In this document: positions 1-64,000 of the stretch, one piece after another
Layout: the number at the start of each line of letters is the position of its first letter
Numbering within the stretch: position 1 is the stretch's first letter
Origin: Eutreptiella sp. 'Long Island Sound 2002'
Taxonomy: Eukaryota > Euglenozoa > Euglenophyceae > Eutreptiales > Eutreptiaceae
Assembly: GCA_964036045.1 (NCBI GenBank)
Contig: OZ038382.1
Location: 134,716,442-134,780,441 of the forward strand
Direction: 5' to 3'
DNA: 64,000 nucleotides
Made by a program: the position numbers and the translations under genes
The notes under the pieces: model-generated
Told to the model about the DNA's origin: nothing
The model's database searches: none
Seen by the model: the letters and a program-made list of their open reading frames with translations, nothing else

Positions 1-1
1 C

Positions 2-2231
2 ACCCTCTGCCCTACAGACCTAGAGCCTCTCGTAGTCAGAGATCCAGCCACCAAAGAGCTCCTGAGTGACCCGGCGGATGTAGCTAAAGTTTTTGGGGAC
101 ACCCTGCTTCATCTTGGAGGGCATCCTGATTATGCCCCCCCCCCAGGACTTCGTCGACGAGGTCCTGTCCCACTCGCCCACATGCCCCGTTTCTGCCAAG
201 GACGACCACATACCTCCTGTGACCTGGCAGGAGTTCCAGAACCACTTAAAACACAGTAAGCCATCAAAAGCCGGGGGACCGGACAAAACAAACAACTACA
301 TCCTGGCCCTCTGTCCGGAACCCATTCAACGTTTTTTCCACTCCATTTTAACCCGCTTTCTCCACTCGCCGCTGCCGCCGCACTGGCTATGCGCGAAAAT
401 ATGTTTGCTTTATAAAAAAGGCGACCCTTTCTCCCCCTCAAACTACCGTCCTATTGCCCTCTTAAACTGTATTTACAAACTCTTGGCCACTTTTGCCTGC
501 AAACACCTGCGCGCTCAGGCTTTTGCACACGACATCCTCTCAGAAATCCAGCACGGTGGCCTTCCCGGCCACCAATGCGCTGATAATCTGTATCACCTCA
601 AAGCCCTTTATGCAAAATCGAAGAAGAGCTACTTGCTGTTCATCGATTTGAATAAAGCCTTTAATTCAGTGCCTCATGGCACACTCTGGACCGTCCTCGA
701 ACGGGCAAATTTTTCTACTTCCACAATTTCTCTCATAAAGCAACTATACTCCTTCCCTCAAGACAGCCCCATCATCAATGGCCGCACTCCCCACGCATAC
801 CTCCAAACCAGGGGCCTCCGACAAGGATGTCCCCTCTCCCCCCTACTCTTCATTCTCTATCTCAACTCCCTCTTCCACCATTTTTTTGCCACTGTGCCCT
901 CCCCCCAGGCAAATGCCCGCACTAGCCACCACGCCTACATCGAAGACATCCTGATCAGAAGTGAGGACGTCATCTATGTCCAAAACAGTCTCAACTACTT
1001 CGATGGGCCAGCCAGGGACTGGGGTCTGGACATGAATGTGTCTAAGACCGAAGTCCACGCCAATGGCACCGCCCCTCAAAAAGAGTTTCTGACACCCAGG
1101 GGCTCGGAGTTCCACACGTACAACAAAAAAACGGGTCGCCCGCACACATGCTATAAATACCTGGGGCTTTATCTTTTTACTTGCCACCAGGCAAAGGGCC
1201 TGTTTCACATGCTCAAGGCGGAGATCCAGAGTTATTTTGCCCGGCTCTCTCCCTTGCCTCTTACACTTAGTGAGAAGGTCCGCCTGACGAACTCTCAGCT
1301 GGTCCCAGCACTCGCCTACCGCTTAATCACCCACTCTCTTTCCCCCAACCAGCTCGAAAAGCTTCAGGCACTCATCTGGGCGGGAGTTGCGTCTCGCAGC
1401 ATCACACGTCTAGTCTCACCCAAAGACCGTTTTGCTGCTCGCCCAAAGGGAGGGTTGGGAATGAAGTTCCTACCGCACAGCGTCCACGTTGCCACCGTGA
1501 ACTATGGGCTACGGGCCCTTTGCGGCCTTGCCCCAAAGTCAGTTGGCCTTCTGTACGTCCAGTCTTTACTTAGCTCGAACCAGAGGGCCTCGGACCCCGT
1601 GCAAAACTCTTTTATGGACTCTATCCATGCCCTTGGCATATCTTTCCACAGCATAGGCCCGCGGAGACCCACTGCTATTCGGGATCTAACGCCTGGTACC
1701 CAGCTAACCGTTAGGTTCAAGTCAGGACAGGCCACAGGAAGAGTGACCGAGGCCACCTCCAAATGGGCCAACGTCTCGTTCCACGACGGGGTCTACTCGG
1801 TGGATACCCACACGTCCTACACCATGCACATGCCATGCCAAGCCGTCCTGGATTATTCCCGCCCCTCACACTTCCAGCTAGTCCCTGAAATTTTGCGCCC
1901 TCAAGAGACCATCCCCGAACCCCCAGCGCCACCGCACAACGCACACACACTGGGAATCAGACAACACGGCCATCTCTTCGCTCTGCAGGCACAACACTAC
2001 GTAGAGAAGAAGTCTCTCGACGAGTGGGGATGCCACGATGCCGCGGAGGCACTAACCAGGCCGCCGACCCCCGGCCTACAGCGGGTAAGACGCTCTAACC
2101 ATAGTGGGCATATTTCAAGGCACCTACTATGTGCCTACTCCAAAAATGTTTGCTCATATTTTTGTTCCTCAATGACCCAAAGATATGTATATACCAATAT
2201 TGCCGATATATGCACTTTTTCCCATAAATAG
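2..2231 (+). pseudogene. LINE-A non-LTR reverse transcriptase, 5' end outside window
   Basis: This is the reverse transcriptase region of a non-LTR retrotransposon, which would copy its RNA by target-primed reverse transcription. Visible RT blocks are LLYKKGD followed by NYRPI, motif A FIDLNKAF (from about 639), motif B GLRQGCPLSPLLF (about 813), motif C and a later KYLG block (about 1156). Motif C reads AYIEDI (about 935) instead of the usual xADD, so the first catalytic Asp of the pair appears changed to Glu. The frame is open from base 2 up to a run of ten C at 135-144 and continues in another frame after it, so one indel breaks the ORF. The ATG at 93 is therefore not a real start. After the RT a stretch beginning TPGTQLTVRFKSG looks Tudor-like. 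The last 40 or so residues look like run-on into unrelated DNA. No endonuclease is visible because the 5' part lies off the window. Confidence 0.85.
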
Positions 2232-4406
2232 TGTGCTTCAAGGATTGAGGTGTCAAAAATGTTTCCGTTATGCTTTGAACCTCAACCCTTGTTGCAAAAG
2301 GGAAGCAAAGCATCGGTTTGCATCCATGCAAAAGCCCGAGGCTCCTTTCTCTTGTGATACTGAGATACGATTTTTCGAGTGACCACTTTTGGGTGAATTT
2401 TGGCCATTTTGCCCAGAGTGGCCACAAACCCCTTCTCCCCCTGATTTCACCCCCGAGGTTGCGTGCGCCAGTTGACCAAGGGTAAGCGCAATTCAGATAG
2501 GGCACATGAAGCCGCATCGAATGGGGTGTTTCCCCATGTGGCCTCTCCTCTCGAAGGGGGAGTTGTGAGTCACCCAATTTGGGGTATGTTGCCATTCTGC
2601 CCTATTTGTGTGTCACTCTCCCTCCGATGGGGAAAATAGATAGAGGCGACCATGAGGGTTGGCAAGCGGCATATATCGGGACCTATGTCCCATGTGTCTA
2701 TAGCATCTTTGGTTGAAAAGATCCTCGCCGTGCCCATGGAGATAAGGAATCATGAGTGCGGGCCAGTTTGGCCAAATTTCGTTGTTTTTGCCATTGTATG
2801 CCATGTTGGAACTACCATATCTCCATGCCACACAGAATCCGGCTAGAGCGGAGGGGCGATTATTGTAGCATATGACCAAGGGTTGAACACTGTTGAGGTT
2901 CGTATTTGCTCCTCCGGCCCATCCGGCGTTATTCAACTTTTTGTGCGATCCATGATCCCTCCCTTTGCACCGCATGCTGCTTTCTGCCCTATCCGTGTGT
3001 TCATCCCCTCGACGAACAGTAGACAGCCAGTGTGACAGCAAGCCATGACCCAGGGCATGGGACCAGAGGGGATATCAAAGGTCGTGAAACAAGGCTTGGC
3101 GCGACAAAAACGCCAAGGTTTCCTACCCTGGACGGTCGCCTGAGACGGCCAATTTTGCCATTTGGGCAATTGTGGACCTAATTTGGATTGTCACCACGCC
3201 GAGTGGCATGGTTTTTTTTTGGGGGCCAAGGGCATGGGAGGCTCTGCTAGACTCCCGGTGGATTGCGTGTGGAATGGCGGGTGGGACCTCCAAGCCGGCG
3301 TGGAGATAATCTATCGGGGACACCTTCAATTTTGGCTCATTTTGAGCAGCCAAAATGACCCCCTTTTGGGACCCCAATTTCAGCCCCCCGTGTGGTCAAT
3401 TGGCGGCCCCATATCTCTATGCCCACATAAAAGCCGGACCCAAATTTGAGTTCTGCAGTTAGATATAGGTTCTAAATCCTGTCTCCTATCCTCTGAGCTG
3501 TTGGCCTTGCCCTGGTCGGGCGAATCATCCGTGGGAATGACGCAAACTTTGGTTATTTTGGCATCATTACCCCACATGGCGAACCCGTGGTGCCCTGATG
3601 CTGGGGCCTCAGAGGGAACCAGGTTGGGTGAGGGCTCCAGAAACTTCGTACTCCAAGGGCATAGGATCAGTTGCCTCGTCCCTACCTCTGGCTGGTCCGG
3701 ACGAGGGGTCAATTTTGGAGTTTTTCAAGCTAATATCAGTTTTGGCTGAAACAGCCCACTTTCAGCTACCAACTCCTAGGGGATAATGGCGGGGCCTTAT
3801 CTCTAGCTCAAAAAGGAAGTTGGAACCTGCTGTTAAGGGAGCATGGGGAGCCACTGTCGGTTGGCCTTGGAGCCCCTTGGTTCCCAGGAACTCCCCTGTG
3901 GCTGGGCGGGAATCCATCCCCTATTAGCAGGGTTTCAGGGTCCGGACTAAGTAGGGCATGGGTTGTGTTTGAGCCCCCGCCCTTGCCAGCCACTGAGAGG
4001 GTCGGACCTGGGATTGGGATATGAGTTGGGATTGAGTGTTCATTGTCCTGTGATGCCCTTACCTCAGTCCAGTCTTAACCCCATGTGTACATATCCCGAT
4101 GTGTTGCTGTACATACCTTTGTTGCCTTGTTTCAGAGTGGCAAGGATCCTGAAACGCTTTGTCACATGACACGAGCATGAGGATGCCCCTGTGAGCGCAG
4201 TGCTTTGCCTGCCTGCTTGCTTGTGCGTGTCCACCGCAGCGTCCTGTGGCCAGGCCCCCCACGGGAACGTACCCAGTAGTACATACGTATGCGCCGAGCC
4301 TGCTAGCGATAACCACGCCGCGCGAGAAGTGAACACCGCAGCCCACAGTGACGAAGTCGGAGCAACTTCTGATGAAGACGACAGTCTGCCAACGCTTCAG
4401 AGCTCT
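2232..4406. other. Intergenic, no gene recognised
   Basis: Mixed-composition DNA after LINE-A. Only short frames occur (under about 145 codons), with no recognisable motif. Phrases built on gccatttt, catatctc and catgcc recur imperfectly, suggesting decayed repeats. A 200-codon frame at 4191-4793 runs into repeat R and has no recognisable domain. Confidence 0.6.
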
Positions 4407-5071
4407 TCGAGCAGCCAAACTCTGTCAGGCAGATTCTGGAATGCTACAGAGAGGGACACGGAGTCAAGTGCAAGCGAAACTCTATCTCCCTATTGGTCTA
4501 CACGGGGACCACCTTCTTCATCACTGGAGGACCTTGACTGGCTTCAAGAGCCGACACCAGCAAGTGCATTAATCATGGAACCAGAGAAGACCTTTTACTC
4601 CAGTGCTGTCTCCACTGCTTCTATGGCTTTCGCCCAGTATGAAATAACAACTTTAGGATATGTGTGCAGCGGACCGTGCGGAGATTGGAGTGACTGGCCA
4701 GACAGGCTAGGTCGACCAGCTTGGTGTTCATACTGTCAAGCACCTGCCTACGGTACCTTTGGGATCCTTAAGACTGTCACTCATGTGACTTAACGCCCCT
4801 GTCCATTCTCTGAATCTAAATCAGAATCTGAAAAAATCACTTTGGCGAGACCGCCCGTTTTCAGGGCCACAACTATATAATTATGTTGAACAGCCGTGTC
4901 ACACACACGGGCTTGCTTTCTTTTGGCCCGCATCCGTCCCCGTTTTTTTTTACACCACGCACACACACTTTTCCCTGGGCACACTGCCCCGCGATTGCTG
5001 CAGAGATCCACAATCGAGCCACTCCCCACGCACACACAATGCACTGCTCTTGCACACACACTTAATGTCAG

Positions 5072-5072
<1 letters not shown>

Positions 5073-5102
<30 letters not shown>
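5073..5102. repeat. (CA)n microsatellite in R copy 1
   Basis: Uninterrupted AC dinucleotides, about 15 units, inside repeat R. The matching array in R copy 2 is at 13,139-13,187. Confidence 0.95.
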
Positions 5103-5109
<7 letters not shown>

Positions 5110-5350
5110 AAACACAGGCACGGATATTTACAGGGACCATCCTGCCACCTGATTGCTGTGCTCTCTCTCTATATTAATTAAACATCCCGTTGAGGCCAGA
5201 ATATTGTCTGCTCTGTCAGTCGCTAACCACATACCTGTGCAATAAAGTATTGCACTGCTACATACTATCTATCTACTCGTGTGCACTGCAGAACTCTCCA
5301 GTCATAGTTCTTCTCACTGTTGTCTGCTTTGCTCCCTTGTGTACACACAG

Positions 5351-5374
5351 ACACACACACACACACACACACAC
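5351..5374. repeat. (CA)n microsatellite in R copy 1
   Basis: About 12 AC units. The matching position in copy 2 is 13,437-13,456. Confidence 0.95.
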
Positions 5375-6094
5375 TAACACTTCCATCAGCCGCAGTGCTG
5401 GTTTTTGGTTTTGACATACAACACGCAAAAGACATACAAAATAAGCCACACCGTGCAGTTTTGGAGTTACCACCTTTTCAGTTTGTATCAGTCCTTCAAT
5501 CAACTCACCTTTATACCACGTTATCCAGTCGTGTTTCAACTAACAGGTGCCGTCAAGTGACTTTTTGTGAGACCTGCTGTATTTGCTCTGTGGTGCAGTT
5601 GGATTTCTGCTCTGAAACCTATGCACTGTCATTCATCTTTTTCCACCCGCAGTTGATTTCCCAAAAACACTGCTTTTGCTGACACGAGCAATCTATTAGC
5701 CAGATGGCTGATCCTCAGTGTAAGACCCAGTGCATCCCGGCAGCAATGCAGTGGACCAGCCCTGGGCTGATCCCCTGTGGGGGTGACAGAGAACAGTTTT
5801 CCCCTAGGCTTTCTCCGTAACATATTCAGATCCGTTGATGTGATGTAAGTAGGCCCTGCGATAGGTGTGCTGGGGTAGCATGCAGCCCGAGGGATGCCAA
5901 CGTGACCTGAGCAAGCATTAAGCCTGCACAACCACAAGTAGCCCCAAAGAAACCACTGCAGGCCACATCTCCCCCTATATGGTATTGTCAATAGCCTCTG
6001 CGTTGTTGTGGATATCCGTATGGAGCCCTAACAAACCACACGAACCCTGATAAAGACACAATGGTTTAAAAACCTTAACACTCAAGACTAGCCA

Positions 6095-6720
6095 TCGCAC
6101 GTGCTGGCGCTTCGCCAGACTGAAAAAAAAAACCAGAGTAAAACACATCGAAAAAATAAATGTTCTGAATAGCTCAAAATGTAGCTAAATAGCATAAAAA
6201 ACGCCTAGGCGAAAAAGTGCGCTGCGAAACACGTAAAAACGCAACGGAAACCTTTTTGGCCTTAAGAAAGGTGAATAGGTAACGCGGTAAGCACCGTAGC
6301 GAAGGTACGAGTAGAGAGCCGTGCCCCTTGCCCTATAACACGCCGTATACGTAAAGAAAAACGCTCCGCGAGCAGCGCGTAAAAACCGAACAATATTTTT
6401 CTAAGACGCTACGCCCCTGAACTCGCGCCCTCTCGCTTTGTTTTTTTTTCTCCATGTACCTCCCCTTCCCATCTCCGCCCCACCCTCGCCATTTTTGCCC
6501 TCCGTCCCGCTGCAGGCACGCCAAGTCGAGTCAAACTCAAGAAAAGACGACACCATCAACTCAAGTGACGACGAACAAGACAACTGCATCAAAGACAACC
6601 CCGGGTATCAGAAACACAGCGGCGAACGGCGACACCAGATTCTTCAAGGACATGAACCACTGACACAGAGACGGGCGTGGCGTAACACAGGGTAATAATC
6701 AATGTTTTTGTGCGTGCCTG
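6095..6720. other. Non-coding, A-rich spacer
   Basis: A-rich DNA with cgaaa and aaaacg-type words to about 6400, then a pyrimidine-rich stretch. No frame longer than about 85 codons and no motif recognised. Confidence 0.5.
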
Positions 6721-7640
6721 CAGGGAGGGAAAGGGCACCACAGCACACAGACACCACCACCGGGCAAAAAACAGCACAGACAACGAGCAGAACAACACAG
6801 CACAGCACGACAGGCCACAGAAGGGCAAAGTAAGCACAGACAGCACCGCAAAACAATAGCAGAGCACAACAGAACACAACACGAGGAGGCAGGGCACCAC
6901 AGCAAACCACACCAACAGCAGAGAAGCAGACCACGCGGGGAGACAGGGACATCGACACCGAAACACACCACCAGCAGACAACCACGGACCACCAGACCCA
7001 GCACCGCACCGCAGAACACCAAAGGAAACAGCACAACACACAGCAGCGCACCACAGCACCAGGCGCCAACAACAGCAAGCACCACAGGAACAGCACAACA
7101 CAAGCGCACCAGCACAGCAAAGCACAGCACCGCACAGAGCGGAGAGGACAGGGAACACACAGTACGACAGCCCAGGACACACACAGCACACAGCACAGCG
7201 GCGAAAAACAGCACACACCAGCACGCCACTCCAAAACACACACAGCACAGAGCACACAGCGCGAGGAACACAGCAAAACACAGGGCCCCAGGGCAACGGG
7301 CAGCGCCAGAGGGCACGGCACAACAAGCAGTGGCACCAAACGAGCGCAACACAACAACACAGCACACAACATCACAACACCAGGCGGCAAAACGCGCAGC
7401 AGCGCAGCGCAGCAGCGCAACCAGGGACACACAGCACAGCACGGCACACAGCAACGCAGAGCAAAACCAGACAGCAAGCCACACCGCGAACAACCCAACC
7501 GGACGGCACGACCAGAGACACGGCACAACACGCAGCAGCAACCAACAGCGCAGCACAACACACAAACAAACACCCCAATAAACACCGCACAGCGAGCAGC
7601 AGCCCACAACACAGCAAGGCGGGGCACCACAGCACGGCAT
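6721..7640. repeat. T-free low-complexity block
   Basis: CAGCACA-like low-complexity DNA. I count 8 T in the 900 bases 6721-7620. All stop codons need T on one strand or A on the other, so all six frames are essentially open here and minus-strand frames of 250-390 codons are artefacts. No tandem period is obvious by eye. Similar asymmetry recurs at 8.6-9.6, 20.4-22 and 38.7-39.8 kb. Confidence 0.85.
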
Positions 7641-7648
7641 GCAGTGAA

Positions 7649-7825
7649 GAGGTTGGGGGGTGGCTCCCTCCAAGCTTCCCTTATGATGCACAACCCCAAT
7701 CCCATGAAAATCCAAGAATTCCTCTTGAAATTGTTGATGAAGATCCATCAGTTTGGGTTTCTCCAAAGAAATCTGTGATCCTTGCCTCGGCCATGACACA
7801 ATTTGGCGTCCTAGGCAAGAGATGA
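7649..7825 (+). CDS. Possible short coding exon or 3' end of an ORF, unrecognised
   Basis: A 58-codon open stretch that ends at TGA 7823-7825 and has ordinary protein-like composition (for example PLEIVDEDPSVWVSPKK and AMTQFGVLGKR), in contrast to the T-free block to its left. The left boundary is arbitrary because the T-free DNA is open in every frame. An AG at 7643-7644 could be a splice acceptor. I do not recognise the family. It could equally be a relic of a mobile element, or chance. Confidence 0.25.
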   Translation, partial: EVGGWLPPSFPYDAQPQSHENPRIPLEIVDEDPSVWVSPKKSVILASAMTQFGVLGKR

Positions 7826-8520
7826 GGGTATATGTAGACAAAGGAGACATGTAGACTAGTATTATGTACATGTATCACATCTAAACTATAAAATAGCTTA
7901 GAAAAGAGGACGAAATGAAGGCAACGGCGTCGCCGCCATCAGAAAAACTGACGGCTAGGAGTCGTCGCACTCAGGATCTCCACTGAGATCCTGCCCAAAC
8001 TGGGTCAAACAGTGGTTTTTGGGCGAAAAACAGTGAAAGATAGTGATTTTTGAGTCAAGAACACCCTTTTCCCGTGTCTGCCCCCAACGCGTCGCGTAGC
8101 CGACACGACGCGTTTCAGCCCCATATCAAACCATGTATGAAGAGGGCCACTGTTGGGCCCTACCATGGGCACCTGGTTGATTCCTGGAATCAACTCAGGA
8201 TTTTTTGAAAAAATCGTGAACGTGACCAATTTCGCAGAAATTGAACCTTGCGGAACGCCGCAAAAATGGTCACGGCTTATTTCTGTATTTCTTGAAATAA
8301 TATATCAATAATAAAATTGATTAAAATCCTCAAAAATAGAGAAAAAAAACTCTGATTTGGAGCTGCGGGCGCAGGCGACGAAGGTCGGCGCCGAGCCCAA
8401 AAATGACGATTTCTGGGGTATTTTACAAGAATTCCCCAAGAAATCAGTGAGATCTCAATGGGGAATGCTGAAATTCAGCATCCCCAAGCACCACTATCAC
8501 TGTGGCGCCAGCGGGTAGGG
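7826..8520. other. Non-coding DNA with three inverted repeats
   Basis: No credible gene. It contains a 9-bp perfect hairpin (CAGGATCTC, 7972-7980, with 7985-7993, 4-nt loop), a 9-bp inverted repeat (AACGCGTCG, 8086-8094, with 8106-8114) and a near-perfect hairpin at 8460-8485. Confidence 0.6.
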
Positions 8521-8559
8521 TGGAGGCCACCCTACCGCCTCAGCAGCGCGGAACACGGC

Positions 8560-9640
8560 AACACGGCACCGCAAAACACCCGACAAGAGGGCAGCGCAGC
8601 GCGGCAACACCGGACAGCACAGGGCACCACGCACGCACCGGGGGGGGGGCAGCAGGCGGCGAGAACCACCGACGAGCGCCAAGCAAGCAGGCAGGAGCAA
8701 AGCAGCAGAGGAAAAAAAAATCAACGGAGCACCGAGCGGCAGCGAGCAAAACCGCAAGACACAAAAAGGGGGGGGGGGGCGTAGCCACCAGGGAGCAGCC
8801 AACGGCCAGGCGGAAAACACAAAAGAGGCGAGAGCGCACGGAGAGCCGAGAAGCGGGGGGCCAACAAAACAAACAACACACAGCGCCCAGGCCCAGGGCA
8901 GCCTGGGCCGGAAACCAGAGAAAGCCCGAGACAACAGGGGCGCACAACAGAAGAGGACAAAGAAAACCAAGCACCAAACGGCAGCGACGAGGACTGCGAG
9001 ACACAAAAGGGGGGGGGGGCACAGCAACCACCAGGGAGCGCCAACGGCCAGGCGGGAAACACAAAAGAGGCGAGAGCGCACAGCGAGCTGAGAAGCGGGA
9101 GGCCAACAAAACAAACAACTCACAGCGCCAAGGCCCAGGGCACCAGGGGCGGGAAACCAGAGAAAGCCAGAGACAACGGGGGCGCACAACGAAAGAGAGG
9201 AAAAAAAATGGAGCACCGAGCGGCAGCGACGAAAACAGCGAGGCTGAAAAAGGGGCGGGGGGGGCAGCAACCAACAGGGAGCAGCCAACGGCCAGGCGGG
9301 ATACACAAACGAGGCGAGAGCGCACGGAGAGCCGAGAAGCGGGAGGCCAACAAAACAAACAACACACAGCGCCAAGGCCCAGGGCACTCGCGGCCGGAAA
9401 TCAGAGAAAGCCAGAGACAAAGGGGGCGCACAAAAAAAAGAGGGTACAAATATAAAAAAAACACAAGCCGGGGGGGGGGGGGGAAAGAAAAACAAAGCCC
9501 CAAGGCCCCAGGCACCTGGAGCCGGAAACCAAGGAAAGCAAGAGACAAAGGGGCCGCAAGGAAGAAGAAAAAAGAAAAAAAAAGGGGGGGGGAGGGGAGG
9601 GGAAACGAGGGGAGGGCGAACAAAGGACCAGTAAGGGGGC
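8560..9640. repeat. About 243-bp tandem repeat array, T-free (X family)
   Basis: The anchor gccaacggccaggcgg recurs at 8798, 9040 and 9284 (spacing 242 and 244), and a second anchor ggaaaccagagaaagcc recurs near 8910, 9154 and 9397 with a shortened fourth unit near 9524. I count 11 T in the 780 bases 8641-9420. Frames of up to 449 codons on the minus strand are a by-product of missing T and A. The reverse complement of the distal unit matches 55.9-56.1 kb. Confidence 0.85.
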
Positions 9641-10290
9641 AGCCCCAGCCCGGAGGGGGCCGAGCAAAGCAGAAAGACAGAGCAGCCAGAGGAATGGGGT
9701 GACGGACCAAAACACACCCGGTAGGCCGTCCCGCCCGACCCGGGCAGGACGGACGAGCAAACGCACACACGCACGGGACCCGGGTGTGGCGTCCTCCGAC
9801 CCGCATGAAGAGGTGTCGGCGTCCACACGAAACAGCCCCAGTGCACCGGCCGAGTCCCGGGTCGAAAGAAGGAACCTTACGGGAAACCTGACGCGTCAGT
9901 GACAGGGTGCACACATGCCAACCACCGCAGCGCACGCAGCCCATAACCGACGCCGGAGGACCCGCCAGGGAAAACCAAATCGCGGGGTCCTGAACAGGTA
10001 CGACACGGAGCGAGCCCTGCGCCCCTGCCTCGGCGGGGGCCAGCGGCAGGCGCAATGAGCCCGGTACTCGGCCGGCCTCCGCATGCCCCGGGAAGCCACC
10101 CAGTAAAGCCGGGGGCGCAAGCCACCGGGGTGGGGAAAGGCACCTAGGCGTCAGGACAGCCGGCCAGAGCACCGAGAGCGACCGGACCGGAAGAGGCGTG
10201 GCGCACCACGCGGGGCCACGAGGCACGCCAGAGAGGCACGCCGCCGACCACAACCAAGGCACAGGGACAGGTGCCAAGCAACACCAGCTG
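9641..10290 (-). repeat. X-family dispersed repeat, intact junction copy
   Basis: The reverse complement of this segment aligns with 43.44-43.985 kb and then, without a gap, with 55.738-55.9 kb. It therefore preserves the uninterrupted sequence into which Ty3-A inserted in the other copy. The key junction is near 9815, where the reverse complement reads GGACGCCGACACC against GGACAC/TGACACC in the interrupted copy. No coding function recognised. Confidence 0.8.
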
Positions 10291-10505
10291 CCGTCCGTCC
10301 GGACGTGTGCGCGCCCGGCAGCAAACCCAGCCCCTGCTGGCTACGGAACAGCCGCCGTCCGGATAGACGAGTGCGCGCCCGGAGGGTACCCAGCCCCTGC
10401 CGGCTACGAACAGCCGCCGTCCGGTTGGACGAGTGCGCGCCTGGCAGCGAACCCAGCCCCTGCCGGCTACAAATAGCCACCGTCCGGATGGATGAGTGTG
10501 CACCC
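10285..10505. repeat. About 62-bp tandem repeat, 3 to 4 units
   Basis: Units share ccgtccgg, gagtgcgcgcc, acccagcccctgc and ggctac, repeated about every 62 bp. It sits between the X-family repeat and the larger minisatellite to its right. Confidence 0.8.
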
Positions 10506-10539
10506 CGCAGCGACGCCCCACACACGCAACCTACAGCAC

Positions 10540-11895
10540 AACACACTGAGGAAGCACACCGGTGAACAGGAGCCAAGAGGCCCAAGACACCGCACACCAA
10601 ACACAGCACAGCGAACGAGCACACCGGTGAATAAGACCCAGGGGGCCAAGGACACTGTACACGCAACAAAGCACACCGAGCGGGCACACCAGTGAACAGC
10701 AGCCAAGAGGCCAAGGACACGGCACGCGAGACACAACACACAGAGCGGGCACACTGGTGAACAGGAGCCAAGTGGCCCAGGACACCGCACGAGCAAAGCA
10801 CAGGACGGAGCGGGCACACCGGTGAACAGGAGCCAAGTGGCCCAGGACACCGCACACACAACACAACTCCCGGAGCGAGCACACCGGTGAACAGGAGCCA
10901 AGTGGCCCATGACACCGCACCAGCACAGCAACGGACGGAGCGGGCACACCGGTGAACAGGAGCCAAGTGGCCCAGGACACCGCACACGCAACACAACACA
11001 CCGAGCGGGCACACAGGTGAACAGGGGCCAAGTGGCGCAGGACACCGCACACGCAACACAACGCACAACCTTGAGCAGGAGCCAAGTGGCCCAGGACACC
11101 GCACACGCAACACGACACCCCAAGCGGGCACATCGGTGAACAGGAGCCAAGTGGCAGAAGACACCGCAGCAGCAAAGCAACACACCGAGCGGGCGCAACG
11201 GTGAACAGGAGCCAAGTGTCCCAGCACACCGCACACGCAACACAACAGACCACGCAGGCACACCAGTGAACAGGAGCCAAGTGGCCCAGGACACCGCACA
11301 CCCAAAGCAACGCACCGAGCGGGCACACCGGTGAACAGGAGCCAAGTGGCCCAGGACACCACACCAACAAAGCAACGCACCAGGTGGGCGCACCGGTGAA
11401 CAGGAGCCAAGTGGCCCAGGATACCGCACACGCCAAGCAGCGCACCGAGCTGGCACACCGGTGAACAGGTACCACGTGGCCCAGGACACCGCACACGCAA
11501 CACAACTCGACGAGCGGGCACACTGGTGAACAGGAGCCAAGTGGCCCAGGACACCGCAGAAGCAAAACAACCCACCGAGCGGGCACACCGGTGAACAGGA
11601 GCCAAGTGGCCCATGACACTGCAGATGCAACACAACACCTTGAGCGGGCACACCAGTGAACAGGAGCCAAGTGGCCCAGGACACCGCAGCAGCAAAGCAT
11701 TGCACCGAGCAGGCGCATTGGTGAACAGGAGCCAAGTGGCCCAGGACACCGCACACGCAACACGACACACCGCGCGGGCACACCGGTGAAGAGGAGCCAA
11801 GTGGCCCAGGACACCGCACAAGCAAAACAATGCACCGAGCGCGCACACCGATGAATAGGAGCCAAGTGGCCCAGGACACCGCACACACGTGCACA
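10540..11895. repeat. About 62-bp minisatellite, roughly 21 units
   Basis: Consensus elements are gagcgggcacacc, ggtgaacaggagcc, aagtggcccaggacacc and gcacacgcaac, recurring every 58-64 bp. On the minus strand all three frames are open for 525-660 codons, but the implied peptide cycles through three different reading frames, because the unit length is not a multiple of three. That argues against coding. The region is T-poor on the plus strand. Confidence 0.9.
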
Positions 11896-12420
11896 CGTAG
11901 GGCGGCCGAGGGACAGGAAAGAACCAACAACCCATGGCTGGGACGCACTGGGGCGACCCAGCCGACCCAACGGGCCAGCAGCAGGGGCGGTACCCCAAGG
12001 CCACTGGTCTGAGCCCGGCCAGGCTGCATCGGACACCATGGCAAACGTCACCCGGAGCCATGGAAGCAACCGGTGACAGACGAGCCCGTACACAGTCCAA
12101 GAGGGGGTCGCCTGCCAAGCAGAGAGGCCCCACAACTCAAGCCACAAGGGTGAGGCGGTCGTACCGTAGATTAGCAGGAGCAATACCCCTTGTGGTGAGA
12201 GATACTCCACACGGCTGGGCAGCCCTCAGAGCTGCCGCCCAAAGGAGGGGGCATTTGGCCCTACCCATGTACACATGTGGGGACACCCTCCCACCTGGGA
12301 CACCTGGACCGGATGGCCGCGCCACTGCCTTCCCAAGCACCTGCGGGAGCGTCTTAAGAGGCACCTGAACTAGGGCAGGGGGAGTGACAGGACGTCCCCT
12401 TGGTAAGACTTTTCTTCCTG
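11896..12420. other. Spacer, no gene recognised
   Basis: GC-rich unique-looking DNA between the minisatellite and a scrap of Ty3 pol. Short frames only. Confidence 0.5.
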
Positions 12421-12472
12421 CAATGTCAAGGGAGGCATCACGAGCTCCCGAAGATACCTACCTACCTACCTC
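12421..12472 (+). repeat. 52-bp scrap shared with Ty3-A pol
   Basis: Matches the minus strand of 52,054-52,105 at 50 of 52 bases, including the run of TACC repeats. In Ty3-A this lies between the protease and RT regions. Here it is joined directly to the left end of repeat R copy 2. Confidence 0.85.
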
Positions 12473-13134
12473 TTCGAGCAGCCAAACTCTGTCAGGCAGA
12501 TTCTGGAATGCTACAGAGAGCGACACGGAGTGAAGTGCAAGCGAAACTCTATCTCCCTATTGGTCTACACGGGGACCATCTTCTTCACCACTGGAGGACC
12601 TTGACTGGCTTCAAGAGCCAACACCAGCAAGTGCATTAATCACGGAACCGGAGAAGACCTTTTACTCCAGTGCTGTCTCCACTGCTTCTATGGCTTTCGC
12701 CCAGTACGAAATTACGACTTTAGGATATGCGTGCAGAGGACCGTGCAGAAATCGGAGTGACTGGCCAGACAGGCTAGGTCAACTAGGGTGGTGCTCATAC
12801 TGTCAGGCACCTGCCTAGGGTACCTTTGAGATCTTTAAGACTGTCACTCATGTGACTTAACGCCCCTGTCCATTCTCTGAATCTAAATCAGAATCTGAAA
12901 AAATCACTTTGGCGAGACCGCCCGTTTTCGGGGCGACAACTATTTACTTATGTTGAACAGGGATGTCAGACACAAGGGCTTGCTTTCTCTTTGCCTGCAT
13001 CTGTCCCTTTTTCTTTTTTACACCACACACACACTCTTCCCTGGGCATACTGCCCCGCGATTGCTGCAGGTAGTCACAATCGAGCCACTCACCACCCACA
13101 CACAATGCACTGCTCTTGCACGCACACCTCATGT

Positions 13135-13138
<4 letters not shown>

Positions 13139-13187
<49 letters not shown>
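13139..13187. repeat. (CA)n microsatellite in R copy 2
   Basis: About 24 AC units, longer than the corresponding array at 5073-5102. Confidence 0.95.
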
Positions 13188-13199
<12 letters not shown>

Positions 13200-13436
13200 A
13201 AACACAGGCACGGACTTTTACAGGGACCATCCTGCCACCTGACTGTTGTGCCCTCTCTCTATATTAATGAAACATCCCCTTTGGGCCAGAAAATTGTATG
13301 CTCTGTCAGTTGCTTACCACATACCTGTGCAATGAAGTATTGCACTGCTACATACTATATGTCTACTTGTGTGCACTGCAGAACTCTCCAGTGATAGTTC
13401 TTCTCACTGTTGTCTGCTTTGCTCCCTTGTGTACAA

Positions 13437-13456
13437 ACACACACACACACACACAC
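13437..13456. repeat. (CA)n microsatellite in R copy 2
   Basis: About 9 to 10 AC units, shorter than the counterpart at 5351-5374. Confidence 0.9.
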
Positions 13457-14175
13457 TAACACTTCCATCAGCCGCAGTCCTGCTTTTTGGTTTTGACATA
13501 CAACACACAAAAGACGTACAAAATAAGCCACGCCGTGCAGTTCTGGAGTTACCACCTTTTCAGTTTGTATCAGTCTATCAATCAACTCACCTTTATACCA
13601 CGTTATCCAGTCATTTTTCAACTAACAGGTGCAGTCGGGTGGCTTTTTGTGAAACCTGCTGTTTTTGTTCTGTGGTGCAGTTGGATTTCTTTTCTGAAAA
13701 CTATGCACTGTCATTTTGTTTTTCCACCGGCAGTTGATTTCCCAAAACCACTGCTTTTGCTGACACGGGCAATCTGTTAGCCAGATGGCTGATCCCCAGT
13801 GTAGGACCCAGTGCATCCCGGCAGCAATGCAGTGGACCAGCCCTGGGCTGATCCCCTGTGGGGGTGACAGAGAACAGTTGTCCCCTAGGCTTTCTCTGTA
13901 ACACATTCAGATCAGCTGATGTGATGTAAGTAGGCCCTGCGATGGGTGTGCTGGGGTAGCATGCAGCCCGAGAGATGCCAACGTGACCTGAGCAAGCATT
14001 AAGCCTGCACAGCCACAGGTAGCCCCGAAGGAACCACTGCAGGCCACATCCCCCCCCCATATAGTCTTGTCAATAGCCTCTGGGCTGTTGTAGATATCCG
14101 TATGGAGCCCTAAGGAACCACATGAATCCTGATGAGGACACAATGGTTTAAAAAGTTTACACTCAAGACTAGCCT

Positions 14176-16547
14176 AAGTGTCTATCGGCATGCCCGTAAG
14201 ACGCACACGGACACCAAGCACAACGGTGGCATATCCATACAGGTGTTCAAAAGTAAGTATGCTTACAGTTTGTTGTATGTTGCTAAATGGTTGGTGAGAA
14301 CACTTGTTTGTCTAATACGTGTGTGGCTTTCCCGCATCACGTGCCCCACGGCCGCCACCGTGACGCCCACACCCTATGTGCCCTTCGAACGGCTGTGTAA
14401 TCCCGGGCCCGCCTGTTAGGCGAGCGTGCAGAAGTGCGTCTTGTGTTTGTTGGCGTGTATCGCACTATTATAAGTATATATATGATAGGTATACGTAATC
14501 TGGCTCCTAGGTGGAGGGTCCGAAGTGAGGTCAGGCTATTATTATCTTGTTAAAAGGTGTGTCTATTCAAGGGCGTCTACTCATAGCCAAATCGCACGCC
14601 GTACCTCCATCTTTTGCCCTCTACGTTATGCATCACGTGTGAGACACATGCTCGAATTAGCATACACCAAGGTCATGGTCCTTGGCTGAGCCGTGATCAT
14701 GGGGTCCAGTGACATCAAAGCCACGGCTTGTTGGCGGAGCCGCGGCTTCATAATTATCATCCTGCTGGCGCGTTGAACTCTGAGGTTTGTTTGGTGTCGG
14801 TCCAGTTTGCTAGAAGGCCTTTGGCTAGGCGTTGTCTAAATGTTTTCAAGCAACAGAGGAAAAATGTGTTACATCTTACAAACAAGAGCTCTTCCTTTAC
14901 CACAACAGTTAGCACAGGACATTAAGAACATCAAGCACTTACAAGCCCTCATGGATCCTCTGAAGCACAAGGGTGGCAGGTTTGGGCATCGTACCCGTCC
15001 TCGTTTTGTGCCTAGTCCTTTCTATCTTTTACCCCCGGGGTGTGCTAGCCTCTTCCTTCTAATTATTGTATTTACGGCACGCAATGTGGGGTCATCGTGG
15101 CCGTGTCTGTTTGGTGGGCTAAGCGCAGCACAAGGCAGTAGCACAGCACAAGGCAGAAGCAAGGCACAAGTCATCTGGTATGAATTACCTTTCAGTTTGA
15201 AATCACAAAAAACGTTCTTTGGTGGTTGTAAGGCCTGCTGTCACAGTTGTCCCGCATGGCATTGCATGGCTGGACTGGTGGCCCGCCCGTGACAACAGTC
15301 TGCTAGCCGAAGGCCATCATGGTTCGGCTGCATCCCCGTCACCAATGCTTTCCTTACCTCATCTCTAACCTCATGGTGCAAGCAACGTCCTAGGCTACGT
15401 TGCATTCCTTTGTGGCTGTCTATGGCAGTTTTTCTCAAAAGGAACCTTCTTGGGACTGTCCTGTTGCACCGTTTTGCAGGTACCATTATTTTCTTATTTG
15501 TTTACAAGTGTGCTTTCCCTTTGCCTTTAATTTGAACTCTCCATAAAGATACCAATTTTATCTGCAGGCGCCTACAATGCAATTTGCGACAGGCAGGGAC
15601 CGAACTCTGCGCGCCACAGCTCGCGATTCCGCCGACTACTTGTTGGGTGTTCCCGGGATGTTGCTATGAAATTGCAGTAACTCGGCGGGAGTTCGATTCC
15701 CCCCAATCAGGTATATTTCCGCCGCCGTGCGGCCGATGCGCAGATGGCCAGCGTGGGTCGGAATCCCACTGTGGCAGATGAGGTGACATCCCATCATTTG
15801 ATGCACTTTTGTAGCTTTGTGACGGCTATGTTCCTCTTGCGCATGTACTTCCTGCCCGTGGTACTCACTGTAAGTGGGGGGGGTAAAGCAAGACACAAGC
15901 CTACTCTAGCATATTGCCCCTAAGGGATCGTCATGTGACCCTATATATGGCACTATGGTATATTACATTTCATTTATTGGTTAGGAACATAGGATGTGAT
16001 GGCAATCCTGTGTCCTTTGTTTTTATAAGACTTTTTGGATGATAGGTTGAACATCCAAGATGTGCATATCACGATTCCCTAGGGCTATTTGCATCTTATC
16101 TGTTTGCAGAATACTGCCAATCTTCTATCATTGCTATGTCTGCTATGTTGAACCGTGTTGCTACCTCTACCACTGCGACCTCTGCTCCTGACCACTTGGT
16201 CTGGTCTCACAACCATTTCACCTTACTCTCTTCCTTTGTACCAACATGTAGAACCCGGTCTCTCTTGAATTTTAACACGTAACCAGGCATGTGCGATTTG
16301 CCCTTGGAGCAGACCGGGCCTTCGAAATACATCTTGATGCGCAACGGCGCTTTGGTTTCAGAAAGAGGGGGTACATCTGGTTCTCTGTTATCCAGGATTT
16401 CTACCTGTGCCGTTTGTCAACATTTAGTTTGGCATTGTTATGTTCCGCACTTTCCCTCTTCTCCCTTTCCCCTATTATCTTTCTTACTCTTGCACACACG
16501 CATCCTTCTCTTGGCGATTGAATTTGTTTTGTAGCCCACAGTGCAGG
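14176..16547. other. Intergenic, no gene recognised
   Basis: AT-balanced DNA with frames up to 150 codons (14,840-15,292), none with a recognisable motif. A B-box-like word (agttcgattcc) occurs near 15,690, but no convincing tRNA fold surrounds it. Confidence 0.5.
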
Positions 16548-17005
16548 TTACATACACAACCAAACCACTTTAGTTCCATGTCTCCCAAATTGCCTTCCTG
16601 ACTGCGTATGCAAGATCTTCACCAAGAAAAAACCCTTTGGACCACGCTCACCCATACACTCACAATGAGGGACCGGCACCAACGTTAACACCAAATTACA
16701 TTTGGCAGTAAATGGGATTGTATCAGTCAAAAGTTCGCATAATAGCTTTGCACTTGAAACGCGTTGCGGACTTTGCATCTGCAACGCTGTGCACGCGAAC
16801 AAGAAAAAAAAGTCTGTAACAAAAATTCTGCCTCCCAGTTGCATGAAGGTTTGCAATGTGCTGAAAGAATGGTAAGATGCGTGCCAATACTGTACAATAT
16901 GTGGCCCTGAGAGGGCAAGTCAAAAACACAGATGCAGCGCAGTATGCCAATATTTTTCATCACATACTTGTCCATCATCCTTTGGAAGCAAAAATTGGTA
17001 TTCAA
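16548..17005 (-). pseudogene. Possible decayed Penelope-like C-terminal region
   Basis: Read on the minus strand from 17,005, a broken frame carries ILRC, LPSQGHILYS and a Cys cluster (SCSRAQRCRCKV) in the order expected for the region after the RT thumb in PLEs, followed in a shifted frame by TAKCNLVLTLVPVPHCECMG, where PLEs would have the start of a GIY-YIG nuclease. Similarity is by eye only and several stops interrupt it. It abuts the truncated end of Ty3 copy 2. It could be chance. Confidence 0.3.
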
Positions 17006-17232
17006 TTACGGGTTCTCAATGCTCTCCCTTGAAGGACAAGAGATGGGTGAAGCGTTTCTGCAGGATTGATGCAACTTGTCTCAGCGACTGATATTGTGTT
17101 CGGGAACACATCTGTACCTTCGTTCATGACATTCAGGTGCGTGGAAAGGTCCAACTTTGTCGTCCGTAGGACAATAGGAAAAAAGATTAGGGGACCCTTT
17201 GCCATTTGAGGGGAGGGGGTCTCCTTCATGTG

Positions 17233-17658
17233 TAGGGTTCGGAACCGGCTTTACGGTTACGGCGAGCTTTACGGTTATCGGCAATAATCGGAGTTTATTT
17301 TCAAAACCATTGGCACAACCGGTTGTTTTCAAGACTAATTAGAGTTAATTAATCGGAATCGTTCAAAATCTTTTTGGTTCTTTTCGGCAGTACTTTTTGT
17401 CAATTTCTGCACTAAACAGAGGCTTTGGTAGCAATAAACGATGGCCAATGGTGAATTTTGACTTATGACGTAGTTGTGATCACTGTGGTCTGACTTGTAT
17501 GGGATCTCTTTTGCCGCAGGCAAGATGTTGGTTCGTAAAGGTCAATTAATCGGAAAGCCTCGTTATTTTGAAAACTATTAATTAGCAAAACCAGTTATTT
17601 TTGTAAAAATCATCATTTACAACCGGACATTTTCTAAACTAGCAGGCTCCAAACCTTA
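17233..17658. mobile_element. hAT-like MITE, 426 bp
   Basis: Ends are TAGGGTTCGGAACC and, read inward from the right, TAAGGTTTGGAGCC (11 of 14 match). It is flanked by the 8-bp direct repeat TTCATGTG (17,225-17,232 and 17,659-17,666). The homologous empty site is at about 53,226-53,233 in Ty3-A (GTCATGTG). An 8-bp duplication and TIRs starting TA(A/G)GG fit the hAT superfamily. The interior is AT-rich with repeated TTTACGGTTA near the left end and no ORF, so it is non-autonomous. Confidence 0.85.
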
Positions 17659-17747
17659 TTCATGTGTTTCAACTGTCCACTTCTACCCTTACGTCGGTTA
17701 GAGTGGGGTTGAGGCAACCTCCCTCCAGGACTCTTCTCAGCAGGGGT

Positions 17748-19360
17748 CTACCTTGGCAGATTTTTGCGCAGGTACCTGTTTATGTGAGATTCGTTCTCCC
17801 TCTCCATGGCCAGTTCAATAAGAACATCGATCAAATCGTCGTAGGAGTGCGTCCAAGCTTCTCTCTCGGAAGTCTCCCTGCGGTTCTCCAGAGTGTTTGG
17901 GTGAATCTTCCCTACTAGCCAAAGCTGAGGCTCAGTAACACCATAGGAGGTGGGGTTCATACGCCCCATGAGCTCCTCCAGCTGCGCCACCCACTCAGAG
18001 ATACGGGCAGCTGATGGAACATCGGGCAGTAAAGGCAACACCTCCATTTCGGTACGGACACTCAAGTCCGTGTCGTAGAGTGGATACCTCTGCTCTAGTC
18101 TGTTCAGGAAGACGCCCACATTGAAGCTTCTGTTGATAGCAGTATTCACTTGCTGCTGGGGAAATCTGTTGATAAGTGTGAACTTTGTCTTGACGTCAGG
18201 ATGCCACTGACAAGTGAGGAGTAAAAATTCTGGATACTCCTCCGCCCAGTTGGGCAGTTTTTGGGGATTGAAATCAGGCAGTTCGGTCTGAAGGTTTGCC
18301 ATGGCGATAGCCTTCATTCCCCTACAGGGTACATTTGTGCCACCTGTTCGCCCTGAAGGGGGTGAGGGGTGTGTAATGGCCAATGGCGCCAGCGCAGGTA
18401 GGTCATAGCTCTTCATCTCAGCCTTGGAGGTGTCACCTACACTACAGACAGGCACAGTCCTCACACGGGGCTGCAAAGGGCGAGGGCAGGTGTCCACGGG
18501 GCAGCTGCGGACGCCTCTGCAGCTCCTCACGTCCCTAGTCAGTGGTGCTACACCAGGGGACATGGTAGGGGGGGGGCTTCTTCACAGCAGAAAGCCACAG
18601 TTTTGTTCTAAGTACCGCAGATAGTCCACTCAGGTTTAGGTCTTCTCCGCTTGCACCCAGGACCCTGGTGAGTAGCTCCACGGTTGCATCAAGACCCAAC
18701 TTAGGAGCTCCAAAGCGTAGGGACAAACCTCCCTCCACGCATACTGGTTCAGGAGACACGCCGCATGGGGAAGACCCTCGCTCCACGCAAAGAGGTGTCT
18801 TCGAGGGTGTACGTTCTCTGGGTACCCAGTTCGCGAATAACTCCGATGTGTGGGCCAACGCAGTGTCTCGCCTTAAAGTATCTCAAAGCCTCCTCCCCAT
18901 GATTTTCTGAACGTTCCGCCCATCATCCTCCCCTTCGCTTTTCCTTTTCTCCATGCTTTCATTTGAACCTTTGCCAACTTTGTATATGCAGGATCAGGAT
19001 CGGTTTCGGAAGGAGCACAGGGGGACCTTTCAGACCTGGTGACCCCGGAAGCTAAAGCAAGGGGTCCTTGCCTTCAAGTTGATCGAGGTTCTTCTGCGTT
19101 AAGAGGGGTGCCTGAATGCTTGGGCGTACTCCAGGGTCTATATATTGTTCATGTTCTTCCGCCCCTGTCGCTCGATGCTCTCCACGAGGGCTGGGACGAC
19201 GAGGGATGATTTCTTTTGTACTTAGTCCACTCAGGGACAATGCCCTGGGAGGCCCTGCCACAAGTTCCTCCATTGGCCGCGTTCGGATGGGCAGGGTTCG
19301 TGCACTGAGTGTAGCAGCTCTAATAAAATCAGTATTCTTCTTGTTTGCTTTAGGCCACAC
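17748..19360 (-). pseudogene. Ty3 copy 2 gag, frameshifted
   Basis: Gag of a Ty3-type element, the structural protein of the retrotransposon particle. It is read in three broken frames, at 19,360-19,052, 18,858-18,535 and 18,563-17,748. The last contains the best-conserved part, with LPDFNPQKLPNWAEEYPEFL, DLSVRTEMEVLPLLP and a C-terminal HSYDDLIDVLIELAMER, matching blocks in Ty3-A gag at 53,236-54,204. The N-terminal part matches ALSLSG and PRGEHRA of Ty3-A. At least two frameshifts make it non-functional. Confidence 0.85.
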
Positions 19361-19370
19361 GTTGGTCTGT

Positions 19371-19381
19371 CTCCGCTACCA
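19371..19381 (-). promoter_or_regulatory. Primer-binding site of Ty3 copy 2
   Basis: TGGTAGCGGAG on the minus strand immediately inside the LTR. It differs by one base from the Ty3-A site at 54,965-54,975. Confidence 0.75.
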
Positions 19382-20141
19382 GAAAGATTTTCTGGTTTGC
19401 CTTACTATGTATGTGTTTCTTTCTGCTTGCTGTCTTTGAAAATGAAACCCTGGATAGATTTTCCAAACTGCAAAATGACAAAGGAGACGTGCAAGACAAC
19501 CCAAATACGGGATCGAAATCAAAGTCAGGTAAAGATCCTTCCACTTCAAAGCATAAGTGGCAAAAGAGGGACGGCACAATAAAAAATGCAGGTCTAAATA
19601 AAAAGCTTCCGTCAATCATAAACAAAGCAATTGGTTTTATAGTGAAAACTGGCATAGTTCTGGCCCCAAGGATAGTCCCAACCACTTCACGTGCACACAT
19701 CGAGGTACAATGGAGTTGGTTAGGAATCAGGGGCATGTAGGTTGGGTCAGACACAGGATATGGCGTGGCCAGCTTGACCAAGCAACTGAATTCAGAATCA
19801 GTTCAAAGGTAGCACCACAATAAGTAGGTGAAACAATTGAGTATAGGGGTCCTGAGGTGGGTGACCACTAGGCTTAACATACAAGGACAAGGGCATGAAG
19901 TGCCTATTGCTTTTTGGTATAACCTCCATGAAGGAAGACGCCTCCGCTCATTTGAGGGGTCGGGGTGAACTTCACTGGGGGGCAAGGGTTATGACCCTAG
20001 TTACTTTGAAAAGTATACTTTAAGCTTCAAAAGAGTGATAAAACTGAATCAATGTTACTCTTCATTGCTTCCCAAAGAATAGGCGGGGCTTGACCTGGAT
20101 CAAGTACCCCACAAAAGACATGGTAGTGAGTTTGTCTTACT
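19382..20141 (-). repeat. 5' LTR of Ty3 copy 2
   Basis: About 760 bp, homologous to 54,976-55,737 and 43,986-44,751. It runs from GAAAGATTTTCTGG (plus strand) at the primer-binding-site side to TTTGTCTTACT at the outer end. Confidence 0.85.
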
Positions 20142-20439
20142 TGACTCAGTCCTGTCCGCAATGACACCCCACGTCAAGGGTCCTAACAACATGGCAAGCA
20201 ATTCCTCTTTGCTGGAGCGGGTCTTGCGCATGGTGGTGTTTGCGAGGAGTGGGGTGGCCGTCCTGTATCGAGGCCATGACCCCATGACCATCCCTAAGCC
20301 TGGGCGCAAGCCAGTGAGCTAAATGGCGAGGGCTTGTAAAAGTTAGTTGGCAGGCAGGTACAGACCACTTTGCCTTTTTCCTTCAGGCTTGCTGCTTTTT
20401 CACCTATTTGCGCTTTCCTGTCCTGCGGTGCAATGCGGA
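20142..20439. other. Spacer outside Ty3 copy 2
   Basis: Unique-looking sequence, no ORF of note. It is not homologous to the sequence flanking the other LTRs. Confidence 0.5.
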
Positions 20440-21980
20440 GCAACCATGACAACCGCTCTTACACGCCAACCTCCCTTTTTGTAGCACAAAAGAGCCGCCA
20501 AGACGGGAAAGGGGAACGTTGCATGCCCCAAATCACTTAGCAAAGTGCATGCAATAGGAGTAGGGGACTTGTGCGCGCCCCAACACCAACAAGCAAAGCA
20601 AAACAACAAGTCAACATAGGGTAGACGCCACGAGAACACGCCGGCCGCCGAACCAAGTATGTTACACGATACGCCACGCAGCCACACGACGAAAGGGAGC
20701 CGAGGTCAACGCACGAGGGAAAGGGCACAACTGCCACGCCACCACCAACAAAAGAGCACACCCGCTACTATCCCCCGCACGCATAGGACGAGGAAGCCAT
20801 GGGACAAGCAAGGTGTGTGGAAGTGACAAGGGAAAAAGACCACCCAAACGCAAAGCGCCACACGGAAAAAAAAAGACAGGCACACCACACCATGAAACAC
20901 ATGCAAAAGTGCCCGCGGACGCCAAGCCATGAGGTATGTCCATGCACGCACACGCCGTTGGAGCCGCCGCATGCACGACAAGGTATAAGCAAGGAGACGT
21001 ACCGACCACCGAACAAACCACCGCCACGAGCACCACGCCGCCGCCCCACCGCTCACGTACGCGTTCTATGCTCTCTACACTCTAGGTTGTTCGCACGGAG
21101 GAAAAAAGCATGGTATGAGGGACACCTGTATGTAACCAAAAGAAGGGAACCACACGCGGCCGGAGGGCGTACCACCGCCACAAAACACACGTACCACAAG
21201 CACCCAGGGGCACAAGAAGAGCAAGAGGTATGCCCGCGCACATACATGCCGCGACAAACAACAAAAGGTATAGATGTACACAACGAGGGCCACCGCGGAT
21301 GGAGACACATGCAACGCCAACGCGCCCAGCAACCGAAGAAACCGCCACCCTTTCTCCTTTCCCGAACATGCACACCCTATAGGCCGCCACCGCTGAAGAA
21401 AATGTTGACACCGCCAAAGAACACACGAAGAACAAGAGGCCACCAACACTGCGGAACGGAATAAGGATGGTATGAGGGCATACCTAGTGGGCAGCCCACG
21501 CGGAAAGAAGTGATGGTATGAAGGGAACCCTCACGAAACAGAGGGAAGGGGGCCACACGCCGCCGGAGAGCACACAACCGCCACCAAACACACAAACCGC
21601 CGACCCGAGGGCACAAAAAGAGCAAGAGCGGTATGCCCACGCGCGCAAGCAAACAGAAACAAGATATGGCAAAGGAGCACGAGCCTGAACCCGCCGCAGC
21701 AATGGCCACGGGGATAGAAGGACCAAGGACGGACTACGAGCACAAAGTACACAACGCCGACCGAGGAAATGCCATGAAAAACAACCCCCATCCTCTCTTC
21801 ATAGGCCATCAACGCGGGAAGAAGCCGCCAACGCCGGAGACAATGTGGACGCCGCCACAGAACACGCGAAGAACAAGAAGCCGCCAACACCGAGGAACGG
21901 AGGATGAGTGGTATGAGGGAATGCCTAGCGGGAAGAAGCAATGGCCATCAACGCGGGAGGAAGCATAACACAACACGCAG
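20440..21980. repeat. T-poor degenerate tandem repeats
   Basis: Loose repeats of about 0.45 kb share blocks such as gaagaacaagaggcc or gaagaacaagaagcc, gcacaagaagagcaagag and tggtatgaggg (near 21,110, 21,470 and 21,910). T is scarce on the plus strand, so long minus-strand frames are uninformative. Confidence 0.6.
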
Positions 21981-22680
21981 GCCTGCCCCCACACCGTGGT
22001 TGTTTTGTTAAAACGTTAGGGTTGTCTCTGTCGTGTCTCCGGGGGGTTGGGCGACTCCTGCATTCCCCCTGCACAGGTAAGAACAAGGTTGCAAGGTATG
22101 CTCGACGAATGGTGCACGTAGTGCGCACGTAGGGTTAGAGAAGACGAAGTGCTCGCGATGCATGTGCCAGATTCCGACATACACACGTTGCCACGCTTCC
22201 TTGTGCATGCATCCACCTTCCCTTCTCTTCACAGGTCCAAAGGAGACCTGTGTGCTCGTGTTTGCGTTGTTTGTGCGTTAAAGTAGGGTTGTCTTAGACG
22301 CTTAGGCTTGTTTTGCGTTGTGCGGTCGTCTCTCATTCGCCATTCCCTGTTCTCCTTTTCGCTGATGACAAAACAGGCACAACAGGAAGAATCGTGCAAG
22401 CCACAGGATGCAATTAAACGCTTAGGGTTGTTTATAACTCGCAACAGGGTTGTTTAAACGCTTAGGTTTGTTTTGCGTTCGCTTCACTTCGGCATTCACA
22501 CGATGCATGGTGAGTAAGGTAGGTAAGCCCAGGAGGAGCTCACCTTCTGGTTGAGTCAGTGTGGTTACAGTGGTATTGATCTTGCCTCCCTTCCCTGCAT
22601 GCGTGCACACGATGCATTAAAGGGATGAGACAGTAGGCCACGCGCTGTGCACGCGGTATGAACCCTTGCCAGGTTACCCA

Positions 22681-22827
22681 GGGCTTCGCCCTACGTTCCA
22701 TAAGGGAACGGGCGAAGTCCTCAAGCTTGCTTGCTTGCAACTGGGTTCAGGAACAGTGTATTATAGGGCACACTAAGAAGCGTATAATACGTGGAGTGTG
22801 TCTTGGTTCCTCCGTCTTGAACCCAGT
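22681..22827 (+). ncRNA. Structured RNA in repeat Y, copy 1: hairpin plus pseudoknot domain
   Basis: Hairpin H1 pairs 22,681-22,690 with 22,711-22,720 and 22,694-22,699 with 22,705-22,710, with loop ATAAG. A 19-nt linker follows. Stem c pairs 22,740-22,749 with 22,818-22,827 (10 bp, perfect). Inside it, stem d pairs 22,750-22,754 with 22,806-22,810. Stems a (22,758-22,765 with 22,783-22,790) and b (22,767-22,774 with 22,795-22,802) cross each other, giving an H-type pseudoknot. In the copy at 46,236-46,382 these helices persist although many bases differ. Compensated changes are two in H1, five in c and three in b. The strand is inferred; the fold works on either strand except for wobble pairs. 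I recognise no known RNA family. Confidence 0.7.
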
Positions 22828-23013
22828 CCATTGGCTTTTGTTGTACAGGTGGGAGGGTCAGGGTGAACTGGTGCAGTCCCTTGAGCCGTGCTAAAATATA
22901 CGGCGCTGATCGCACAATCAATTGACTGCGCCTCAGCCAGGAGTTGCGAGGGCAGTTCGACTCAGTCGACATCCGCGCTGTGCACGCCACCTGTGCGCCC
23001 TTCCCCTCCAAGC

Positions 23014-23049
23014 CCTAGCAGGGAAACGTGTTATGACGTCCCTGTTAGG
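23014..23049 (+). ncRNA. Second conserved hairpin of repeat Y, copy 1
   Basis: CCTAGCAGGGA (23,014-23,024) pairs with TCCCTGTTAGG (23,039-23,049). In copy 2 (46,593-46,628) two adjacent bases on the 5' arm are swapped, AG to GA, turning A-U then G-U into G-U then A-U, so the helix is kept. Confidence 0.55.
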
Positions 23050-23189
23050 CCACAGCTGCTTAGCAGCGCTGTGTTCTCTTGTCTCCTTCACAGGAGGGTC
23101 ATTAGGACCCACGACGTTATCTTCAACACCACCTAGTAGAGCGTGCGTGTAGGAGTGGTAGTCCTGCGTGGGGGCGTGAGCCAGTAGCA

Positions 23190-23565
23190 GTAGCGCTCGC
23201 CCACCAGGATGGTGCCACTGTAGGGTGTGTAGGACCTGTAGTGTGTGGGCACAGGGCCACAGAGCATGCAGGCCAAGGGGACAGTGTTGGGCCCCCACGA
23301 CCACACATCCGCGCCCACGGCATGTGGGTGACGGACCCCAACAGTACGCCCAGAGGGCGGGCAGTCGGGGGAGGGGGAGCACCTGACCACAGACGCCCCT
23401 CACAACGGCGGAAGGCACCCCCCCGGAAGACGCCCTTCCGCCACCCCCACAGCGAGCAACGCCGGCCCGCAAGGGCGCACGCTGTGGGGCCGGGGCTGGG
23501 TCCCCACGCCCGCACCGACCGCACCCGGGACACACGTGTCGCAGAGCCCCGGCTGCCCGGGCTGT
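23190..23565 (+). repeat. Partial unit of the 420-bp satellite
   Basis: Matches most of one higher-order unit of the array at 25,965-28,165 in the same orientation (blocks gcatgcaggccaaggggac, gggcgggcagtcggggg and gcgagcaacgccggcccgc). A single diverged stray unit. Confidence 0.85.
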
Positions 23566-25964
23566 ACCCCTTCCACCGTTTCCCGTCACTCCTATGGTCT
23601 TGCTTCTCACCAGGTTCTGCATGATCTTGCCCTATCCTGCACAATTTCCCACAAAAAATAGTAAAATAGGCTCCTTCACACAAATCCTGATCCCTTGCAA
23701 TAGCCAATCCCAGGTACAATAGCCAAATCAAAAAAATCCACACTGAGGGCTTCCAAGGATGTTTGAGGTCCCGCGTTGACACTCAACAACTCCTTTCAAT
23801 ACGCCGGTCGTCTCACAGTGCACACGGAGACACGGGCGTTCGGCATGTACATGGAATAGCACCAATAAGGGAGCCCTGAAATTGGCATATGAACACATAT
23901 CAAGCATAGTTGGGGAAGGATGGAAACATACACAATCACAGCCATAGACCCCTGATTCCCTGGACTCAGGACCTTCCCTTGACTCGCCAACATGATGCCC
24001 TGAACCATGTCAAATAAGATGGCTAAATGGCATGTGTCAAAAGTCACTTCATACACCCCAAAAATGTGTTCCCTCCCAAGCCTCTAAATCCTAGCCCAAT
24101 GGGGGAGGTGGCGTGTCATGGCCTAGAGTGGCACTCAGCACCATGCCCTACCCTGACATAACCTTGATTGGACTTGGAGTCGATTGGGCTTGGAGAGGTG
24201 CCCCATGATGATGACCTCACAACATGGCAAAATCAGGCAAATCACACCATAATGCCCAAAAATCAATTATATACTCAAAAACGCATACGGCAAGTACTCA
24301 AATGCTCCATGCATGTGTCAAACCGGAGGATGATTTACAAGGGTGATATAGACCAGAGGTTCGGGCCCAAGAATATCCCAACATTGGCTCTCAAACCCCT
24401 CCGGATATACACATGCCATGCTTCACAAGTCAACTCATGAGTTTGAGACCTAATTTTGTGAGGCCTCGTGTGCCAAGCAAAAGCGACCACGTGATCTGGC
24501 ATTTGGTGAGGTACAACACCGAAGCATATGCCAACATATAAGCAGCATACCATAGTTCACGGATCTCTAGGCACTTTACTGTTAGCACGACCAGTTGAGC
24601 ACATAAAATACAAAAATGAGCATAAAAAGAGGTCAAAAACATGCAAATAATGCCAAAATCAAAGTAATCACAATAGTATATAATTTTGCTCGGCCATGGT
24701 ATCAACATATGGGTCAAAGCACAATTGCTTGAAACCATTTGCAAACGATTCCCCCACTTGGATCCCCACATGAACGCATCAGGACACCTTCGAACCTCCT
24801 CCCAACACGCACCATTGAAATGGGAAAATTGATAGTGGCGCTTGTGGGTCGCTCCGTAAACCTTCCCACATGCACTATATGAGCGGGAGACATAGTCTAG
24901 CGCTATGGAGCTCACCATTGGAACATGGGAAAAGTTCTTGCCACGTATGACTCCCCATATCTTCCTACAAACGGAGATATATAACATGGGCGTGAGCATA
25001 GCAAAGCACATACCATCCATATGACACATACCCTTAAAAGTGGCTCCCACCATGGTATGCCATGCCCCTCCGTGGACATAACTTCACGCTAAAAATACGT
25101 AGGAACCCAAGGAAAGTTTCTATGCAACACCAACCCTCATGCAGTACACTCGAAAGTCGCATTAAAATATTCGGTTGCATGGTGCAAGGGGTATATATCA
25201 CTTTCTACCCTCTTAACTCTCATCCCTTGCTACAGCGGGCATGTGTACACATCAAAGGCGTTTGATGCTTTCCAAATTAAGTTGAGACCAAGGCGGTTCC
25301 AACCTAATTCTCGAAATTGGTATTCCTCGCCGTGAGCTGGAGATATGACCTTTCAAAGTGGCCTCACGAATCAATTTTGTTTCGACTATATCTCCAAGAA
25401 AAATGAAGGAGACAACAAAAGGAAGGTTGATTCGTGATCGGGGAAAGATGTAGGACCACTCGAAATTCATCATATCCAGTGCTGCGACCTCGAAGTCGAA
25501 AATCTGATTTTGAATGTCTGAAAAAATCGGATTAATTTTGCGAGTGTATAACATGAAAATTGCGGAAGCAACGAACCCGTTACTGATGAAATCTGACCCT
25601 TCATCGGGGTTTCCGCCAAAAAATCTGGAAATAACAGTTAACCAATCGGTTACCGCAAAATTGCGAGCCAACTGACAGTCGCCGATACATTGACAATCAG
25701 AACGGACAGCCCAAAAATTACGGAAAGATTATGATAAAAAACCGGGTTGATTCCTGATATTCTGATATATAAACCGTAGCCGGCGGCGCCTTGGTATTGA
25801 ATATGGCCGCTCATAGCTGGAATGGCCATACCTATCACACCATCACATCAGGTTAGGTCAGGTGGATGGGAGACTACGATTTCAGCCAATGGCGGCTTGC
25901 CGGCACATAGATACACACTCCAAGTGACCCAAAGATGGCCACAGGGGTCCGAACCGGCTTCACA
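23566..25964. other. Intergenic, no gene recognised
   Basis: AT-rich DNA. The longest frames are 207 codons at 24,430-25,053 (minus) and 139 codons at 25,252-25,671 (minus). Neither has a motif I recognise, and both look like chance opens. Some catgcc and atatct words resemble the 2.2-4.4 kb region. Confidence 0.5.
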
Positions 25965-28165
25965 GCAACTGACACCAGACGCCCCTCGCAACGCTGGCAG
26001 AGCACCCCCGCCCCGGACGCCCCCCCCACCACCCCCGCGACACGCAGCCCCCACAGGGCATGCAGGCCAAGGGGACAGGGTTGGGCCCCCACACCCACAC
26101 ACCCGCGCCCACAGCACGTGGGTGGCGGACCCGAACAGCCCGCCCAGTGGGCGGGCAGTCGGGGGAGGGACAGCGCCTGACCTCAGACGCCCCTCACAAT
26201 GGTGGAAGGCACCCCCCCCGGGGACGCCCTTCGGCACCCCCACAGCGAGCAACGCCGGCCCGCAAGGGCGCACGCTGTGGGGCTGGTGCTGGGTCCCCAC
26301 GCCCGCACGGACCGCACCCAGGACACACGGGTCGCGGAACCCCGGCTGCCCGCTCCAGAGGACAGACGGCCGGGGGAGGGACAGCGCCTGACACCAGACG
26401 CCCTTTACAACGGTGGCGGGCCAGCCCCCCCGGGGACGGCCTCCCACCACCCCCGCGGCACGCAGCCCCCACAGGGCATGCAGGCCAAGGGGACAGTGTT
26501 GGGCCCCCACACCCACACACCCGTGCCCACAGCACGTGGGTGGCGGACCTCAACAGCCCGCCCAGTGGGCGAGCAGTCGAGGGAGGGACAGCGCCTGACC
26601 TCAGACGCCCCTCACAATGGTGGAAGGCACCCCCCCCGGGGACGCCCTTCCGCCACCCCCACAGCGAGCAACGCCGGCCCGCAAGGGCGCACGCTGTGGG
26701 GCCGGTGCTGGGTCCCCACGCCCGCACCCACCGCACCCGGGACACACGGGTTGCGGAACCCTGGCTGCCCGCTCCAGAGGACGGGGGGCCGGGGGAGGGA
26801 TAGCGCCTGACACCAGACGCCCCTCACAACTGTGGCAGGCCACTCCCCCCGGGGACGGCTGCCCACCACCCTTGCGGCACGCAGCCCCCACAGGGCATGC
26901 AGGCCAAAGGGGACAGCGTTGGGCCCCCACATCCACACACCCGCGCCCGCAGCACGTGGGTGGCGGACCTCAACAGCCCGCCCAGCGGGCAGGCAGTCGA
27001 GGGAGGGACAGCGCCTGACCTCAGACGCCCCTCACAATGGTGGAAGGCACCCCTCCCGGGGACGCCTTTCCGCCACTCCCACAGCGACCAACGCCGGCAC
27101 GCAAGGGCGCACGCTGTGGGGCCGGTGCTGGTTCCCCACGCCCGCACCCACCGCACCCGGGACACACGGGTCGCAGAGCCCCGGCTGCCCGCTCCAGAGG
27201 ACGGGCGGCCGGGGGAGAGACAGCGCCTTACAACAGACGCCCCTCACAACGGTGGCAAGCGACCCCCCCGGGGACGGCCCCCCACCACCTCCGCGGCACG
27301 CAGCCCCCACGGGGTAGGCAGGCCAAGGGGACAGTGTTGGGCCCCCACACCCACAAACCCGCGCCCGCAGCACGTGGGTGGCGGACCCCAACAGCCCGCC
27401 CAGTGGGCGGGGAGTCAGGGGAGGGACAGCGCCTGACCTCAGACGCCCCTCACAATGGTGGAAGGCACCCCCCCCCGGGGACGCCCTTCCGCCACCCCCA
27501 CAGCGAGCAACGCCGGCCCGCAGGGGCGCACGCTGTGGGGACGGTGCTGGGTCCCCAAGCCCGCACCGACCGCACCCGGAACACACGGGTCGCGGAACCC
27601 TGGCTGCCCGCTCCAGAGCACGGGCGGCCGGGGGAGGGACAGCGCCTGACACCAGAAGCCCCTCACAACGGTGGCAGGCCATCCCCCGAGGGAACGGCCC
27701 CCCCACCACCCCCGCGGCACGCAGCCCCCACAGGGCATGCAAGCCAAGGGGACAGTGTTGGGCACCCACACCCACACTCCCGCGCCAACAGCACGTGGGT
27801 GGCGGACCCCAACAGCCTGCCCAGTGGGCGGGCAGTCGGGGGAGGGACAGCGCCTGACCTCAGACGCCCCTCACAATGGTGGAAGGCACCCCCCCCGGGG
27901 ACTCCTTTCCGCCACCCCCACAGCGAGCAAGGCCGGCTCGCAAGGGCGCACGCTGTGGGGCCGGTACTGGGTCCCATCGCCCGCAACGACCGCACCCGGG
28001 ACACACGGGTCGCGGAACCCCGGCTGCCCGCTCCAGAGGACGGGCAGCCGGGGGAGGGACAGCGCCTGACACCAGACGCCCCTCAGAATGGTGGAAGGCG
28101 CCCCCCCCGGGGACGCCGTTCCGCCACCCCCACAGCAAGCAACGCCGGCCCGCAAGGGCGCACAG
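25965..28165 (+). repeat. Satellite array, 420-bp higher-order unit (two 210-bp monomers)
   Basis: The word gcatgcaggccaagggg recurs at about 26,060, 26,479, 26,898, 27,317 (variant) and 27,741, a spacing of about 420 bp. Each unit consists of two diverged halves of about 210 bp that align with each other and with the 210-bp monomers at 41.4-43.3 kb. The right end is a clean junction into LINE-B at gcgca/cag (28,160-28,166). Stops are rare, so frames of up to 480 codons cross units. These are not credible genes. Confidence 0.9.
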
Positions 28166-30535
28166 GCCAGAATCGACCGCCTCCCTCGGGTCCTCAACCA
28201 CGCCCAGAGGAGGCAACTGGAAAAACGCCCCTTCACCATCCACGAAGTCCGGAAGGCCATCCACAGTCTCCGGCAACACAAAACCCCAGGCCACGACGGC
28301 CTCCCTGCGGAGGCATACTACCACCTCCCCGCCCACCTCCTCCGCATCCTCGCCCACCGCCTCTGGGACATCGTCACGGGGCAGACCCCCCTGCCAGCAG
28401 ACTGGGCAAACGTTGTCCGCCCCCTCTACAAAAAAGGGGACTGGGCAAACCCGGACAACTGGCGCCCCATAGTCTGTGAGGTCACGGAGGTCAAAATCGT
28501 CTGGACCATCCTCCAACGCCGCATCCGCCCCCACCTGGACCCCCACATACCAGCAAGCCTCTGGGGGGCCATCCCAGGCCTGTCTTCACACAAGGCCATC
28601 TTCCTCCAGGACACCATCGCAGACATGGACCCGGTGGACCTCATCATCGCCTCCCTCGACGTCAAAGGAGCCTTCCCGAACACCCCCTGGCTCCTTCTAG
28701 AAGCGCTGTGGAAACGCCTAGGCCTCCCCTTCTACAACTTCGCCTCCGGCTACATCGGCACCCGCAAATACACGGTACGCACTGGAGCAGGCCTCACCCC
28801 CTTCCTGGAGCCAGGCAGCGGGGTCCCGCAAGGGGGAGCAGAGGGCCCCTTCCTGTACCTTCTAGTGACGCTCCCCCTGGCCCTCGCAATCGAGCAGGAT
28901 TACCCGGCCTACGCACCCTACCCCCTCCTCTCCCCCCTGTTGGGCTTCGCGGACGACACCAACCTCACGGTCGCGCACACCCCACACGAACCCCATGCCC
29001 CGGAACCCCGGCCAACGGTCACCCAACAGGCCAATGACTTACTGGACGTGACCATCTCCTACCTCTCCCACAACAACCTCATCGTCCACCCCACAAAGTC
29101 AGTGGCCATGATCAAGGAGTCTGCCACACCCCCCACCCTAGGGCCACAAGGGCCCCCCATGCAAGTCGTGACAACCACCACCCACCTGGGGGTAATCCAG
29201 GCCGCCAACCCTGAGGACGCCACCCTCCCTCCCAAGTTGCAATCACACCTCGCCCATCTCCTCGGATATGCGTCCCCGACCACCAAGGCCCTCCCCCTGT
29301 CCCACCAGAGCCTGGCGTACTACCTCACCGGGGTCTTGAACGCCTCCATAGGCTTCCAAGCACTCCACCTGACACACCCCACCACCGCCCTCGAGCCGGC
29401 CACACGCGCCGTGACCAAGGCATGGGCAGCACACGGGGGCTGGCCCACCTCCATACCCACCCGCGCCATCCGAGCGGCATGGCCCGACTATGGGGAGGCC
29501 ATAGGGGACGAGGTGAAAGCGGCCTACACAAGACACACCGCCCTCCTCCTCCACCGCATGACCCACAACCACTCACCGGAGGTCCGCGAGGTCACCGCAA
29601 TCCGCCTTCAAGCCGCACAACGGGCCCGCAACACATGCCCGCGCTGGGTACTCCACCAGACGGGCATGCCCACCAACATGAACACGCGCCTGTGGAACCA
29701 CCTGCAGCTTCTCCTCCCATCCCCATACCATGCCATACTCACCAACCACACGTGCCCAGAGGAAGGGCCTCTAGCGGTCCTCTGCGGGGACCTCCACCAT
29801 CACCCCAAGGGCACCATCCGCACCATAGACCTTCTCGGGGCCTCCATCACCGTAGTATACGTCACCCTCCCCCAAATGCGGGTCCTGCACCACAGCGGGG
29901 CACACCACACCCCCTTTCTACAGCTTCCCGAATGGCCTCAATACCGCCTCTTCCACCAGTACCTCACGCAGACGGCAAGAGCAGCGGGACACACTCTGCC
30001 GGGAAGCAAAGACATGCACACAGCCTACCGAGAATTCACAAAGCAACGACCCCGACCCATCCCAGCGACACCGCCCTACGCACCCACCGGCTCGAAACAC
30101 GAACCCCTCCCCCCGGTGACGGGCCCAGTCCCACCACTAACCCTACTACTGGCCCCGAATGAAGCCAAACCCACGCAGACCACCGTCATCCACCACGGGG
30201 CAAAATGGCGCATACCGAAACACCACATGACCGCCCGAGACCTACCACGGGTCCCCCATGACTCCCAGAGCATGCCACGCACATGTTGGGCCTGTGACCC
30301 CGAGGCACCAACCACACCATGGCCCGTACTACACCTCATAGCACGCCACCACACCCACCCCACAACCCACCTACCACCACAGGCCTACGCATGGGTAGCC
30401 CCATGGTTCCACCGCACCGACAGCAACCCCACGGTAGCATGGAACCCCGACCACGCGCCCAAATGGCTGTTCACCACTACACCCACATGGCCCCGCCCCG
30501 ACCCGGCAGGGGTCGCCATCCGTTACAGCATGTAG
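28166..30535 (+). pseudogene. LINE-B reverse transcriptase region
   Basis: RT of a GC-rich non-LTR element. Visible in order: HKTPGHDGLPAEAYYHL, LYKKGDWANPDNWRPI (about 28,420), motif A IIASLDVKGAF (about 28,645), motif B GSGVPQGGAEGP (about 28,815), motif C LLGFADDTNL with an intact Asp pair (about 28,943), a TKSVAM block and HLGV. The domain begins right at the satellite junction, without the endonuclease or linker that should precede it. The linker of another copy is at 63,353-64,000 on the minus strand. The frame ends at TAG 30,533-30,535, but the protein clearly continues in the next frame from 30,537, so one indel breaks the polyprotein. It is open upstream only to an ATG inside the satellite at 28,088. 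Confidence 0.9.
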
Positions 30536-30536
30536 G

Positions 30537-32123
30537 AGCCAGACAGAGCACCCCTACTATCCGCTCCACCACTCCTGCCACACACCGGAGCACCGGGAAC
30601 AAACCCTCACATGCCACAACCTAAACCCAGACACAGCCTACATCCTCCACTACATCTACTCCTACCTCACACAAGGACAGCCAGAGCAGGGACTCATAGC
30701 CCTGTCCCTCCAAGCGAAACACATCATCTCCAAAGGAATAGGGGTGTACGCCACCCCCATCCTGCAGCCCACAACCCCGGTAGCCCACCTCGCCACGGGC
30801 CTCGCCATATACGCCTACCTGCCCATGAACCCATGCCGCCTCCCACAACCATCACCGGCGGACCGGCTCTTCTTCACCGACGCCTCAGGCGAATCCGCCC
30901 TCACGCCCATCACCGGGGGGGCCACCCTGCAGCTAACCCACACCGGGGGACACTACCACATGGACCACCACACGGGCCACACCACCTATGGGGCCTCCTT
31001 TCACGGGGAGCTAGGGGCCATGGCCGACGCCATCACCGAGATCGCGGCCCACCTACCCGCCCACTCCCCGCACATCGGCCGGGTCTGGTTCGTGGTAGTA
31101 GCCACAGTTCACACACACCTGCTTCTCTGCATAGCAAGGCAACCACTTCACAAAGCCACCGCGACGAGCCTCGGCACCCAGGCACTGCTGCTCTGGAAAG
31201 CCCTTCGCAGCCTTCCCCCCTACGTCCAACTCCACATCGTGAAACAAGAGTCCCACAGACACCAATACGGAAATGGTAAGGTCGACAACCAGGCAGTACA
31301 CCAGCGCACAACGCACCTACCAGCCCTCCAGATCCCTGACCTCGGCCGCAACCACACACACCTCCAACACATACCCTCCGTACCCGAGCCCCATCAGATC
31401 CCAGACTGGCCACCAGAGGACGCCCCCTATTCCTCCCACGACAGAGCATACCACTACCCCAACCCCATCCAACATCTCGCCCGCGTGCTCGGCGACGCAG
31501 ACAGCCGGGCGCACATCCAGGAGCTCCAGGACAGACTGCAAATCCCCCTCTACCACTCAGCGCTGCGCCAAGCAAACGTCCCAGCCCACCCCCAAAAACG
31601 ACGCATCCAGCTCCTCAGGGAGCAACTACCATTCCTCACCAGGGTTGCCAGATGGCTCGCCCGCAAACACATCCACGTCCCTGAAGAACACACCCGTTGC
31701 CCGTGCGACCATACCACCCCGGAGGACTGGGAACACTTCAAGAAATGCCCCCTCCATACAAGCAGGGACACGCTAGTGGGCTGGTCCCCGGCGGAAACCC
31801 TACGACAACACGAAGGATGGCCAACACAGAGCCACGCACACCAGGCCACCGAACACCTCTTCCGGGATCCCCTGGTCAACGAAGCCACCATGAGAGGGGC
31901 GGTGACACAGGCCCTGCACCGACACCCCACCAAACACACGGAAGACCCCATGGAGGCAGCAGCACACCTCCAGCTAGAGGCAGTCCGCAGAGCAGCGGCC
32001 CAAATGGTACACCGCAAACACCTCCTGTTAACACACGCGGAGCAACTCACGGACCCCACCGCCAGGGAACACATGCAGCGTCTCATCCATTACCATGCCG
32101 CGCATGACCCAGACGTCCACTAA
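30537..32123 (+). CDS. LINE-B RNase H and zinc-knuckle region
   Basis: This continues the RT polyprotein in a shifted frame and is open for about 528 codons to TAA 32,121-32,123. An RNase H domain is recognisable by FFTDASGESA (first Asp, about 30,870) and GELGAMADAI (Glu, about 31,009). The expected second Asp lies in VWFVVVATVH, where no Asp is present, and the C-terminal Asp block reads GNGKVDNQAV. Activity is therefore doubtful. A C-x-C-x9-H-x3-C knuckle (CPCDHTTPEDWEHFKKC, about 31,700), typical of LINE C-termini, follows. The next ORF starts inside its last 29 bases (ATG 32,095), so the two are overlapping ORFs. Confidence 0.8.
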   Translation, partial: SQTEHPYYPLHHSCHTPEHREQTLTCHNLNPDTAYILHYIYSYLTQGQPEQGLIALSLQAKHIISKGIGVYATPILQPTTPVAHLATGLAIYAYLPMNPCRLPQPSPADRLFFTDASGESALTPITGGATLQLTHTGGHYHMDHHTGHTTYGASFHGELGAMADAITEIAAHLPAHSPHIGRVWFVVVATVHTHLLLCIARQPLHKATATSLGTQALLLWKALRSLPPYVQLHIVKQESHRHQYGNGKVDNQAVHQRTTHLPALQIPDLGRNHTHLQHIPSVPEPHQIPDWPPEDAPYSSHDRAYHYPNPIQHLARVLGDADSRAHIQELQDRLQIPLYHSALRQANVPAHPQKRRIQLLREQLPFLTRVARWLARKHIHVPEEHTRCPCDHTTPEDWEHFKKCPLHTSRDTLVGWSPAETLRQHEGWPTQSHAHQATEHLFRDPLVNEATMRGAVTQALHRHPTKHTEDPMEAAAHLQLEAVRRAAAQMVHRKHLLLTHAEQLTDPTAREHMQRLIHYHAAHDPDVH

Positions 32124-33500
32124 CCCGCTCCGTGCCCCGCACGCGCCCCCCATCTCCATCCGCAGGCCTCCAAGACACCACCACAGCGCCCCGAGGCCCA
32201 TCTCTCACCCAAGAAGCCACCTGGCACCGCCCAGCCCGGCCGAGCCCAACCAGGGCCAACCATACATCGACGTAGGCGCGCAAGACCCCGGCAGCCCATC
32301 CAGCCCACCCCCCCCAGACCCGGGGCACCCCCCCCTCACACCGGCCACCATCTGCGACCCCGATCTCCTCCGAGCAACCCTCCAACACAGGGCCCCGACC
32401 ACCCCCCTGGGCTGGTACCGCCTACAAGACGACTGGACCAAGCTCACCGTCAAAGCCCTCCGGGACCTGACCACCCCAGGCAGCGTCCTCCACGAGGCCA
32501 TCGTAGACCTCGTACTCTGGCGAGCCCGCAAACACACCCAGGGCCAGCACGTCTGGATCCCCCCCATCGAGTGGGGCCAGGCCCTGACGCACGACACCGG
32601 CATCAACGTCACGCGTCAAGGGACCGTACGCCTACGACGGGCCCCAGCGGAGACGGACCACCCAGCGGACCCGAACCGCCCGGAGCAGTGGGAACAGGAC
32701 ACCACACCAACCCGCGACACCGCCCTCCGCGCCGCCGGCCTCCGCACCCCAGACGACGACTTTCCCCCCCCACCTCCAGACAGTGACCACCCCCCGCCGG
32801 AGGTCTGGGTTACAGTCCTCGAGCGCGGGCATTACTACGTGATAGCCGCTACGGCTACGTCCCCCGGCCCGCAATGGCTCATCAAAGGAACAGACACCAT
32901 GTTCTCCCCAGGGACCGCCCCACCAGGGGCAGTAGGGGACCCCACCACCCAGCACAGGGTCCTCAGGGGCGTCCTCTAGCCAGGGCACAAGCCCCCAGCC
33001 CGCGCCCTGGCCCAAATGACCTCAGGGAAGGCGGGCTACCACCTGGAATTGGCCATTCTCTGCCTGACCCACTGGATCCAGCGCCGCTGGCCACCCACGG
33101 GGACCGTGCCCTGGGTTTGGGCCATCCCCACCGCCCACACACAAGTCGAGGCGGGCCCAGACACACGACCAAACCCCCCCCCAGGCCCCAGCAATCCCTC
33201 ACCTGCGGGTACCACGCCATCCACAGGGTCCTCAGCCGCGCGGGTCTTAGCCCAAAGCTAGCATACCCCCTTCCCACCACTGACCAAGAGGTCCACCAGA
33301 TACGCAAGCTCGTCTGCGAAATCCTTGCCGCGGCAGCAGAAGACGGCAAGCTTCTCCTCCAAACCGCCCGGCCTACAACTGGCCACGCAAGCGCGCCGCG
33401 GCGAGCGGACACATACACCGACACAACACACCCCACCGCAAAATCCCCGCCCATGGACCTCCCCTCTCGCTGCTCACCCGGAGACCCACACGCGCCCACC
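32095..33500 (+). pseudogene. LINE-B Ulp1/C48-like cysteine protease ORF
   Basis: The ORF overlaps the end of the RNase H ORF. After a proline-rich start it has a helical region (TICDPDLLRATLQHR through LVLWRARKHTQGQHV), then WVTVLERGHYYVIAA with a candidate catalytic His (codon 32,830-32,832), WLIKGTD with a candidate Asp, and finally QQSLTCGYHAI with candidate Gln and Cys (Cys codon 33,204-33,206). This H-D-Q-C order is that of Ulp1/adenain (C48) proteases. The frame is interrupted by TAG 32,977-32,979 and by a shift at a nine-C run (33,174-33,182). Ulp1-like domains are known in some retroelements. The assignment rests on motif order only. A processing or deSUMOylating role would be inference. 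Confidence 0.55.
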
Positions 33501-33505
33501 ATCGC

Positions 33506-34849
33506 GTGCACCCCCGGGCCCCGCGACACGGGCCTCCCCCACCCGCCCGAACACCAGCACACACCCGCCACACACCCACCCGCCGGACATCCCTCACCAC
33601 CCCCCACCACTCGACAACCCACACACACCCGCCGAGAGGAGCCCCGCGCCCCGCGGCATGCCCACCCCACCCAGTGGCCCGCCCACGCCCCCCGCACACA
33701 CCCCAGAAGACCCAGGCCCAGCCCCCCCGGCCCCTGAATGCAGCCCACGCGAACTGTTCCCCCCCGCGGACGCCAACCCACACAACCTCGCACATTGCAG
33801 GACCCGGGCCCAGCCAAGCCCAGAAGGAGAAGCCAACAGCCCCGCGCCTCCCCCCCCCGCCGCTGCCGACCAGATCGGCCCGCCGGGCCGCCAGGTCACA
33901 ACCGGTCCCCCCCAGCCGCCCGCCCCCAAACCTACAGCCCGAGGACATGCCCTCTATCCTCCCCGCCGTGGCCGCAGCAGAAGGCGCCGCCCGGAAGCCC
34001 GCCCGCATCGCAGCCCAACCTGCGTCCACCACCTCCTCCTCATCCTCAGCCTCGTCCACCTCATCCACCGACCCCCGCCTCCCCGCCGCCCTCATCCTCA
34101 AGGCCACGGCAAAAGCCAAAGCTGCGGCCGCACGCACCGACCCCCCGACCCCCACACAGGCAACTCGGGCACCCCGGCAACACAGCGGGAAGACCCCCGA
34201 ACCGACATCGACGCCCTCACACCTCCAGACAGAGGTCCTCCTCAACCTGGAACCGGACCCCAACACCAAACCCGACCCCAAACCCAAGCCGGTGCCCACG
34301 CGAGGACACACAACACCACAAACGCAACGATACAAACCCAACCGACACCACCCCCACACAGACCCTCACCCAAGCCAGGACCTCCCACCCACCACAACCC
34401 ACGCCCCCCTCCCACCGGCACCCCGCACCACCGCAGAGGCGGCCACCCAACACGACCCCGTCCAAGCCCTTGTCCGCATCCCCGTCACCAAGCGCCCCGT
34501 CATCCATCCCCCGCAAACCACCACCACCGCCGGCCAAACCAACCAAGGGACGTGGGAACCTTCGACCACCGTCACCGTCAAACCCGGCCCCCAACCCGCC
34601 CCCCTTGCCCACCACATAGTGCAGCCCAAGGGACTGCCCACGATGCCCAACCCCCCACCCCCACAAGGGGGACCGGAAAACCCACAAGGGGTCCATGGGC
34701 CATACCCGCAACACCAACCCCACCACTACCCACACCACCATCACCAGCGGCCCCACCACCACCACTACCAACACCACCCCCACCACTACCACTGCCCACC
34801 GCCCTACCCCACCGGGCCACAACCCCCCGTTCACGAACAGCACCAGTGA
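33506..34849 (+). CDS. LINE-B proline-rich ORF segment
   Basis: A 447-codon frame, very Pro-, Thr- and His-rich, with less repetitive islands such as SILPAVAAAEGAARKPARIA, VQALVRIPVTKRPVIHPP and a His/Pro/Tyr tract before the stop. Other frames are also open here because stops are scarce in this C-rich DNA, so the frame choice is a judgement based on composition. It may be a low-complexity linker or Gag-like part of LINE-B. No catalytic motif is seen. A related Pro/Tyr-rich frame continues from 34,850 to the PLE-A insertion. Confidence 0.4.
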   Translation: MHPRAPRHGPPPPARTPAHTRHTPTRRTSLTTPHHSTTHTHPPRGAPRPAACPPHPVARPRPPHTPQKTQAQPPRPLNAAHANCSPPRTPTHTTSHIAGPGPSQAQKEKPTAPRLPPPPLPTRSARRAARSQPVPPSRPPPNLQPEDMPSILPAVAAAEGAARKPARIAAQPASTTSSSSSASSTSSTDPRLPAALILKATAKAKAAAARTDPPTPTQATRAPRQHSGKTPEPTSTPSHLQTEVLLNLEPDPNTKPDPKPKPVPTRGHTTPQTQRYKPNRHHPHTDPHPSQDLPPTTTHAPLPPAPRTTAEAATQHDPVQALVRIPVTKRPVIHPPQTTTTAGQTNQGTWEPSTTVTVKPGPQPAPLAHHIVQPKGLPTMPNPPPPQGGPENPQGVHGPYPQHQPHHYPHHHHQRPHHHHYQHHPHHYHCPPPYPTGPQPPVHEQHQ

Positions 34850-35095
34850 ATGGGATCGCAGCCACCGAGCGCTCCACCCGCATACCCCACCTACCGCCAG
34901 GGGCCACCCCCCCCCGTACCAGCAACCCCCCTCGTACCAGGAACCGTATCCGTATCCCCCCGGCCACCACGTCCACGCCGAAGGGGCCCCCCGGGCCCAA
35001 CCCCGCCAAGGACAGTCACTCGACCCATACCACCAGCCGCTGCCGCCACCACACCCCTACGTGGCGGATCCATGGACGACGGGGGACCCCCCCCC

Positions 35096-35101
35096 ACCCC
35101 C
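35096..35101. repeat. Probable target duplication of PLE-A, left copy
   Basis: ACCCCC, repeated at 36,897-36,902. The C-run context makes the exact ends uncertain. Confidence 0.5.
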
Positions 35102-35594
35102 CTACATCCGGTGGGATGCGAATGTGCCTAGGCACATTAGGGTCGCGTGGGTAAGGGGGGAGTTCATTCGCTATATTAGAATTTGCTCTTCTTGCTCTTT
35201 TTACAGATTGTGTTGCCAACGACTTATCCGAGCCTTGTTGTTTCTCAATTACCCCAAACACGTTATCCAGGCACAAGCTATTGACTGGGATGATAGGCAT
35301 AAATACACTACACTCTGCCGTGACTCTGCTGCTAGTGGTGGTGGGAGGGATGCAGTAAATTCACACATTGTCTCTTTGAGCCAAGCCGAGCAAAATCCAC
35401 ACTCAACTATAGGCCCCATTGTGCATGTCCTACGGGTGGTACACCACTCAGCGCTACCCCTTCGTTGGTCCAGCGTGGTGCATGGTTTGAAATCCAAACT
35501 ACCCTTCATTCCCGGCCTCAAGCTCTTTGCTATTCTTCGCCCTCTGCCTAACATTAAGCGCTTGTTCAGGCGCTGGGCCTTGTGCGCGCTCTAG
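35102..35594 (+). pseudogene. PLE-A first copy, RT C-terminal fragment
   Basis: Open without stops from the LINE-B junction to TAG 35,592-35,594. It starts YIRWDANVPRHIR and includes VRGEFIRYIRICSS (the PLE thumb region), YPKHVIQAQA and LKLFAILRPLPNIKRLFRR. The upstream RT domain is absent. Confidence 0.8.
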
Positions 35595-35706
35595 CAGCCC
35601 ATTGGGTCATGACGCGCGTGCCTTCTCCTGTGGCTATATGTTTTGGCGCTATTTGTTGATTTGTCTATTTTTTGGGCCTGTCGGATTGATTTTTGTTTGT
35701 TTTAAG

Positions 35707-35739
35707 CTGATGAGGGCTTAATTTAAGCCGAAACGCGTA
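35707..35739 (+). ncRNA. Hammerhead ribozyme motif, PLE-A copy 1
   Basis: The conserved boxes are CTGATGA (35,707-35,713) and GAAA (35,730-35,733). Between them GGGCTTAATTTAAGCC forms stem II (GG-CC, then CTTA-TAAG with one bulged G and loop ATT). The short self-complementary ACGCGT (35,733-35,738) is stem III, with predicted cleavage after A35,739. Stem I is weak in this copy. Hammerheads with minimal stem III are known from PLEs and may act as dimers. Confidence 0.8.
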
Positions 35740-35892
35740 CTGTTGGGGACGCCGCTTATCCAGGATTCCGTGATCGCATTGCATTGCTTCTTGTGGGCTT
35801 GTATTGCTCCCTGTGGGTGTGAATTGAGGTCTTGAGGCTTCTTCCTGAACCATAGAGGGTATTTCAGCCAAAGGCATTTATTTTTCAAAAGT

Positions 35893-36495
35893 TTTTCAAA
35901 AGTCTGTTTCTTAGACGATGGACTTAACCTGCACCGCTCTTCCCACATGGTGGTGAAACAACACCTGGATGTGATCTATCCCCCGAATGTCCCATGGTCT
36001 TTCGAGGTGACGGATAGGGTGTCGGATATTCATTTTTTGGATGTGCACATCGTGGCGCTTTGCCCCCTTAAAACCTCCGTGTATTGGAAGCCCACACATA
36101 CGTGCTCCTACATCCGGTGGGATGCAAATGTGCCTAGGCACATTAGAATCGCGTGGGTAAGGGGGGAGTTCATTCGCTATATTAGAATTTGCTCTTCTTG
36201 CTCTTTTCACAGATTGTGTTGCCAACGACTTATCTGAGCCTTCTTGTTTCTCAATTACCCAAAACACGTTATCCAGGCACAAGCTATTGATTGGGATGAT
36301 AGGCATAAATACACTACACCCCGCCGTGACTCTGCTGCTAGTGGTGGTGGGAGGGATGCAGTAGATTCACACATTGTCTGTTTGAGCCAAGCCGAGCAAA
36401 ATCCACACTCAACTATAGGCCCCATTGTGCATGTCCTACGGGTGGTACACCACTCAGCGCTACCCGTTCGTTGGTCCAGCGTGGTGCATGGTTGA
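35893..36495 (+). pseudogene. PLE-A second copy, RT C-terminal fragment
   Basis: The frame enters at the RT catalytic block CFLDDG (35,905-35,922, the YxDD equivalent), continues through VPWSFEVTDRVSDIHFLDV and YWKPTHTCSYIRW to VRGEFIRYIRICSS, then hits TGA near 36,236. The homologous frame resumes at 36,244 to 36,495 and ends by a 1-nt loss relative to copy 1. The FLDD, FLD and RKP/WKPT order is diagnostic for Penelope-type RT rather than LINE or LTR RT. Confidence 0.8.
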
Positions 36496-36711
36496 AATCC
36501 AAACTACCCTTAATTCCCGGCCTCAAGCTCTTTGCTTTTCTTCGCCCTCTGCCTAACATTAAGCGCTTGTTCGGGCGCTGGGCCTTGCGCGCGCTCCAGC
36601 AGCCCATTGGGTCATGACGCGCGTGCCTTCTCCTGTGGCTATATGTTTTGGCGCTATTTGTTGATTTGTCTATTTTTTGGGCCTGCCGGATTGATTTTTG
36701 TTTGTTTTCAG

Positions 36712-36744
36712 CTGATGAGGGCTTAATTTAAGCTGAAACGCGTA
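36712..36744 (+). ncRNA. Hammerhead ribozyme motif, PLE-A copy 2
   Basis: CTGATGA at 36,712-36,718 and GAAA at 36,735-36,738, followed by ACGCGT and A36,744. Stem II is as in copy 1 with one C-to-T change that leaves a G-U pair. CAG before the core and CTG after the predicted cleavage site give a 3-bp stem I. It lies exactly 1005 bp after the first motif. Confidence 0.8.
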
Positions 36745-36898
36745 CTGTTGGGGACGCCGCTTATACAGGATTCCGTGATCGCATTGCATTGCTTCTTGTG
36801 GGCTTGTATTGCTCCCTGTGGGTGTGAATTGAGGTCTTGAGGCTTCTTCCTGAACCATAGAGGGTATTTCAGCAAAAGGCATTTATTTTTCAAAAAAC

Positions 36899-37951
36899 CC
36901 CCAGGCGTCACCACGCGAAGCCCCCCAGGACCCGCCGACGCCTCCTGACTGGCCCGACTCGAGCGATGAGGCCCGGTCCCGCAAACGGCGGCACTCCCGC
37001 TCCCCCCCCGCACGACACACTCGCCAACGGCGCCCACACTCCCCACACCACCACCGCGCCTCAACCACTCACTCGCGCCGCTCCCGCTCCCCCAGGTGCC
37101 ACCACGACCCCCCAAGACCCCGCTCCCGCCGCTCCCGCTCCCCCAGGAACCACCACGAGCGCCACCGCCGCCCCAAGTCCACCTCCCCCTCCCCCCTCCG
37201 GCCATACAAGACCCCCACCCCCGGCCCCCGCCACCACCGCTCCCGCTCCCCCCGACGCCGCCAGGCACGCCACCGCCGCCCCACGTCCACCTCCCCCTCC
37301 CCCCACAGGCCCCGCCGGGCTCCCCGTTCCCCCCGCCGCCCATCCCCATCCACCACCCCCAGCCCCCACCACCACCACTCCCGCTCCCCCGGACGCCACC
37401 AAGCGCGCCACCGCCGCCCCATGTCCACCTCCCCCTCCCGTTCTCCCCTCCGCCCGTACCCGTCCTCCACCCCCAGCTGCCGCCACCGCCGCTCCCGCTC
37501 CCCCAGGCACCGCCACCCCCGCCACCACCGCAGGTCCACGTCCTCCCCCCGCCGCTCCAGGACCCCGAGCACGGATGCCTTCCCCCCCAAGGCCCCCGCC
37601 CACCTCGCCCTGTGGTCTGCCCCCGCTTTGCAGGAGCTCCGCCGCTGGGTGAGGTGGGCCGGGGGGGCGGGAAGGCACGATGGGGTGCACATGGTGCATA
37701 CCTTCGAGGAGGTGCGCACCCGCACCCCTGCCAACCCCAACGAGGCCGCCCCGAAGGCCAGCATGCCACAAGCGGCATGGGAGGCCCTCCTCCGCGATGC
37801 GGTCCAGGGCCTCCGCCCCCCCTACACCCCCCAAGCCCTCCGCCAGTGGGTCCAGGCCACCCACCCCCAGGCCTGGGCCGCCGGCGCCCCCTCCCCAACC
37901 CGCCCCTCCCGCCACCACCACACCAGGAAGGGGGAGGACAAGGGCAAGTGA
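36899..37951 (+). CDS. LINE-B RS- and proline-rich ORF segment after PLE-A
   Basis: Open from the PLE-A junction to TGA 37,949-37,951. It begins with an acidic stretch (PPDWPDSSDEARSRKRRHSR), passes through many RS, SRSP and Pro-rich repeats, and ends in a more ordinary region (LQELRRWVRWAGGAGRHDGV to ALLRDAVQGLRPPYTPQALR) with a basic tail. SR-type domains bind RNA or splicing factors. Here it may be a Gag-like, RNA-binding part of LINE-B. No ATG is present until 37,421, which fits the idea that it is the interrupted continuation of the ORF left of PLE-A, although the frames do not match exactly across the C-runs. Confidence 0.45.
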   Translation, partial: PQASPREAPQDPPTPPDWPDSSDEARSRKRRHSRSPPARHTRQRRPHSPHHHRASTTHSRRSRSPRCHHDPPRPRSRRSRSPRNHHERHRRPKSTSPSPLRPYKTPTPGPRHHRSRSPRRRQARHRRPTSTSPSPHRPRRAPRSPRRPSPSTTPSPHHHHSRSPGRHQARHRRPMSTSPSRSPLRPYPSSTPSCRHRRSRSPRHRHPRHHRRSTSSPRRSRTPSTDAFPPKAPAHLALWSAPALQELRRWVRWAGGAGRHDGVHMVHTFEEVRTRTPANPNEAAPKASMPQAAWEALLRDAVQGLRPPYTPQALRQWVQATHPQAWAAGAPSPTRPSRHHHTRKGEDKGK

Positions 37952-40163
37952 AGGGCAGGAGACACCAAGGGGCACTCAGGCAAGAAGGCACGGAGGGGCC
38001 CCAAGTGAGGGCAGGCACTCACAGGGACAGGACGCCGGAAAAGACACCACATGGGGGCAGGAAACCACCCAAGAACCAGGAAGGGGCGGAAGCGGGGAGT
38101 AAGCCACGGAGGAAAAGGGCACCACGGCAAACGCCACGACCCACACCCAGGAAGGGCATACCACGACGGGGCGACCAGCACCGCCCCACCCCCACCGAAC
38201 GCCCAACGACTCCCGGGGGCGCACCCCCCAACACACACCGACGAAGCAAGCATCGGACGACGTACGGATCACACCAGCGCACACCCACCAGCCACCGGAA
38301 ACCACACGGGGAATGGAGGGCACACCTACAAGGGGAGAACGGGCCACACCCACAGAGGAAGCCGCAGGGGACGCCTCCGCACGGCGCACCACCACGCCCT
38401 CACCACCAGGCGACGACCCCGGCCGCCACAAGGGCCACCTCACAGGCGGCGGAAGAGGACGAAGGCACGGCCACAGCGACCAGGACTGGGGACCGAAACC
38501 CCCAGAGGACACGGGACCAAGGCACAGGCCCCCAGGGAGGGCAACCCTACCCGACCCAACAGCCCGAGCGGCACGCCCAAGCCCCCGCAGCACGGACCCA
38601 GCGAGACACCCACACCTAACCGCACCCCCTAGCCACCAGCCAGCCACACTCCGGCCCGCACTCCGCACCACGACACAGGCCAGGCTGACCTCCACTGACC
38701 CACCGCGGCACAACGCGAGACCACGGCACACCGCACCACAGCGCGCCACGATGCAACACGCCACAGCACGACGCGACGCAACGCGGCACAGAGCGGCACA
38801 CAACGACACAACTGACCCTAACCTGAGGGACTAACCGAAGCAAGCCACCGCACACCCTGGAAGGCGCCGCACCAGCACGCCACGCACCAGCACCGCAGGC
38901 CACATACGGGACCACAGCGCGCCTAGCAACAACGGTGGCGGACCACCCAGAAGATTAAAACCGGCACCGCAGAGGGGAAAGGACACGAACAACCCCAGCC
39001 CCCTAACCCAGAGCCACAAGCAGCCGCCTGGCGCAGCCGCCCAGCCGGCAGAGCCAGGACCTAACCCGGCAAGAAGGGGCACAGAGCCCACCGTGTACAT
39101 AGCCCACCCGACCCATGGGGCCGGAACACGGCCAAAGAGAACGCAACTGACAACAGCAGCCCGGATAACAACACTGAATGCGGGCCAGTGCGTGCGCCAG
39201 CCCAGGGAAAGCAGAGGGAGGAACAGGCAAACCCCCCCCCAAAAAAAAAAAACAACAGAGGGGGGAGGGGGGGGGGGCGCGAAAACAGCCCACAGCCACC
39301 AAACCGCCCGCCAACACCACCAGAGGCGGCCGAACCCCCCCCCAGGAAGGCGGCGAAGACAGGACCCCCAAAGAGGCACAGGGGGACCACCAAGCCAAAA
39401 CCGGCAACACCAAGCCAGGAACAGCGGCTCACCAGGAAAAGGGACACCCTCACAAGCAGACACACACCACGAAAAAAAAAGAAAAAAAGAAAAGAAAAAA
39501 AAAAGAGCCAGCAACCCAGCCCGAAAGAAAGGGGATGGGGGGACAGGGACCACAAGGCCCGGGACAGGGACACCCAGGAAAGTAAAAAGGGGGGGGGGGC
39601 AAAAAACACACCCCGACAACCCAGCCAAGAAGGGCTGGGCACAGCCGAGACCCGGGCCCAGCACACACGCACACACCGCACGCCAGAACCGGAAACGGCA
39701 GGGGGCAAGCGGGGCACCCACGCAACCACACACGTCCCATAAGCAGGCCGAGACCGAACCCCAACCACGAACACCACAGACAGCCGACACTAGAGGGACA
39801 ACACCACAAACCGTGCCCAAACACACCCATCCAAGACCCCAGCCAGGACTGGCGGGGTTAACAAAACCCACACCCAACCGCGAACCGGACTCAAACAGAA
39901 ACGCCGCACAACAGTAGGAAACCCAGTGCCCACAGCCCGGGCACTGAGGCAGCCCGTGCCATGCAGGTGACCCGGCCAAACGAGATCCGGAGACCGGGGG
40001 TAAGGCTGCATCCTAAGGCCTGCGCTGCTCTGGGACTCGAGGCGGAGCGTGCGACACCCAAGCGCCTCGGAACCCTAGTACCAAGAACATGCATGCATGC
40101 CTTGGGAACGGGATATGCCAGGAAGTCTGGTGAACCCCTAGGGTTCCGCCCAAAGGAGGGGAC
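37952..40163. repeat. T-poor, A/C/G-rich tail and low-complexity DNA
   Basis: T becomes rare from about 38,700. I count 7 T in the 600 bases 39,181-39,780, which include long A, C and G homopolymers. Frames in all six phases are artefacts. It may include the 3' end of LINE-B, but no poly-A or repeat boundary is evident. 39,960-40,163 regains normal composition. Confidence 0.6.
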
Positions 40164-40865
40164 GTGCGCAAGCACGGGGGCACACCCTCTCGGCGAGACA
40201 AGCACGTCACGCTGGCGGCGATCAGCCCTCCCGGTGTTGCCCGGGGCCGCTTTGTCGGGGGCCAACAGTCAGGTCTAGCGGGATGTAAGCCGCCTCCCCT
40301 CTTCAGGCGCGGAGCCTCTTCCTGTTCGTCACAGGGGCGACGCCAGGGGGACCCATGGGGCGCCTCTCCGCGACCGAGTGCACCTACCTACCCACCTCCC
40401 CTTTGGGTTCGCGATGACAAGGTGGGTTCTGATGCGTTGTCGCTGAAGGAGGAAGAGACTGTTGAGAAAGGTCAAGCTGCAGAAGCACTGGCCCCTGCAA
40501 AGCGGAAGTCTACTGGTGGGGAACCAGCCCCCAAGAAGAAGAAGACTGCCTCCAAGCCTCAGGAAGCGGAGTCGGTTACCGGTGCAGAATCCGACGAGAG
40601 CGATGGGGATGAAGAGGAGGAGAGCGAGGAAGAAGAGGAACTGGAAGCGCAGGTCTCCCAGGGCAAGGCAGCGAAGAAAGTGGCAGCGAAGCCGAGGTCC
40701 GAGGAAACCGGGGCCCGAGCTCCATTCAAGCAGCCAGCCCGTCAGTCCCAACCAAGAAGCGAGCCCGCAAAGCCACCGCCTAAGGGTAAGACGTCCGTTG
40801 CTAAGGCATTGGGTTCTAAGATGCAAACTGTTCAGAAGAAAAACCAATTTCTTTGCTTGTTCTGA
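40164..40865 (+). CDS. Hypothetical acidic/lysine-rich protein or exon
   Basis: A 233-codon frame. The first 85 or so codons look like run-on, since a splice acceptor may lie near 40,410-40,425. The remainder is coherent: LKEEETVEKGQAAEALAPAK, a nuclear-localisation-like PKKKK cluster, an acidic run (SDESDGDEEEESEEEEE) and a Lys/Pro-rich tail. Alternating acidic and basic low-complexity sequence is common in nucleolar and chromatin proteins, but also in retroelement ORF1 products. No folded domain is visible and I cannot assign a function. It is the only frame outside mobile elements with convincing codon-like composition. Confidence 0.4.
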   Translation: MRKHGGTPSRRDKHVTLAAISPPGVARGRFVGGQQSGLAGCKPPPLFRRGASSCSSQGRRQGDPWGASPRPSAPTYPPPLWVRDDKVGSDALSLKEEETVEKGQAAEALAPAKRKSTGGEPAPKKKKTASKPQEAESVTGAESDESDGDEEEESEEEEELEAQVSQGKAAKKVAAKPRSEETGARAPFKQPARQSQPRSEPAKPPPKGKTSVAKALGSKMQTVQKKNQFLCLF

Positions 40866-41383
40866 TATATTTTCCGCCAGGGCTCGCGCTATGCATTCCT
40901 CGTTGACGATCTTTATGCTGTCACCTTGTGCGGCACATTTTTCTCTGTGGTGCATTTTATTGCGCTGTTGTGTTGGTGTTTGCGTGAGGCCTCGCGCAAA
41001 GAAGGGGTGCCAAAAAGTGCTTCTTGTCGTGCAGCATGCAACATGGTTTTCGAAAACGGGTTTTCCAAAAGATTGAAAGCTCATGGGTGTTTTCATTGCA
41101 AAGCATAAGTGGTATAGGAAACAAAAAGTCGTGGTTTTCCCAAAAAAGAACTTCATTTTGGTGGAAATAAATCATTTTCCCGGGCAGTCGGTTTTGTTGA
41201 AAATAAAGGAAAATGGACCAGTTAATTGCTTTTCACAGGACTTTTGGTTCTTGTGTTTTAGGTCTCCCCCAAAAGGACTATTTTTTCGCAGTGCCGTGGA
41301 GAGGCAGTTTTGGGCGCATTTGGACCATGCAACTTGAGCCGCCTAAGGGGGGAGCTCGTGCCTTACTGAGGGGCGATCGGGGT
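40866..41383. other. Non-coding spacer
   Basis: T-rich DNA with no significant frame between the acidic ORF and the 210-bp satellite. Confidence 0.6.
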
Positions 41384-43345
41384 CAGGCGCTCACCCTCCC
41401 CCGGCAGCCCGTCCTTTCGGCAGGCAGTCGGGGTCTGCTGCTAACAGGCTGTGGGTGCGGACCTTGGGGCGTGGGGACCGGGGATTGGCCCCTTGGCTTG
41501 CATGCTCTTCCAGACGTAGCGCGCCGTGGGGGTGGCAGAATGTTGCCCGGAGGAGGCTCTTCTTGCTGTGGTGGGGGGGGGGGTCTGGGGTTAGGCGTTT
41601 GTTCTGCCCTGGCTGCCCGTCCTTCGGGCAGGCAGTTGAGGTCCGCTTCCCACAGGCTGTGGGTGCGGACGTGCGGAGGTGGGGACCCGGCACTAGCCCC
41701 TTCGCTTGCATGCCCTTCCGGACATAGCCCGCCGTGGGGGTGTGTGCAGTACGTTGCCGGGAGGGGGCTCCTCTCGCTGTGGTAGGGGGCGTCGGGGGTT
41801 AGGCGCTTGCCCTCCCGCGGCTGCCCGTCCTTTGGGGAGGCAGGCGCGGTCTGCTGCACTTGTCCTTTTGGGGCGAAGGGTGCACGTGTGTTGGCCCGTC
41901 ACTGAAGCCACAACGCACGCTCTTGCCAGCCGGCGTTGCACGCTATGGGGGTGGCAAGAGACCCTCCCCGGGGGGTGGCTCTGCCTTCCCGAGGGGCGTT
42001 TGCAGTTAGGCGCTCACCCTCCCCCGGCTACCCATTCTTTGGGGAGGCAAATGGGGTCCCCTGCCCACTGGCTTCGAGTGCGGGTGTGCTGGCGTGGAAA
42101 CGCGGCACTTGCCCCTTGGCTTGCATGCCCTTCTGAACATAGCGCGCTGTGGGGCTGACCAGAGGTTGCCCGGGGGGCGGCTCCTTGCGCCTTGGTAAGC
42201 AGTGTCTGAGGTTAGGCGCTCACCCTCCCCCGGCTGCCCGTCCTTTGAGCAGGCAGTCGGGGGCCGCTGCCAACAAGCCGTCTGTGCGGGTGTACGGGCC
42301 CGTAGACCCGGCACTTGTTCCTTGGCTTGTATGCCCTTCCATACATAGTGAGCCCCGGGGGTGGCAGGAGGTTGCCCGCGGGGAGGCTCTTTTCGCCTTG
42401 GTGAGGGGCGTCGGCGGCTAGGCACTGACTCTTCCCCAGCTGCCCGTCCTATGGGCAAGCAGTCAGGGTCCGCTGCCCACAGGCCGTGGGTGCGGTCGTG
42501 CGGGCGTGGGGACCCGGCAGTTGCCCCTTGGCTTGTATGCCCTTCCAGACATATTGCGCTGTGGGGATGGCGGGAGGTTGCCCGGGGAGGGGCTCCTCTC
42601 GCTGTGGCCGGGGACGTCTTGGATTAGGCGCTCTCGCTCCCCCGGCTGGCCGTCCTTTGGGCAAGCAGTCGTAGTCCGCTGCCCGTGTCTTTCGGGCGCG
42701 GGGGGTGTGAGTGTGGGGGCCCGTCACCGACGCCAAAGCGCACGCTCTTGCGAGCCAGCGTTGCACGCTGTGGGGATGGCAGGAGGGCGTCACTTAGGGG
42801 GGGGATGCCTCGTGCCTTCGTGAGGGGTGTCTGAGGTTGGGCGCTCGCCCTCACCCGGCTACCAGTCCTTTAGGTAGGCAGTTGGGGTCGGTTGTCCACA
42901 GGCCATGGGTGCCTGTGTGCGGGCGTGGGGACCCGGCACTGGCCCCTTGGCTTGCATGCCCTTCCGGGCATAGCGCGTCGTGGAGGACGCAGGAGGTTGC
43001 CCCGGAGGGGGCTCCTGTCACCGTGGTGAGGGGTGTCTGGAGTTAGGCGCTCTCCCTCCCCCGGCTTCCCGTTCTTTTGGGCAGGCAGTAGCGCTTCGCT
43101 GGCCTTGTTCTTTGGGCGCGGGAGGCGCGGCCGTGTGGGCCTGTCACCGACCACACAGAGCACGCTCTAGCGAGCTGGCATTGCACGCTGTGCAGGTGGC
43201 AAGAGGGCGCCCCGGGCGGGGGGCGGGGGGCTCCTGCCTTCGTGAGGGGTGTCCAGGCTGGGGCGCTCCCACTCCCCTGACTGCCCGTCCTTCCGGCGTG
43301 CGGCCGGGGCCCGCTACCCTCTGACTCTGGGTGCGGTGTACGGGC
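41384..43345 (-). repeat. Satellite array, about 210-bp monomers
   Basis: The unit start ttaggcgctcaccctccccc (and variants) recurs near 41,384, 41,595, 41,800, 42,005, 42,213, 42,417, 42,625, 42,836, 43,044 and 43,257, a spacing of 204-213 bp. Monomers align with both halves of the 420-bp unit seen elsewhere, in opposite orientation to 26-28 kb. No higher-order pairing is obvious here. Confidence 0.9.
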
Positions 43346-43439
43346 GTAGCGGTCCGCACTGCCCACAGTGCGCGTGCCCTTGCAAGCGCCGCGCTCCATT
43401 GGGCCGGCAGGGGGGGCGTCTCGGGGGGCGCCCCCCCCC

Positions 43440-43985
43440 CGGCTGGGTGTTGCTTGGGACCTTCTCTCGTGCCGTGGTTTGGTTCGTGTTGTGCGCGCTT
43501 CCCGGGTTTGCGGCACCCGGTGGCTGTTGTTGCTTGGCACCTGTTGATGTGCCTTGGGTGTGGCCGGCGGCGTGCATCTCTGGCATGTCTCGCCGCGTTG
43601 GTGCGCCGCGCCTCGTCCAGTCCGGTCGCTCTCGGTGCTCCGGTCGGCTTTCCTGTCGCCGTGCTGCCTTCCCCTACCGGGGGGTTTTGCCCCCGGATTT
43701 ACTGGGCGGCTGTGCAGGGCACGTGGAGGCCGACGAGAACCCGGTTCATTGTGCTTGCCGCTGGCCCCTGCGAGGCAGGAGCGCTGGGCTTGCTTCGTGT
43801 CGTACCCGTTCGGGGCCCCGCTGTGGGGTTGTCCCTGGCGGGTCCCTCCGGCGTCCTTCTCGGGCTGCGTGCACTGCGGTGGTTTGGCGTGTGTGGACTT
43901 GGTCACTCGCGCGTACGGTTTCCCGTGCCATCCGTCGTTCCATGGGGGCCTCGGCTGGTGCACCGGGGCTGTTTTGTTTGGACAC
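43440..43985 (+). repeat. X-family repeat, left part (interrupted by Ty3-A)
   Basis: Matches the reverse complement of about 9,820-10,290. It ends in GACAC (43,981-43,985), the left target duplication of Ty3-A. The sequence resumes at 55,738. Confidence 0.85.
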
Positions 43986-44751
43986 AGAAAAGCTATTCTG
44001 GTTTGCCTTGCCTGTGATGGTGTTCCTGCTTGATGGTTTTTGATTGATGAAGACCTTGTTGGATTTTCCCAAACTGCAAAACAACAAAGGACAGGTACGT
44101 GCAAAGCATCCCCAATGCCGGTTCGAAATCAAAGTCAGGTAATAATCCTTCCACTTCAAAGCATAAGTAGCAAAGAGGGGCTGCAGATAAACAAATGTAG
44201 ATTTAAATACACAGCTCCAATGATTTCTAAACAAAATTGGTGAGCTTATGTGTGAAAACTGACATGACTCAGGTCCTCAAGATAGTACCAAGCACTTCAT
44301 GTGCACTCTTTTGCATACAATGGAGCTGGCTAGGAATCTGGGGCAAAGGAGGTGGGCCAGACACAGGATATGGCTTGGGTAGCATGGCCAAGCAACTCAA
44401 TTCAGAATCAGTTAAATAGTAGAACCACAATAAGTGATATAAACAATTGAGTATAGGGGTCTCGAGCCGGGGGACCACTAGGCTTAACCTACAAGGCCCT
44501 AGGCAAGGAATGCCTACTTTATTTCGGTATTACCTCCATGAAGGAAGATACCTCCGCTCAGTTGAGTGGTAGGGGTGAACTTCATGGGGGGCTAGGGTTA
44601 TAACCCTAGTTACCTTGAGAAAGTGTACTTCAAGCTTCAAAAGAGTGATAAAAATGATTAAGTGTTAGTCTCAACATCAGGCCAAGGTTTAGGGGGGGCT
44701 TGGCCTGGATCAAGTACTCCAAGAAAGACATGGTAGTGACGTTTTCTTACC
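43986..44751 (-). repeat. 3' LTR of Ty3-A
   Basis: Homologous along its whole length to 54,976-55,737, roughly nine bases in ten identical. The outer end abuts GACAC. The inner end abuts a G-rich tract (minus strand CCAGGGTGGG, 44,752-44,761) that is a plausible polypurine tract. Confidence 0.85.
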
Positions 44752-44987
44752 CCACCCTGGAGTACCAGTTGATCAAGCTAGTAGGACCAAGGAAAAACGC
44801 TCAAATTCCCCCAAGATTACGTCAGAAAATGCATCAAACCAGCCAATGACATTCCAATCAGCTCATAGAAGCTTACCACACTGTAGGTACCCTTGAAAAA
44901 CAGTGTAATGTACCGTGAATGATGTCCCTTCGATGCGGCATTCCTCAAAAGTCGCCAACGTGCGGTCAAAACATTTGGTAAAAATAT

Positions 44988-45064
44988 GGGGGTAGTGGGG
45001 TTTGAACCCAGGACTCCCTCCCTAGAGTACACATGCTTGCCCACTAGGGTACAGCCGAACACTC
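44988..45064 (-). other. tRNA-derived sequence (not a functional tRNA)
   Basis: The minus strand has a perfect B box (GGTTCAAACCC) and an A-box-like segment (TACCCTAGTGGGCAAGC) at tRNA spacing, but no acceptor stem can be formed. Consistent with a tRNA pseudogene or SINE head inside the 3' region of Ty3-A. Confidence 0.5.
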
Positions 45065-45539
45065 TAATGCAGACAGTGATTGCTGTATAAGCAGCGTTCT
45101 AGTAAATGTCCTGACCGAAGGCCAGGGCGGAGCAATACTCCCAATGGAGGACACAAAACTGCAGGAGCTGAAAAGAATGAAAAATTAAACCAACAGGGAG
45201 TGAATTCTGTGGTTTAGCGAAAGGGGTAGCAATTTAAGAAGTCCAATCGCTAAAAATTGACGAAAAGTCGTTGGAAATCGTCTTTTTTAGTCCAAAACAT
45301 GAGGTCGCAGACAAGCGCAACAGAAGCGCACTACCAACAAGATGTGCGGAAGCGTAAACTGCTCCTAGATAGGAAGGTATGAGCCGTGCTTTTTAGACCT
45401 TTTAAAAGAAATTTTTGCACAGTTGCACCAAAAAATTTATAAACCTTAGGAAGAAATATTTAACAGACAACCACACAACAGAGCAGGCGGACAACCTGCC
45501 TCTCAGGTATGTTATTGTCATGTCACACGCATGCATTGC
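45065..45539. other. Non-coding stretch within Ty3-A
   Basis: A-rich sequence between the tRNA-like element and repeat Y. No ORF or motif recognised. Confidence 0.5.
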
Positions 45540-46235
45540 CTTCGTGTTGTTAGTTTCCTTAAAACGCTAGGGTTTTCACCGCTGCGTTCGTTGGGAGTTT
45601 GGGCGTTCACTTCCCTTGCTCTGCACAGGTCAGAACAGGGAACCAAGGTATGTTCGACAAATGGAGCACGCAGCGCGCACGTAGGGTTAGAGTATGCGCT
45701 GTGCTTGGGATGCATGTGCCTAATCTAGGCATCCACACGTCGTGGCGCTTTCCCTGTGCATCCATCGGCTCTTCCCTTTTCTCCACTGGTCAAAAGGGAA
45801 ATTGCCTGCTTCTGGTTGCCTCGCCGTAGCGCTAACATAGGATCGTTTAAAACGCTTAGGCTTCGTTTTGCTCTGTGCAGCTGCTCGCCATTCCCTCTCT
45901 TTCTCCTGCAGGAAGCAAGGTGAGAAGTGCATGCATGATACACACGATGCATTAGGTGCTTAGGGTGGTTTATAAATCGCTCTAGGACTGTTGAAAACAT
46001 TTAGGGTTGCCCTTGCGTTCGATGTCCTTCGGCATACACATGATGCGTAGTGAGTAAGGTAAGTAAGCCCAGGAGGAGCTCACCTCCTGGTTGAGGTTTG
46101 CTGTGATTGGATGAATTGGGTTAATATTAGGAAAAATTCTTGGTCTTCGCCTCCCTTCCCTGCATACACATGATGCATTAAAGGGCCGCAGGCCACGCGC
46201 TGTGCACACGGTATAACCCTTGTTTAGGCTACCCA

Positions 46236-46382
46236 GGGCTCCGCACTACGTTCTATAAGAGAACGGGCGGAGTCCGCAAGCTTGCTTGCTCGCAGGACGG
46301 TTAGAGGACAGTGTATTATTTTCCAACCAAAGACGAGTATAATACAGCGAGGTTGGTTAGGTTCCTCAGCCGCTAACTGTCT
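46236..46382 (+). ncRNA. Structured RNA in repeat Y, copy 2
   Basis: This has the same architecture as 22,681-22,827. H1 is 46,236-46,245 with 46,266-46,275 and 46,249-46,254 with 46,260-46,265, loop ATAAG. Stem c is 46,295-46,304 with 46,373-46,382. Stem a is 46,313-46,319 with 46,339-46,345. Stem b is CCAACC (46,323-46,328) with GGTTGG (46,351-46,356). One H1 pair and the two ends of stem b are lost relative to copy 1. All other helices hold despite sequence change. Confidence 0.7.
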
Positions 46383-46592
46383 TTCATGCGCCTTTGTTCT
46401 CAGGTGGGAAACGGAAAGGGTGATGTGGTGCAGCAGCAGTTGCCTTCGGCAACTTCCCAATTTTCGTCCAAGCTAAAAAGGGCGCAGATCATACAAACAA
46501 CAAACTGTGCCTCAGCCAAGAGTGGCGGGGACAGTCCGACTTCATCATCATCCGAGCTGTGCACGATGAGAGAGCACTCCTTCCCTCCAAGC

Positions 46593-46628
46593 CCTGACAG
46601 GGAAACGTGTTCTGACGTCCCTGTTAGG
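46593..46628 (+). ncRNA. Second conserved hairpin of repeat Y, copy 2
   Basis: CCTGACAGGGA pairs with TCCCTGTTAGG. Compare 23,014-23,049. Confidence 0.55.
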
Positions 46629-46690
46629 CCACAGTCGCTTAGTAGCGCTGTGTTCTCTTGCAATTTCACAGGGGAGCCAGTAGGGCTTGT

Positions 46691-47246
46691 GACTTCTTTG
46701 CCATGGCGACCCAGTAGCGTGTGTAGGGGTTAGGGTCAGCAAGCCTGGCAGCCACTGAGTGTGGTTGTGCTCACCCTGCCTTCCAAGGATGATGCTGGCA
46801 TTAGTGAGTGTAGTATAGTGGTGTCTCCTGCTCCGCGTGCCTTTCCTCGCGGGCAGGGCAGTGTGTTGGCTTTTGGCCATTAGCAAAATAAGCGTTTTGT
46901 ATGCCCTTAGCACACTTGGCCACCCCTCCCCTCTACTAGGTAGGGCTTTTGCCGTCTTCCCCAAAAGATAGGCACCAGCACAGAAATTGGGCGCCCTAGG
47001 AGTGGTAATAGTACCTGACTAGGACCTTCGGTTCAACATCAGCGAAGCCCAAAAGGGAGCCGTGTCGGGGAGTGAAGCAAAAAACACGGAGACATACGTA
47101 GCACCGCCAAGAAGGGTAGAACCCCATGGGTGTAGACCAGTTAGGGGTCCTAATTGTGGGCACGCTTGTCCCCAAGGAGGGTGGACACACCTTGCTTCAC
47201 AGCACCTTGCTTGTCATTCCCCCCCGGACTAGGAAGCCACCGTTCT
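46691..47246. other. Non-coding 3' region of Ty3-A
   Basis: No ORF of note. A G-rich tract on the minus strand near 47,220-47,228 looks like a polypurine tract but has no LTR beside it. Confidence 0.5.
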
Positions 47247-48030
47247 TCATTGGCGCCCCAAGGTCATAACATTAGGGCATATCCCATGCAACACGTGGTC
47301 AATAAGGCACACGGTTGCTGGGTGGCTGCAAACCTGATAAGCGGCCACCTGGTTCACGCTGGAAACCAGAGGCATGGGACTGCAGGGCACAACCTGGGCA
47401 GGGGCTGGACTCCAAAAGCAGCGGATGTGCAGGTGTTTGGAAAGCCGATCCCGATTGGGGGAGGGTGTTAGTACAATTACTGAAACTGGAGCCCTACCGC
47501 AGTCCTGAGCCTGTCCTGGTACAGACTGATTAGGTCTAGTTGTCAGCACAACAGTGCTCACCGCCCCTGGGAGGTTAGAAACAAGAGGGGGTTGCGAGTA
47601 AAGGGCCTCAACTGTGAGTCCCAATCTGGGGGGAATCTGTTCACGTAGGCCACCGTGTTCAGGTGACCCGCAGTTGAGGTGGTCGTATGCAGGTGGGCAC
47701 CTCGGACTGAACCGACCCCACGGGTACCTAGTTCAGCGCGTGGGCACGTCTTTGGTACTACACTGCGCGGAGAATGTGTGGTGGGAGGCTGGGGCAATAG
47801 GACGCACCGACCATTGGGCTGCAAACAAGATAAGCGGCGTGGTGGGGTTCTGGCGATCCTCAGTGTTGCTTCCCTCATGGTGCGGGGGAAGTGTACCTCC
47901 GGAGGGAGCCAAGACTCCTGCAGGAGTGGCCCGAAGGAAACTCCCAAATGGAGGAGGGGATGTCTGGGGTATACCACCGCTTCCTGAAGCTTGCAACCTC
48001 CTCAGTTTGGTTAGCCACAACAAATAGATA
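47247..48030 (-). pseudogene. Ty3-A post-pol ORF region, function unknown
   Basis: Overlapping minus-strand frames of 115-139 codons (48,080-47,733, 47,977-47,558 and 47,624-47,247) follow the end of pol. Composition is Pro/Ser/Thr/Arg-rich (for example LPPEVHFPR, PSPNRDRLSKHLHIRCF). They may be one degraded additional ORF. No envelope-like signal peptide or transmembrane pattern, and no known motif. Confidence 0.35.
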
Positions 48031-48045
48031 GGCACAAGGAGATTA

Positions 48046-49463
48046 GGTTTTCTTCTTACGCTGGGACAGAGTCTCAGCACGGGTTAGTAGCTGTCTCCTG
48101 TTGTTCTCAACGAGGTAGGAACGAAAAATGGGGTTAATACTCCCATCTCGCTGTATAAAGGCGGACACGGGCTCCCAGGTTGCCTCAGATAGCCCATATC
48201 CGTCCTACAGGGAAAGGAATTTCCAGCCCTGTTTATACTCGTGGCGTGCAATACCTGCAACCACGTAGTAGCCATTGAATGCCATCTCATCGGCAGTCAT
48301 TTCTTGGAGTTTGTCTGCCTCCTGAGGGTTGGCAGCGTTCTCCAGGTCGATGTCTCTCTGTCAGACAGACACCACTCGTCGCAGGACAGTTCGTCAGGCG
48401 AGTGGTAATGTCTCAGCTCTTTAGGTGCACAAAGCAGCTCTCCACCTAGGCGGGGACTGCACCTCACATGGATCCTGGATCCTTCTATCTTTATAATGCG
48501 GTAAGGCCCAAAGTAAGGGAACTGCAGACTGTTGCGGGGCCACGTGGGCAATCGGGAGTGGTGTAGGAGCACAAGGTTGCCTACCTTGAAGGTGGCAGGA
48601 CGTCTCTTGCGGTTACGCCTAGTCAACTCACGTTTTCGAAGGTGTTTCAGGTTAGCTCTAGCCAGTTTAACCAGGTCCTGCCTATGCTCCAGCCAGTCCC
48701 CTACGTGGCTCTTGTAGTCCTCTGGAAAACGGGTTTTGAAGAACCATGCAGGACGCCCCCAATGGAACAGTTCGGGGGGGGTGTAGCCAGTTGAAGAACT
48801 TTCTTGAGAGTTCATGGTTAGGACAGCGCAGGGTAACAGGCGCACCCAATCTTTGGTACGCACCTGTTTCATCAGAATCCTGAGGTTTTGCTCCAACACA
48901 CAGTTCTGTCTCTCGCACAGAAGTTTGGAAGTGCGAGTGTAGGGCACACCTGTGGTTACATAGACGTTCAGGGCGTCCAGTACCTGCTTGTACCATCCGG
49001 TGTCACTCCAGATACGTACGTCCTCCTCAGAGTGCACCTCCTTAGGTGCCCCATAGTGTTCGAACCATTGTTCAACCAAAATTTTCACAGTCTGTTTGCC
49101 TGTGATCTTTTTGTTGCAGCGGAACACACGGGTGAAACGGTTCAAGCCACAGGTGACAACCAAAGAACTGTCATAACCACCAAACTTATGCAGACCGTGG
49201 ATGAAATCCACGTACAACAGAGAATCAGCACAGTAGGGGATAGGCAGACTGGAGACCAGTCCCGGGTCACGTGAGTTGCTCTGTTTGCTGGCGTGACAGC
49301 CACAGGAGTCCACTATGGACTGCATACGACCATGTAGCTGAACAAAGGTTAGTTCAGGAGTAAAAGCGCTCCCTAAGGAACTCAACAGACCGGTTGCACC
49401 CTGTGTGCCCAGAACTGAGATGGGCCCACTGTAGGCAACCATCCAGTCGTGCCTCAGGCACAA
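48046..49463 (-). pseudogene. Ty3-A integrase with C-terminal chromodomain
   Basis: Integrase inserts the cDNA into chromosomes. The zinc-binding region (HLSSGHTGC, then CGCHASK) is split between frames near 49,345. The core has LLYVDFIHGL (first Asp), VHSEEDVRIWSD, where the expected second Asp position reads Glu, and CERQNCVLEQNLR (Glu). A GPYRII-type C-terminal fold follows (FPYFGPYRIIKIEGSRIHVR). After a frameshift near 48,300, a chromodomain-like segment (YYVVAGIARHEYKQGWKFL, then ATWEPVSAF) contains an in-frame TAG. Chromodomains target chromovirus integration to heterochromatin. The gene is broken. Confidence 0.85.
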
Positions 49464-49498
49464 TTATACGGTCTTCATACTACAGATATTGGTTATCT

Positions 49499-50309
49499 TT
49501 ATACCAGCGGTCGCCGTCTATCAGGCGTGCCTCTAGGCCATAGGGAGTTGAGTACGCATTTGCACTCCGCATGGTAGTCTCTCAGACTCCAGCCCTCCAG
49601 TACGCCTGCAGTGCGCAAGGAAAGGTCCAGCTGGACGTCCATGCGCTGGAACGCCTCTTTGGCCAACGCCTCCCAGCTCTCACCTAAGAGGGCGTCGAAG
49701 TTGTTACGAGATATGTAGTGAGCCATCTTGTTCTTTATGCCCTGTATATGGTTGAGAGTCAGCTTTAACTGACTGAGGTAGGTCCACAATCGCTTCAATT
49801 TCGCCTTTTCAGGATGGGGACCCTTCTGAAATGTTCTCACAGGCTGTTGGTCACAGAGCCAGACGATAGGGTTGGTGCCAAGCAGACGGGACTGGGAAGA
49901 AAGCATCAGCATCCCAGCCCGGAACTTCTGGTCTTAGGTACTGTAGTTGGATCGTGCTTGATTCCACTTCCAGGTCCAGTGCCCATGCGGCACTAGACAC
50001 GATTCATTGGCAGGTAGTCATGCTTCAAGCTACCATCGCGGTTCAGACCTGAAGTTTGAAACTGGCAGTGAGACACCTCAGCGGGGTTAAGCTCCTACCA
50101 CTGGTATAGGGCACCCCCCCCCCCTACATCAGAGGCATCTGTGACGAGTATTATGTTGCCTTTAGGGCGGGGTACCCCCAGGCAGTTGGTAGAGGAGATT
50201 TTCTTCTTCAACTCCTGGAAACAGGCCTCCTCCTTGTCGGCCCCCGCCAAGGGTTGGTCTTTTTTGTAAGGTCAGTAAGGGGGGCTGATTAATACGTTAA
50301 ATTGTGGAT
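49499..50309 (-). pseudogene. Ty3-A RNase H region
   Basis: On the minus strand, starting at LTYxSAPLTDL (about 50,305), comes the RT-RNase H connection, then LVTDASDV (first Asp) through a G-run, and in the 137-codon frame 49,912-49,499 SQSRLLGTNPIVWLCDQQPV and IQGIKNKMAHYISRNNF (the usual ADxLSR block). Multiple stops and shifts lie between 49,912 and 50,280. Confidence 0.8.
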
Positions 50310-50789
50310 ATCAGAAACTGCTCGCCTTTGTGACCCCTAAGGGTTATGTCTTCCGCTGGAAGGTCATGCCCTTCGCTGTCGCAAATGCCCCTGCTCTCTT
50401 TCAGGAGCTGATGAAGAAAATCCTATATATCCTCAGACGCAGACCCCTTGTACAGGAACTGGTTTCCCGCGGGGCTGAGATGGAGGCACACATTGATGAC
50501 GTGAGCCTGGGTACTAGTACCCAGGAGGATCATATCCTCCTCCTACAAGAGTTTTTCAATGTCTGTCAGGAAAACAATCTCCGCATCAAACTCGAGAAAT
50601 GTGACCTCATGCGTGAGGAGATGGAGTATCTAGGTTTTGACGTTTGGTATGGTTGGTGGAAACCAGCCGCATCTAAGATGCAACCCCTGCAAGACATGCA
50701 GATACGTGTCAACCCTAAGAAGAGAAACTAGAAGGGTCCGCACGACGTCCGGAGTTTCATTGGCACCTGCAAATTTTTACCGACGCCGG
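50310..50789 (+). pseudogene. Ty3-A RT palm segment, inverted
   Basis: This plus-strand segment encodes FVTPKGYVFRWKVMPF, the catalytic HIDDVSLGT box (YxDD equivalent), EEMEYLGFDV and VRSFIGTCKF. These are exactly the RT blocks missing from the minus-strand pol between LTRAA (ending about 50,790) and IHNLTY (starting about 50,309). Left and right junctions are within a few bases of GATATC and GCCGGC. Flipping the segment in silico restores co-linear RT, so this is a simple internal inversion. Confidence 0.9.
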
Positions 50790-52011
50790 CTGCCCGGGTT
50801 AGGTCTACCTGCCAGAAGCCACTGCGCTTGTCCATCTTAGTTTTGAATCGGCATTTAGAGATTCTCTCCACGGTGTTTCCCATGTTGGGGATACTCCCTG
50901 AGTGGTTTTGGGTCTTTTTGTTGACCTCCCCGTAGTCAACCACCAAGCGCATGGCAGTGGAGCCAGGTTTAGCCACCAGAAAACAAGGGCTACAATGATG
51001 GGGGTCATCCCCGTGCTTATATTCCTCGATGAGGCAAGCATCTATACATTCCTGGATCTGGCGTTCGATCTCGTCGATTTGGTCCTTTGGGGTGGGGTAT
51101 GGACGCCGTCTCACCACAGACCCTTCAAACTCAGGTTTGAGTTTGAGGTCCATCGGGAACAGTTTTTTGCAAGACAGGGGTTGGGGCAACGCTCCTAAAA
51201 CCTCTTGGTATTTCTGGGTGAGCTTACTGAGACGGGGGTCTAGGTTCGTGCTCTCCAGTTTCTCAACAAAATCCTCCTCAGCGTGGAGGTTGCTCTTCCT
51301 TTTTTCCTGTTTCCTCATACGCCCCATTGTTCCAGGGGGTAGTTCATCCTCCCAGTCCTGGCGACCCTGCTGAGCATAGTGAAGGAAGTATACCAGAGGT
51401 ACCTCCGGATCGGGAAGAGTCATCTCTTCATCATCCTCCTCGGACCATATAGACATTTTCCAGGTCCTCTTGAGGAGGTCCAGGCGGGTCGGTCGCTCGA
51501 TACCCTCATCCTTAGCCCATAGAACGTGCTGGAGATCCTGTACATCGTACCAAGAAACGGGCATGTTGTTGGGTGAGGGTTTAGCGCCAGGTGCCTGAAC
51601 TGTAGGGCCATCTGTGGCCTGCATGGAGAAAACGGCGTGGTCATGAGACCTGCCATGAGTGGACTCACCAAGATCCATCTCATCCATAAGCAGCTGCGCT
51701 AAGAAGTGACTGTGCTTCAGTGTTAGCACCTCCGGGTTCACCGGAGGTATAGCACTGGCGATATCGCTTAGACAGTCATCAGCATCAGTCAAAGGTGTGG
51801 AGACTGCTGGGGTCTCCAGATCATCGGAGCACTCACCACTCCTAGTGGTGACCGAAGAGTACTCAGATCTTTTCTTAAGATCCAGGAGGGTAAGGCCTGT
51901 GTTTTCGGCGATCAACTCTTTGAGTACCACCTGGTCAAGGTCACTCACTGGTACGGGGTTTAGTGAGCCACCTACAATGGACAAGAAACTGCCCCATTCA
52001 GGGGCGGGCAT
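50790..52011 (-). pseudogene. Ty3-A RT, N-terminal part
   Basis: The minus-strand frame carries the spacer preceding RT (MPAPEWGSFLSIV at the start), then YQEVLGALPQPL, the conserved RRRPYPTPKDQIDEIE block, FLVAKPGSTAMRLVVDYGEV (RT motif 1-2) and FKTKMDKRSGFWQVDLTRAA (motif A with its Asp). The frame ends in out-of-register codons from the inverted segment at TAG near 50,728. This is typical Ty3/gypsy RT. Confidence 0.9.
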
Positions 52012-52119
52012 GGTCTCCTGAGAGTCCTCAGGGACGTTGATGGGACCATTTGGGAGGTAGGTAGGTAGGTATCTTCGGGAGCTCGGGATGCCTCCTTTGA
52101 CATTGGACTATTGGGGAGT

Positions 52120-52446
52120 TCAGTTCTTCCCACTGTCCAACAGTCGTCTCCAATAGGCGTGTTCCCCTGTGGTACCCCAGTAGGGGGTACACAGGATCAC
52201 TCTCGCTCCTTCAAGGGCAATTTTGGTCAACACCTTAGCGAGTTGAGAGAATGAGGGGTTAGCATAGCACAACCTCATCAGTTCCCAATAGAAACGATAG
52301 GCGTTATTGAGATATTGCGAGCAATAGAGCTGCATCATATGCTGCTCCTTACTCGCGAACAATTCCACCTGAACTTCATTCAGGTCTACCTGCAGGGCGA
52401 CCAGTCCATTTTTCCAAGACGGGCGACACCAACTTATAGTTTTCAC
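52120..52446 (-). pseudogene. Ty3-A methyltransferase-like segment between protease and RT
   Basis: A 108-codon frame with LCYANPSFSQLAKVLTKIAL followed by ARVILCTPYWGTTGEHAYW. An NPPF-like tetrapeptide (here NPSF), then a helix and a strand ending in TPxW, resembles the catalytic loop and following motif of N6-adenine methyltransferase-like domains reported in some retroelements. The first Pro-to-Ser change would probably inactivate it. The resemblance is short and could be structural coincidence. Confidence 0.4.
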
Positions 52447-53110
52447 TTCGACAAGACTGGTTCACGTAGCGTAGACCGGATTCTCTTCTTCCTGACAGCT
52501 CCAGAGGGATAGAGAAAAGGCCACTGCCAAAGTCGCAAAAAAGGGCATAGAGACGTTGCAAAGAGAACAGTTTCACCTGGGAGTTACGGCGCAGAAAATC
52601 TGTGCCTATGACAGTGTCAAAGGCGTCGGTGTTGAGCACTTTGCTGTGCTGAGTCACCTGTTCATCGGCCAGACAGACGGTCACATCGACCCCCCCCAGG
52701 GAATGCATGGTCCGACCAGGCGCTCTCGCTGCTTTTGTCGGCGCCACCAGCGCTGGGGGTGGAGGGTGCAGGCTGTTTTTCACCCGACGGCTCAACCTTA
52801 GGTGTGGGGTTGGGTGCTCCTCTTCCACCATTTGCAGGCCTGAGGACCTTCGTCCTCCACCAGGGTTACCCTTACCCTTAAAACCTCCAGGGTTAGGCCC
52901 CCCTTCCTCCGGGTTTACCACCCTTACCGGCGTTCTTACGCTGTTCCTCTTCCGCTTTCTTTAGTTTTCGGATTTGCGGCGTTTTATGTGGCATTCATCT
53001 TCACAAAGCCTCCTTTTGCCGCAATATCCGCACGTTATCGTGCAGCGGAAGGGGTCTTGGTGTTTCACCTCGTGACCATCTTTGGTTTTCTGCATGGGCT
53101 TCAGTTGGAG
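52376..53110 (-). pseudogene. Ty3-A zinc knuckle and protease region
   Basis: From 53,110 downward on the minus strand: a nucleocapsid knuckle CGYCGKRRLCEDECH, in which the His expected after CxxCxxxx is Leu, then a Gly/Pro-rich linker and a retropepsin C-terminal half (DAFDTVIGTDFLRR). The DTG active-site segment is missing: the frame goes from an ALVAPTKAARAPGRT linker directly to HSLGGVDVTV, whereas copy 3 (59,415-58,837) has about 50 extra residues here including LDTG. The protease is therefore dead in this copy. Confidence 0.75.
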
Positions 53111-53235
53111 CATGCACGCACTTCACCCATCACAGTCGGGCGCGTGGCATGGTCCACCTTTATCGCCCGTAGGAATGCAGTAGAAAAGATTAGGGGCCCC
53201 TTTACCTTTTGAGGGGGGGCTCTCAGTCATGTGCA

Positions 53236-54863
53236 TTAGCTGAGAACCACGGCCCTTCCCAGGGTTAGAGTCGGGTTGAGGGGACCTCCCTCCAGGAGTC
53301 TTCTCAGCAGGGCTCTCCCTTCACAGATGCTTGCGCAGATACTTGTCCATGTGGGAGTCTCATTCCTCTCCACGGCCAATTCGATAAACAGATCGACCAG
53401 GTCATCGTAAGAGTGCGTCCCAGATTTCCTCTCGGACGTCCCTCTGCAGTTCTCCCGTGTCCAGGTAGGAATCTTTCCCACAAGCCACAGATGGGGCTCA
53501 GTAAGCCCATAGGACGAGGGGTTCATACGTGCCATGACCTCTGCCAGCTGCGCCACGAACTCGGAGATGCGGGCAGCTGTGGGGAATTCGGGAAGAGAAG
53601 GCAACTCCTCAATCTCCGCTCGGACACTCAGGTCCGTTTTGTAGACTGGATACATTTGCTCCAGTTTTTTCAGGAAGTCGCCCCAGTTGGAGCTCTTCCT
53701 GATAGCGGTCTTGACTTGCCGCTGAGGGAATTTCTTTTTGCATGACTTTTTGATGAGCGTGCATTTGGTCCGGACATCAGCATGCTGCTGACCCGTGAGG
53801 AGCAAAAACTCGGAAAACTCGTCAGCCCATTTGGGCAGGTTTTTGGGATCGAACTCGGGGAGTTCCATCTGAAGGTTCGCCGTAGTGATGGCCTTCATTC
53901 CCCTACCTGGTACACCTGGGTCACCTGTTCCACCTGAAGGGGGTGATAGGTTCACGGTGGCCAGTGGCACAGGTGCAGCCAGGCCATGGCCTTTTGTATC
54001 AGCCTCTGTGGTGTCACCTACACTGCAGACAGGCACAGTCCTCACATGAGGGTGGGAAGGGCTGGGACAGGTGTCCATTGGGGAGCTGCGGATGCCCCCG
54101 CAGCTCTTCACATCCCTGGTTAACAGTTCCACAACAGGGGATATGGTAGGGGGAGGTTTGTTCAAATCGGGGAGCCCCACTTTTGCCTTGAGTGCAGCTG
54201 ACAAGGCACTCAGATCAGGGTGTATTCACCTGCACCCAGGACCCGGGAGAGCAGCTCGATGGTCTCATCGAGGCGGAGCTTGGTGGCTGCCATGCGTCGG
54301 GGCAAACCTCGCTCTACGCATGTGGGCTCAGGAGCGCATGGAGAGGGTTCTCGCTCCATGCATAAAGGTTCTTTCGTGGGTGTAGGTTCCCTGGATATCC
54401 AGTCGGGCTCCACATCTGATGGGTGGGCTGACGCCGACGCAGCGCATTCGCCGTAACGTATCTCCAACGCCTCTCCCCACGATGTTCCGAATATGGGGCC
54501 CATCATAGCTGTCTCCTTCCACTCGCCTTTCATCGCCGCTCTCCTCCAGGCTTTGACCTTAGTATTGGCTACCTTGGCCATGTCTTCGAAATCTGGAGTA
54601 GGCGATGATTCAGATGGGGGCAACGAGGACACCACGGAAGCTAAGGCGGCAGCCACGGGGTCTTTGCTTTCGAGGCGTTGAAGGTTCGCCTGCGTTAAGC
54701 CGGGCACCTCAGCGCTCGAGCGAGATCTTTCTAAACTTGTTCCATTTTCCGCCCCTCTTGCTCTGTGCTCTCCACGAGGGCCAGGTGCTCGAGGGATGAC
54801 TTCTCTTGTATATACCCCACTCAGGGATAGTGCCCTGGAAGGCCCTGCCACAGGTTTCGCCAT
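53236..54863 (-). pseudogene. Ty3-A gag, one main frameshift
   Basis: Two adjoining frames, 54,863-54,210 and 54,204-53,236, separated by one frameshift at about 54,207. The first contains ALSLSG, PRGEHRA, KVKAWRRAAMKGEW and TIELLSRVLGAG. The second has KPPPTISPVVELLTRDVKSC, LPEFDPKNLPKWADEFSEFL, DLSVRAEIEELPSLP and HSYDDLVDLFIELAVER. It matches copy 2 gag at 17,748-19,360 block by block and is the better preserved of the two. The C-terminal codons after ELAVER are out of frame. Confidence 0.85.
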
Positions 54864-54964
54864 TGGTTGGGACCTGATTGGCAGGGTGTTCGCACTCAGA
54901 GTGACAGACTTGGAGAAGTTGTGGGTTTACTGGACTTGCTTTAGCTCTGCTCCTGGGACTGCAA

Positions 54965-54975
54965 CTCTGCTACCA
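54965..54975 (-). promoter_or_regulatory. Primer-binding site of Ty3-A (initiator tRNA-Met)
   Basis: TGGTAGCAGAG on the minus strand directly inside the 5' LTR, complementary to the 3' end of eukaryotic initiator tRNA-Met (which ends CTCTGCTACCA). It fixes the LTR boundary and the element's orientation. Confidence 0.85.
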
Positions 54976-55737
54976 GAAAAGGTATTCTGGTTTGCCTTGC
55001 CTGTGATGGTGTTCCTGCTTGATGGTTGTTGATTGATGAAACCCTTGTTGGACTTTCCCAAACTGCAAAATGACAAAGGTCAGGTACAAAGCAGCCGCAC
55101 TACCGGTTCGAAATCAAAGTCAGGTAATAATCCTTCCAGTTCAAAGCATAAGTAGCAAAGACGGGCTGCTGATAAACAAATGTAGATCTAAATACACAGC
55201 TCAAATGATTTATAAACAAAATTGGTGATTTTATGTGTGAAGGCTGACATGACTCAGGTCCTCAAGATAGTACCAGGAACTTCATGTGCACTCTTTTGCA
55301 TACAATGGAGCTGGCTAGGAATCTGGGGCAAAGGAGGTGGGCCAGACACAGGATATGGCTTGGCCAGCACGGCCAAGCAACTGAATTCAGAATCAGTCAA
55401 ATAGTAGAACCACAATAAGTTAAAGAAACAATTGAGTATAGGGGTCTTGAGGTGGGGGACCACTAGGCTTAACCTACAAAGCCCTAGGCAAGAAATGCCT
55501 ACTTTACTTCGGTATTACCTCCGTGAAGGAAGATACCTCCGCTCAGTTGAGTGGTAGGGGTGAACTTCATGGCAGGCTAGGGCTATAACCCTAGTTACGT
55601 TGAGAAAGTGTACTTCAAGCTTCAAAAGAGTGATAAAAATGATTAAGTGTTAGTCTCAACATCAGGCCAAGGTTTAGGGGGGGGCTTGGCCTGGATCAAG
55701 TACTCCAAGAAAGACATGGTAGTGACTTTTTCTTACT
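54976..55737 (-). repeat. 5' LTR of Ty3-A
   Basis: 762 bp. It homologises with 43,986-44,751 and 19,382-20,141. It is followed outward by GACAC and then X-family sequence. Confidence 0.9.
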
Positions 55738-56196
55738 GACACTGACACCTCCCCTTTCGGGTTGCAGGACACCACTCCCGGGTCCCGTGCGTGTGTGCGT
55801 CTGCATGCTCTTCTTGGCCGGGTCGGGCGGGGCGGCCTCCCGGGCGCTTTTTGGCGCACCTCACCTTTCCTTTGGCCGTTGCCTTCTCGCTCTTTCGTGT
55901 CTCCGCCGTCTGCTCCCCTCCCCTTTTTTTTCTTTTGTTTTAATTTCACCCTTTTGCCTTCTCCTTTGGCGCCCACGTGGTCTTCAGCTTTTTGGCGTTT
56001 CTGGCCCCGGGTGCCGTGGGCCTTGGCGCTGTTGGTTTGCCGCCACCCCCCGCCGTTTTTTTCCTTTCTTAATCTTTTTCACCTGCTTTTCCCCTTTTTT
56101 CTTTCTCCCACCCTGGCGCGCTTTCCGTGGTTTCTCCCCCCCCCCCCCTGGTGCGTGGTTCGCGGGCGTCGTTGCCCTGCCGTTCGTGTGCTCCTG
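55738..56196 (+). repeat. X-family repeat, middle part
   Basis: Resumes the sequence left at 43,985: GACACTGACACC and then ACTCCCGGGTCCCGTGCGTG match the reverse complement of 9,700-9,815. It extends through about one diverged 243-bp unit. It is A-poor on the plus strand, mirroring the T-poverty of 8.6-9.6 kb, and ends in TCCTG, the left duplication of PLE-B. Confidence 0.85.
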
Positions 56197-56357
56197 TTGA
56201 CAAAAGCCTTGATGGTTTCAACCCTTGCCTGACCACTAGACGCCGTTTGATGGATTTTGTGAAATCACCAAATCTTTTCAAAATCTCGACCTCAATAGTA
56301 GTCAACACAGGCACATTCGTGACAATGAACCCACAATTGTTGGTGTCCCCTGAACTA

Positions 56358-56390
56358 GTACGTGTTTCAAGCTTGTCAGCCCCTCATCAG
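56358..56390 (-). ncRNA. Hammerhead motif, PLE-B unit 1
   Basis: CTGATGA (56,390-56,384) and GAAA (56,368-56,365) are intact. Stem II GGGCT/AGCTT uses two G-U pairs with one extra G. It is followed by CACGTAC at the predicted cleavage region. Confidence 0.7.
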
Positions 56391-56584
56391 CGAAAAAAAA
56401 TGGACACTCAGAAAGTGCTCCTTTTGACAAAAGCCTTGATGCTTTCAACCCTTGCTTGACGACTAGACAGCGTTTGATGGATTTTGTGAAATCATCAAAT
56501 CTTTTCAAAATCTCGACCTCCATAGTAGTCAACACAGGCACGTTCGTGACAATGAACCCACAATTGTTGGTGTCCCTTGAACTT

Positions 56585-56617
56585 GTACGCGTTCCGGGCT
56601 TATCCGCCCCTCATCCG
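56585..56617 (-). ncRNA. Hammerhead motif, PLE-B unit 2 (degenerate)
   Basis: The core reads CGGATGA instead of CTGATGA, and GGAAC replaces GAAAC. Stem II GGGC/GCCC and the ACGCGTAC region are retained. Probably inactive. Confidence 0.65.
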
Positions 56618-56811
56618 CAAAAAAAAATAGACACTCAGAAAGTGCTCCTTTTGACAAAAGGCTTGATGGTTTCAACCCTTGCTTGACCACTAGACGGTGT
56701 TTGATAAATTTTGTGAAATCACCAAATCTTTTCAAAATGTTGACCTCAATAGTAGTCAACACAGGCACTTTCGTGACAATGAACCCACAATGGTTGGCGT
56801 CCCTCTAACTT

Positions 56812-56844
56812 GTAGGTGTTTCGGGCTTATCAACCCCTCATCAG
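56812..56844 (-). ncRNA. Hammerhead motif, PLE-B unit 3
   Basis: CTGATGA (56,844-56,838) and GAAA (56,822-56,819) are intact. Stem II is GGG/CCC plus TT/AA with one G-G mismatch. The cleavage-side sequence is CACCTAC. TTTGTAG before the core can pair with CTACAA after it, though in a register shifted from the canonical one. Confidence 0.7.
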
Positions 56845-57034
56845 CTACAAAGTGAGCAAGAGAAAACATGAGTATGGTACATTCAAACACATGGACCGTG
56901 CTGAAATCTGTCTACCGAAAAGTGTTCATAAAATAATAATTATTGGATCGAAACATGCTGAAACTAATGATAATTAAAATAAAATCCTGATCCATTCCCA
57001 GATCTGTCCACGCTGTCCAAAGTGCGCGCGCCAA

Positions 57035-57239
57035 TCAAACTTGCTGCCGGCTGGATAAGGTACTCAGACCTGAATTCCTGAACAGACATTTGAGGTTGCG
57101 TAAAGGTTTGAGGATGGCAAACAGTTTTAATTCAGGAGAAGACTTCAATTGTCTTTCCAACACATGCATAGCTTGTGACCACGCCACAGCAATAGCAGCA
57201 TGGTGTGAGACCTTCAGGACATGCACCTGTCCAAAAGGT
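57035..57239 (-). pseudogene. PLE-B RT C-terminal fragment
   Basis: The minus-strand frame VHVLKVSHHAA...W followed by LKLFAILKPLRNLKCLFR is homologous to VHVLRVVHHSA...W and LKLFAILRPLPNIKRLFRR of PLE-A. It ends at the stop at 57,035, 190 bp before the first hammerhead (113 bp in PLE-A). The frame upstream of 57,239 is X-family sequence, not PLE. Confidence 0.8.
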
Positions 57240-57790
57240 TCCTGCGGGCCTGTTGGCTGTTTGTGGGCGGTTGCCGCTGCATGCTGCCTCCGCCCCTCCT
57301 CCCTTGGTTTGTGTTTCGCGGATGTCCTCGTCCTGCAACTCTTTTGTGCTTGTTCCCTCCCCGCTTGCTTATTCCTTTGCACTTATTGGCTCTCTGTTGT
57401 TTCTGTCCCTGCGTGCAGCTGCACCCCCCCATCCTGATTTGTGTTTCGCGGAAGTGGTCGCCCTGCCGCTTGTTTGCCCTTGTTCTTTTCCCGCTTTCTC
57501 GGGGCTGCGCATCTGTTGGCCGTCCACTGATATTTGTCTTGGTTCGTCTTTCACTGCTGCTTGTTTTCCCTTCTCCTGTCTTTTTGTTTGTGCGCGCGGT
57601 TATCGCGGCCTGCTGCCAACTCCCCCCTGTGCCCCTTGTCAGTGTTTCGCGGGTGTCTTTGCCCTGCGGCCCGGTTTCCCTTGTTCTCTCTTCCCTTTGT
57701 CATTTTGTACGCGCCCGTTGGCCGTTCGCTGGCGGTGGTTGCCGCCTGCTGCTGCACTGTCTGCAGCGAGAAGGTGGGGTTGAGGATGTG
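57240..57790 (+). repeat. X-family tandem array, right part, A-poor
   Basis: The block gtgtttcgcgg followed by a cctgc-containing stretch recurs near 57,309, 57,441 and 57,640, and matches 56,155-56,190 on the other side of PLE-B. I count about 29 A in 540 bases. Long plus-strand frames reflect this composition. Confidence 0.75.
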
Positions 57791-58281
57791 GGGGGGATCA
57801 GTCCATACAATGTTGTGCATTGACGCGGGTTAACGAGACAACTCAAGGATGTCGGCTTCAGTCATCCTCTTTCCAAAAACACGAAGGAAAATGCATGTCA
57901 ACTAATCAGCCTTCGCACACTTTGCAAAATCTTCTTTTCAGGCATATAGGCAGCGTGTGACTTCTTTTGTGCCACCCTTACACTTCTCTATTCTCAATCA
58001 GGGTTGCCACCATAGTTTGGTGGCACCAGGTAAGCCCTCTAGCCTACCTTGACAACTGGGCAATTCTTGCAGACCTCAACATCTCCTTTCTGAACTCATC
58101 CATTCATCCAGGCACGAGGGCACCTTTTGTCTGCTGCTGGGGTGGTGAAGGTACCTTTGTGGGGGTTCTTTTGGGGCTAGGCCAGGGGAGGGGGGCTGGT
58201 GGAGTTGTCTGTGCAATCCTACCTCCATCTTGTGATGCGGATTCACGAAACAGGACCGGCTCTGAGGGGGGCATCAGAGTT
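57791..58281. other. Spacer, no gene recognised
   Basis: Ordinary composition, short frames only. Confidence 0.5.
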
Positions 58282-58692
58282 TCATGACCGAGTGCCCCTT
58301 GTGGAACCAAGAGATGAACTCATCTGGGCATTGTACAAAGCTGCCCATGCTCCTTCTTCGTTCTTGTGGACCTCTGAGGTGGTATCATTTGTGTGGTTCT
58401 TATCCCTGGCTCCCTCAGCGATAACCTCAGTGTCATGCACGGCGACGGCACATCCTTTATGTACAAAAGTCTTTGGACCAGGCGTCAAATGGTGCACAGA
58501 AACAGCCCACAGAAATTTCTGGGGTTGCCAAATGTTCTCCAAGGCAACGATGAGAGAATCAGTGCCGGTAGTAGGAATATCCTGGCTACCCTGCTTGTCA
58601 CAATGGGCAGGGTTACGCGTTGCACTAGGGCTAGGGGGAGGATGGGGGGCATCGATGTTGTCCGCCAGGATGTGGTCATCATCTGAAGGCAA
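58282..58692 (-). CDS. Hypothetical ORF of 136 codons downstream of the Ty3 copy 3 protease
   Basis: Its position after the protease fragment on the minus strand suggests it belongs to the same decayed element, in the spacer between protease and RT. Composition looks protein-like (DSLIVALENIWQPQKFLWAV, HLTPGPKTFVHKG), but no domain is recognised and it does not align by eye with Ty3-A. It could also be chance. Confidence 0.3.
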   Translation of the reverse strand: MPSDDDHILADNIDAPHPPPSPSATRNPAHCDKQGSQDIPTTGTDSLIVALENIWQPQKFLWAVSVHHLTPGPKTFVHKGCAVAVHDTEVIAEGARDKNHTNDTTSEVHKNEEGAWAALYNAQMSSSLGSTRGTRS

Positions 58693-58836
58693 AATTCCTC
58701 ATGTTTTTTCCTTATGCAAGTGCTTCAAGCGAGCTTGAAGCGTTGTGTGAAGTGGAAGGACTCACCCTACTGAGACACGCTGCTGCTTCATGCATCCGGT
58801 CACCATAACTTGAGTCCAAATGACTTCTGATACAAG

Positions 58837-60040
58837 CTACAACGTTTCCCACTTGGTCACAGAAGACATACTACGTCCAATGCTCTGGAGCTCTTGATCA
58901 ATCATATCATGTTCACGCGCAACCATGCCCTCTAACACCAAGTTGACCTCCTGAACAAACCCATGTTCCATGGGGGGTAGGATAATGGCACCCAGGTGGA
59001 CATGAATGTCTGGAGCGGGCCAAAATGCTACTAAATGCGAGGGCACCTTAGGAAAATGTCTAGTGAAAAGGCCACTGCCAGAGTCGCAGTGTACGGGATA
59101 GGGACGTTGCAGCAACAACAGTTTCACCTCGGGGTAACAGCGCAGGAAATCTACGCCAATGAAAATGTCAAAGGCGTCGCCGTCAAGCACTTTGCAGTGC
59201 TGTGTCTCTTCTTCACCGCCCAGAGACGAGGTCACATGCACCCCCGACAGGGAATGGAACGTTCTACCATTCCCAACTCTTATGGCCGCGGTTTTGGTTT
59301 TTCGGATCTTGGCTTGTTTTAGCAATCTGCAGGCCGCCATTGAGAGCGTGGTGCCCGTGTCCAAGACTGCCTTGTAAACCTGATAACCGATTTTAATAAT
59401 GATCCAGAAAACCAAGTCCTCTTCCTCGAAGCCGCCCCGCTATTTCTCTTTAGGGAACTTCACTTCCAGCTCAGCAGCCTGCAGGCACTTAGAGTGCCAG
59501 TTGAGCTTACATTTCTTGGCATTCTCGCCCTTCTCTGTGCTGCCAGCGCTCGGGGAGAAGGGTGCATTCCATTTATCCCCTGGCTGCTCACCCTTGAGGA
59601 CACAGTTAGCGGCGCCTCGTCCACCAGTGGGAGCAGCTAAGGATGTTTGTGCTCCACCACAATTACCCATACCAGCGGATCTCCCCGGGTTATGGCCTCC
59701 CCCCTCACGAATACCCTTACCGACTTGAGGAAGCTTCTCTTCTTCTGCTTTCTTATGCTTTTCGGATTCGCGGCGTTTTATGTCGCTTTCATCTTCGTAA
59801 GATTGATGCTTGCCACAATATCTGCACGGTATCGTGCAGCAGAAGTGGTCTTGGTGCTGCACCTCTTGACCATCCTTGGTTTTCTGCTTGCGCTGCAGTT
59901 GCAGCATGCAAGCACTTTGCCGAGATAATTTCCAGGTAGTGGATACAGCCAAATCCGCAATGCCATTGCCTTGGAAGACACCATCCCGCTTGAAGAGCAA
60001 CGGGGCACAGGTACCCATGGCCATTCATAGTAGCATACTG
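58837..60040 (-). pseudogene. Ty3 copy 3 fragment: zinc-knuckle region and protease
   Basis: Frame 60,024-59,440 includes QHQDHFCCTIPCRYCGK, aligning with the knuckle of Ty3-A but with the later ligands lost, and a Lys/Glu-rich linker. Frame 59,415-58,837 is a retropepsin: VYKAVLDTGTTLSMAA has the DTG active site, followed by FHSLSGVHV and DAFDIFIGVDFLRC. This copy keeps the protease active site that Ty3-A lacks. Protease normally matures Gag-Pol. Flanking gag, RT and LTRs are absent. Confidence 0.8.
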
Positions 60041-61035
60041 TACCTAGAGGATGGCCCCTCCCCCTAGGTTAAGCCCTCACCGCGTGTAGTTGCAATTGTG
60101 CACGCCACGAAAATTTCCTCCTCGTAATGTCCACCACACGAGTACTCCGTACCCTGTATACTTTACCCTCGTATGGGAAAGCGCAAATAGGTTTGAGGTT
60201 TGAGGTTTAATTTTGCGGGTACTAGACGCCTTTCGGCACCGGGGGGCCACCTGGTCGGGCCAGGTGATATCCTCACCACCGGGTCCTAGTGGGGGGCCCT
60301 CCAAGACGCACCTCCTGCCTGGTGGCGGAGTCCCCCGGGTTCACAGGGCTCGGAGCCCCGTCCCTCTCCGGCTTCCCCGTTTCGCCACTCCCCGGTCAGT
60401 GCATCAATTCGCAGCTGTGGCTGCGGGCGCTTACCCACCGTGTCGCCCCCCTAATGCGTGGTTGCCCGGGGCGCCGGCGCCACCAGGCCCGTGCTACTGG
60501 CTTGTCCCCAGTCGGACCCCCTTGGGCTGGCGAGGAGGATGCCTTGCCTAGGGGTTGGGGCGTGGCGCAGTGCGCCACTACTGCCTGGGCGGGTGCAGTG
60601 CCCCGTCCGCGTGTGCGTGGCACTCGCGGCCGGTTCGGGGGGCTCGGGCTGGTACCTCGTGTTGTGTCTCTCCCGTTTCCCCCTTCCCGCCCCGCGTGTC
60701 CCGCGCTGCGTGTGGCAGGCCGTCCCGCTCGGGTGTCCCTTACCCTCGCTCGCTGGTACGCCATTCCACGCGGTCTGTGCGTTCCGTGGGCTCGGTCCGA
60801 TTGCCCTTCTGGTAGTCCCCGCGTGCCCTTTGCGTGTGTGTGCGCTCGCGCTCTCGCGGCGTCCGCTCCCCCCGCCCCTGGGTGGTGTGACGTGCGCACC
60901 TCGTGCGGTCCCGGCACTGGGCGCTGGTAGGGCCGTTCCACGTGGTCCGTGCCCCTCCGCGTGTCCTGCCCCGGTCCCTTGCTCCATCTGGCGTGCTCGG
61001 GGGGGGGCGGTCCGGTCCCGGTTCCTTCCTACCTG
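60041..61035. other. GC-rich, A-poor spacer
   Basis: Unrecognised sequence. A is rare from about 60,550 to 61,000, so frames of up to about 290 codons are uninformative. The satellite array starts at about 61,036. Confidence 0.5.
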
Positions 61036-63352
61036 GCTTGGCCTGCACGCCCTGTGGGGGCTGCGTGCCGCGGGGGTGGTGGGGGGCTGTCCCCAGGGGG
61101 GGGTGGCCTGCCACTGTTGTGAGGGGCGTCTGGTGTCAGGCGCTGTCCCCCCCCCGGCCGCCCGTCCTCAGGGGCGGGCAGCCGGGGTACCGCGAACCGT
61201 GTGTTCCGGCTGCGGTCGGTGCGGGCGTAGGGACCCAGCACCGGTTCCACAGCATGCGCCCTTGCGGGCCGGCGTTGCTCGCTGTGGGGCTGGCGGAAGG
61301 GCGTCCCCGGGGGGGGTGCCTTCAACCGTTGTGAGAGGCGTCTGAGGTCGGGCGCTCCCCCTCCCAAGACTGCCCACCCACTGGGCGGGCTGTTGGCGTC
61401 CGTCACCCACATGCTGTGGGCGCGGGCGTGTGGGTGTGGGGGCCCATCACTGCCACTTTGGCCTGCATGCCCTGTGGGGGCTGCGTGCCGCGGGGGTGGT
61501 GGGGGGCTGTCCCCAGGGGGGGCTGGCCTGCCACCGTTCTGAGGGGCGTCCGGTGTCAGGCGGTGTCCCTCCCCCTTCTGCCCGTCCTCTGGGGCGGGCG
61601 GCCGGGGTCCCGCAACCCGTGTGTCCCGGGTGCGGTCGGTGCGGGCGTGGGGACCCAGCACCGGCCCCACAGTGTGCGCCCTTGCGGGCTGGCGTTGCTC
61701 GCTGTGGGGGTGGCGGAAGGGCGTTCCCGGGGGGGGTGCCTTCCACCGTTGCTAGGGGTGTCTGAGGTCAGGCGCTCCCCCTCCCCCGACTGCCCGCCTA
61801 CTGGGCGGGCTGTTGGGGTCTGCTACCCACGTGCTGTGGGCGCGGGCGTGTGGGTGTGGGGGCCCAACACTGTCCCCTTGGCCTGCACGCCCTGTGGGGG
61901 CTGCGTGCCGCGGGGTTGGTCGGGGGCTGTCTCGGAGGGGGGGGGGGGTGGCCTGCCACCACTGTGAGAAGCGTCTGGCATCAGGCGCTGTCCCTCCCCC
62001 GACCGCCCGTCCTCTGGGGCGGGCAGCTGGGGTACAACGACCCGTCCGTTCCGGGTGCGGTCGGTGCGGGCGTGGAGACCCAGCACCGGTTCCACAGCGT
62101 GCGCCCTTGCGGGCCGGCGTTGCTCGCTGTGGGGCTGGCGGAAGGGCGTCCCCGCGGGGGGTGCCTTCCGCCATTGTGAGGGGCGTCTGAGGTCAGGCGC
62201 CCCCCCTCCCCCGACTGCCCGCACACTGAGCGGGCTGTTGGGGTCTGCCACCCACGTGCTTTGGGCGCGGGTATGTGGGTGTGGGGGCCCAACACTGTCC
62301 CCTTGGCCTGCATGCCCCGTGGGGGCTGCGTGCCGTGGGGGTGGTGGGGGGCCGTCCCCGGGGGGGTTGGCCTGTGACCGTTCTGAAGGGCGTCTGGTGT
62401 CAGGCGCTGTCCCTCCCCCGGCCGTCCGCCCTCTCGGGCAGGTAGCCTGGGTTCTCCGACCCGTGTGTCCCGGGTGCAGTCGGTGCGGGCGTGGGGACCC
62501 AGCACCGGTTCCACAGCGTCCGCCCCTGCGGGCCGGCGTTGCTCGCTGTGGGGCTGGCGGAAGGGCGTTCCCGGGAGGGGTGCCTTCCACCGTTGTGAGG
62601 GGCGTCTGTGGTCAGGCGCTCCCCCTCCCTGAACTGCCCGCCCACTGGCCGGGCTGTTGGGGTCCGTCACCCACATGCTGTGGGCGCGGGCGTGTGGATG
62701 TGGGGGCCAAACACAGTCCCCTTGGCCTGCATGCCCTGTGGGGGCTGCGTGCCGCGGGGGTGGTGGGGGGCCGTCCCCGGGGGTGGTGGCCTGCCACCGT
62801 TTTGAGGGGCGTCTGGTGTCAGGCGCTGTCCCTTCCCCGGCCGCCTGCCCTCTCGGGCGGGCAGCCGGGGTTCTGCGACCCGTGTGTCCCGGGTGCGGTC
62901 GGTGCGGGCGTGGGACCCAGCACCGGCCCCACAGCGTGCGCCCTTGCGGGCCGGCGTTGCTCGCTGTTGGGGTGGCGGAAGGGCGTCCCCGGGGGGGGTG
63001 CCTTCCACCATTGTGAGGGGCGTCTCAGGTCAGGCGCTGTCCCTCCACCGACTGCCCGCCCACGGGGCGGGCTGTTGGGGTCCGCCACCCACGTGCTGCG
63101 GGCGCGGGTGTGTGGGTGTGGGGGCCCAACACTGTCCCCTTGGCCTGCATGCCCCGTGGGGGCTGCGTGCCGCGGGGGTGGTGGGGGGCCGTCCCCGGGG
63201 GGGGTGGCCTGCCACCGTTGTAAGGGGCGTCTGGTGTCAGGCGCTGTCCCTCCCCCGGCCGCCTGTCCTCTAGAGCGGGCAGCCGGGGTTCCGCGACCCG
63301 TGTGTCCCGGGTGCGGTCGATGCGGGCCTTGGGACCCGGCACCGGCCCCACA
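61036..63352 (-). repeat. Satellite array, 420-bp higher-order unit, second array
   Basis: The ggcctgca(c/t)gcccygtgggg block recurs at about 61,041, 61,466, 61,886, 62,309, 62,729 and 63,148. It is the same two-monomer unit as 25,965-28,165 in opposite orientation. The right end joins LINE-B at about 63,350, where the minus strand changes from GACCCAGACACC to CACGCTGTGG. Confidence 0.9.
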
Positions 63353-64000
63353 GCGTGGGTGTCTGGGTCCAGTGTGTCTTGGGTGGGGGTGTGTTGCCGG
63401 AGGAAGCTGTCTTGGGTGGCTTGGAGCACTGTGGCTGGGTCGTTGGTGAGGGAGCCGTCCTCCTGCCGGACCGTGGTGATGGTACGGTGGCCGGTGTCGG
63501 TCATGGCGTCGTTGAGGAGGCGGATGGCCTTGTAAAAGAGTTCATGTTGCGCATACCGTTCGTGTTCCTGGGCGATGCGCTGTTGCCTGTGGATGTGCCA
63601 CCGCTGCAGGTCTGCCCTGATGTGGGCTATCTGTGTCCTGCAGTGGTGTATCTGGCGGCGGTTTGGGGGGTGTCGGTGTGGAGGAGGGTTGCCAGTTGTT
63701 GCTCCGCATGCCAGAGGTCATGTAGCATGTCCCCTAGCGCCGTGGGTGGTTGGTCGTCGTCTGTGTGGGGGTGTTGCTGGAAGCCGCAGGCGACGGCGGC
63801 CGTGCGCATGGCCGTGAGTAGGTCGGTGGGGTCTGGTTGGATGCGCCGGGCGCGGTCTATGGCCCTGTGATATTGGGACCTGGCATGCTTGTCATGCAGT
63901 GGGGGCATCTTCAGGGTGGGTGGTAGGCCTTGGTCCGCATCCTCTGGGGGGCTGGGGGGAAGGTTGGGGATGGTGAGGCGGATGTGCAGGGGGCTATGGC
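63353..64000 (-). pseudogene. LINE-B second copy, pre-RT linker, 5' part outside window
   Basis: Minus-strand frames encode HDKHARSQYHRAIDRARRI, HDLWHAEQQLATLL and, after a shift at a six-G run (63,665-63,670), HRQQRIAQEHERYAQHELF, FYKAIRLLNDAM and TITTVRQEDGSLTNDPATVL, ending TLDPDT at the satellite. Helical arginine-rich sequence followed by an FYKAIR and QEDGSL-type block is the normal linker between the LINE endonuclease and RT. The next residues expected (QARIDR, then RT) are exactly where the copy at 28,166 begins. Confidence 0.75.

Follow-up and report, generated by a model that had tools for sequence, protein, structure and literature searches.

What keeps base pairs in place between two diverged copies of a repeat, here called Y, in the genome of Eutreptiella? 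The window analysed is a stretch of 64,000 nucleotides, and positions below are window positions. It holds two copies of a domain, 22,681-22,827 and 46,236-46,382, which are equal in length. An earlier sequence-only reading had located both, proposing that they share a hairpin and a closed domain containing an H-type pseudoknot, and a check of the window sequence agrees with those coordinates.

A paired domain in two copies

Compared by eye, closing stem c has ten pairs in both copies, of which five are changed on both sides, two become G-U, three are unchanged and none is broken. Stem b keeps six of its eight pairs, three of those with double changes, and hairpin H1 shows two double changes and one loss between copies. 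All of this had been described correctly. Stem a, which had been called invariant, does have eight pairs, seven in copy 2, but is only nearly invariant across copies. The elements of the domain are as follows.

22681-22720, plus strand: hairpin H1 of copy 1, with its stem at 22681-22691/22710-22720 and inner helix at 22695-22699/22705-22709, placed by sequence, double changes in both helices and MFE folding
22740-22749 with 22818-22827, plus strand: closing stem c, copy 1, with both-side changes at 7 of 10 pairs and 8 branch-mapped compensations
22767-22774 with 22795-22802, plus strand: stem b, copy 1, with both-side changes at 4 of 8 pairs
22780-22784 with 22788-22792, plus strand: apical hairpin e, copy 1, loop UAA, placed by covariation and MFE folding
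22758-22765 with 22783-22790, plus strand: stem a, copy 1, nearly invariant, without covariation; it would make a pseudoknot, and its 3' strand is common to e
46236-46382, plus strand: domain copy 2 (H1 46236-46275; c 46295-46304/46373-46382; b 46322-46329/46350-46357; a 46313-46320/46338-46345; outer pairs of e lost)

H1 and the c-b-e stem-loop are joined by the linker GCUUGCUUGCUUG. On the plus strand, MFE z-scores against shuffles are -7.8 for copy 1, -3.7 for copy 2 and -5.8 for a further locus, L018, and only -1.5 for a piece (L059) that is without the 3' side of stem c. Folding beats shuffles on the minus strand too (z -5.2 for copy 1, -4.2 for copy 2). Near-invariant stretches, unpaired or in loops, are present in the domain alignments, and in one subfamily (L034, L036, L047 and their relatives) an additional small hairpin interrupts the 5' strand of stem c.

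Selection on pairing

Alignment A1 contains 27 copies, drawn from 37 distinct sequences by leaving out 11 near-identical rows of copy 1's subfamily and adding L041; the motif-picked copies come, among the matches listed, mostly from one contig (C1). The stems of the sequence-only reading are paired in 94.6% of the cells of A1. Their covariation score, 0.353, exceeds that of shuffles (0.106) and of controls with slid partners (0.104 at most). Double changes are seen at 4 of the 8 pairs tested in the H1 stem, 1 of 5 in inner H1, 7 of 10 in c and 4 of 8 in b. The pair types and the number of double-change pairs are not above shuffles, 218 and 88 of 500 of which reach them.

Changes were also mapped to branches and compared with a tree-aware null in which each branch's substitutions are kept (500 simulations); here and in the all-against-all test, the 11 rows with the insertion had stem c masked over its outer 5' half. 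Compensatory events number 17 in the 27 copies, whereas the null averages 1.11 and never exceeds 5. Five of the 17 are in H1, four in b, eight in c and none in a. Broken steps over all stems number 36, where the null mean is 61.7. They lie clearly under the null in H1 (15 vs 25.3) and a (1 vs 13.2), but not in b (8 vs 10.9) or c (12 vs 12.3), where 101 and 271 of the 500 simulations give a count that is no higher. Many copies therefore seem to be decaying in b and c. An all-against-all, R-scape-like test gives only one pair with E<0.05, pair 123-148 of stem b.

Unpaired substitutions in b and c, which the sequence-only reading held would count against it, occur at about the null rate, but 96% and 88% of the cells of these stems are paired and double changes are many, so that on balance the pairing stands. 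Twelve newly collected copies from copy 2's subfamily were judged by eye: 9 retain stem c without a lost pair, 10 retain the six-pair core of b, and in one of the twelve (L097) a pair in each of these two stems has changed on both sides. Together with the failure of the slid controls, the excess of compensations bears out the proposal that the compensated pairs reflect selection on structure. Base-pairing selection is supported in H1, c and b, and in a hairpin, e, that is absent from the fold first proposed.

Hairpin e and the proposed pseudoknot

Hairpin e was analysed in alignment A5, which comprises 40 of 43 distinct cores (L047, L053 and L100 were left out for indels). Its covariation score is 0.349 alone and 0.413 jointly with stem b, compared with 0.131 when shuffled in each case, and slid controls fail. 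The outermost pair of e occurs as GU, CG or AU and is paired in 37/40 cores, and the second as CG, UA, UG or GC, paired in 35/40. Pair types and the number of double-change pairs in b and e are not above shuffles. Covariation is absent from stem a in the same kind of test, with a score of 0.018 that equals shuffles, though 93.4% of its cells are paired.

The 3' strand of stem a lies inside hairpin e, so a and e cannot both form in full at once. In single-strand folding, b and e form together in copy 1 and L018, and stem a forms in copy 2, which no longer has e's outer pairs. Stem a would make an H-type pseudoknot with b, which covaries, but a itself lacks covariation and competes for its 3' strand with the covarying e; as drawn, the pseudoknot is not supported. 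The supported fold is H1 followed by a long nested c-b-e stem-loop. By our own estimate, the 8-nt complementarity of the near-invariant strands of stem a is unlikely to arise by chance, and stem a is therefore kept, at most as a possible alternative state.

Repeat Y and its conserved core

The domain is part of a longer conserved region within Y.

21995-23260, plus strand: repeat Y, copy 1, common to a chromovirus and a 419-bp-array element, delimited by common match ends
45553-46684, plus strand: repeat Y, copy 2, delimited by self-comparison of the window
22480-23120, about 640 nt, plus strand: conserved structured core of Y, copy 1, delimited by identity bins and further hairpins

In the 2.28-Gb genome, a hairpin-e pattern has 4025+4069 = 8,094 exact matches and a pattern built from both strands of stem a has 2792+2797, with 0 in controls for either; the core motif has 0 matches in viral contigs. 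When 15 copies are compared in bins of 40 nt, identity is 0.67-0.90 over a stretch of about 22492-23171, 0.44-0.58 upstream of it and 0.63-0.71 downstream of 23172. Double changes also mark hairpins at 22885-22904, 22925-22956, 23012-23050, 23051-23073 and 23096-23110. An upstream GGTA..TACC hairpin has some broken pairs and no double change and is not claimed. A protein-coding core was rejected, since its indels are not in threes.

In most of the flanking 200-nt bins, two chromovirus groups share 66-92% identity, with less at indels, and over 22900-23110 they share 81-94%. Over 22480-22840 they are 95-100% identical with dips at 22540-22600; the loci were picked as best matches to 22681-22827, which inflates identity there, and 22480-22680 lies outside that query. 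This pattern suggests that the Y module has been exchanged between element families by recombination.

Y lies antisense in a chromovirus family

Copy 2 of Y is held by a long terminal repeat element.

43985-55737, minus strand: Ty3/gypsy chromovirus that contains copy 2 in antisense orientation (LTRs: 3' at 43985-44750, 5' at 54974-55737)

Its RNase H-integrase part is at 48756-50309 on the minus strand. An RT piece at 50318-50776 lies on the plus strand, through an internal inversion or rearrangement, so this element is rearranged. Both the PBS (TGGTAGCAGAG) and the PPT are ordinary-looking, the former resembling what we take to be an initiator-tRNA site; a self-encoded primer was rejected on this account. 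The window's own element has no Pfam match in the frames tested. In a relative, L014, RVT_1 and RT_RNaseH score above the Pfam cut-off and rve and Chromo below it, and the listed homologues carry PF00665 and some of them PF00385. On these sequence features (LTRs, RT-RNase H-integrase, PBS and PPT, with Chromo below cut-off), the host element is classed as a Ty3/gypsy chromovirus. A second, diverged chromovirus is probably represented in part by 17696-20141, which matches 53263-55737, up to and including the 5' LTR, at 73%.

Copy 2 occupies part of the interval from pol to the 3' LTR and runs antisense to the greater part of pol. Twenty loci over 8 kb, from the 40 best matches to copy 1, were sampled for this arrangement. 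An LTR lies 1.4-1.5 kb to the left of Y in 11/20, and in 8 of those 11 pol was found, each time on the minus strand; two motif-picked loci (L054, L055) have the LTR too. The other 9/20 belong to two other repeat types, 3 by a 149-bp tandem array and 6 by a 419-bp array. The 149-bp-array type consists of 141-bp direct repeats and Y, and in its stretches L010/L033 and L021/L032 chromovirus pol was not found beside Y. One locus of the 419-bp type (L019) also has a 0.37-kb LTR piece. In the window, copy 1 adjoins a 419-bp array, one unit of which starts directly after it. The antisense place of Y is thus the same in several element lineages, and Y occurs in two further repeat types. The suggestion that the repeat grew out of a non-coding RNA gene gives way to this: Y is part of a Ty3/gypsy family, in antisense, and of two other repeat types.

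The window is repetitive elsewhere as well. GC-rich tandem arrays of the 419-bp unit or a related 206-bp unit occupy 25962-28115, 61037-63357 and 41369-43089, in both orientations, and a 65-bp tandem array of about 21 copies spans 10537-11886. Open frames with RVT_1 lie on the plus strand at 28088-30532 and 93-2228, and the repeat pairs 4403-6093/12470-14174 and 35101-35890/36107-36895 are 90-97% identical.

The structured strand

Read on the plus strand, H1, b and c together contain 32 G-U against 4 A-C in 10 subfamily representatives. In A1, the counts are 49 vs 4 in H1 and 26 vs 2 in b. Stem c, in the 16 rows without the insertion, has 8 G-U vs 10 A-C, and 9 of the A-C fall at the outermost pair, 86-180, which copy 1's subfamily probably does not form; this pair was left out of the 27-copy covariation, branch and 10-representative counts. 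Stem c of copy 2 is misaligned in A1, and the automated counts for that row (2 mismatches, 1 A-C) understate its pairing. Among tree steps away from Watson-Crick pairing, 15 lead to G-U and 6 to A-C. The alifold energy of the core is -326 on the plus and -289 on the minus strand; for the downstream part alone the two are close (-121.7 vs -117.7), and hairpins 22517-22548 and 22925-22956 show no lean to the plus strand. The G-U and A-C counts point to the plus strand as the structured one, but because G-T pairs form in first-strand cDNA too, they do not separate it from RNA.

Proposed role of the module

We propose, with about even confidence, that Y is a structured non-coding RNA module lying opposite gag-pol in a Ty3/gypsy chromovirus family and exchanged between families. 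An antisense transcript would pass through Y, and the folded core (H1, the linker and the c-b-e stem-loop) would work as RNA. The near-invariant flank of the c-b-e stem-loop could re-pair as stem a. The core would probably act by binding a host protein that governs the stability, processing or export of the antisense transcript, and recombination would spread favoured versions between element families. Observations that weigh against this proposal include the two hairpins without a plus-strand lean, the broken steps in b and c near the null and the one RT piece on the plus strand. A bolder form, which we hold only tentatively and consider rather unlikely, makes the module bistable: e and its near-invariant rival a share a strand, and the RNA would switch between them to control the antisense transcript, in thousands of copies spread over a single family of LTR retrotransposons and two further repeat types, with favoured versions sweeping through lineages by recombination.

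Alternative explanations

The core also carries splice-like signals.

22510-22526, plus strand: tandem motifs resembling 5' splice sites, where the core begins, in 7/15, 12/15 and 7/15 copies at 22510, 22519 and 22523
22833-22848, plus strand: pyrimidine-rich tract with CAG|G, immediately downstream of stem c, in 12/15 copies

A second pyrimidine tract with a CAG site, at 23093, is found in 14/15 copies, and the minus strand has one splice-like motif of each kind. The genome has 1601+1682 exact matches to a query that we take to be the Euglena spliced-leader sequence, and 0 to reversed controls.

Y might accordingly be a structured spliceosomal intron, or a trans-splicing outron segment, of the antisense transcript, the fold placing or hiding splice sites and a/e re-pairing perhaps switching them; we judge this doubtful, and somewhat less probable than the bistable form. 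In its favour are the plus-strand 5' motifs and the tracts ending in CAG at 22848 and 23093, the near-identity between chromovirus groups that begins near 22480 and falls at about 22840, and the use of spliced-leader trans-splicing in Euglena, to which both the genome matches and PMC11170887 point. The signals themselves fit less well. As described in PMC11170887, GT-AG introns of E. gracilis start with GTGTG and have C-rich tracts, and in nonconventional introns CCAGG at +3 to +7 pairs with CCTG at -9 to -6. These introns resemble Y in that both have intron-like signals and the nonconventional ones also use RNA structure. Here the 5' motif reads GTGAGTAAG/GTAGGTAAG and T predominates in the tract; against the E. 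gracilis consensus (PMC11170887), CAG is conserved while the 5' site and tract depart. CCAGG and CCTG words occur in the core. The 3'-site criterion is loose, since 23018 and 23021 on the plus strand pass it too; the identity drop at 22840 is partly due to indels, with 90-94% reached again by 22900-22960; and covarying hairpins run on past both CAG sites. As the signals fit the E. gracilis consensus poorly, we limit our commitment to a structured antisense RNA module, which would most likely act by RNA binding and in processing or stability.

It is improbable, in our estimation, that the fold acts as DNA, with hairpins of first-strand cDNA serving in plus-strand synthesis or integration. Given the orientation of the element, the plus strand of Y corresponds to minus-strand cDNA, and DNA tolerates G-T; but the domain is also kept in repeats beside which chromovirus pol was not found, and the PBS and PPT look ordinary.

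Slightly less probable again is an element of the sense genomic RNA that acts in export or packaging, by analogy of position with CTE/RTE-type elements. Those elements of retroviruses and IAPs are structured, work post-transcriptionally and act in the sense genomic RNA. Y likewise lies between the last gene, pol, and the 3' LTR, and its minus strand beats shuffles in folding, but the G-U pattern favours the antisense strand, as does the alifold energy of the core.

A self-cleaving ribozyme of an unassigned class is quite unlikely on the sequence comparisons made. Ribozymes (HDV-like, hammerhead, retrozymes) do occur in retroelements and, like Y, can be conserved structured modules common to different mobile elements; near-invariant unpaired or loop stretches, as in the domain, would also suit one. 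Y differs in having no recognised catalytic core and no match at threshold to any family in Rfam. None of the 4227 families of Rfam release 15 matched the window or 9 related loci at gathering score, and three matches in 22000-23300 at an E-value threshold are all far below gathering score, none in 22681-22827. At curated thresholds, the scan agrees with the earlier statement that no RNA family of this layout was known to that reader, and a search of open-access journal papers found no such RNA named by title. The ribozyme, priming and packaging roles suggested at first gained no positive support; the PBS resembles the usual binding site for a tRNA primer. Telomerase RNA was considered for the order of elements and the linker GCUUGCUUGCUUG, both suggestive, and rejected, the telomere repeat being TTAGGG, which is found at 8 of the 16 contig ends read.

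That pairing reflects only relatedness or palindromic repeats, without selection, can practically be discarded: subfamilies that are independent are few, the all-against-all test has one significant pair and b and c break at near-null rates, but 0/500 tree-aware simulations reach the observed compensations and slid controls fail for the A1 stems, for b with e and for e alone.

A proposed structured antisense module among LTR elements

The structured antisense RNA module that we favour has a partial precedent. LTR elements can have antisense transcripts, such as Ty1AS RNA, which like the plus strand of Y runs opposite to gag-pol; we know of no comparable compensated fold in such transcripts. 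Covariation support is known to us for few structured RNAs in LTR retrotransposons, and for none that lies on the antisense strand. With thousands of copies in several subfamilies, the fold of Y is open to testing by comparison. If Y is transcribed, it would represent a new RNA family and would give a handle on antisense retroelement RNA in a large, repeat-rich euglenid genome.
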